Assembly: GCA_017477245.1 (NCBI GenBank) | Contig: JAFUWY010000031.1 | Location: 1 to 41,378, forward strand | Source: Bacteroidales bacterium | GTDB taxonomy: Bacteria > Bacteroidota > Bacteroidia > Bacteroidales > UBA932 | DNA: 41,378 nucleotides | Direction of reading: 5' to 3' | Shown: piece by piece, positions 1-41,378 of the stretch | How positions within the stretch are numbered: position 1 is the first letter of the stretch | How the letters are laid out: every line of letters starts with the position of its first letter | Notes under the pieces: model-generated | What the model saw: the letters and a program-made list of their open reading frames with translations, nothing else | Told to the model about the DNA's origin: nothing | Database searches by the model: none | Position numbers and translations under genes: made by a program

Positions 1-2821
1 CTCCCAGAGCAACGACCCGCTCATCCTCATCGACGGCGTCACCGGCACCCTGAGCGACATCCCTTCCGACCAGATCGAGAGCATTGACGTGCTGAAAGAT
101 GCCTCCTCCACCGCCATCTACGGTGCCCGCGGTGCCAACGGTGTCATCCTCGTGACCACCAAGGGTGCCAAGGAAGGCAAGGTCCGTGTCACCTACAGCG
201 GCTACGCCAAGTTCAACACCCCGACCAAGTACCTCCAGGCCCTCGGTCCCTACGACTACCTCTATTATGTCTGGGCCAACGCCTACGCGCACGACCAGTC
301 CTACGCCGCCGACCCGTTCACCGAACTCTACGGCATCGGTGACTACGGCGACATCAACCGCTACAAGAACGTCCAGCAGTACGACGTCCAGAAGGAAGTC
401 TACAACAGCTCCTTCTCCCACAGCCACGACCTCTCCATCTCCGGCGGCAACGAGTCCACCAAGGTCCTCGTCTCCGCCAACTGGAACGACGAGAACGGTA
501 TGAAGATCGCCTCCTGGCAGAAGCGCGGCAACCTCTCCTTCAAGATCAACCAGAAGATCTCCGACCGCCTCAACGTCGCGATGGACGTCCGCTACACCGA
601 CATGACCTCCTTCGGCTACGAAGGCACCGGCAGCCGCAGCGGTTCCGTCCTCTCCTCCTCCTACCGCTACCGTCCGATCACCACGGACATCATCCGCCAG
701 TACGGCAACCTCGACGCCCTGCAGAAGGGTGCCGTCGAGCAGTACGGCAAGGGTGTCCTCTGGGATGTCTACGACCCCGTCAAGCAGCTCCTCGACTATG
801 AGCCCGAGCAGCGCCGCCAGAGCCTGCGCGGCACCTTCTCCCTCAACTGGAACATCGTCAAGGGCCTGACCTACCACACCGACCTGTCCGCCAGCCGCGG
901 CTACAACCAGAACAAGACCTGGTCCGGCGCCATCCGCAACAACTACATCGACGACTCCACCGGCGAGAAGCAGCACGCCGGCGACGCCACCGTCTACCAG
1001 GGCAACTCCTGGCGGACCCGCTGGACCAACACCCTCAACTACGAGTTCGAGCCCAGCCAGGCGCACCGCTTCAACTTCCTGCTCGGCCACGAGGTGCAGA
1101 ACACCGGCGGCGACTCCATGACCATCACGGCGGACCACTTCCCCGCCAACTTCACCAAGGAGAACGCCTTCACGATGATCGACCAGTACGACGCCAGCAA
1201 GTCTACCATCACCCGCAAGTTCTACACGGGCTACAGCACCCCGGAGCGCATCCTCTCCTTCTTCGGCCGCGTCAACTACACGCTGCTCGACCGCTACCTC
1301 TTCACGGTCACCTTCCGTGCTGACGGTTCCTCCAAGTTCGCTCCGTCCCACCGCTGGGGTTACTTCCCCGCCGCCGCCTTCGCATGGCGCGCCAGCGAGG
1401 AGCCCTTCCTCAAGGACGTGAACTGGCTGAACGACCTCAAGTTCCGTCTCTCCTACGGTACGGTCGGTAACGACGGCATCAGCGCCGACCTCTGGTCCCA
1501 GTCCTGGCTCGCCAGCAGCGACTACTACTCCATCGGCAACGTCAAGCAGAGCGCCTACACGATCGGTTCCGCCATGGCGAACCCCGACCTGAAGTGGGAA
1601 ACCACCATCACCCGCAACTTCGGTATCGACTTCGGCGTGCTCAACGGACGCCTCTCCGGTACCCTCGACCTCTACTGGAACAGCACGAAGGACCTGCTGA
1701 TGAACATGACCCTGCCGGCCATCACCGGCTTCACCAGCACCTACGCCAACATCGGCCAGACCTCCAACAAGGGTATCGAACTGTCCCTCAACGCCATCCT
1801 CGTCCAGACCCGTGACTGGGGCCTGACCTTCGGCGGCAACATCAACTTCAACAAGAACAACATCGACGCACTCTCCGAGAACGTCACGCCGCTCTACGGC
1901 TCCTCCTGGTTCCACTCCGGCAACCCGGGCAACGACTACGGCCTGTTCGTCGGCCAGCCGGTCGGCCTCGTCCGCGGCCTCGTCTATGACGGCCTCTACA
2001 GCACGGACGACTTCAACTACGACCCGGCCACCCACATCTACACCCTGAAGGAAGGTATCCCCGACCTCAGCGGCAACATCGCCGGACAGTGGTACGAAAC
2101 CCAGAAGTTCGTCCCCTCCGGACAGACCGCCTATCCGGGCCTCCCGAAGTTCAAGGACCAGCCCAAATGGGACAAGGAGAAGAACGAGTATGTCTACGAC
2201 GGCATCGTCGATGACTCCGACTACACCGTGATCGGCGACACCAACCCGCTCTTCACCGGCGGTTTCAACATCACCGCCAACTACAAGAACTGGGACTTCG
2301 GCGCCTACTTCAACTACAGCGTCGGCAACAAGATCTACAACATCACCAAGCTCGCCACCCTCAACGGCTACAAGGAGTCCGGTCTGTTCGAGAACCACCT
2401 CGGCTTCATGAAGGACAGCTACAAGATCTACGACATCCAGGGCGGCCAGCTCGTCCGCGTGCATGATCCCGCAGCGCTCAACGCCCTCAACGCCAACGCC
2501 CAGTGGCCGCTCTGCACCAACGAGAACGGCATCATCTCCACCCTCGGCATCGAGGACGGCAGCTACCTGCGTCTCAACACCCTGACCGCCGGCTACACCG
2601 TGCCGAGCAGCAGCGCTTTCGCCAAAGCCCTCAACATCAGCAACCTGCGCGTCTACGCGACGATCTACAACCTTTTCACCCTCACGAAGTACTCCGGCCT
2701 CGACCCGGAGGTCAGCACCGCCCAGAACATCAACGGCGCCCAGTATCCGACGCCGGGTATCGACTGGGGTGCCTACCCGCGCGCCCGGTCCTTCGTCCTC
2801 GGTGTCAACGTCTCCTTCTAA
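1..2821 (+). CDS. SusC/RagA-family TonB-dependent outer-membrane receptor, 5'-truncated by the window edge
   Basis: This is an outer-membrane beta-barrel transporter that imports oligosaccharides using TonB energy together with its SusD partner. The frame is open from base 2 and has no start in the window, so the signal peptide, the carboxypeptidase-regulatory-like domain and the TonB box lie upstream. What is visible starts inside the plug domain: the SusC hallmarks 'LILIDGV', 'IESIDVLKDASSTAIYGARGA' (split across 82-147) and 'GVILVTTKG'. About 939 residues remain, followed by a barrel typical of the family ('LFTVTFRADGSSKFAP', 'NLRVYATIYNLFTLTKYSGLDPEV') and a C-terminal aromatic residue (VSF) as expected for barrel insertion. 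The SusD gene follows after 21 nt. The substrate cannot be read from the sequence. The uronate catabolic operon downstream makes a pectic substrate plausible, but that is inference. Confidence 0.95.
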   Translation, partial: SQSNDPLILIDGVTGTLSDIPSDQIESIDVLKDASSTAIYGARGANGVILVTTKGAKEGKVRVTYSGYAKFNTPTKYLQALGPYDYLYYVWANAYAHDQSYAADPFTELYGIGDYGDINRYKNVQQYDVQKEVYNSSFSHSHDLSISGGNESTKVLVSANWNDENGMKIASWQKRGNLSFKINQKISDRLNVAMDVRYTDMTSFGYEGTGSRSGSVLSSSYRYRPITTDIIRQYGNLDALQKGAVEQYGKGVLWDVYDPVKQLLDYEPEQRRQSLRGTFSLNWNIVKGLTYHTDLSASRGYNQNKTWSGAIRNNYIDDSTGEKQHAGDATVYQGNSWRTRWTNTLNYEFEPSQAHRFNFLLGHEVQNTGGDSMTITADHFPANFTKENAFTMIDQYDASKSTITRKFYTGYSTPERILSFFGRVNYTLLDRYLFTVTFRADGSSKFAPSHRWGYFPAAAFAWRASEEPFLKDVNWLNDLKFRLSYGTVGNDGISADLWSQSWLASSDYYSIGNVKQSAYTIGSAMANPDLKWETTITRNFGIDFGVLNGRLSGTLDLYWNSTKDLLMNMTLPAITGFTSTYANIGQTSNKGIELSLNAILVQTRDWGLTFGGNINFNKNNIDALSENVTPLYGSSWFHSGNPGNDYGLFVGQPVGLVRGLVYDGLYSTDDFNYDPATHIYTLKEGIPDLSGNIAGQWYETQKFVPSGQTAYPGLPKFKDQPKWDKEKNEYVYDGIVDDSDYTVIGDTNPLFTGGFNITANYKNWDFGAYFNYSVGNKIYNITKLATLNGYKESGLFENHLGFMKDSYKIYDIQGGQLVRVHDPAALNALNANAQWPLCTNENGIISTLGIEDGSYLRLNTLTAGYTVPSSSAFAKALNISNLRVYATIYNLFTLTKYSGLDPEVSTAQNINGAQYPTPGIDWGAYPRARSFVLGVNVSF

Positions 2822-2842
2822 TCATCTCAAGGAAAGAAGAAT

Positions 2843-4876
2843 ATGAAAAAGATACTTTACGCAATCGCTGCGCTCGCCGTCTGCTTCTCCCTCAGCCAGT
2901 GCAAGCCGAACGAATACCTCAGCGTGGCCTCGCCCAACAAGATGGACGACGAGTTCGTGACCTCTTCCGTGAGCGAGACTTTCAAGACGCTCGCCCAGTG
3001 CTACCGGACCTACCTCAGCGTGGCCGGCGGCGGCAACTACAACTGGAACGACTCCGCCTCCGACGCGGAATACTATCCTGAATACAACTCCGGCAACGGC
3101 CGTATCGGCTACCTGCATCCGGAGAACACGACCGTCAACTCCAAGAGCGGCCAGTTCACCAACCTGTTCACGATCGTCGCCCGCTGCGCCCGCATCGCCG
3201 GCATCCTCGAACAGAAAGACGAATTCAAGAGTGCCCATGATGCCGGCCAGGTCAACGACTGGACCCAGCTCTGGGGCGAGGCCTGGACCATGTGGGCCTA
3301 CTGCTACACCGAACTCGTGCGCCACTACGGCGACGTGCCCTTCGGCATCGAGAACTCCGTTGTGGACGAGGGTTACACCCTGACTTCCCGCTTCACCATC
3401 CTCGACGAGGTCATCAAGAAGCTCAAGGAAGTCGAGGGCAGCATGTACTACCTGGGCCAGGGCGGCATCCAGGCCGAGCGCATGTCCCGCACCTTCGCCA
3501 ACATGCTGATCGCCGAGGCCAACCTCATGGCCGGCGGCTACCAGACCCTCCGCACCGATGTGGACGGCCTCTATGAGGGCATCACCTTCGAGACCATGTA
3601 CACCAACAACAGCGACAAGGTGAATGCCATCTTCGCCCGTCCGACCAATTGGCAGAGCTACTACAAGGAGGCCCAGACCTACTTCCGCAAGGTCGTCTCC
3701 GGCGACGCCAAGGGAACGCTCCGCCTGGTCACCACCGACGACCGCGGACTGGGCAACCCCTACCAGCGCAGCCTCCAGTACATCATGGACATGCAGGTCT
3801 CCCCGGAATCCGTCTGGGAAGTCGGCAACCAGGCTCCCCTGCAGTCCGAGCGTCCCTACTCCCAGGGCCGCCCGTCCGACGGCGCCACCAAGAACGCCGC
3901 TCCCTGCAAGGTCTTCGCCGGCATCCGCGTGATCCCGACCGCCTACTACCAGATCTGGGAAGACGGCGACCTCCGCTGGGACGCCTCCGCCGTCGTGACC
4001 GGCTCCGACGGCAAGGGCTCCGAGGCCATCGTCCAGCTCATTTCCGGCTCCCGCCTCAAAGGCGGTATCGCCATCAACAAGTGGGACATCAACAAGATGG
4101 CTGAGCCGTACGTGGCCGCCTGCCGCAATTCCGGCATGAACTACGCTTTCTTCCGCATGGACAACACCATGCTCAAGCTCGCCCAGGTCGACTACGCCCT
4201 CGGTGACGCCACGGAGGCCCTGAGCCTCGTCAACCAGTTGCGCGCCCGCGCCGGCCTGGAAGGCCTCGGCTCCGTGGATGACTACGCCATCATCGACGAG
4301 TTCAAGCGCGAGTGCATCGGCGACGGCGACATCAAGTTCGCGGAGCTCCGAGCCGGCAAGTTCACCGAACTCGGCAAGGCCATGCGCGCCGAACTCAAGA
4401 CCGTCATCGCCGGACTCGAGAAGGACGGCTACTACACCTTCAAGAACGGCCGCACCATCTCCAACTATGTCTGGACCAAGCTTGTGGACCTCTCCGGCAA
4501 GAAGGTCGGCGTGAACACCCACAACCGCGTGGAGGGCGATCCCGCCCGCACCCCGGGCTGGCGCGGTGTCTATGACTACACCACCACGACCTCCAGCGGT
4601 GCCGTCGTCGGCGAGAAGCACAACCTCGCCATCGAAGGCCTGTTCGAGTACATCGACCCGGACGGCGAGCGCGCCAAGGCCCTCGAGGCCGACGGCTACA
4701 AGAAGACCGACTGGGGCATCGGCATGGTCAAGGAGAAGGCCAACATGTGGGACTACAACATGCTCTCGGGTATCGACGACTCCGACGTGCCTCTGTACTT
4801 CCACCCGCTTCCGCTGACCACCATCCAGCAGTCCAAGGGCCAGGTAACCAACGGCTACAGCCTCCCGCAGCAGTAG
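2843..4876 (+). CDS. SusD/RagB-family surface glycan-binding lipoprotein
   Basis: This is the extracellular lid of the SusCD transporter and binds glycan at the cell surface. The start gives a lipoprotein signal peptide with a lipobox at SLSQC (Cys20). At 677 residues it is longer than many SusD proteins (about 500-600). Helical SusD-like segments are visible, such as 'EAWTMWAYCYTELVRHYGDVPFG' (split here at residues about 147-169), and the C-terminal RagB part contains 'LAQVDYALGDATEALSLVNQ' followed by 'LRARAG'. It lies 21 nt after the susC stop and is the last gene before a terminator, so the two form the end of a PUL operon. Function follows from family membership; the ligand is unknown. 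Confidence 0.93.
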   Translation: MKKILYAIAALAVCFSLSQCKPNEYLSVASPNKMDDEFVTSSVSETFKTLAQCYRTYLSVAGGGNYNWNDSASDAEYYPEYNSGNGRIGYLHPENTTVNSKSGQFTNLFTIVARCARIAGILEQKDEFKSAHDAGQVNDWTQLWGEAWTMWAYCYTELVRHYGDVPFGIENSVVDEGYTLTSRFTILDEVIKKLKEVEGSMYYLGQGGIQAERMSRTFANMLIAEANLMAGGYQTLRTDVDGLYEGITFETMYTNNSDKVNAIFARPTNWQSYYKEAQTYFRKVVSGDAKGTLRLVTTDDRGLGNPYQRSLQYIMDMQVSPESVWEVGNQAPLQSERPYSQGRPSDGATKNAAPCKVFAGIRVIPTAYYQIWEDGDLRWDASAVVTGSDGKGSEAIVQLISGSRLKGGIAINKWDINKMAEPYVAACRNSGMNYAFFRMDNTMLKLAQVDYALGDATEALSLVNQLRARAGLEGLGSVDDYAIIDEFKRECIGDGDIKFAELRAGKFTELGKAMRAELKTVIAGLEKDGYYTFKNGRTISNYVWTKLVDLSGKKVGVNTHNRVEGDPARTPGWRGVYDYTTTTSSGAVVGEKHNLAIEGLFEYIDPDGERAKALEADGYKKTDWGIGMVKEKANMWDYNMLSGIDDSDVPLYFHPLPLTTIQQSKGQVTNGYSLPQQ

Positions 4877-4898
4877 TCGCCCGGCAGGACTGACCGAA

Positions 4899-4973
4899 CG
4901 TCATTCGCCGGCTTGATCTTTCGTCATTCGCCGGCTTGATCTTTCGTCATTCGCCGGCCCCGACCGGCGAATC
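4899..4973 (+). repeat. REP-like palindromic repeat, two truncated copies plus one full unit
   Basis: Three copies of CGTCATTCGCCGG begin at 4899, 4922 and 4945, a 23-nt period. The first two continue with CTTGATCTTT and are truncated. The third (4945-4973) is a full unit in which TTCGCCGG and CCGGCGAA can form a hairpin. Related units occur inside the omega-amidase gene (8482-8553), and a variant lies after the propeller gene (38583-38630). The element is dispersed and mostly extragenic, so I call it REP-like. Confidence 0.75.
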
Positions 4974-4978
4974 CCCCA

Positions 4979-5013
4979 GGAACCCGCACCCGACCGGTGC
5001 GGGTTCCCTTTTT
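4979..5013 (+). terminator. Rho-independent terminator after the first susCD pair
   Basis: A perfect 12-bp stem (GGAACCCGCACC, 4979-4990, with GGTGCGGGTTCC, 4996-5007) and a 5-nt loop are followed by C and five T. It separates the susCD unit from the kdgK operon. Confidence 0.9.
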
Positions 5014-5016
5014 GTG

Positions 5017-5047
5017 TTAGGATAGTTGCGAAAAATGATTATATTTG
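5017..5047 (+). promoter_or_regulatory. Bacteroidota-type promoter for the kdgK operon
   Basis: TATATTTG at 5040-5047 is an exact match to the -7 consensus TAnnTTTG. A weak -33 candidate, TTAG at 5017-5020 (consensus TTTG), lies 19 nt upstream. The start codon is 33 nt downstream of the -7 box. The promoter begins directly after the preceding terminator, which supports an independent transcription unit. Confidence 0.65.
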
Positions 5048-5080
5048 TAGACTGCGAAAAAGAAACCAATTTCAATCCAT

Positions 5081-6106
5081 ATGTCAAAAGTTATCACCTT
5101 CGGAGAAATCATGCTGCGGCTCAGCCCTTCCGGAAATGACCGATTCATCCAGACTGATTCCTTCCGCATCATTCCCGGAGGCGGGGAGGCCAACGTGGCC
5201 GTCAGCCTCGCCAATTACGGCCATGACGCCTACTACGTGAGCAAACTGCCCAAGCACGAAATCGGCCAGATCGCCGTGAACGCCCTCCGCCGCTACGGTG
5301 TCAAGACCGACTACATCGCCCGCGGCGGCGACCGTATCGGCCTCTATTACGCCGAGACCGGCGCCTCCATGCGCCCGTCCAAGGTCATCTATGACCGCGC
5401 GCATTCCGCCATCGCCGAGGCCGACCCCGCCGACTTCGATTTCGACGCCATCATGGAGGGAGCCGCCTGGTTCCACTGGTCCGGCATCTCCCCCGCCATC
5501 TCGGACAAGGCCGCCGAGCTCACCCGCCTCGCCTGCGAGGCTGCCAAGCGCCACGGCGTCACCGTGTCCGTGGACCTCAACTTCCGCAAGAAACTCTGGA
5601 CCTCCGAGAAGGCCATCTCCATCATGCGCCCGCTCATGAAATACGTGGACGTCTGCATCGGCAATGAGGAAGACGCCGAGCTGTGCCTCGGCTTCAAGCC
5701 GGACGCCGACGTTGAGGGCGGCAAAACCGACGCCGCCGGCTACGAAGGCATCTTTAGGCAGATGCGCGAGGAGTTCGGCTTCAAGTACGTCGTCAGCACC
5801 CTGCGCGAGAGCTTCAGCGCCACGCACAACGGCTGGAAGGCCCTGATCTACGACGGCAAGGAGTTCTACCAGAGTAAGCGCTACGAGATCAACCCCATCA
5901 TCGACCGCGTCGGCGGCGGCGACTCCTTCTCCGGCGGCCTCATCCACGGCATGCTCAAATACCCCGGCGACCAGGCCTCCGCGCTGGAATTCGCCGTCGC
6001 GGCATCCGCCCTCAAGCACACGATTAACGGCGACTTCAACCTTGTCAGCGAAGCCGAGGTCCTCAGCCTCGCCGGCGGCAATGCGAACGGTCGCGTACAG
6101 AGATAA
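5081..6106 (+). CDS. kdgK: 2-dehydro-3-deoxygluconokinase (KDG kinase), PfkB family
   Basis: The enzyme phosphorylates 2-keto-3-deoxygluconate (KDG) with ATP to give KDPG in the cytoplasm, the step before aldol cleavage in hexuronate breakdown. The 341-residue length fits the PfkB/ribokinase fold. The N-terminal PfkB signature is at residues about 33-47 (GGGEANVAVSLANYG) and the C-terminal one is RVGGGDSFSGG at about 276-286, with the catalytic base as Asp281. The next gene is an Eda-type KDPG aldolase 6 nt downstream, which makes the KDG assignment much firmer than the family alone. A promoter at 5040-5047 precedes it. The main alternative is another sugar kinase of the PfkB family, which the context argues against. 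Confidence 0.92.
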   Translation: MSKVITFGEIMLRLSPSGNDRFIQTDSFRIIPGGGEANVAVSLANYGHDAYYVSKLPKHEIGQIAVNALRRYGVKTDYIARGGDRIGLYYAETGASMRPSKVIYDRAHSAIAEADPADFDFDAIMEGAAWFHWSGISPAISDKAAELTRLACEAAKRHGVTVSVDLNFRKKLWTSEKAISIMRPLMKYVDVCIGNEEDAELCLGFKPDADVEGGKTDAAGYEGIFRQMREEFGFKYVVSTLRESFSATHNGWKALIYDGKEFYQSKRYEINPIIDRVGGGDSFSGGLIHGMLKYPGDQASALEFAVAASALKHTINGDFNLVSEAEVLSLAGGNANGRVQR

Positions 6107-6112
6107 ACGATT

Positions 6113-6778
6113 ATGGCAAAGTACACCAAACTGCAAGTCATCCAGGCCATGAAGGAGACCGGCATGGTCCCGGTCTTCTACAACGGCAACCTCGAGACCG
6201 CCAAGCAGGTCGTCAAGGCCTGCTACGAGGGCGGCGTCCGCGCCTTCGAATTCGCCAACCGCGGCGACTTCGCGCAGGAAGTCTTCGGCGAGCTCGTCAA
6301 GTTCGCGAACAAGGAGCTTCCGGGCATGATCATGGGTATCGGCACCGTCGTCGACGCCCCCACCGCGGCCCTCTACATCCAGCTCGGCGCCAACTTCGTC
6401 GTCGGCCCGATGTTCAACCCCGAGATCGCCCCGGTCTGCAACCGCCGGCTCATCCCCTACTGCCCCGGCTGCGCCACGGCCTCCGAGGTCGGTGCCGCCC
6501 AGGCGGCCGGATGCGACATCTGCAAGGTCTTCCCCGGCGACGTGCTCGGCCCGGCATTCGTCAAGGGCGTGCGCGCCCCGATGCCCTGGAGCCAGCTGAT
6601 GGTCACGGGCGGCGTGAAGCCCGAGAAGGCCAACCTCGAGGCCTGGTTCAAGGCCGGCGTGACCTGCGTCGGCATGGGATCCAACCTCTTCCCGAAGGAC
6701 GTCATCGCCGCCGGCGAATGGTCCAAGATCACCGAACTCTGCAAGAATGCCCTGCAAATCATCAAAGAAGTAAGATAA
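6113..6778 (+). CDS. eda: KDPG / 4-hydroxy-2-oxoglutarate aldolase
   Basis: This class I aldolase cleaves 2-keto-3-deoxy-6-phosphogluconate into pyruvate and glyceraldehyde-3-phosphate. The length (221 residues) and the single TIM-barrel layout are typical. The Schiff-base lysine is Lys138 in [11 protein letters not shown], and the general-acid/base glutamate is Glu46 in RAFEFANRG. Other family segments are MGIGTVVD and GPMFNPEIA, and the phosphate-binding end VTGGV...[12 protein letters not shown]. It starts 6 nt after kdgK and its stop is 1 nt before the transporter start, so the three genes are one transcript. It takes the product of KdgK. Confidence 0.95.
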
Positions 6779-6779
6779 A

Positions 6780-8234
6780 ATGGCAAGCACACAACAAAAA
6801 CTGATGACCAACTGGCGCTGGTGGCTCTGCTCGCTGCTCTTCGTGGCGACGACCGTCAACTACCTCGACCGCCAGGTCCTCTCGCTCACCTACGAGGAAT
6901 TCATCAAGCCTGAATTCCACTGGACGGATGCCCACTACGGCACCATCACTTCCTTCTTCTCCATCTTCTACGCCATCTGCTGCCTGTTCGCGGGCAAGTT
7001 CGTGGACTGGATGGGCACCAAGAAGGGCTACCTCATCTCCATCGGCGTCTGGTCCGCCGGCGCGTGCCTCCACGCCGCCTGCGGCTGGGCTACGGCCCAC
7101 ATCACCGGTCTGGACAGCGTCGCCGCCATGCGTGCCGTCGAAGCCGGCAGCAAGGCCGCCCTCGCGATCTCCACGACTTCCGTCTACCTGTTCCTGCTCT
7201 GCCGCGGTATCCTCGCCCTCGGTGAGGCCGGCAACTTCCCCGCCGCCATCAAGGTGACGGCCGAGTACTTCCCGAAGAAGGACCGCGCCTTCGCTACCTC
7301 CATCTTCAACGCCGGCGCTTCCGTCGGTGCGCTCGCCGCTCCGCTCGTGATCCCGCCGCTGGCCGTCAAGTTCGGCTGGGAGTGGGCTTTCATCATCATC
7401 GGTGCCCTTGGTTTCCTCTGGATGTTCTTCTGGGCCTTCATGTATGAGAAGCCGGAGAAGAGCAAGCACGTCAACGAAGCCGAGCTCGAGTACATCCACC
7501 AGGACGACGCCGCCGAGGCCGCCGAGAAGGCCGCCATCGCCGAGCAGAAGGCCATCCCGATGCTGCAGTGCTTCAAGTACAAGCAGACCTGGGCCTTCAT
7601 CGTCGGCAAGTTCTTCACCGACGGTGTGTGGTGGTTCTTCCTGTTCTGGGCTCCTTCCTACTTCTCCAACCAGTTCAACGCCCCGGCGACCTCCGGTCTG
7701 GGCCAGGGCCTGATCTTCACGCTCTACGCCATCGTGACCGTGATCTCCATCTTCGGCGGCTACCTCCCGAAGATCTTCGTGGAGAAGAAGGGCATGAACC
7801 CGTATGCGGGCCGTATGCTCGCGATGCTCATCTTCGCGTTCTTCCCGATCGCCGCGCTCTTCGCGCAGCCGCTGGGTATCCACTTCAACACCCCCTGGTG
7901 GCCGGCCATCCTGATCGGTCTCGCCGGTGCGGGACACCAGGCCTGGAGCGCCAACCTCTTCTCCACCATCGGTGACATGTTCCCGAAGAGCACCATCGCC
8001 ACCATCACCGGTATCGGTGCCATGGCGGGCGGCGTCGGCTCCATGATCATCCAGAAAGTGGCGGGTAACCTCTTCACCCACGCCGAGCAGATGGGTTCCG
8101 CCTTCCACTTCCTCGGATTCGAAGGCAAGCCTGCCGGCTACTTCATCATGTTCTGCTTCTGCGGTGTCGCCTACCTCATCGCCTGGAGCATCATGAAGGC
8201 CCTCGTGCCGAAGTACAAGCCCATCGAGGTCTAA
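6780..8234 (+). CDS. MFS transporter, anion:cation symporter family, probable hexuronate (ExuT-like) permease
   Basis: This is an inner-membrane secondary transporter of 484 residues with about 12 hydrophobic helices. The opening motif VNYLDRQVLSL (about residues 27-37) is characteristic of the ExuT/GarP branch of the anion:cation symporter family. A long charged loop (about residues 222-260, rich in E, K and A) joins the two halves. Its place one nucleotide after eda, in an operon with kdgK, suggests import of uronates or KDG-type sugars. The exact substrate cannot be read from the sequence. The stop overlaps the next start (TAATG). Confidence 0.88.
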   Translation: MASTQQKLMTNWRWWLCSLLFVATTVNYLDRQVLSLTYEEFIKPEFHWTDAHYGTITSFFSIFYAICCLFAGKFVDWMGTKKGYLISIGVWSAGACLHAACGWATAHITGLDSVAAMRAVEAGSKAALAISTTSVYLFLLCRGILALGEAGNFPAAIKVTAEYFPKKDRAFATSIFNAGASVGALAAPLVIPPLAVKFGWEWAFIIIGALGFLWMFFWAFMYEKPEKSKHVNEAELEYIHQDDAAEAAEKAAIAEQKAIPMLQCFKYKQTWAFIVGKFFTDGVWWFFLFWAPSYFSNQFNAPATSGLGQGLIFTLYAIVTVISIFGGYLPKIFVEKKGMNPYAGRMLAMLIFAFFPIAALFAQPLGIHFNTPWWPAILIGLAGAGHQAWSANLFSTIGDMFPKSTIATITGIGAMAGGVGSMIIQKVAGNLFTHAEQMGSAFHFLGFEGKPAGYFIMFCFCGVAYLIAWSIMKALVPKYKPIEV

Positions 8235-9067
8235 TGAAGATCTGTCTTCTCCAACACGATATCGCCTGGGGGGATCCCCAGGCGAATTGTGTTCATCTGG
8301 ACGCCTTGCTCGCCACGGCGCCGCAGGCGGACCTGTATGTCCTGCCGGAGATGTTCTCTACGGGCTTCGCCACCCTGCCCGGCGCCACCGTGGAGCACGG
8401 TGAGCCCTGCACGGGTCTCGCGTGGATGCAGCGCAAGGCAGCGGCGCTCGGCGCCGCCCTCGCCGGCAGCATCGCGCTGGAGATTCGCCGGTCGGAGCCT
8501 GCGAATGACGGGGGGAAAGGCAGGTCGTCATTCGCCGGCTTGACCGGCGAATCTTCCGCCTCCTGCGTCAACCGCTTCTACTTCGTCTACCCCGACGGAC
8601 ACTACGTCCAGTACGACAAGCGCCACCTGTTCGGCTACGGCGGCGAAGGCGAGCGCTTCCGGGGCGGCGACGAGCGCGTGGTCGTCGAGTACGGCGGCGT
8701 ACGCTTCCTGCCGGCGGTCTGCTACGACCTGCGCTTCCCCGTGTGGCTGCGCAGCCGGGACGACTACGACGCCATCCTGCTGGTGGCCAGCTGGCCGGAC
8801 GTGCGGCGCTTCGCGTGGGACACGCTCGCCCGCGCCCGTGCCATCGAGAACGCCTGCTACGTCGCCGCGGTCAACCGCGTGGGCGAGGACCCCGCCTGCA
8901 AGTACAACGGCGGCACGGCCCTGATCGGCCCCTACGGCGAGACCCTCGCCGCCGCGCCGGACGGGCAGGAAGCCCTGGTCTGCGGCGAGATCGACCTGCA
9001 GCGCCTCGCCGACTACCACGCCAAGTTCCCCGTCCTGCAAGACGCCGACGCGTTCGACATCCGTTAA
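8234..9067 (+). CDS. Carbon-nitrogen hydrolase, omega-amidase (YafV/NIT2-like), with an in-frame repeat insertion
   Basis: This nitrilase-superfamily amidase is expected to hydrolyse alpha-ketoglutaramate or alpha-ketosuccinamate to the keto acid and ammonia. The catalytic triad is visible: Glu39 (VLPEMFSTGF), Lys129 (YDKRHLFGYGGE) and Cys163 (PAVCYDLRFP). The protein has 277 residues, while E. coli YafV has about 256. The difference is explained by residues about 84-107, encoded by an inverted pair of REP-like repeats (8482-8553, 72 nt, in frame) between ALAGSIALE and the NRFYFVYPDG strand. Removing it leaves about 253 residues. The start codon overlaps the transporter stop by 1 nt, so it is translated with the kdgK operon although its role in uronate use is not obvious. 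Whether the enlarged protein is active is unknown. Confidence 0.88.
   Translation: MKICLLQHDIAWGDPQANCVHLDALLATAPQADLYVLPEMFSTGFATLPGATVEHGEPCTGLAWMQRKAAALGAALAGSIALEIRRSEPANDGGKGRSSFAGLTGESSASCVNRFYFVYPDGHYVQYDKRHLFGYGGEGERFRGGDERVVVEYGGVRFLPAVCYDLRFPVWLRSRDDYDAILLVASWPDVRRFAWDTLARARAIENACYVAAVNRVGEDPACKYNGGTALIGPYGETLAAAPDGQEALVCGEIDLQRLADYHAKFPVLQDADAFDIR
8482..8553. repeat. Inverted pair of REP-like units inside a coding sequence
   Basis: A forward unit at 8526-8553 (CGTCATTCGCCGG...GGCGAATC) matches the unit at 4945-4973. A reverse-complement copy at 8482-8510 carries a few mismatches and one extra base. The pair plus spacer spans 72 nt, exactly 24 codons, so the reading frame is kept. 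Confidence 0.85.
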
Positions 9068-9084
9068 GCTTGATTAACAGGCAA

Positions 9085-9128
9085 TTACAAAATAACCTTC
9101 GGAGAAATCTCCGAAGGTTATTTTGTAA
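9085..9128. terminator. Bidirectional terminator between convergent genes (palindrome copy 1)
   Basis: A perfect 21-bp inverted repeat (9085-9105 with 9108-9128) has ACCTTCGGAGA / TCTCCGAAGGT at its core and A-rich/T-rich ends, so it can terminate both strands. It sits between the amidase stop (9067, +) and the hydrolase stop (9146, -). The same core is found at 37073-37106 and 38542-38575. Confidence 0.85.
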
Positions 9129-9145
9129 CAGGCTGACTATCAATA

Positions 9146-10051
9146 TCAGTCGATCAGCGCATTCTTCTCGACGGTCCAGCCTTCGCGCTGCGAGAGGCCG
9201 CAGGGGTTGCCCTGGAAGAGTTTGGCGGCCTGCTTGTCGCCCTTGAGCTGCCACTGCAGCCAGGCCAGGGCTGGCACCGTGAACTCGCCGCCGTGCGGCT
9301 TGGCGTAGGTGCCGCCATGGCCGACCGGATAGTTGGCCGCGAAGGCGGGGACCTTCGTCAGCCGGTGGAAGTCGTCCATGCCGTTCTGGTAGGCGATGTC
9401 CTGCTCGCCGCCGAGGATGTAGATCACGGGGACGGTGATCTTCTGGAGTTTCTCCTTCTCGGGCATCGGCATGCCGGGCACGGCGCCGGCCGGGTTGATG
9501 AACAGGCCGCTGTTGCAGATCATCAGGGTCTTGAAGCGCGGGTCCGCCGCGTTGTCCAGCGTCTGCAGCCCGCCGCAGGACATACCGGCGGCGGCGATGG
9601 CATCCACGTCGATGCGGCCGTAATACGGGCTGTCCTTGTCGGCATTCTGCGCGATGGCCCAGTCGACGGCCTCAAGCTGCTGCTTCGAGGTGGACTGCGG
9701 GCCCTGGTAGCGGTCGTCGGTCATCGGGATGTAGCCCGTGGCGATCACCAGGAACCCGTGCGAGGCGATCTCGTTGAGGAACTTGTAGTGCTCCCACGGG
9801 GAGTTGATGCAGGCGCCGTTGCCCCACACGAGGACGGGAAGTTTGTTCCCGCGCCCGAACGGAGCGAGGTCCTGAGGCGCGAAGATGGTGTGGGCCTCGA
9901 GCGAGGGGTCCTCCAGCATCAGGACCTTGTAGGGGCCCGTGCCGCCGTCTTCGACGATCCGGTTCAGTCCGGCCGGCGGAGCGACCGGTTTGGGCGTGCA
10001 TGCGCCGAGAATCAGGGCGCAGGCCGCAAGGAGGGAAAGGGTCCGTCTCAT
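9146..10051 (-). CDS. Alpha/beta-hydrolase lipoprotein, probable esterase
   Basis: A secreted lipid-anchored hydrolase of 301 residues. The N-terminus has a lipoprotein signal with lipobox LGAC (Cys18). The nucleophile elbow is GMSCG (Ser158), and the likely remaining triad residues are Asp218 (GGEQD) and His245 (GHGG). The overall pattern 'LPVLVWGNG' ... 'GFLVIATGY' resembles dienelactone-hydrolase/cutinase-like serine esterases. Its start overlaps the stop of the carboxylesterase gene by 4 nt (ATGA), and both lie behind a GH2 gene, so the three form one unit. In that context it may remove ester groups from plant glycans; the actual substrate is unknown. Confidence 0.8.
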   Translation of the reverse strand: MRRTLSLLAACALILGACTPKPVAPPAGLNRIVEDGGTGPYKVLMLEDPSLEAHTIFAPQDLAPFGRGNKLPVLVWGNGACINSPWEHYKFLNEIASHGFLVIATGYIPMTDDRYQGPQSTSKQQLEAVDWAIAQNADKDSPYYGRIDVDAIAAAGMSCGGLQTLDNAADPRFKTLMICNSGLFINPAGAVPGMPMPEKEKLQKITVPVIYILGGEQDIAYQNGMDDFHRLTKVPAFAANYPVGHGGTYAKPHGGEFTVPALAWLQWQLKGDKQAAKLFQGNPCGLSQREGWTVEKNALID

Positions 10052-11610
10052 CGTCCGAAGTTGATTAAGGCATCATCCAGGTGGGAAACCCCGCGGCAGA
10101 CATCGTCCAGGACCATCGTGAAGCCGTTCTCCTCGCTGTAAGGCTCCCAGGTCGGGATGCCCTTGACGTTGGGATTGCCGGTCTTGATGAAGGAAAGCCA
10201 GATGTCGCTGACGGTCTGCTGGAACTTGTAGGCGCGGTCGCTGCCGCCGGTCATCTCGCGCATGTTCTGCACGTTGTTGAACATGAAAGGAAGCTCCATG
10301 CCATGGCTGGCGCCGAGGACGTTCCCGTCCGGCATCCAGGTGAAGAGGTAGAGGTAGGCCGGCGCGCCGCCCTGGCGGGCCTTGGCCGCCGCCTGGTTGA
10401 TGGCGCCGGAGCGGAACCGCAGGTCCATGTAGACGGCGTCCTTGAGCGGAGCGTCCGGATAGGCGGCCCGGAAGAGTTCGATGAACGCATCGGTGCGCTC
10501 GCCGTAGCGGCGCGACAGCTGCTCGCGCACGGCCGCCTCGGAGCCGTCGATCCCGACGTTGAAGGTGAATTCGTTGAAGTTGGTACCGACCAGCAACGGG
10601 ACGTCGCGGCCCAGCTCGGGCGCTTCGGTGTCGCCGGGTTTCAGGGTGATCACGGTGCCGTCACCGACCGGGCCGGCGCCGGCACGCGCCTGGCGCGAGG
10701 CCGCCAGCAGCTCCTCGTAGCTGAACCTGGAGAGATCGACGTCCGGGCCGGGCTTGACGCCCAGGGCCTTGACGAAGGCGAGGCCCTGCTCCCGGCTCAC
10801 CGCGGGATCCGCCACGCTGAGGAAGGAGCCGCTCTGGACCACGGCCTTCTTGAAGAGGCCCTTGGCCGAAGGCATGGCCAGCAGCGCGGACACCTTGCCG
10901 CCACCGCCGGACTGGCCGCCGATGGTCACGTCGTCGGGGTTGCCCCCGAAACGGGCGATGTTGTCACGCACCCACTCGAGCGCCTTGACGATGTCCTGCT
11001 GGCCCAGGTTGACGGACTGGGCGTATTTGCCGCCCAGGCCCGTGAGGTCGAGGTAGCCCAGGACGTTGAGCCGGTGGTTGATGTTCACGACCACGATGTC
11101 GCCCTTCTGCGCGAGGGCCCGGCCCTCATAGCAGGGCAGGTCGTGGCCCGAGCCGCTGGAGTAGCCGCCGCCGTGGATCCACAGGAAGACGGGACGCTTC
11201 CTGCCGTCGGTGATGGAGGGCGTCCAGACATTCAGCACCTGGCAGGCCTCGTCCATCGGCTCCAGGAAGAACTGGTTGCCGAAGCCGTAGTCGGTCTGGG
11301 TGTTGCCGTCGTTGTAGTTGAGGGTCTCGGTCTGCGGGGTCTGCGGCCCGTAGAGCTTGCATTGCCGCACGCCCTCCCAGCGGTCGGGCGCCTGCGGAGG
11401 CATGAAACGCTCCGCCTTGGCGTAGCGGATGCCCTTGAAGGTGTAGATGCTGCCGTCGAGGTAGCCCTCGATGGTGCCGTAAGTCGTTTCCACGCGGGTG
11501 TTCTCCCCCGCCGTGATGGCGCCGTCCGGAAGGTACTTCTCCGGCGCCTGGGGGCCGCAGGCGGCGCAGAGCAGGGCGGCCGCAGCAGTGAGGATCAGGG
11601 ATTTTCTCAT
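10048..11610 (-). CDS. Type-B carboxylesterase, lipoprotein
   Basis: A serine esterase of the carboxylesterase/lipase family, about 520 residues. From the start at 11610 the signal peptide reads MRKSLILTAA and ends at lipobox CAAC (Cys18). The triad is Ser234 (GGQSGGGG), Glu347 (GTNFNEFTF) and His436 (GASHGMEL), and the oxyanion loop is WIHGGGY at about 144-150. I chose 11610 because it lies 1 nt after the GH2 stop and starts directly at the basic part of the signal. An in-frame ATG at 11622 would add four residues and overlap the GH2 gene. It is co-transcribed with the GH2 upstream and the hydrolase downstream. Deacetylation or removal of phenolic esters from glycans is plausible but not proven. 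Confidence 0.88.
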   Translation of the reverse strand: MRKSLILTAAAALLCAACGPQAPEKYLPDGAITAGENTRVETTYGTIEGYLDGSIYTFKGIRYAKAERFMPPQAPDRWEGVRQCKLYGPQTPQTETLNYNDGNTQTDYGFGNQFFLEPMDEACQVLNVWTPSITDGRKRPVFLWIHGGGYSSGSGHDLPCYEGRALAQKGDIVVVNINHRLNVLGYLDLTGLGGKYAQSVNLGQQDIVKALEWVRDNIARFGGNPDDVTIGGQSGGGGKVSALLAMPSAKGLFKKAVVQSGSFLSVADPAVSREQGLAFVKALGVKPGPDVDLSRFSYEELLAASRQARAGAGPVGDGTVITLKPGDTEAPELGRDVPLLVGTNFNEFTFNVGIDGSEAAVREQLSRRYGERTDAFIELFRAAYPDAPLKDAVYMDLRFRSGAINQAAAKARQGGAPAYLYLFTWMPDGNVLGASHGMELPFMFNNVQNMREMTGGSDRAYKFQQTVSDIWLSFIKTGNPNVKGIPTWEPYSEENGFTMVLDDVCRGVSHLDDALINFGR

Positions 11611-11611
11611 A

Positions 11612-14125
11612 CTATTCGGCATTGAAGGTAATCGTGGAAGGGGTCAGGCCGTCGGAAGTGACGGTCACGGTGACGGTGCCCTTGCGGTCCGCGGCCACGA
11701 TGCCCAGGCACAGGCCGGAATAGGCCTTGCGCTCGGCGGCCTTGACGGAGCCGAGGTCACGCATGTCGCCGTTCTCGACACCGATCAGCCGTCCGCCCCG
11801 GACGTCGAATCTCACCACGTTGTCCGTGATCGGGCAGATGTTCCCGTCGGCATCGAGCACCTCGACGGTGACGTGCGCGACGTCGCCCGGCTCAGCCTTG
11901 AAGGACGGGCGGTCCACGCTGGCGCGCAGCTGTGCGGGCGCGCCGGCCGTGCGGATGACCTCTTCATAGGTCTGTCCGTTCTTTTGGGCCACGACCTTGA
12001 TCTCGCCGGGCTGGTACTCCACGTCCCAGGTCAGGTGGAGGTCCGCCGTGGTGGCGTAGCGCTTGCCGGGAGCGTACTGCGCCCAGCTCACGTCCACGCC
12101 GCGGCGCGGGAACTCCGTCTCCTTCTTGCCGTAGGACTTGCCGTTCACGAAGAGCTCGACCTCCTCGCAGTTGGTGTAGCAGGCCACCTGGATGATGCGG
12201 CCTTCGTTGCCGGCCCAGTTCCAGTGCGGCAGCAGGTGCAGCACCGGCTCATCGGTCCAGATGCTCTTGAAGAACCAGTAGCCGTCCTTCTTGAAGCCGC
12301 AGTTGTCGAGGTAGCCCGAGGTGCTGCCGCGGGACGGCCAGCCGGACTCGCCGTAGTAGTCGATGCCGGTCCACATGAAGTCGCCGATCACGTAGTCGTA
12401 GTTCATCGCGAAGCGCCAGCGCTGCTCCACGTCGATCAGCCCGCTGCTGATGATGCCGCGGTTGGCGCGGCGCATGTTGCGCATCATCTGCTGCATCTGG
12501 GCGTTGTTCGTCTGCTGCGGGGAGAAGCCGCCCTGTCCGGCGCCGAGCGGGCGCTGGGGCTGGGCGTCCGGCAGCGTGTACTGCCGGCGGGGACCGCCGA
12601 GGCCGGAGGACTCGGTGGCCACGACGCGGCGGTTCGGGAACTCCGCCTTGTCGATGGCGTAGTTCAGCTCGCGGCGCGTGCGCCAGCGGTCGGGATAATT
12701 GTAGCCCACGATATCGTTCTCGAAGGCCGCGAGGAACTCCGGCGAGGTCGGGCTGTTGGAAGCGATCTCGTCGTTGCCGGAGGTCACCAGACGGGTCGGG
12801 TCCAGGCGGTGGCAGTAGTCGATCATCTCGCGGGCGAGGCCCGGGCCGACCTCGCTGCGCTGGTCGCGGATCTCGTTGCCGATGCTCCACATCACCACGG
12901 AGGGGTGGTTGCGGTCGCGGGCCACCATCGCATAGAGGTCACGGATGTGCCACTGGTCGAAGACCAGGTGGTAGTCGAACTTGTTCTTGCCGGCGATCCA
13001 CTGGTCGAAGGCTTCGTCCATCACCAGCATGCCGTGCTTGTCGCAGAGGTCGAGGAACTCCGGTGCGGGCGGGTTGTGCGCCGTGCGGATGGCGTTGCAG
13101 CCGCCCTCCTTGAGGATCTCGATGCGGCGCTCCCACACGCGCTCGGGCACGGCCGCGCCCACGGCGCCGGCATCGTGGTGGAGGTTCACGCCCTTCATCT
13201 TGACCTGCTTGCCGTTGAGAAGGAACCCCCTGTCAACGTCATATTCGATGGTGCGCACGCCGAGGGTCCCCTCGACGCAGTCGACCTCCCGGCCGGAGGC
13301 GAGCAGCTGCGAGCGCAGGGTGTAGAGATAAGGATTCTCCGTGTCCCAGAGCTGCGCGCCGGGGACCTCGAGCTTCTGCTCGACGGTCTGCGCGCCGCCG
13401 GAGACCATGTCGATCTCCTTCTCCGCCGTGGCCACCACGGCTCCGGCCGCGTCCAGCACGGTCTGGCGGACCGTCAGGCTGCGGGCGCGCGCCTCGCCGT
13501 TGGTGACGTCGGACCGGACCAGCACCTTGGCGGTACCGTCCTTCACCTCCGTCGTATAATGGAAGATGCCCCACTTGTCGAAGTGCGTCTTCGCGGTGGC
13601 GACCAGCCGCACGTGGCGGTAGATGCCCGAGCCGCTGTACCAGCGGGAATTGGGCTGCTGGGAGTTGTCCACCCGCACGGCGATCACGTTGCCGCGCGCC
13701 TTGAGCACCGGCGTGAGGTCGTAGGAGAAGCTGGAGTAGCCGTAGGGCCAGGTCCCCAGGCACACGCCGTTGAGCCAGACCGTGCTGTTCATGTAGACGC
13801 CGTCGAACTCGATGGAATACAGCTTGTCCTTGCTGTAGCCGGGCACGTCGAAGGATTTGCGGTACCAGCCCGTGCCCATCGGGAAGAAGCCGATGCTGCC
13901 GCCGCCGGGGTTGTCCTGCAGGTTCTCCCCCTCCAGGCTCCAGTCATGGGGCAGGTCGAGTTTGCGCCAGGTCCGGTCGCCGAATCCGGGCGCCTGGGCG
14001 CCGGACGGATCGCCCTGGATGAATCGCCAGTCGCGGTCGAAGTTCGTCACGACGCGCGCGGGCTGCGCGGAGGCCAGCAAACCTGCTGCCGTCAGCGCAC
14101 ACAAAAGGGTAAGCAGTCGTTTCAT
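11612..14125 (-). CDS. GH2 beta-galactosidase-type glycoside hydrolase with a Q/N/M-rich insertion
   Basis: A secreted (periplasmic) retaining glycosidase of 837 residues, expected to release beta-linked galactose from short galactan chains. A signal peptide (about 20 residues, cleaved near ASA-Q) is followed by the jelly-roll domain (PHDWSLEG, GTGWYRK, WLNG), an Ig-like domain, the TIM barrel and C-terminal Ig-like domains. The acid/base is Glu418 (WSIGNEI) and the nucleophile Glu505 (VVATESSG). It is a close paralogue of the GH2 at 31142-33538, with long identical stretches around IEFDGVYMNSTVW and GDFMWTGIDYYGE. Unlike that copy it carries a low-complexity segment at residues about 511-557, rich in Q, N, M and R, right after the nucleophile. 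It is the first gene of a three-gene minus-strand unit. Confidence 0.92.
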   Translation of the reverse strand: MKRLLTLLCALTAAGLLASAQPARVVTNFDRDWRFIQGDPSGAQAPGFGDRTWRKLDLPHDWSLEGENLQDNPGGGSIGFFPMGTGWYRKSFDVPGYSKDKLYSIEFDGVYMNSTVWLNGVCLGTWPYGYSSFSYDLTPVLKARGNVIAVRVDNSQQPNSRWYSGSGIYRHVRLVATAKTHFDKWGIFHYTTEVKDGTAKVLVRSDVTNGEARARSLTVRQTVLDAAGAVVATAEKEIDMVSGGAQTVEQKLEVPGAQLWDTENPYLYTLRSQLLASGREVDCVEGTLGVRTIEYDVDRGFLLNGKQVKMKGVNLHHDAGAVGAAVPERVWERRIEILKEGGCNAIRTAHNPPAPEFLDLCDKHGMLVMDEAFDQWIAGKNKFDYHLVFDQWHIRDLYAMVARDRNHPSVVMWSIGNEIRDQRSEVGPGLAREMIDYCHRLDPTRLVTSGNDEIASNSPTSPEFLAAFENDIVGYNYPDRWRTRRELNYAIDKAEFPNRRVVATESSGLGGPRRQYTLPDAQPQRPLGAGQGGFSPQQTNNAQMQQMMRNMRRANRGIISSGLIDVEQRWRFAMNYDYVIGDFMWTGIDYYGESGWPSRGSTSGYLDNCGFKKDGYWFFKSIWTDEPVLHLLPHWNWAGNEGRIIQVACYTNCEEVELFVNGKSYGKKETEFPRRGVDVSWAQYAPGKRYATTADLHLTWDVEYQPGEIKVVAQKNGQTYEEVIRTAGAPAQLRASVDRPSFKAEPGDVAHVTVEVLDADGNICPITDNVVRFDVRGGRLIGVENGDMRDLGSVKAAERKAYSGLCLGIVAADRKGTVTVTVTSDGLTPSTITFNAE

Positions 14126-14275
14126 GGGATTATGCGGTTTTCAGTAAAGATAAGCATTCTTCCGGAAATCCCGGTCCGCCGGTGAATATGCCCATATACT
14201 AACAAAACCCAATTTTGTCCAATAACCATCCACAAATGCTGCGTGGCGGACCGGTTCCCAGGTTATCACTCGTTG

Positions 14276-14283
14276 CAAAAATA
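14276..14283 (-). promoter_or_regulatory. -7 promoter box for the GH2-carboxylesterase-hydrolase unit
   Basis: On the minus strand the bases read TATTTTTG, an exact fit to TAnnTTTG, about 150 nt upstream of the GH2 start. A TGTCA pentamer of the repeat at 14305-14330 lies 21 nt upstream, about where a -33 element would be. Confidence 0.55.
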
Positions 14284-14304
14284 CGGCTTTCTCCCTGCAG
14301 GGAC

Positions 14305-14330
14305 TGACACTGAGCGGACAGATGATGACA
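14305..14330 (-). promoter_or_regulatory. Candidate regulator binding site, triple NGACA repeat (copy 1)
   Basis: TGACA (14305-14309), GGACA (14316-14320) and TGACA (14326-14330) follow each other with 11- and 10-nt periodicity, about one helical turn. The same arrangement occurs at 30985-31010, with 21 of 26 bases identical. In both places it lies exactly 21 nt upstream of a minus-strand TTTG box. It sits between a PUL enzyme gene and the HTCS gene, so it is a candidate HTCS operator. Confidence 0.5.
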
Positions 14331-14394
14331 TAATTTGATTCCGGGCTTCTAAAGACCGGGAATTATGCGTATCTTCCTGTCAGATTCAAGGAAA

Positions 14395-19282
<4,888 letters not shown>

Positions 19283-19285
19283 AAA

Positions 19286-19320
19286 GAAATCGGGGTGCCG
19301 GACGGCACCCCGATTCTTTT
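19286..19320. terminator. Bidirectional terminator between convergent esterase and GH2 genes
   Basis: A 12-bp stem (AATCGGGGTGCC, 19288-19299, with GGCACCCCGATT, 19304-19315) and 4-nt loop has A-rich and T-rich flanks on either side, so it works in both directions. Its T tract includes the first bases of the minus-strand GH2 stop codon (19319-19321). Confidence 0.88.
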
Positions 19321-21742
19321 ACTCGGCCGCGATCGTCACGCTGGCGCTCCGGAGGTCCGGAGCGGACGCGGTGAACGTCACCGTGCCGGGCGCCTCGGCC
19401 GCCTGCACGATGGCGGTCAGCTTGCCGTTGAAGAAGTGCATCTCCGGCAGGTGGAAGAGGTCCAGGCAGGTCGGGTCGCCGTTGGCGGCGGCGCGGTAGG
19501 CACCGCCGGCGCCCTGCGTCGCGAAGGACGCGAGCCGGCCGTCGGACGGGCAGAGGTTGCCGTCCTTGTCCACGACGCTCACCTCGATGTAGGCGAGGTC
19601 CTTGCCGTCGGCCTTGAGCGTGCTGCGGTCGACCTTGAGCTCGATGTGGTCGGGCTCGCCCGCCGTGCGGACGCTGCGCTCCGCCACGGCGTTGCCCGCG
19701 GCGTCATACGCGACGACCTTGACTTCGCCCGGTTCGTAGACCGTGTCCATCCACATCAGGCGCCAGCGGCCCTGCTCGTCGGACGGATCCTTGGCCTTGC
19801 GGCCCTGGCTCTTGCCGTTGATGAAGAGCTCGGCCTCGGGATAGTTGGTGTAGACGAACACCGGGGTCACCTCTCCCTCGCGGCCGGGCCAGGTCCAGTG
19901 CGGCAGGATGTGGAGGGTCTCCGCATCCGGACGCCAGACGCTGCGGTACAGCCAATAGCGGTCCTTGGGGATCGAGGCGAGGTCGATGATGCCGAAGTTG
20001 GAGCTGTGGTTGGGCATCAGGTTGTAGGGCGTCGGCTCGCCGAGGTAGTCGAAGCCGGTCCAGACGAACTGGCCGATCTCCCACTCCTTGTCCGCCGCCA
20101 TGGCGAAGTCGATGTCCGGGACGTTGGACCAGCCGCAATACTCCAGGTCATAGGAGGAGCACTGCAGGTCCTCGTGCCGGACGCGGGCCGTCTTCTCGAC
20201 GGGGAAATAATACACGCCGCGCGAGGAGATCGTGGAGGCCGTCTCGCTGCCGAGCACGATCTTGTGCGGCAGGGTCTCGTAGGCCTGCTCGTAGAGGTGT
20301 ACGCGGTAGTTGAAGCCCGGCACGTCCAGCAGGCCGGCCAGGCCGTTCTTCAGCACGCAGAGGACCTGGTCCATGCCGCAGGTCGTGAAGCGGGTCGGGT
20401 CCTCGCGGTGGCAGATGTCCACCAGGAACTTGGCCGTCTCGTAGCCGCTCTCGCTGCACTGGCTCGGCACTTCGTTGCCGATGCTCCAGAACACCACGGC
20501 CGGGTCGTTGCGGAACTGGTGCAGCATGTTGACCATGTCCTTCTCGGCCCACTCGTCGAAGAAGAGGTGGTAGCCGTTGCGGCATTTGCGGATGTCCCAC
20601 TCGTCGAAGGGCTCGAGCATCATCATGAAGCCCATCTCGTCGCACAGGCGCACCAGCTCGGGGGCCGGCATGTTGTGCGAGGTGCGGATGGCGTCGCAGC
20701 CCATCTCCTTGAGCAGGGTCAGCTGGCGGCGCAGGGCGGCCTCGTTGACCGCGCTGCCCAGCGGGCCCAGGTCGTGGTGGTTGCACACGCCCTGGAACTT
20801 GCGCATCTTGCCGTTGAGGAAGAAGCCCTTGTCGGCGACCAGCTCGATGGAGCGCACGCCGAAGGTTGTCGTATATTCATCCACGGCCTTCCCGCCCGCA
20901 TAGACGGTCGTCACGGCCTTGTAGAGCGACGGGGACTCCGGCGACCAGAGCTTCGGCCGGCGGATCCGGAGCTTCTGCTCCCGGCCGGCGTCGAACGGCT
21001 TCGAGCGCCTGCGGACCGCTACCTTGCGGCCGTCCGGGTCATAGATCACGGTGCGGATCCTGGAGGCCTCGCCCGCCAGGCTGACCTTCAGGTCCACCTT
21101 GGCGGAGCGCTCGGAGATCTCCGAGCAGATCAGCTGCGTGCCCCAGACCGGGACGTGCACCTCGTCGGTCACGATCAGGTGGACGTTGCGGTACAGGCCC
21201 GCGCCGGGATACCAGCGGGACGACTCCGGGAGGTTCTCCAGGCGGACGGCCAGCACGTTGTCCTTGCCGTCCGGGTTGAGGAATTCCGTGACGTCGAAAT
21301 GGAAGGAATTGTAGCCGTAGGGCCATTCGCCGACATACTTGCCGTTGACGTAGACCTTGGCCTGGCTCATCGCCCCGTCGAAGAGGAGCTCGGCGCACCT
21401 GCCTTCACCGAAGTCCGGGACGTCGAACCTGAGCCGGTACCAGCCCACGCCCACGTAGGGCAGGCCGCCGGTGCGCCCGGTCTTGAGCGAGGCGCGCTGC
21501 TCGAAGTTCTGCGTGATCGCCACGACCTGGGCGTCGTTGTTGGCGTCGAAAGGGCCGTAGATGGCCCAGTCGTGCGGCACGCGGACCTGCTCCCAGGCGC
21601 TGTCGTCCACGACGACGGGAGCGTAGTCGCCGTCTCCCTTGGTAAACATCCAGCCCTTCTCCAGAAGGACTTCCTGCCGCGGGCCGGCCAGGGCCGCCGC
21701 ACACATCAGGGCCGCCAGCGCGGCCGTCAAGATTCGTTTCAT
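19319..21742 (-). CDS. GH2 beta-galactosidase-type glycoside hydrolase
   Basis: A secreted retaining exo-glycosidase of 807 residues. After a signal peptide (cleaved near ALA-G) come the jelly-roll domain (PHDWAIYGPF, GVGWYRLRF), an Ig-like domain, the TIM barrel and C-terminal Ig-like domains (a DUF4982-like region and an invasin-like beta domain). The acid/base is Glu424 (WSIGNEVP) and the nucleophile Glu500 (VLGSETAST). It differs clearly from the three other GH2 proteins here (PYGYNSFHFDVTEFLNPDGK versus the YSSFSYDLTP type) and so probably has its own linkage or chain-length preference. It follows the SusE-like gene but is separated from it by a hairpin and has its own promoter. In the B. 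thetaiotaomicron galactan PUL a GH2 stands at the corresponding place. Confidence 0.92.
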   Translation of the reverse strand: MKRILTAALAALMCAAALAGPRQEVLLEKGWMFTKGDGDYAPVVVDDSAWEQVRVPHDWAIYGPFDANNDAQVVAITQNFEQRASLKTGRTGGLPYVGVGWYRLRFDVPDFGEGRCAELLFDGAMSQAKVYVNGKYVGEWPYGYNSFHFDVTEFLNPDGKDNVLAVRLENLPESSRWYPGAGLYRNVHLIVTDEVHVPVWGTQLICSEISERSAKVDLKVSLAGEASRIRTVIYDPDGRKVAVRRRSKPFDAGREQKLRIRRPKLWSPESPSLYKAVTTVYAGGKAVDEYTTTFGVRSIELVADKGFFLNGKMRKFQGVCNHHDLGPLGSAVNEAALRRQLTLLKEMGCDAIRTSHNMPAPELVRLCDEMGFMMMLEPFDEWDIRKCRNGYHLFFDEWAEKDMVNMLHQFRNDPAVVFWSIGNEVPSQCSESGYETAKFLVDICHREDPTRFTTCGMDQVLCVLKNGLAGLLDVPGFNYRVHLYEQAYETLPHKIVLGSETASTISSRGVYYFPVEKTARVRHEDLQCSSYDLEYCGWSNVPDIDFAMAADKEWEIGQFVWTGFDYLGEPTPYNLMPNHSSNFGIIDLASIPKDRYWLYRSVWRPDAETLHILPHWTWPGREGEVTPVFVYTNYPEAELFINGKSQGRKAKDPSDEQGRWRLMWMDTVYEPGEVKVVAYDAAGNAVAERSVRTAGEPDHIELKVDRSTLKADGKDLAYIEVSVVDKDGNLCPSDGRLASFATQGAGGAYRAAANGDPTCLDLFHLPEMHFFNGKLTAIVQAAEAPGTVTFTASAPDLRSASVTIAAE

Positions 21743-21760
21743 GGGTAATCGGTTTTGTTA

Positions 21761-21768
21761 CAAAGATA
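21761..21768 (-). promoter_or_regulatory. -7 promoter box for the GH2 gene at 19319-21742
   Basis: The minus strand reads TATCTTTG, an exact match to TAnnTTTG, with TTTC 19 nt upstream as a possible -33 element. The start codon is 18 nt downstream. Together with the hairpin at 21775-21799 this points to separate initiation for this GH2. Confidence 0.6.
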
Positions 21769-21774
21769 ATCAAA

Positions 21775-21799
21775 GCCCCGGTTTCCTGAAAGCCGGGGC
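21775..21799 (-). terminator. Hairpin terminator or attenuator after the CE1-GH53-susCDE operon
   Basis: GCCCCGG (21775-21781) pairs with CCGGGGC (21793-21799), and the inner TTTC/GAAA extends the stem. On the minus strand it is followed by TTTGATTATCTTTG, only moderately T-rich, so it may be leaky. It lies 23 nt past the SusE-like stop. Confidence 0.6.
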
Positions 21800-21822
21800 C
21801 ATGAAAAATAATCAACCAACCA

Positions 21823-22941
21823 TTATTTAACCGCACTGATTGCCAGGTGCCAGGTGCAGTCAGCGGATTCGTAGTAGAGTTTGAAGCGGTAGCGGCCGGC
21901 GGACGCGATCTTGAAGTTGGCGTCGCCGCCCAGGATCTTCTTGGAGATGTCGTTGTGATACATCTTGATGTCGGATCCGTCGCGGACGGTCAGGTCGGCG
22001 GCCCGCTTGGGCCCGAAGGTGAAGCTCCAGCTGTCGTTGATGGACATGCGGAAGGAGCCCGAGGTGTAGTCGGCTTCGCCGATCCAGGCTTTCTCCGCAG
22101 CATTGTAGACCAGTTCCGGGTTGTTGCGGAACGACCAGCCGCCCAGGCCGCACAGGCGCACGGGCCCGTCCAGCTTGGTGATGGAATAGGTACCGGCATT
22201 GAGGTCGGCGCGCACGTAGGCCAGCTCCGCAGGGGCCTCGATGGCCGCGCCGCCTACCTTGAGGCTGCCGCCGTCGTCCCCCCAGGCGTCGCCATCGTTC
22301 TTGCCAGAATAGGTGTATTCCAGGAACTTGACCGTATTGGCGCCGGACGACTTCATGTTCACCAGGCCCTGGTAGGCCTTCCCGCCGCTCTCGGTCTCTT
22401 CGATGCCGTCGCGGTCCGGGTGGTTGCCGTTGAAGGTGCCGGAGATGTAGAGCATGTTGATGCCCGTACTGATACGGGCGATGTCGAAGGTCACCTGGAC
22501 CGGCTCGGACTTGACGGTGTAGTAGCCGTCGCCCATCGAGGCCGTGACATAGCACGGCACCGTGTGGGACGCTCCCTTGGAGAGGCCGAGGTTGCTCTCG
22601 CCGACCAGCTTGGCATAGAGGGTCTTGTAGTCGATGACATACCGGGTCTGGGTCACGCCGGACACCAGGCACATGTCGGGATGCGAAGGGCTCGACAGGT
22701 AGATCGAGTAGCTGAGTTCCGTAGGCATGCCGAGGTCCGCCTTCTCCCAGGAGAAGGTCACCTCGCCGTTGTCGTCATAATTCTTCTGGGACACCTGGAC
22801 GGTGCCCATCGTGTTGACCTTCGGCGCCGAGAACTGGCTCTCCGGGGAGGTCTTGACGATCTCGAGGCCGTTGGGGTCGCAAGCCGCAAACAGGGCTGCG
22901 GCCGCCAGCAACAGGCAATATTGGATTCGTTTCATACGCAT
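21823..22941 (-). CDS. SusE/SusF-like surface glycan-binding lipoprotein
   Basis: An outer-membrane, surface-exposed lipoprotein of 372 residues, expected to hold galactan near the SusCD complex. The signal peptide ends at lipobox FAAC (Cys21). The N-terminal SusE-type Ig domain (about residues 38-155; VTFSWEKADLGMP, LSYSIYLSS) precedes two beta-rich modules with repeated aromatic segments (INMLYISGTFNGN, LCGLGGWSFRNNPEL, NFKIASAGRYRFKLYYESADCTWHL). The last resembles the carbohydrate-binding ends of SusE/F proteins. It begins 6 nt after the susD stop; a second ATG at 22935 is an equal candidate for the start. Its place behind susD matches the SGBP gene in known galactan PULs. Sequence conservation in this class is low, so the ligand is inferred from context. 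Confidence 0.85.
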   Translation of the reverse strand: MRMKRIQYCLLLAAAALFAACDPNGLEIVKTSPESQFSAPKVNTMGTVQVSQKNYDDNGEVTFSWEKADLGMPTELSYSIYLSSPSHPDMCLVSGVTQTRYVIDYKTLYAKLVGESNLGLSKGASHTVPCYVTASMGDGYYTVKSEPVQVTFDIARISTGINMLYISGTFNGNHPDRDGIEETESGGKAYQGLVNMKSSGANTVKFLEYTYSGKNDGDAWGDDGGSLKVGGAAIEAPAELAYVRADLNAGTYSITKLDGPVRLCGLGGWSFRNNPELVYNAAEKAWIGEADYTSGSFRMSINDSWSFTFGPKRAADLTVRDGSDIKMYHNDISKKILGGDANFKIASAGRYRFKLYYESADCTWHLAISAVK

Positions 22942-22947
22942 GACTTG

Positions 22948-24654
22948 TTAATTGACATAACCCGGTTTGTGCGAAAGATTGCTGTTCGCGGTCAGCTCGG
23001 ACTGCGGGAAGTCGAACACCAGCAGGTGCTGCGAGAAACCCTGGCCCTGGTAGCTGCCGCCCTTCCACCTCCAGAGGAAGTCTGCGGAGTGGAACTTGTC
23101 CCAGCGGATGAGGTCGGTGCGGCGGAGCGCCTCCCAGGAGAGCTCCACGGCACGCTCGTTCTGGACATCCTCCAGGGTGTAGCTCGGGAGCGGATCCAGG
23201 TGGGCACGCTCACGGACCTTGTTGAGGTACGGCAGGCCCTTGGCGGCCTGGCCGTCCATGACGCAGGCCTCCGCATAGTTGAGGTAGACCTCGGCCAGGC
23301 GGATCATCGGATAGTCGATGCCGGCCTTGGCGCTGGCGGTACCGTAGCTGCGGGCGGAGCTGGCGAACTCCTCGCGGGTCATGTCGTGCGGGATGTTGTT
23401 GTACTTGTAGTAGCTCCAGCCCTGGGTAAACTCGGCCAGGTTGGTCATCTGCTCCTTGTGTCCCTTGATGTAGAACATCGAAGCCCGGTCGTCCGTGTAG
23501 TTGTACACGCCCGTGTATTTGCCTTCATCGTCGTAGCCGTCCTCCGGGACGGTGACGCCGAAGTAGTCGAACACGTACTCGGAAGGCATGCGGATACCGG
23601 CCCAGCCGTCCGCGACGCCCAGCGAATACTGCTGGTTGCCGTTGGCATCGCGGTCGTCGCCCACGGTGAAGCAGGACTGCGCCAGGAAGATCGTGCCGCC
23701 CCAGCCGTTCATGCTGATCTCATCGTAGTCGATGGCGAAGATGAGCTCCTTGCGGGCCTCCGGATTCTCGCCGTTGTCGCCGCGGAAGAGGTCGGAATAC
23801 TTGGGGCAGAGGTCGTAATTCATCTTGAAGACTTCCTCGCAGGCAGCCATGCACTCCTTCCACTTCGCATCGCCCTTCTTGGTGACGTTGCCCTTGGCAT
23901 CCACCGTATTGTTGTAGACCTGGGCGTTGAGGTACACGCGGGAGAGCAGGGACATCACGGCGCCCTTGTCGGCGCGCGGATAGTTGGAGCCGGCGGCCGG
24001 CATGTCCTGGCTGGCGCCCAGTTCGGTCAGTTCCTCGACGATGAAGTCGTACACCTCTCCGCGGGGCTTCACCTCAGGCGAGACGGCGCCGAAATCGGAC
24101 TCCTCGGTCACGAACGGCACGTCGCCGAAGGTATCGATGGCCATCCAGTACATGACCGTACGCAGGAAGCGGGCCTCGGCACGCAGGGAGTGCACCTTCG
24201 AGACGACATCATCCGCACAGCCACGCGCGGAGAGCTTGTCGTCCGTGGTCTGGCGCAGGAATTCGTTGGCGTAAGTGATGCCGTGCAGGGTCCGGCAGTA
24301 GAGGGCGTAGGACGCGGCGTTGTCCGCCGTGGACCAGGTGTTCTTGTTGATGTCCTGGGTCCAGGAGTCCTTCTCCCAGTCGTTCTTGCAGGCGTCCGTG
24401 GAGCATTCCTGGACGCACCAGAAGGCGCGCACCAGCTCGGAGGCGCCGCCGTCCTCGACCTGGAGGTCGGAGGTATTGTTGAAGCAGCGGTAGATCTTGG
24501 CCAGGCCGGAGACATAGTTCGCATAGTCGCTTCCGTAGGCGTTCTCGGAGGTGAAGTCATCCTCGTTGAAAGGATAGGCGTCCAAGTCCTTGACGCAGGA
24601 TGCGGCAAGCAGGCCCGTGGCAATCACCAAAGCAATGTATATCAGTTTTTTCAT
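22948..24654 (-). CDS. SusD/RagB-family surface glycan-binding lipoprotein (galactan PUL)
   Basis: The lid and binding subunit of the SusCD importer, 568 residues. The lipobox is LAASC (Cys20). The SusD N-terminal helices (YANYVSGLAKIYRCFNN) and the RagB C-terminal region are clear, the latter with YPMIRLAEVYLNYAEAC, GLPYLNKVRERAHL and VELSWEALRRTDLIRWDKF. It starts 13 nt downstream of its susC and is followed after 6 nt by the SusE-like gene. Partner and substrate follow from the operon, which also encodes a GH53 endo-galactanase. Confidence 0.95.
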   Translation of the reverse strand: MKKLIYIALVIATGLLAASCVKDLDAYPFNEDDFTSENAYGSDYANYVSGLAKIYRCFNNTSDLQVEDGGASELVRAFWCVQECSTDACKNDWEKDSWTQDINKNTWSTADNAASYALYCRTLHGITYANEFLRQTTDDKLSARGCADDVVSKVHSLRAEARFLRTVMYWMAIDTFGDVPFVTEESDFGAVSPEVKPRGEVYDFIVEELTELGASQDMPAAGSNYPRADKGAVMSLLSRVYLNAQVYNNTVDAKGNVTKKGDAKWKECMAACEEVFKMNYDLCPKYSDLFRGDNGENPEARKELIFAIDYDEISMNGWGGTIFLAQSCFTVGDDRDANGNQQYSLGVADGWAGIRMPSEYVFDYFGVTVPEDGYDDEGKYTGVYNYTDDRASMFYIKGHKEQMTNLAEFTQGWSYYKYNNIPHDMTREEFASSARSYGTASAKAGIDYPMIRLAEVYLNYAEACVMDGQAAKGLPYLNKVRERAHLDPLPSYTLEDVQNERAVELSWEALRRTDLIRWDKFHSADFLWRWKGGSYQGQGFSQHLLVFDFPQSELTANSNLSHKPGYVN

Positions 24655-24667
24655 ATTCTGGGCATCA

Positions 24668-27600
24668 TTAGAAGTTAAGATTCACGCGCAGGGAGTAGAC
24701 CCGGGACCTCGGGGTGCCGCTGCCGTCGATGCCGCCCTCGCCGATCTCCGGATCCACGCCCGGGTACTTGGTGATGACGAGCAGGTTGTTGGCAGACAGG
24801 GCGAGGCGCAGGCGGGCGCTTCCGAAGATCTTCGGGAAGGTGTAGCCGATGTTGACGTCGTCGATCTTGAAGAAGGACGCGTCGTGCAGGAAGTAGTCGG
24901 AGTAGCTCTGGGCGATCATGTTGGTATTGGTCCAGCCGGTCCGGTTCACGATCTTGCGGTAATTGTACAGGTGGCTGTAGTTGATCCAGTCGTTGGCCAC
25001 GGTGGAGTTGTTCTGGTGGTAGTTCCAGAAGACCCAGTTGCCGACGGAGCCGTGGGCGTTGAAGCCGAAGTCCCAGTTCTTGTAGTTGTACTTCAGGCGC
25101 AGGCCGTAGAAGAAGGACGGGAGCGGGCTCTTGCCGGTCAGGTAGCGGTCGCTGTCCGTGATCATGCCGTCGCCGTCACGGTCCACGAAGGCGTTCTGGA
25201 TCGGCTTGCCGTCCGAATCGTAGGCCTGCTGGTACAGGAAGAACGTGCGCGGGGCATAGCCCACGCGGTGCTGCTGCGAGTAGCCGCCGGTGCCGACGCC
25301 GATGCCGCCCGTCTGGATGTAGTAGTCCTTGTTGACGCTCTCGTCACCGACCGTCAGCTTGGTGAACTTCGTATCCTGGAAGGTCAGGTTGGTGCCGATC
25401 ATCAGGCTGGAGATCCGGTTGCGGACCGGGTTGAAGTTCAGGCCGAGTTCGATACCCTTGTTGGACATGCTGCCGATATTGGTGAGCAGTTCGTTGGAGA
25501 AGTTGGCGCCCATCGGGATCAGCACGGTGTTCAGCAGGTCCTTGGTGTCCTTCCGGTACAGGTCGAGGTTACCGGAAACGAGGTCCTTGGCGAAGCTGAA
25601 GTCCACGCCGACGTTGGTCGTGATGGTCTCCTCCCACTTGATGTTGGGATCGTAGGCGCTCGGGGTCAGGTTGAACACGCGGCCGTCGGAGCCCATGTTG
25701 TACTTCGAGGTCGTGCCGGTGGACATTTTGTAGTTGGCCAGATAGGAATAGTTGGCGATGCCGCTCTCCTGGCCGGTCACGCCCCAGCCGAAGCGGAGCT
25801 TGAGCTCGTCCACGCCCCGGACATTCTTGAAGAAGGGCTCCTCCTTGATGTTCCAGGCCAGCGCGGCGGAGGGGAACAGGCCCCAGCGGTGGTCCGGCGC
25901 GAAGCGCGAGGACCCGTCGTTACGCAGGGTGAACGTGGCGAGGTAGCGACCCTTGTAGGAGTAGTTCACGCGGCCGTAGAAGGACACCAGGAAGTGCTCC
26001 TCGCCGTGGCGGGTGATGCTGCCGTAGAGGTCGTCCTTCTTGACGTTCACGCCCTTGGCCTCGTTGACGTAGTCGTCGTTGTAGTGCTGCTCGCTGTGGT
26101 TGTAGTTGTAGAAATGCTCATAGGAGTAACCCGCCATCACGTCGATGCGGTGTCCGCTGAAATCGTGCTTGTAGTTGGCGAAGAACTCGAGCATGTCGTT
26201 CATGTTGAAGCCGTCGCTGAGCGTGTAGAGACCCACCTTCGGAGCTACGCTGTCGTTGATCAGGCCCCAGTAGCCCGGCATGCTGCGCGTCCAGTTGTCG
26301 TTGGAGCGGCGGTCGGTGCTGGTGCGCAGGTTGAACTCCAGGTCTTCCAGGCCGTGGACCTTGTAGTTGATCACGCTGCTGAGCGTCCAGCCCAGGTTGT
26401 GCGGGTTCCGCAGGGAGGTCACGTACTGCATCGGGTTGGTGGAAGCGCCGGCGCCCGGGACGAGGTCGTCCCCGCGGCCGGTGGAGTCGATGTAGTAGCC
26501 GTAGTTGGTGTCATAGTCGATGGACCCGTCGGCGTTCAGGAAGTACACCGGCAGGGTCGGGTTGAAACTCGCGGCGGAGCTGTAGCTGGCGCTGCCCGGG
26601 TCGGAGAAGGAAGTGTTGACCTTCGCCATCAGGGAGACGCGCAGGTGGTCCTGCAGGAAGGTCGGCGTCAGGGAAACGCTGACCGTGGGGCGGTGGCTCC
26701 AGGAGCCGAGGGTCTGGCCCAGGCTCTGCATGTAGCCGAGCGAGACACGGTACGGGAGGTGTCCCTTCAGGGTCGTACCGCTGATGCTGAGGTTGTGCGT
26801 GGAGCGCTGTCCCATGCGGGTCACGAGGCTGATCCAGTCCGTGTCGGCGTCGCCCATCAGGGCTTCGGCGGCGGCCAGGGAGCCGGGGCGGTCTGCGTAA
26901 AGCTGCTTCATGAAGCTGCGGTACTCGCTGGCGGACATGACGTCTTCGCGGCCGATATAATGGCTCAGGCTCAGGGATCCGCTGTAGGAGACGCGCGGCT
27001 TGCGGCTGGCGCTCGCCTTCTTGGTCGTCACGAGGATGACGCCGGAGGCGGCCCGGGAGCCGTAGATGGCGGCGGAGGAAGCGTCCTTGAGGACGGAGAA
27101 GGAATCGATGTCGTCCGGGTTGATGGACGAGAGGCCGTTCGCATTGAGCGGCACGCCGTCCACCACGATGAGCGGGCTGTTGGAGGCGTTCAGCGAGGAG
27201 ATACCACGCACGCGCAGCGTCCCGTCAGGCAGGACGAGCAGGCCGGAGACCTTGCCCTGGAGCAGCTCGTAGCTGTTGGACACGGCGCCGCGGTTGATCT
27301 CTTCCGCCTTGACGGCGGCCACGGATCCGGTCATGTCGCTCTTGCGGACCGTACCGTAACCGATGACGACCACGTCTTCCAGCTGGATCTGGTCGTCCGA
27401 CAGGACCACGCGTCCGTTGGCGAATTCAGCCGAGGAGGCCGGGATGATCCGCGTCTGGTATCCCAGGCAGACCACCGTCACCGGGGCATCCGCCCCCGAG
27501 ACGACGAGCGAGAAGTTGCCGTCCACGTCTGTCGTGACGCCACGGCTCTGCTGTCCCTCTTCATACAAGGCAGCGCCGATCACGGGCACGCCGCCCGCAT

Positions 27601-27700
27601 CCACGACGACGCCCTTGAGCGTCTTCGTCTGCGCTGACAGCACCTGGCTGCCGACAAGCAGCAGGGCCATGGACAGGATGAGAAGTGAAAGTTTCTTCAT
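24668..27700 (-). CDS. SusC/RagA-family TonB-dependent outer-membrane receptor (galactan PUL)
   Basis: A complete SusC of 1,010 residues. The signal peptide ends near LSA-Q (23-24). A carboxypeptidase-regulatory-like domain lies at about 27-102 (LKGVVVDAGGVPVIGAALYE), and a TonB box-like VVVIGYGT at about 110-117. The plug follows with VRGISSLNASNSPLIVVDGV, ending at VLKDASSAAIYGSRAASG. The 22-strand barrel ends in NLNF. The plug segment between QGKVSGLLV and the RGISS motif is short compared with many relatives. It lies 27 nt after the GH53 gene and 13 nt before susD, in a five-gene operon. It should import galacto-oligosaccharides released at the cell surface. Confidence 0.96.
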   Translation of the reverse strand: MKKLSLLILSMALLLVGSQVLSAQTKTLKGVVVDAGGVPVIGAALYEEGQQSRGVTTDVDGNFSLVVSGADAPVTVVCLGYQTRIIPASSAEFANGRVVLSDDQIQLEDVVVIGYGTVRKSDMTGSVAAVKAEEINRGAVSNSYELLQGKVSGLLVLPDGTLRVRGISSLNASNSPLIVVDGVPLNANGLSSINPDDIDSFSVLKDASSAAIYGSRAASGVILVTTKKASASRKPRVSYSGSLSLSHYIGREDVMSASEYRSFMKQLYADRPGSLAAAEALMGDADTDWISLVTRMGQRSTHNLSISGTTLKGHLPYRVSLGYMQSLGQTLGSWSHRPTVSVSLTPTFLQDHLRVSLMAKVNTSFSDPGSASYSSAASFNPTLPVYFLNADGSIDYDTNYGYYIDSTGRGDDLVPGAGASTNPMQYVTSLRNPHNLGWTLSSVINYKVHGLEDLEFNLRTSTDRRSNDNWTRSMPGYWGLINDSVAPKVGLYTLSDGFNMNDMLEFFANYKHDFSGHRIDVMAGYSYEHFYNYNHSEQHYNDDYVNEAKGVNVKKDDLYGSITRHGEEHFLVSFYGRVNYSYKGRYLATFTLRNDGSSRFAPDHRWGLFPSAALAWNIKEEPFFKNVRGVDELKLRFGWGVTGQESGIANYSYLANYKMSTGTTSKYNMGSDGRVFNLTPSAYDPNIKWEETITTNVGVDFSFAKDLVSGNLDLYRKDTKDLLNTVLIPMGANFSNELLTNIGSMSNKGIELGLNFNPVRNRISSLMIGTNLTFQDTKFTKLTVGDESVNKDYYIQTGGIGVGTGGYSQQHRVGYAPRTFFLYQQAYDSDGKPIQNAFVDRDGDGMITDSDRYLTGKSPLPSFFYGLRLKYNYKNWDFGFNAHGSVGNWVFWNYHQNNSTVANDWINYSHLYNYRKIVNRTGWTNTNMIAQSYSDYFLHDASFFKIDDVNIGYTFPKIFGSARLRLALSANNLLVITKYPGVDPEIGEGGIDGSGTPRSRVYSLRVNLNF

Positions 27701-27727
27701 ATTGCGATCAATTATGGATTTTGGTTA

Positions 27728-29698
27728 TCAGCGAAGCGTCTTGTAGAAATCGTCGTAGACCTTCATCAGGTCGGTGGTCTTGCCGTCCTTGTCGAAGAGG
27801 CCGCCCCACATCGGGCTGGTGGCCTCCCAGATGAAGGTGCCGGCGCCCAGGCCGCCCGGGATTGCCTTCACGATGTCGTTGACCTCCCGGCGGTAGTCCT
27901 GGTACTCCACCACGACGACCGGCTTGCCGTAGCGCCGGGCCATGTCGTTCATGTTGGATTTCAGCTGCTCCAGGGTCCCGTGATGCTTGGGGTAGTAGGA
28001 CTGGCCGATCACGTCGAACTTGACGTCGCGGGCGAGCATCTTGTCGAAGAACTCGACCGACTTGTCGTTCTGTCCGCCGCAGGCGATGTGGATCATCACG
28101 GGGATGGAGGGGTCGACGGAGCGCACGCCGGCGCTCGCGCAGCGGATCATCACGGCGAAGGACTCGTACTTGCCGTCCTCGACCTTGCCCTGCGGCCACA
28201 CCATGCCGTTGTTGACTTCGTTACCGACCTGGACCATGTCCGGACGGAGACCCTCCCGGATGAAACGGCGGACCACCTCGGCGGAGTAGGAATAGACCTG
28301 GCCCTCGAGGCCGGAGCCGGACTGTGTCCAGGAAGCGGGCTTGAACTGCTTGCCCGGATCGGCCCAGGTATCGCTGTAGTGGAAGTCCAGCAGGAACTTC
28401 ATGCCGGCCGCCTTGATGCGGGCGGCCATCGCCAGGGTCTGCTCCAGGCCGCAGAAACCGTCCTTGGAGTAGCCGTTCTCGGCGGTCGGGTCCACGAAGA
28501 GGCGCAGGCGGATCCAGTTGAAGTGGTGGTCCTTGAAGATCTCGAGGACATCCTTCTGCACGCCCTTGTCGGAGAACTTGACACCGGCGGCCTCCTGCTG
28601 GGGCACCCAGGAGATATCCGCGCCGATGATCGGCTCGGAGAAGGTGACCTGCGGCTTGTAGGGAGCGATGTAGAGCGGCTGCTTCTTCGGGTCGGCATAC
28701 TGCTTCTTGATCTGCTCGTAGATGCCGAAGATCTGGCGGTCGGCGCGGCCGTCGCGCGGGAAGAGCGTGCGGGTCGGCGCCCAGGCCATCGTGCCGTTGC
28801 CGAGATGGTTCGGCGTCGCGCGCACGATGTCGTTGATGACCTTGATGTTGTCGGCATTGGCCCCGTACTCGCAGATGTTGACCGGCTTGCCGTAGCGCGC
28901 CGTCAGGTCATAGATGTTGGCCTTCATGTCGTTGTAGGTCTCGTGCCAGCGCTCGTAGTAAGACAGGCCGATGATGTCGAAGTCCGCCCCGTACTTGACC
29001 ATGTGGTCGAGGAAATCGCGGCAGAGCGTGTTCTCGCCGCCCAGGGCGAGGTGGATCTGCAGCTTGGCATCCGGGAGCACTTCGTGGACGGCCCGCTGGC
29101 CGGCCTTGTAGAGGCCCATGCAAGCGGCCCAGTTCGCCTCGGTGGCGTCGTCCATCACCTTGCCTTCCGGCCAGACCATGCCGTGGCTGATCTCGTTGCC
29201 CACCTGCACGATCTCGGGAGCCGCGCCGGCCGCCTTGAAGGCCTGCAGGGTCTCCTTGGTGTACTGGTAGAGCTTGTCCTCCAGCGCCTTGCCGGTCAGG
29301 CCTTCCCACTTGGAGGGCTTGTACTGCTTGTCCGGGTCGGCCCAGGTGTCGCTGTAGTGGAAATTCAGTGCGAACTGCATGCCCGCCGCCTTGATGCGCT
29401 TGGCGAAGGCGATGGTGCTTTCCGTGCCGCAGAAGCCGTCACGGGAGTAGCCGCGCGGAGCCTCCGGGTTGACGAACAGGCGCAGGCGGATCACGTTGAA
29501 TCCATGGTCCGCCATGATCCGGAGCGGGTCCTTCTCGGTCCCGTCCACATCGTAGAACTTGGAGCCGCGCGCCTCCATCGCAGGGATTTCGGACACGTCC
29601 GCCCCGATGCAGAAATAGGGCGTCTGCTGCGCGGCGGCTCCCCGTGCGGAGAGCAGCCCCAGCATGACAGCCAGAAGAGAGAGGATTCTTTTTCTCAT
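27728..29698 (-). CDS. Double-domain GH53 arabinogalactan endo-beta-1,4-galactanase
   Basis: An endo-acting enzyme that cuts beta-1,4-galactan, the side chain of rhamnogalacturonan-I. The protein has 656 residues, about twice a normal GH53 (330-400), because two complete GH53 TIM-barrel domains follow one signal peptide. Domain 1 (about 26-340) has acid/base Glu169 (QVGNEIS) and nucleophile Glu277 (NICEYGAN). Domain 2 (about 355-656) has Glu494 (QVGNEVN) and Glu598 (VVVEYQD). Both contain the family core GYSRDGFCG / GYSKDGFCG and FHYSDTWADP. No lipobox is visible; cleavage near AAA-Q suggests a type I signal, so surface anchoring is uncertain. It lies between the CE1 esterase (30 nt upstream) and susC (27 nt downstream). 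It is the best single indicator of the PUL's substrate. Confidence 0.95.
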   Translation of the reverse strand: MRKRILSLLAVMLGLLSARGAAAQQTPYFCIGADVSEIPAMEARGSKFYDVDGTEKDPLRIMADHGFNVIRLRLFVNPEAPRGYSRDGFCGTESTIAFAKRIKAAGMQFALNFHYSDTWADPDKQYKPSKWEGLTGKALEDKLYQYTKETLQAFKAAGAAPEIVQVGNEISHGMVWPEGKVMDDATEANWAACMGLYKAGQRAVHEVLPDAKLQIHLALGGENTLCRDFLDHMVKYGADFDIIGLSYYERWHETYNDMKANIYDLTARYGKPVNICEYGANADNIKVINDIVRATPNHLGNGTMAWAPTRTLFPRDGRADRQIFGIYEQIKKQYADPKKQPLYIAPYKPQVTFSEPIIGADISWVPQQEAAGVKFSDKGVQKDVLEIFKDHHFNWIRLRLFVDPTAENGYSKDGFCGLEQTLAMAARIKAAGMKFLLDFHYSDTWADPGKQFKPASWTQSGSGLEGQVYSYSAEVVRRFIREGLRPDMVQVGNEVNNGMVWPQGKVEDGKYESFAVMIRCASAGVRSVDPSIPVMIHIACGGQNDKSVEFFDKMLARDVKFDVIGQSYYPKHHGTLEQLKSNMNDMARRYGKPVVVVEYQDYRREVNDIVKAIPGGLGAGTFIWEATSPMWGGLFDKDGKTTDLMKVYDDFYKTLR

Positions 29699-29728
29699 CT
29701 TATAACGGATTATGGTTGGTCGTGGTGG

Positions 29729-30952
<1,224 letters not shown>

Positions 30953-30955
30953 CTA

Positions 30956-30963
30956 CAAAGGTC
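30956..30963 (-). promoter_or_regulatory. Possible -7 box of the CE1-GH53-susCDE operon
   Basis: The minus strand reads GACCTTTG, which keeps the TTTG half of TAnnTTTG but not the TA. It is 22 nt upstream of the start codon and exactly 21 nt from the triple repeat at 30985-31010, the same geometry as at 14276-14330. A better consensus match (TATTTTTG, minus strand, 31011-31018) is an alternative, but it would put the repeat downstream of the -7 box. Confidence 0.4.
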
Positions 30964-30984
30964 TCGATTATCCGCCAAATGCCT

Positions 30985-31010
30985 TGACACAAAACGGACA
31001 GTTGCTGACA
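30985..31010 (-). promoter_or_regulatory. Candidate regulator binding site, triple NGACA repeat (copy 2)
   Basis: TGACA (30985-30989), GGACA (30996-31000) and TGACA (31006-31010) have the same 11- and 10-nt spacing as copy 1 at 14305-14330. The region lies between the divergent CE1-GH53-susCDE and GH2-GH43-GH2 operons, where PUL activation by the HTCS would be expected. Confidence 0.5.
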
Positions 31011-31063
31011 CAAAAATACGGGGGCGCGAAGTGGGCGGGAGAAATGCCGGTCTGCAAAGAAAT

Positions 31064-31109
31064 AGTCCGATCTGTGTCATTCCTTTTCTGTCGCGAATGA
31101 TTAATTTTG
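31064..31109 (+). promoter_or_regulatory. Promoter of the GH2-GH43-GH2 operon with a partial copy of the repeat
   Basis: TAATTTTG at 31102-31109 fits TAnnTTTG and lies 32 nt before the GH2 start. Upstream are AGTCC (31064-31068) and TGTCA (31075-31079) with a 6-nt spacer, then 22 nt to the -7 box. Read on this strand, this is two of the three elements of the repeat (TGTCC-N6-TGTCA) with one mismatch and one extra base of spacing. Confidence 0.5.
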
Positions 31110-31141
31110 TAACGGATGTGTCATTAATACCCTGTTACACG

Positions 31142-33538
31142 ATGAAACGATTCCTTTCCTCAGCGATCCTGCTGTCCTGCCTGTGCTTCGCAGCCGCGGC
31201 ACAATCCCGGCAGATTACGAACTTCGACGCGGACTGGCGCTTCAGCCTCGGCGACCCGAAGAACGCCCAGTCCGCCTCCTTCAACGACCGGTCCTGGCGC
31301 AGCCTCGACCTCCCGCACGACTGGAGCATCGAGCTGGACCCCGTCGAGTCCGCACCCGGCGGCGGCGCGGTCGGCTATTTCCCGACGGGGACCGGCTGGT
31401 ACCGCAAGCATTTCGACGTCCCGGGATACAGCAGGGACAAGAACTACTCCATCGAGTTCGACGGGGTCTACATGAACAGCACCGTCTGGATCAACGGCCA
31501 CGAACTGGGGACCTGGCCCTACGGCTACTCCAGTTTCTCCTACGACCTGACCCCCTACCTGAAGGCCTCCGGCAACGTGATCGCCGTGCGCGTGGACAAT
31601 TCCGTGCAGCCCAACTCCCGCTGGTACAGCGGCTCCGGCATCTACCGCCACGTGAGGCTGGTGGCCACGTCCAAGACCTACTTCGAGAAGTGGGGCGTGT
31701 TCAACCACACGCAGGAGGTCCGGGACGGCAAGGCCGTCATCCGGATCGAGGCATCCGTCGTCAATGACCTGAAGAACCGCCTCAACGGGACCGTGCGGCA
31801 CATCCTGCTGGATGCCGACGGCAGGCAGGTCGCCGACACCTCCGTCGTCGTGGAGATCCTGGCCGGGACCAAGCACCCGGTCGTCCAGACCCTCGTCGTG
31901 GACGATCCGACCCTCTGGGACCTGGACAATCCCTACCTCTACACGCTGCGCTCCGTCATCCTCGACGGGAACAAGGAGCTGGACCGGGTCGATGACGTGC
32001 TGGGCATCCGCACCATCGAGTACGACATCGACAAAGGTTTCCTGCTCAACGGGAAGCACGTCAAGATGTACGGCGTCAACGTCCACCACGACGGCGGCGC
32101 CGTGGGCGCGGCGGTCCCCGCCCGCGTCTGGGAGCGCCGGCTCGAGATCTTCAAGAGCGGCGGCTGCAACGCCATCCGCACCGCCCACAACCCGCCGGAC
32201 CCGACCTTCCTGGACGCCTGCGACCGCGTCGGCATGCTCGTCATGGACGAGGCCTTCGACCAGTGGGTGGCCCCCAAGAATCCCTACGACTACAACCTCT
32301 ATTTCAACGAATGGCACGAGCGCGACCTGACCGCCATGGTCAAGCGCGACCGCAACCACCCTTCGGTGGTGATGTGGAGCATCGGCAACGAGATCAAGGA
32401 CCAGTACACCGAGGTGGGTCCGGGCCTCGCCCGCGAGATGATCGCCCTGTGCCACAAGCTGGATCCCACCCGCCTGGTGACGGCCGGCAACGACGAGATT
32501 GCCTCCAACACGCCGGCTACGCCCGAGTACCTGGCCGCTTTCGAGAACGACATCGTGGGCTACAACTATCCCGACCGCTGGCGCGAGCGCAAGGAGCTGA
32601 TGTACGCGATCGACAAGGCCGCGTTCCCGAACCGGCGCGTCGTGGCCACCGAATCCGGCGGCAACGGCGGCAGCCGCGGCAACTACATGTGGGGCGGCCG
32701 CGGCATCGGCAACCTCGACACCGAGGAGCGCTGGAAATTCACCCTCCGCTACGACTACGTGATCGGCGACTTCATGTGGACCGGCATCGACTACTACGGC
32801 GAGACCCGCTGGCCCTCCAAGGGCGCCGGGTCCGGCTACCTCGACAACTGCGGCTTCAAGAAGGACGGCTACTGGTTCTTCAAGAGCATCTGGACGGACG
32901 AGCCCGTGCTCCATCTGCTCCCCTACTGGAACTTCCCCGGCCACGAGGGCGAGATCATGCGCCTGGGCTGCTACACCAACTGCGAGAGCGTCGAACTCTT
33001 CGTCAACGGCAAGTCCTACGGCCGGAAGGGCGTCGAATTCCCGCGCTTCGGCCTGACCCGCGGCTGGGGCCAGGGCAACGGCCGGGGCTACCGCGGGACG
33101 ACCACGGAGCTCCACCTCGAGTGGGATGTCGAATACCAGCCCGGCGAGATCAAGGTCGTCGGCATCAAAGACGGCAAGCAGATCACCGAGGTGGTCCGCA
33201 CCTTCGGCGATCCGGCGCAGATCCGCCTGACGGTCGACCGGCCCGAATTCACCACCGATCCGGACGACGTGGCCCATGTCACGGTCGAGATCCTGGACAA
33301 GGACGGCAACCTCTGCAAGAACGCCACCGACCACGTCAAGCTGACGGTCAGCGGCGCCCGCGTGATCGGCATGGAGAGCGGCAACATGCGCGATCTCTCC
33401 CCCACCAAGTCCTCCGAACGCGACACCTGGTGCGGCATGGCCCTTGCGATCCTCGCCGCCGACCAGCCCGGCACGGTCTCGGTCCGGGCGGAGGCCCCCG
33501 GCCTGCAGGATGCCGAGATTACTTTCCGCGCAAAATAA
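31142..33538 (+). CDS. GH2 beta-galactosidase-type glycoside hydrolase
   Basis: A secreted retaining glycosidase, 798 residues from the ATG at 31142. The frame stays open upstream to 30917, but that extension runs through the promoter region and lacks a signal peptide, while MKRFLSSAIL...AAA-Q is a good one. Domain order is jelly-roll (PHDWSIELDP, GTGWYRKHF), Ig-like, TIM barrel, then C-terminal Ig-like domains. The acid/base is Glu417 (WSIGNEI) and the nucleophile Glu504 (VVATESGG). It is the close paralogue of the GH2 at 11612-14125 but has only a short glycine-rich loop after the nucleophile where that protein has the Q/N/M-rich insertion. It heads the operon with GH43 (33595) and another GH2 (34637). 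Confidence 0.93.
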   Translation: MKRFLSSAILLSCLCFAAAAQSRQITNFDADWRFSLGDPKNAQSASFNDRSWRSLDLPHDWSIELDPVESAPGGGAVGYFPTGTGWYRKHFDVPGYSRDKNYSIEFDGVYMNSTVWINGHELGTWPYGYSSFSYDLTPYLKASGNVIAVRVDNSVQPNSRWYSGSGIYRHVRLVATSKTYFEKWGVFNHTQEVRDGKAVIRIEASVVNDLKNRLNGTVRHILLDADGRQVADTSVVVEILAGTKHPVVQTLVVDDPTLWDLDNPYLYTLRSVILDGNKELDRVDDVLGIRTIEYDIDKGFLLNGKHVKMYGVNVHHDGGAVGAAVPARVWERRLEIFKSGGCNAIRTAHNPPDPTFLDACDRVGMLVMDEAFDQWVAPKNPYDYNLYFNEWHERDLTAMVKRDRNHPSVVMWSIGNEIKDQYTEVGPGLAREMIALCHKLDPTRLVTAGNDEIASNTPATPEYLAAFENDIVGYNYPDRWRERKELMYAIDKAAFPNRRVVATESGGNGGSRGNYMWGGRGIGNLDTEERWKFTLRYDYVIGDFMWTGIDYYGETRWPSKGAGSGYLDNCGFKKDGYWFFKSIWTDEPVLHLLPYWNFPGHEGEIMRLGCYTNCESVELFVNGKSYGRKGVEFPRFGLTRGWGQGNGRGYRGTTTELHLEWDVEYQPGEIKVVGIKDGKQITEVVRTFGDPAQIRLTVDRPEFTTDPDDVAHVTVEILDKDGNLCKNATDHVKLTVSGARVIGMESGNMRDLSPTKSSERDTWCGMALAILAADQPGTVSVRAEAPGLQDAEITFRAK

Positions 33539-33594
33539 TTTTTACTAACTTCGTGGAAGAATAAAACCACATGTTTTCCGTCAATCCTTCGAAT

Positions 33595-34635
33595 ATGCTC
33601 AAGAGAATCCTTGTCGCCGCCGGCCTGCTGGCCGCGCTGACCCTTTCCGCCCAACGGCCCGGTCCCGCACCGGGTACCCTGTTCCCGGACCCCGACGCCC
33701 ACGATCCCGTGGCTGCCTTCTGCGACGGACGCTACTACGTCTTCACCACCGGCCTCGGCGTGATGTCCTCCGCCGACCTCAAGCAGTGGCGCTTCGAGGA
33801 GCGCGTGCTGCCCGACACCCCGCAGTGGGCCAAGGACAAGGGCTTCCGCGGCATGCCGTGGGCCCCGGATATCCAGTTCATCAACGGGAAATGGTACCTC
33901 TACTATTCCTATTCCCGCTTCGGCAAGAACACTTCCGCCATCGGCGTAGCCACCAACAAGACCCTCAACCCCGCCTCCCCGGACTTCAAGTGGGAGGACC
34001 AGGGCATGATCGTCGAGTCCATCCCGGGCCGTGACGAGTGGAACGCCATCGACGCCAACGTCATCGTGGACGAGGACGGCACGGGCTGGCTCTGCTTCGG
34101 CTCCTTCTGGCGCGGCATCAAGATGTTCAAGCTGGACGAGACCTTCACCCGGATGGCCGAGCCCCAGGAGTGGTATCCGCTCTGCCGCCGGCCGGAGGGC
34201 ACGACCAAGAACATCGCCGGCGGCGCTGACGGGCTCAAGCTCGACGCCCGCGGCTCCGACTTCGACGCCGGCAACGGCGCCGTGGAGGCTCCGTTCATCT
34301 TCCGCCACGGCGGACACTACTACCTCTTCGTCTCCTACGACCTCTGCTGCCGCGGCAAGAACAGCACCTACAACGTGGTGGTGGGCCGCGCCGACAAGGT
34401 CATGGGCCCGTACGTCGACAAGGACGGCGTGCCCCTGATGCAGGGCGGCGGCACGCTCGTGGCCAAGGGCGACGAGCGCTACTCCGGCATGGGCCACTGC
34501 GCCGTGGTGACCTTCGACGGCCAGGACTACATGTTCCTGCACGGCTACGACGGCCAGGCCGACTACCGCTCCAAGCTCCTCGTCGGCAAGATTTCCTGGA
34601 CCCCCGACGGCTGGCCGGTGCTCAATCTGAAATAG
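33595..34635 (+). CDS. GH43 family arabinosidase / endo-1,5-arabinanase-like hydrolase
   Basis: An inverting five-bladed beta-propeller hydrolase, 346 residues, expected to remove arabinose or cut arabinan attached to the galactan. The start at 33595 gives a direct signal peptide (MLKRILVAAG...LSA-Q); an ATG at 33571 would add eight residues. The three GH43 acidic residues are visible: base Asp37 (DAHDPV), pKa-modulating Asp153 (NAIDANV) and acid Glu231 (GAVEAPFIF). WAPDIQFINGKWYLYYS is also family-typical. The next GH2 starts 1 nt after its stop. Exo- or endo-action and linkage cannot be decided here; some GH43 enzymes act on galactan or xylan instead. Confidence 0.9.
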   Translation: MLKRILVAAGLLAALTLSAQRPGPAPGTLFPDPDAHDPVAAFCDGRYYVFTTGLGVMSSADLKQWRFEERVLPDTPQWAKDKGFRGMPWAPDIQFINGKWYLYYSYSRFGKNTSAIGVATNKTLNPASPDFKWEDQGMIVESIPGRDEWNAIDANVIVDEDGTGWLCFGSFWRGIKMFKLDETFTRMAEPQEWYPLCRRPEGTTKNIAGGADGLKLDARGSDFDAGNGAVEAPFIFRHGGHYYLFVSYDLCCRGKNSTYNVVVGRADKVMGPYVDKDGVPLMQGGGTLVAKGDERYSGMGHCAVVTFDGQDYMFLHGYDGQADYRSKLLVGKISWTPDGWPVLNLK

Positions 34636-34636
34636 T

Positions 34637-37045
34637 ATGAAAAAATACTCAGCCTTGCTGCTCGCCGCCTGCCTGACGCTGGCGGCGGGCACTTGCGTTT
34701 CCGCCCGGACGGTGGAGGACTTCAATTTCGGCTGGCGCTTCTGTCTGGGCGACGAGGCCCGCTGGGCGGAGGCTGCCTTTGACGACGGCGCCTGGCGCAG
34801 CCTGCACCTCCCGCACGACTGGAGCATCGAAGGGGAATTCTCCGCCTCCCACCCGGCCGGCGTCAACGGCGGCGCCCTGCCCGGCGGCATCGGCTGGTAC
34901 CGCAAGCATTTCCGCACGCCGGACGCGGCGCGCGTGGCCGTCGAGTTCGACGGTATCTACATGCACAGCACCGTCTGGGTCAACGGCCGGGAGGCCGGCG
35001 GCCGCCCGTACGGCTATTCCTCCTTCTGCCTGGATATCACGCCGCTGCTGAATCCGGCGGGTGCGGACAACGTCATCGCCGTGCGCGTGGACAATTCCGT
35101 CCAGCCCAGCGGGCGCTGGTACACCGGCTGCGGTATCTACCGGAACGTCCGGCTGGTCTGCACAGACGCGGTCCGCATCGCCTGGAACGGCGTGTGCGTG
35201 ACCACGCCTGACATTTCGGACGCACAGGCGACTGTGCTCGTACGCACGGAGGTGGACGCTCCCGCCGGGGCGCAGTACACCGTCTCCCACCGCATCCTGG
35301 ACGCCCGCGGCCGGACCGTCGCCAAGGGCGCCGACGGCGCGCTCCTGCGCGTGCGCAAGCCCCGCCGCTGGGACATCGACGATCCTTACCTCTACAGCGT
35401 GGAGACGACCGTGCGCAGCGGCGGGCGGATCACCGACCGTACCGTAACCCGCTTCGGCCTGCGCACCACGGCGTGGGACGCCGACCGGGGCTTCCTGCTC
35501 AACGGACGCGTGGTCAAGCTGCTGGGCGTCTGCCTGCACCACGACCTGGGGTGCCTCGGCGCCGCCGTGCACCGCAGGGCCCTCCAGCGCCAGCTCGAGA
35601 TCCTGACGGCGGCGGGCGTCAACGCCGTCCGCACCGCCCACAACCCGCCGGCCCCCGAGCTGCTCGACCTCTGCGACGAGATGGGCCTGCTGGTGATGGA
35701 CGAAGCCTTCGACGAATGGCGCTCCGGCAAGACGCGGGGCGGCTACAGCCGCTTCTTCGACGACTGGTACGAGCGCGACCTCACGGACCTGGTCCGGCGC
35801 GACCGCAACCATCCCAGCATCATCCTATGGAGCATCGCCAACGAGATTGCCGAGCAGGGCGGGCGCACCCCCGAGGCCAATGAGGTCAACCGGGCCCTCA
35901 CGCGGAGGATCGCCGATATCATCCGCACCCAGGACGACACCCGCGCCATCACCTGCGGCGGGCACCAACTCTCCAGCACCAACAACCTCTACACCAGCGG
36001 CGCGCTGGACGTCATCGGGCTCAACTATCGCCCCCACGGCTACGACTCGCTGCGCGTATGGTTCCCGGGCATGCCCATCGTGGCCTCCGAGTCCGTGTCC
36101 GCACAGAACAGCCGCGGCATCTACTACCAGCCATCCACCGGGATCCGGATTGCCGGCTGGTCCCCCTTCGCCGGGGTACCCCGGCCGAGCGCGGAGGAGC
36201 TGAAGGGGACGATCCCCAACCAGTGCACCGCCTATGACAACTGCCGCTCGGTGTGGAGCGTGACCGACACGCACCAGAATGCCTGGATCCCCGTGCGCGA
36301 CCGCGACTTCGTGGCCGGCACCTTCGTCTGGACGGGATTCGACTACCTGGGCGAGCCCACCGCCTTCGGCTGGCCGTCGCGCAGCTCCTACTTCGGCTTC
36401 GTGGACCTGGCGGGCTTCCCCAAGGACCCGTACTACATGTACCAGTCGGAATGGACGGAGGGGCCGATGCTCCACCTGCTCCCCCACTGGAACTGGACGC
36501 CGGGCGAGAAGATCGACGTCTGGGCCTACTACAACGGCGCCGACGAGGTCGAACTCTTCCTCAACGGGCGGTCCCTGGGACGCAGCGCCAAGACACCGGA
36601 CCGGCTGCACGCCTTCTGGCAGCAGGTCCCCTTCGAGCCCGGACGGATCGAGGCCGTGTCCTACAAGGACGGCCGGGAGGTCCTGCGCGAGGTGCGTGAG
36701 ACCACCGGCGAACCGGTCGCGCTGCGCCTGACGGCCGACCGCGCCGCGATCGCCGCCGACGGCTACGACCTGAGCTACGTGACGGTGGAAGCCGTCGACG
36801 CGCAGGGCCGGGCGGTCCCGACCGCCGACGTGATGCTGCGCTTCCGCGTGGAAGGCGCAGGCGAGCTGTTCGGCGTCGACAACGGCAACGCCGCCGACAC
36901 CCTCAGCCTCAAAGGCTCGCAGAAAGCTCTCTTCAGCGGCAAGGCCCTCGCCGTCGTCCGCTCCCTGCGGGGCGAGCCAGGCACGGCGACCCTCACCGTC
37001 TCCAGCGCACTCGGCGACGCCTCCGTCAGCATCATGGCGCGTTGA
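34637..37045 (+). CDS. GH2 beta-galactosidase-type glycoside hydrolase
   Basis: A secreted retaining glycosidase of 802 residues. The signal peptide (MKKYSALLLA) is cleaved near VSA-R. The jelly-roll (PHDWSIEGEF, GIGWYRKHF), Ig-like, TIM-barrel and C-terminal domains follow in order. The acid/base is Glu403 (WSIANEIAEQ) and the nucleophile Glu485 (IVASESVSA). Around the acid/base it has Ala where the other three GH2 proteins have Gly (SIANE versus SIGNE). It carries extra sequence after the nucleophile (about 490-545: RGIYYQPS, GWSPFAGVPRPSAEELKG) that would lie near the active site. It is the last gene of the GH2-GH43-GH2 operon and is followed by a palindromic terminator. Beta-galactosidase is the most likely activity from context. 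Confidence 0.92.
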   Translation: MKKYSALLLAACLTLAAGTCVSARTVEDFNFGWRFCLGDEARWAEAAFDDGAWRSLHLPHDWSIEGEFSASHPAGVNGGALPGGIGWYRKHFRTPDAARVAVEFDGIYMHSTVWVNGREAGGRPYGYSSFCLDITPLLNPAGADNVIAVRVDNSVQPSGRWYTGCGIYRNVRLVCTDAVRIAWNGVCVTTPDISDAQATVLVRTEVDAPAGAQYTVSHRILDARGRTVAKGADGALLRVRKPRRWDIDDPYLYSVETTVRSGGRITDRTVTRFGLRTTAWDADRGFLLNGRVVKLLGVCLHHDLGCLGAAVHRRALQRQLEILTAAGVNAVRTAHNPPAPELLDLCDEMGLLVMDEAFDEWRSGKTRGGYSRFFDDWYERDLTDLVRRDRNHPSIILWSIANEIAEQGGRTPEANEVNRALTRRIADIIRTQDDTRAITCGGHQLSSTNNLYTSGALDVIGLNYRPHGYDSLRVWFPGMPIVASESVSAQNSRGIYYQPSTGIRIAGWSPFAGVPRPSAEELKGTIPNQCTAYDNCRSVWSVTDTHQNAWIPVRDRDFVAGTFVWTGFDYLGEPTAFGWPSRSSYFGFVDLAGFPKDPYYMYQSEWTEGPMLHLLPHWNWTPGEKIDVWAYYNGADEVELFLNGRSLGRSAKTPDRLHAFWQQVPFEPGRIEAVSYKDGREVLREVRETTGEPVALRLTADRAAIAADGYDLSYVTVEAVDAQGRAVPTADVMLRFRVEGAGELFGVDNGNAADTLSLKGSQKALFSGKALAVVRSLRGEPGTATLTVSSALGDASVSIMAR

Positions 37046-37063
37046 ACGACCACTGATTATTAA

Positions 37064-37110
37064 CCACATAGCAAACGACCTTCGGAGAATTCTCCGAAGG
37101 TCGTTTCGTA
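37064..37110. terminator. Palindromic terminator (copy 2) within a 47-nt repeat
   Basis: A perfect 17-bp inverted repeat without spacer (37073-37089 with 37090-37106) centres on GAATTC. With its flanks CCACATAGC and CGTA it forms a 47-nt sequence repeated at 38533-38579 with a single mismatch. It ends the GH2-GH43-GH2 operon. Confidence 0.8.
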
Positions 37111-37137
37111 AGTAATTGAGCAGCAGCACCGTGCATA

Positions 37138-37202
37138 TGGGTCCAACGGATGGAATTGAACCACAGACCCCGTAAGTCGCTAGGTTACAGGACTCCGTTG
37201 GA
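37138..37202 (-). other. tRNA-like relic or small tRNA-like RNA
   Basis: Read on the minus strand from 37202, it begins TCCAACG and ends CGTTGGA-C-CCA, a 7-bp acceptor-like stem with a discriminator base and an encoded CCA. Before this is a canonical T arm: loop TTCAATT closed by GTGG/CCAT pairs. AGTC/GACT (4 bp) with a 12-nt loop could be a D arm. Only nine bases remain between the D and T arms, so there is no anticodon arm and the total is about 65 nt instead of 73 or more. It is not a decoding tRNA. A decayed tRNA gene, or a tRNA-like RNA ending near the terminator at 37064-37110, are both possible. Confidence 0.4.
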
Positions 37203-37228
37203 ATATTGTAAACAATTATTTAATTTTG
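37197..37228 (+). promoter_or_regulatory. Promoter candidate for the propeller lipoprotein gene
   Basis: TAATTTTG at 37221-37228 fits TAnnTTTG, with GTTG at 37197-37200 as a -33 element 20 nt upstream. It predicts an unusually long leader of about 155 nt containing the inverted repeat at 37268-37289. Confidence 0.5.
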
Positions 37229-37267
37229 ACTGCTGGATTCTACTCTGAAGTGCAACGCTTTGAAGCC

Positions 37268-37289
37268 TGACAGTATAACTTTACTGTCA
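37268..37289. promoter_or_regulatory. Inverted repeat TGACAGTA-N6-TACTGTCA in the leader of the propeller gene
   Basis: A perfect 8-bp inverted repeat whose half-sites contain the same TGACA/TGTCA pentamer as the PUL repeats. It could be an operator or an RNA hairpin. There is no T tract, so it is not a terminator. Confidence 0.4.
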
Positions 37290-37392
37290 CCCGCCGCTGG
37301 ATGATAGCTGATAATCAGCCGGTTACAAATCAACCTTCGGCAAAATAACCGACAGTTAAAATGTAAATTATTGATAATCAACGATAGATAGA

Positions 37393-38496
37393 ATGAGAAA
37401 CAAGGGACTAATTTTGCAGACTAGCTGCCTGGCCCAGCTGGCCCTGGTCCTGGCGCTGCTGCCCGGCTGCCGCCGGGGCGGCGCGGACGGGTTCGTGACC
37501 AAGGGCCCCGACGGGGCGATCACGCTCGCCGTCGGTGCGACGGCCGACCTGACGGAGCCGGTGACGGAGTTCCGGCTGGAGGATTATTACGATCTCGTCG
37601 GCGAAATCCTTCCTGACGATGAGGACCCCCGGACGTTCATGACCTCCATGGAGTTCTTCCATGCCGACGACGAGACCGTCCTGGTGCAATCCCGGGACCG
37701 GGTCGTGCGACTGTCGCAGAAGGACGGCTCGTTCATCTGCGAGTACGGACGCAAGGGGCGCGGCCCCGGGGAGTATGTCCAGCCGCTGCTGTGCTTTGTC
37801 CAGGACGGAGAGGTCTATGTCAACGACATCATGAGCCGGTGCCACGTCTATGCGCTCGAAGACGGGCGCCTGCTGCGGGAGTTCCCGCTCTTCGAGAAGG
37901 ACAGCCAGTTCAGCATCTATGCCCCGCTGGACAAGGACCACGGCGTAATCTGCTATTCTTCCCTGGCCGGGCAGGACCATCTGTTTGATGTGGTGGATGC
38001 GTCCCGGCAGGTGGTCCGTGCCGGATCGCTGCCGATGGCCAAGGTCGATGATGGCGGCATCCGGGTCGGGTTCGCCCGTCGGATGGACGGGAAACTGTGT
38101 GTTCCGGATGACGGACCGAACATGGTCCTGCACCAGGTTGCTATCGGGAAAGATGCGCCCTGGGTACGCTTGGACAAGGGGTCATACACGCCGTATTCCT
38201 CCACCGGCGACCATTGGCTCATCGAGGACCCGTGGATGTCTTTCGGCCCGTTCTTTTTCGTGACCCTCCGGCGAAAGGTTGTCTCTTCCTCCATTGCCGT
38301 CTATGACCTCAAGCGCCGGGCGCTGGTGCTGTACAAGGCCGCCGTCGATGCGGAATCTTACCGCACGTGCGGCCTTCCCTACACCCGCGACGGGCAGACC
38401 CTCTATCTCATCCCGGATTTCGGCGACCGGGAGGTGCTGGTCTGCCATGACCTAGCTGCGCCGGACAACCATTACTGCTTCCGCCTTAAGAAATAG
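37393..38496 (+). CDS. 6-bladed beta-propeller lipoprotein
   Basis: A lipid-anchored protein of 367 residues belonging to the NHL-like '6-bladed beta-propeller' proteins common in Bacteroidales; function of the family is poorly known. The signal peptide is long, with lipobox LLPGC (Cys26). The family signature GRKGRGPGEYVQP is present at about 119-131, followed by blade-like repeats (VYVNDIMSRCHVYALEDGRLLREF, DGKLCVPDDG, IAVYDLKRRALVLYK, GQTLYLIPDFGDREVLVC). It stands alone between two nearly identical palindromic repeats and has its own promoter. It uses CTG and CGG often, unlike the CTC/CGC-rich susCD and kdgK genes at the left end. No link to glycan breakdown can be shown. Confidence 0.8.
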   Translation: MRNKGLILQTSCLAQLALVLALLPGCRRGGADGFVTKGPDGAITLAVGATADLTEPVTEFRLEDYYDLVGEILPDDEDPRTFMTSMEFFHADDETVLVQSRDRVVRLSQKDGSFICEYGRKGRGPGEYVQPLLCFVQDGEVYVNDIMSRCHVYALEDGRLLREFPLFEKDSQFSIYAPLDKDHGVICYSSLAGQDHLFDVVDASRQVVRAGSLPMAKVDDGGIRVGFARRMDGKLCVPDDGPNMVLHQVAIGKDAPWVRLDKGSYTPYSSTGDHWLIEDPWMSFGPFFFVTLRRKVVSSSIAVYDLKRRALVLYKAAVDAESYRTCGLPYTRDGQTLYLIPDFGDREVLVCHDLAAPDNHYCFRLKK

Positions 38497-38532
38497 TTTT
38501 TTGAAGAAAACACTCTGCATCCTGGCTATCAG

Positions 38533-38579
38533 CCACATAGCAAACGACCTTCGGAGAATCCTCCGAAGGTCGTTTCGTA
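38533..38579. terminator. Palindromic terminator (copy 3), bidirectional
   Basis: A 15-bp stem (38542-38556 with 38561-38575) with a 4-nt AATC loop lies between the convergent propeller and pnp genes. The full 47-nt sequence is identical to 37064-37110 at 46 positions. Confidence 0.85.
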
Positions 38580-38582
38580 TGG

Positions 38583-38630
38583 GATTCCGGGTCAAGCCCG
38601 GAATGACTGTCAGTCAAACCCGGAATGACG
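38583..38630. repeat. REP-like repeat variant, one full and one partial unit
   Basis: ATTCCGGG-TCAAG-CCCGGAAT (38584-38604) has the same GATTC...TCAAG...GAATGAC layout as the units at 4945 and 8526, but with a different stem. A partial second unit in the same orientation is at 38613-38630. It lies 7 nt before the pnp stop codon. Confidence 0.65.
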
Positions 38631-38636
38631 GGCAGG

Positions 38637-41054
38637 CTAGAAGACCTCGTCGACGGTCTCCTTGAAGTCGTCGAAGGACGGGGCGGGAGCTTCGTTGCGC
38701 GGACCGTTGTTGTGGCGCGGGCGGTCGCCGCCGCGGCGCTCGAAGCCACGGCCGTTGTTGCCGCCCTCGCGGCGCTCACCGCGGTCGCCACTGCGACGCT
38801 CGCCGCGGTCATTGCCACGACGGTCGCCCCGGTCACCGCCTTCGCGGCGCGGGCCGCGGTCGCCTTCGCGACGGGGTCCGCGGTCACCGCGGCCCTTCGG
38901 CTCGACGTAGCCTTCCGGCTTCTCGGTCAGGGCGCGCATGGAGAGGCGCATCTTGCCGGTCTTGGCATCGATCTCGAGGAGCTTGACATCGACCTCGTCG
39001 CCGACGGACAGGACGTCCTCGACCTTCTCGGTCTTGTTCCACGCGATCTCGGAGACGTGCAGCAGGCCTTCCTTGCCCGGGAGGATCTCGATGAAGGCAC
39101 CGAACTCCAGGATGGAGACGACACGACCGTGATAGACCGTACCAACCTCGGGCACGGCGCAGATCCCCTTGATCCAGTCGACGGCTTTCTGCATGCTCTC
39201 GGCGTTGTTGGAAGCGATGTCCACGACGCCCTCGGTCATGTTGGTGCCCGGGATCGGCTCCTCGTCGATGTTGATGACGGCACCGGTCTCCTTCTGGATC
39301 TTCTGGATGGTCTCGCCACCCTTGCCGATCACGGCGCCGATGAACTCGGCGGCGATGCGGAGCTGGACGATGCGCGGCACGAACGGCTTGTAGTCCTCGC
39401 GCGGCTCGCTGATGGTCTTCATCATCTCGCCCATGATGTGCAGGCGGCCCTGGCGTGCCTGCTCGAGGGCCTTCTCGAGGACCTCGTAGGACAGGCCGTC
39501 GACCTTGATGTCCATCTGGGTGGCGGTGATACCGTCCTTGGTGCCGGTCACCTTGAAGTCCATGTCGCCGAGGTGGTCCTCGTCGCCGAGGATGTCGGTG
39601 AGGATGGCGTAGCGGTCATTGGGGTTCTGCTCGTCGGTGATCAGGCCCATGGCCACACCGGCCACGGGCTTCTTGATCTTCACGCCGGCGTCCATCAAGG
39701 CGAGGCAGCCGCCGCAGACGGAGGCCATGGAGGAAGAACCGTTGGACTCGAGGATATCGGAGACGACGCGCACGGCGTACGGATTCTCGGGAGCAAGGGG
39801 CACGACGGGCTTGAGGGCGCGCATCGCCAGGTTGCCGTGGCCGATCTCGCGGCGGCCGGGGCCGCGCTGCGGCTTGGCCTCGCCGGTGGCGAACGGCGGG
39901 AAGTTGTAGTGGAGCACGAACTGCTGGTCCTCCTGGATGAGCACCTCGTCCATCTCCTTCATGTCCATCTTGGTGCCGAGGGTCACGGACGCCAGGGACT
40001 GGGTCTCGCCGCGGGTGAAGATGGCGGAGCCGTGGGCGCAGGGAAGGTAGTCCACCTCGCACCAGATCGGGCGCACCTCGTCGGTCTTGCGGCCGTCCAG
40101 GCGGCAGCCCTCGTCGAGGATCATGTTGCGCATGGCTTCCTTCTCCTCGGCGTGGTAGTAACGCTCCACGAGCGGGGTCTTCTCCTCGAGCTCCTCCTCG
40201 GGGATCGTGGCGAGGAACTCCTCCTTGATGGCCTTGAAGCCGGCCTCGCGCTCCTTCTTGGGCTTGGCGGCCTTGGCGAGGGCGTAGCACTTGTCGTAGC
40301 AGAACTCGTGCACTGCCTTCTTGAGCTCCTCATCCTCCGGGTCGTGGGGATAGTCGCGCTTGTTGACGTCGGTGCCGAGCTCGTGCATGAGCTCCTTCTG
40401 CACGCGGCAGTGCTTCTTGATCTCTTCGTGGGCGAACTTGATGGCCTCGAGCATGTCGTGCTCGGAGACTTCGTTCATCTCGCCTTCGACCATCATGATG
40501 TTCTCCTCGGTGGCGGCGACCATCAGTTCGAGGTCGGAGTCCTTCATCTGGGAGAAGGTCGGGTTGATGACGAATTCGCCGTTGATACGGCTCACGCGCA
40601 CTTCGGAGACCGGGCCGCCGAACGGCAGGTCGGAAGTGGCGAGGGCGCAGGACGCCGCGAGGCCCGCGAGGGCGTCGGGCTGGATGTCCTTCTCGGCGGA
40701 GATGAGGCTGATCTGGACGAATACCTCCAGGTGGAAATCATCCGGCCACAGCGGGCGGATGGGGCGGTCCACCAGGCGGGCGATGAGCACCTCGTAGTCG
40801 GAGGGCTTGCTCTCGCGCTTCAGGAAGCCGCCGGGGAAGCGGCCTGCAGAATAATACTTCTCACGGTAATCCACGGTGAGGGGCATGAAATCCGTGCCTT
40901 CCTTGACTTCTTCGGCACAGGTGACGGTGGCAAGCACCATCGTGCCACCCATCTTGACTACGGCGGAACCGGCGGCCTGCTTGGCCAGCTTGCCGGTTTC
41001 GATCTCGATCACGCGGCCGTCCGCGAGTTCGATCTTCTTGTTGATAACGTTCAT
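38637..41054 (-). CDS. pnp: Polynucleotide phosphorylase with an Arg/Gly/Asp-rich C-terminal tail
   Basis: A trimeric 3'-5' exoribonuclease that degrades RNA with phosphate. The start at 41054 ([13 protein letters not shown]) matches family N-termini; the open frame further upstream offers only TTG/GTG and crosses into the rpsO terminator. From this start (805 residues) the domains are as follows. The first RNase PH core has [20 protein letters not shown], then a helical linker. The second core has [13 protein letters not shown] (GSSS 439-442) and the metal/phosphate residues Asp493, Asp499 and Lys501 ([15 protein letters not shown]). KH (IGKGGETIQ, about 575-583) and S1 (about 637-709; [15 protein letters not shown]) follow. 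Residues about 719-805 are low-complexity and rich in R, G, D and E, with an acidic end. rpsO upstream is the conserved neighbour. Confidence 0.97.
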
Positions 41055-41088
41055 TTCTTCTATAGCGTCTTTATACGTCTTTTTCACC

Positions 41089-41121
41089 AAAAAAGGGATG
41101 GCCCCGCCCGGGAACCATCCC
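41089..41121 (-). terminator. Terminator between rpsO and pnp
   Basis: On the minus strand GGGATGG pairs with CCATCCC around a 13-nt loop that contains CCCGGG, followed by six T. It lies 20 nt after the rpsO stop. As in other bacteria, partial readthrough into pnp is likely because I see no clear separate pnp promoter. Confidence 0.8.
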
Positions 41122-41140
41122 CCATCTTTTCCTATCGTGA

Positions 41141-41378
41141 TTATCGACGGAGACCCAGCTCCTTGACGATCTTACGGTATCTCTCGATGTCGACCTCCTG
41201 GAGGTAGTCCAGGATCTGGCGACGCTTACCGACGAGACGGAGAAGGGAACGACGGGTGACCACGTCCTTCTTGTTCTTCTTCACGTGCTCGGTAAGGTGA
41301 GCGATACGGTAGGAAAATAAAGCAACCTGACTCTCAGGAGAGCCGGTGTCCTTATTGGACTTCCCGTACTTCGCGAAA
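41141..41378 (-). CDS. rpsO: 30S ribosomal protein S15, 5' end beyond the window
   Basis: A small-subunit protein that binds 16S rRNA early in assembly. Only the C-terminal 78 residues are in the window; the start and about ten residues lie beyond 41378. The sequence is unmistakable: [21 protein letters not shown], split here around residue positions 41280-41350, then [19 protein letters not shown] and a final KELGLRR. The conserved order rpsO-pnp supports the call. A terminator follows the stop. Confidence 0.96.

What the first reader, a model, noticed from the sequence alone, without database searches (positions are those of the whole stretch)
14276..14330. Shared triple-repeat operator candidate (copy 1) between GH2 and the HTCS gene
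TGACA-N6-GGACA-N5-TGACA is repeated at 30985-31010 with identical spacing and 21 of 26 identical bases. In both cases it is exactly 21 nt upstream of a minus-strand TTTG promoter box. Three pentamers at one-turn spacing suggest a protein bound on one face of the helix. HTCS proteins act through AraC-type domains that recognise direct repeats, so this may be the regulator's DNA site. I found it only by comparing the two intergenic regions.
Basis: partly seen in the sequence, partly recalled or inferred. Interest (0 to 1): 0.72.

Follow-up and report, generated by a model that had tools for sequence, protein, structure and literature searches.

The report
Conserved operator of a galactan-utilisation regulator
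A short triple-repeat DNA sequence in front of the galactan-digestion genes of what appears to be an uncultured gut or rumen Bacteroidales bacterium is very probably the docking site of the cluster's own sugar-sensing regulator: a solid example of a known kind of switch, not a new kind.

Summary
TGTCA-N5-TGTCC-N6-TGTCA (minus strand) occurs exactly twice in the window, at 14305-14330 and 30985-31010, and a scan of the 2.38 Mb assembly found no other exact copy. In both, the last TGTCA lies 21 nt before a TAnnTTTG-type -7 box. In 400 congeneric genomes the long pattern (three boxes, N21, TAnnTTTG; at most 2 of 21 mismatches) occurs in 9 of 9 whose HTCS is at least 61% identical to the window's, 0 of 6 with a 37-43% HTCS, and 1 of the other 385; the reversed control gave no hit. 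The site is kept in 7 of 7 orthologous intergenic regions. The first and third boxes start 21 bp apart, the average published for Bacteroides HTCS repeats (PMC3878776, passages). Best reading: an HTCS operator whose promoter-proximal box sits where the -33 element would be, in a galactan-type PUL. A new member of a known kind. Binding is untested. A fourth candidate, at an unlinked GH53 gene, is ambiguous: it persists in two incomplete genomes where no close HTCS was found and is absent in one that has it.

The parts
14305..14330 (-). Operator 1 (finding copy 1): TGTCATCATCTGTCCGCTCAGTGTCA, in the GH2/HTCS divergent intergenic region
   Evidence: kept in 7 of 7 aligned orthologous intergenic regions, with two box departures in G153 and one in G155
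14276..14283 (-). -7 box TATTTTTG, 21 nt downstream of operator 1, for the GH2 operon
   Evidence: TA(A/T)TTTTG at 21 nt in 7 of 7
30985..31010 (-). Operator 2 (finding copy 2): TGTCAGCAACTGTCCGTTTTGTGTCA, upstream of esterase-GH53-SusC-SusD-SusE-GH2
   Evidence: conserved in G151, G152, G155, G156, diverged form in G153
30956..30963 (-). Weak -7 box GACCTTTG, 21 nt downstream of operator 2
   Evidence: G151, G152, G155 carry GAACTTTG and G156 GACCTTTG at the same distance
31054..31079 (+).
   Evidence: kept in G155 and G156 (N22) and G152 (N21); lost in G151
31102..31109 (+). -7 box TAATTTTG, 22 nt downstream of operator 3
14365..18117 (+). HTCS gene: Reg_prop sensor, HisKA, HATPase_c, response regulator, HTH_18; inferred cognate regulator (ATG at 14395 may be the real start)
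   Evidence: Pfam; conserved TATCTTC block at 14370 lies downstream of the listed ATG
9146..14125 (-). Inferred target operon 1: GH2 (11612-14125), carboxylesterase family (10048-11622), PETase-like hydrolase (9146-10051)
   Evidence: operon inferred from order and spacing
19319..30934 (-). Inferred target operon 2: esterase (29729-30934), GH53 with two matched GH53 stretches (27728-29698), SusC (24668-27700), SusD (22948-24654), SusE (21823-22941), GH2 (19319-21742)
   Evidence: operon inferred from order and spacing
31142..37045 (+). Inferred target operon 3: GH2 (31142-33538), GH43 (33571-34635), GH2 (34637-37045)
   Evidence: operon inferred from order and spacing

Best explanation
The repeat is the DNA operator of the galactan-type PUL's own hybrid two-component regulator (HTCS, 14365-18117). 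Shown: three TGTC(A/C) boxes at 10- and 11-bp spacing, hence on one helical face; a fixed 21 nt (22 in some promoters) from the last box to a TAnnTTTG-type -7 box; three promoter regions of one PUL, the third with a weaker two-box form; conservation; near-exclusive occurrence in genomes with a close HTCS. Inferred: on sensing a periplasmic galactan-type oligosaccharide, the phosphorylated HTCS binds as a head-to-tail dimer through its AraC domains, which hold two helix-turn-helix motifs each. One subunit reads TGTCA-N5-TGTCC and the second the promoter-proximal TGTCA. That box sits near -34, where the TTTG element would be, so the protein makes up for a poor or missing -33 box and recruits sigma-ABfr polymerase (class II-type activation) to the GH2 operon, the esterase-GH53-SusCDE-GH2 operon and the divergent GH2-GH43-GH2 operon.
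For: Only two exact copies in the assembly, both at promoters of this PUL. In 400 congeners, 9 of 9 genomes with an HTCS of at least 61% identity carry the long pattern (at most 2 of 21 mismatches), against 1 of 391 others; reversed control 0 (Fisher 1.5e-17, not corrected for shared ancestry, and the 61% line was drawn after seeing the list). The boxes and -7 box are kept in 7 of 7 intergenic regions, although between window and G151 the surroundings at 14250-15749 are only 58-74% identical, with flanking bins of 82-97% (first edge bin 64%) and 89-100%. The site tracks the HTCS DNA-binding domain: 8 of 8 compared domains at 80-99% identity have a three-box site just upstream (the 80% one with 4 of 15 box mismatches); the 71% one has a perfect two-box site with N21 just after its gene; the five at 43-66% have none upstream, best 7-9 of 21 mismatches. 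The HTCS ends in HTH_18. Published HTCS motifs are direct repeats averaging 21 bp apart (PMC3878776, passages), and the receiver/DNA-binding part of another HTCS, BT0366, shifted fragments from its PUL (PMC5061871, passages).
Against: No binding or expression data. Site and HTCS are inherited in the same locus, so co-occurrence cannot separate this HTCS from another factor acting on the same PUL. The fourth candidate, upstream of an unlinked GH53 gene, keeps TGTCATAATTGGTC in G008 and G119, where no HTCS match reached E 1e-100 and the nearest DNA-binding domain is 41% identical; only its third box is decayed there. G065 has the HTCS and the GH53 gene but no site there. G008 and G119 are 81 and 83% complete. 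Operator 3 lacks a recognisable first box and is lost in G151; the two-box scans that show it are weakly specific (27 hits against 9 reversed-control hits with N21, 16 against 8 with N22). At 3 mismatches the long pattern gave 11 hits in 10 genomes without a close HTCS, against 5 control hits in 151. In G065 a paralogous HTCS has its DNA-binding domain in another reading frame, yet a 1-mismatch site stands in front of it.
Confidence: 0.78

Rival explanations
1. The boxes are bound by a different AraC-type or HTCS regulator (or a broader regulator of galactan and uronate genes) with a similar TGTC half-site, and the PUL's own HTCS acts elsewhere.
For: TGTCATAATTGGTC persists upstream of an unlinked GH53 in G008 and G119, where no close HTCS was found. 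A 3-mismatch site in G153 lies between an ORF that by eye resembles an AraC-type regulator and one resembling a sugar porter, neither scanned.
Against: In 400 congeners the strict pattern is essentially confined to genomes with the close HTCS, and it fades with DNA-binding-domain identity. In G008 and G119 the third box of the unlinked site is decayed.
Confidence: 0.14
2. The HTCS binds the repeat but as a repressor or autoregulator of its own gene rather than as an activator of the divergent enzyme operons.
For: Operator 1 ends 34 bp before the listed HTCS start. The receiver has STIP where most HTCSs have S/CHIP (the position was matched by eye), and deviation from that motif has been linked to altered regulation and, in BT2391, to repression (PMC11253607, passages).
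Against: The fixed 21-22 nt spacing is to -7 boxes of the enzyme operons, also at operators 2 and 3 where no HTCS gene adjoins, and a position over and just upstream of -33 is typical of activation (recalled).
Confidence: 0.06
3. Chance or relic repeat with no function.
For: Simple pentamers; the two copies could be an old duplication.
Against: 3e-5 exact copies expected in the window; kept in 7 of 7 orthologous intergenic regions while the surroundings diverge; reversed control 0 hits in 400 genomes.
Confidence: 0.02

Closest known systems
Predicted HTCS operators of Bacteroides thetaiotaomicron (Ravcheev et al. 2013, PMC3878776; passages read)
   Same: Direct repeat in PUL promoters, about 21 bp between the repeated sites, linked to an HTCS with an AraC-type domain, conserved in orthologous PULs
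   Different: A conserved middle box (TGTCC) and little trace of a second half of the promoter-proximal repeat, so it reads as three boxes; a different genus. The published logos are in figures and supplements that I could not see.
HTCS_Pga / BT4673 and the pectic galactan PUL BT4667-BT4673 (PMC3878776, PMC5238430; passages read)
   Same: PUL with GH53, GH2, SusCDE and an HTCS
   Different: The window adds esterases, a GH43 and more GH2s. Orthology of the HTCS to BT4673 and identity of the motif were not tested.
Class II AraC-family activators such as XylS, RhaS and MarA (recalled, no call)
   Same: Half-sites about one or two helical turns apart, the proximal one overlapping the -35 element
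   Different: Here the activator domain is fused to a membrane sensor kinase and the promoters are of the sigma-ABfr type

Membership tests
HTCS operator (Ravcheev-type) | Direct repeat with about 21 bp between the repeated sites | tested here: met
   First and third boxes start 21 bp apart at both exact copies
HTCS operator (Ravcheev-type) | Lies in promoters of PUL operons beside an HTCS with an AraC-type domain | tested here: met
HTCS operator (Ravcheev-type) | Conserved upstream of orthologous genes in related genomes | tested here: met
[quoted passage not shown]
   The middle box is conserved (G, T, C at positions 12-14 in 26, 26 and 25 of 26 chosen sites). Where a second half would follow the third box (positions 32-36) only a T at 32 stands out (15 of 21 sites, 0.87 bits); the other four are at most 0.28 bits
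HTCS operator (Ravcheev-type) | Bound by the cognate HTCS response-regulator domain | not testable with these tools
   Needs EMSA or footprinting
HTCS_Pga (BT4673) regulon | Regulator orthologous to BT4673 | not tested
   BT4673 was not fetched; similarity rests on PUL gene content
sigma-ABfr promoter | -7 box TAnnTTTG | tested here: met
   Exact at operators 1 and 3 (TATTTTTG, TAATTTTG); one mismatch at operator 2 (GACCTTTG); consensus from PMC7366714 (passages)
sigma-ABfr promoter | -33 box TTTG at about 20 nt before the -7 box | tested here: inconclusive
   No TTTG in the spacers of operators 1 and 3; operator 2 has TTTG 26 and 12 nt before its -7 box. The TGTCA box sits at about the -33 position, and PMC7366714 reports a variable spacer
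Class II AraC-type activation | Proximal half-site overlaps -33/-35 and expression needs the activator | tested here: inconclusive
   Position met (about -34); activation not testable here

The most novel reading that the evidence does not exclude
In this lineage the DNA side of the circuit (AraC domain, three-box operator, fixed 21-22 nt to the -7 box, operator box in place of the -33 element) is held constant while the periplasmic sensor of the same HTCS turns over. PULs would be retuned to new oligosaccharides by exchanging the sensor in front of a locked output, and the operator-for--33 geometry would be a general design rule for HTCS promoters.
Probability: 0.28. Interest if true: 0.55.

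Novelty: new member of a known kind. Interest (0 to 1): 0.32.

Why it matters
HTCS proteins are a major class of regulators of polysaccharide utilisation in Bacteroides (PMC11253607, abstract), and the sites published in PMC3878776 are predictions. This case gives a testable 26-bp operator with an exact promoter geometry, three promoters in one PUL, and clear mutations to try. The consensus with the N21/N22 rule could help to define regulons in uncultured genomes. It does not change the picture of how such systems work.

Tried and rejected
A fourth box outside either end: none seen by eye upstream in the alignments; downstream, only a T at position 32 (15 of 21) stands out. Extending the regulon in G000: the two-box N21 scan returned only operators 1 and 2; the N22 scan returned operator 3, an unlinked GH53 promoter (C29) and one hit not followed up (C3:28170), with one reversed-control hit. 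The GH53 site is also in G153, G155 and G156, but because TGTCATAATTGGTC persists in G119 and G008 without a close HTCS, and G036 and G065 have the gene without the site, I do not count it as a shown member. At 3 mismatches the long pattern gives 20 hits in 13 of 151 genomes, 11 of them in 10 genomes without a close HTCS, against 5 reversed-control hits; the small excess is unexplained and these 11 were not examined one by one. The strict hit in G436 was taken as chance and not examined. Two-box hits with 2 mismatches in G159 and G160 were taken as background. Of the 80 loci, 16 were scanned and one more (L033). The published HTCS_Pga logo could not be compared (no figures held, no supplement look-ups allowed). 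The passages that I read do not give this motif, and TGTCA does not occur in the main text of PMC3878776 or of the two HTCS-related papers listed; this is not proof that it is unpublished.

Full report
The observation. On the minus strand the window carries TGTCATCATCTGTCCGCTCAGTGTCA (14330-14305) and TGTCAGCAACTGTCCGTTTTGTGTCA (31010-30985); both fit TGTCA-N5-TGTCC-N6-TGTCA with no mismatch. With three mismatches allowed there are still only these two in the window (shuffles: mean 0.62, and 12 of 100 reach two). Exact copies expected from base composition: 3e-5. A looser pattern scanned over the 2.38 Mb assembly (96% complete) gave 11 hits, of which only these two had no mismatch. The last box is followed at exactly 21 nt by TATTTTTG at copy 1 and GACCTTTG at copy 2, against the Bacteroidetes -7 consensus TAnnTTTG (PMC7366714, passages read).

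Setting. The window holds a galactan-type PUL: an HTCS with Reg_prop, HisKA, HATPase_c, receiver and HTH_18 domains, GH53, SusC/D/E, GH2s, a GH43 and esterases. Copy 1 precedes the minus-strand GH2-carboxylesterase-hydrolase genes and lies between them and the HTCS gene. Copy 2 precedes the minus-strand esterase-GH53-SusCDE-GH2 genes. B. thetaiotaomicron has a comparable pectic galactan PUL with GH53, GH2, SusCDE and an HTCS (PMC5238430, passages including a figure legend).

Conservation. Relatives of the HTCS were found by protein search. In seven orthologous HTCS/GH2 intergenic regions (window, G151-G156) the boxes align without a gap and are followed at 21 nt by TA(A/T)TTTTG; the only box departures are two single bases in G153 and one in G155. 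Other well-kept stretches are a GAAGATA block near the HTCS start and a TCTTTA stretch near the GH2 start. Copy 2 is conserved in G151, G152, G155 and G156, with single-base box departures, and as TGTCAGAATATGTCCGGATTGTGAAA-N21-TACTTTTG in G153. In G154 the GH53 gene has two tandem sites.

Specificity. The long pattern (three boxes, N21, TAnnTTTG; at most 2 of 21 mismatches) was found in 10 of 400 congeneric genomes: the 9 whose HTCS is 61-100% identical to the window's, and G436. It was absent from the 6 with an HTCS of 37-43%; the reversed control gave no hit. The 61% line was drawn after seeing the list. Fisher's test for 9 of 9 against 1 of 391 gives 1.5e-17, but site and regulator sit in one locus and the genomes share ancestry, so this shows linkage and specificity, not causation. 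At 3 mismatches the picture is noisier: 11 of 20 hits lie in 10 genomes without a close HTCS, against 5 control hits in 151 genomes.

Relation to the DNA-binding domain. Fourteen HTCSs were compared with the window's. Eight with domains of 80-99% identity have a three-box site just upstream: seven of them with 0-2 of 15 box mismatches, and the 80% one, L028, with 4. The 71% one (G157, L029) has no site upstream but a perfect two-box site with N21 and TACTTTTG just after its HTCS gene. The five at 43-66% have nothing convincing upstream (best 7-9 of 21 mismatches within 700 bp with N21).

A third promoter. The scan with TGTCC-N6-TGTCA-N22-TAnnTTTG found AGTCCGATCTGTGTCA-N22-TAATTTTG at 31064-31109 on the + strand, before the divergent GH2-GH43-GH2 genes. 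The equivalent is in G155 (0 mismatches) and G156 (1) with N22, and in G152 with N21 (1 mismatch), where the divergent gene nearest the site is a different one. It is lost in G151. The two-box scans are weakly specific (27 hits against 9 reversed-control hits, and 16 against 8), so the case for operator 3 rests on conserved place and spacing, not on the count.

An ambiguous fourth site. The same scan found TGTCATAATTGGTCTTGTAAGTGTCA-N22-TATCTTTG upstream of an unlinked GH53 gene (contig C29; PF07745, E 5.5e-64), conserved in G153, G155 and G156. A blind DNA pattern landing on a galactanase-family gene is suggestive. But of six genomes in a sample of 151 with this gene, the window's included, G119 and G008 lack a close HTCS and still keep TGTCATAATTGGTC, with the third box decayed to TATCA and TATGG, while G036 (no close HTCS) and G065 (with the HTCS) have no such site. 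The nearest DNA-binding domain in G119 and G008 is 41% identical. They are 83% and 81% complete. Another regulator may use this promoter.

How it probably works. Box centres lie 27.5, 38.5 and 48.5 bp upstream of the -7 box centre, near -34, -45 and -55. The last box is about where the -33 TTTG element would be; no TTTG lies in the spacers of operators 1 and 3, and operator 2 has TTTG only 26 and 12 nt before its -7 box. Over 21 chosen N21 sites the box positions carry 0.87-2 bits; the spacer is mostly under 0.6, the exceptions being T at 32 (15 of 21), A at 42 (20 of 21) and A/T at 43; TTT of the -7 box is invariant (the sites were chosen partly by box and -7 letters, so their conservation is inflated). 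AraC-type domains hold two helix-turn-helix motifs about one turn apart; a head-to-tail dimer would read boxes 1-2 and box 3, with its second half-site weak or occupied by polymerase. EMSA of HTCS receiver/DNA-binding fragments on PUL promoters is published for BT4124 and BT4663 (PMC11253607, passages) and BT0366 (PMC5061871, passages). Dimer binding, activation and ligand are inferred here.

Known or new. Published HTCS motifs are direct repeats averaging 21 bp apart, interpreted as dimers two helix turns apart (PMC3878776, passages). The first-to-third distance here is 21 bp. I therefore call it a new member of a known kind. The conserved middle box and the exact promoter geometry are refinements.

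Verdict. Real, specific, conserved, and most likely the HTCS operator. Scientifically useful but expected, hence moderate to low interest.

Noticed in passing
window 14250-16250 versus L023 (G151): The periplasmic sensor half of the HTCS is a divergence hot spot. Protein identity to G151 is 44-55% over residues 1-400 but 96-100% from residue 601 on; the next 12 kb of the PUL (16250-28114) are 94-100% identical in DNA per 250-bp bin, while most of the GH2 gene on the other side is 82-91%. This looks like a recombination mosaic or sensor replacement. Three other relatives have 39-65% over residues 1-400 and 76-94% from residue 801 on.
   Followed up: partly
window 14365-18117 (receiver, [12 protein letters not shown]): The receiver has STIP where the S/C-H-I-P motif tied to inhibition of HTCS DNA binding (PMC11253607, passages) is expected; position matched by eye. 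None of the 15 aligned sequences (window and 14 relatives) has the His, so this HTCS clade may control its DNA-binding domain differently.
   Followed up: no
window 14145-14152 (minus strand TATCTTTA): A second -7-like box 19 nt before the GH2 start codon: TATCTTTA in 6 of 7 aligned sequences (G154 differs), although about 100 nt between it and operator 1 are missing in G153 and G154. Possible second promoter.
   Followed up: no
window 14370-14382: TATCTTC (GAAGATA on the other strand invariant in 7 of 7) lies downstream of the listed HTCS ATG at 14365, suggesting an HTCS promoter here and translation from ATG 14395. TGTCA follows it in 5 of 7.
   Followed up: no
window 30964-30984 (spacer of operator 2): The 21-nt spacer AGGCATTTGGCGGATAATCGA is kept at 21, 19 and 17 of 21 bases in G152, G155 and G156 but 11 of 21 in G151, more conservation than a bare spacer needs.
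   Followed up: no
L201 (G065:C38, about 31680-35516): A second, 49% identical HTCS has its DNA-binding domain in another reading frame (real or assembly error), with a 1-mismatch operator between it and a divergent set of genes that by eye begin with an esterase, a SusC-like and a SusD-like protein.
   Followed up: partly
L142 (G153:C68:9777-9831): A 3-mismatch site lies between an ORF resembling an AraC-type regulator and one resembling a sugar MFS porter; names by eye from the first residues, not scanned.
   Followed up: no
G069:C28:37300-37354 and G154:C35:27587-27641: An identical 55-base 3-mismatch match to the long pattern occurs in two genomes away from this PUL; possibly a site of a related regulator.
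   Followed up: no
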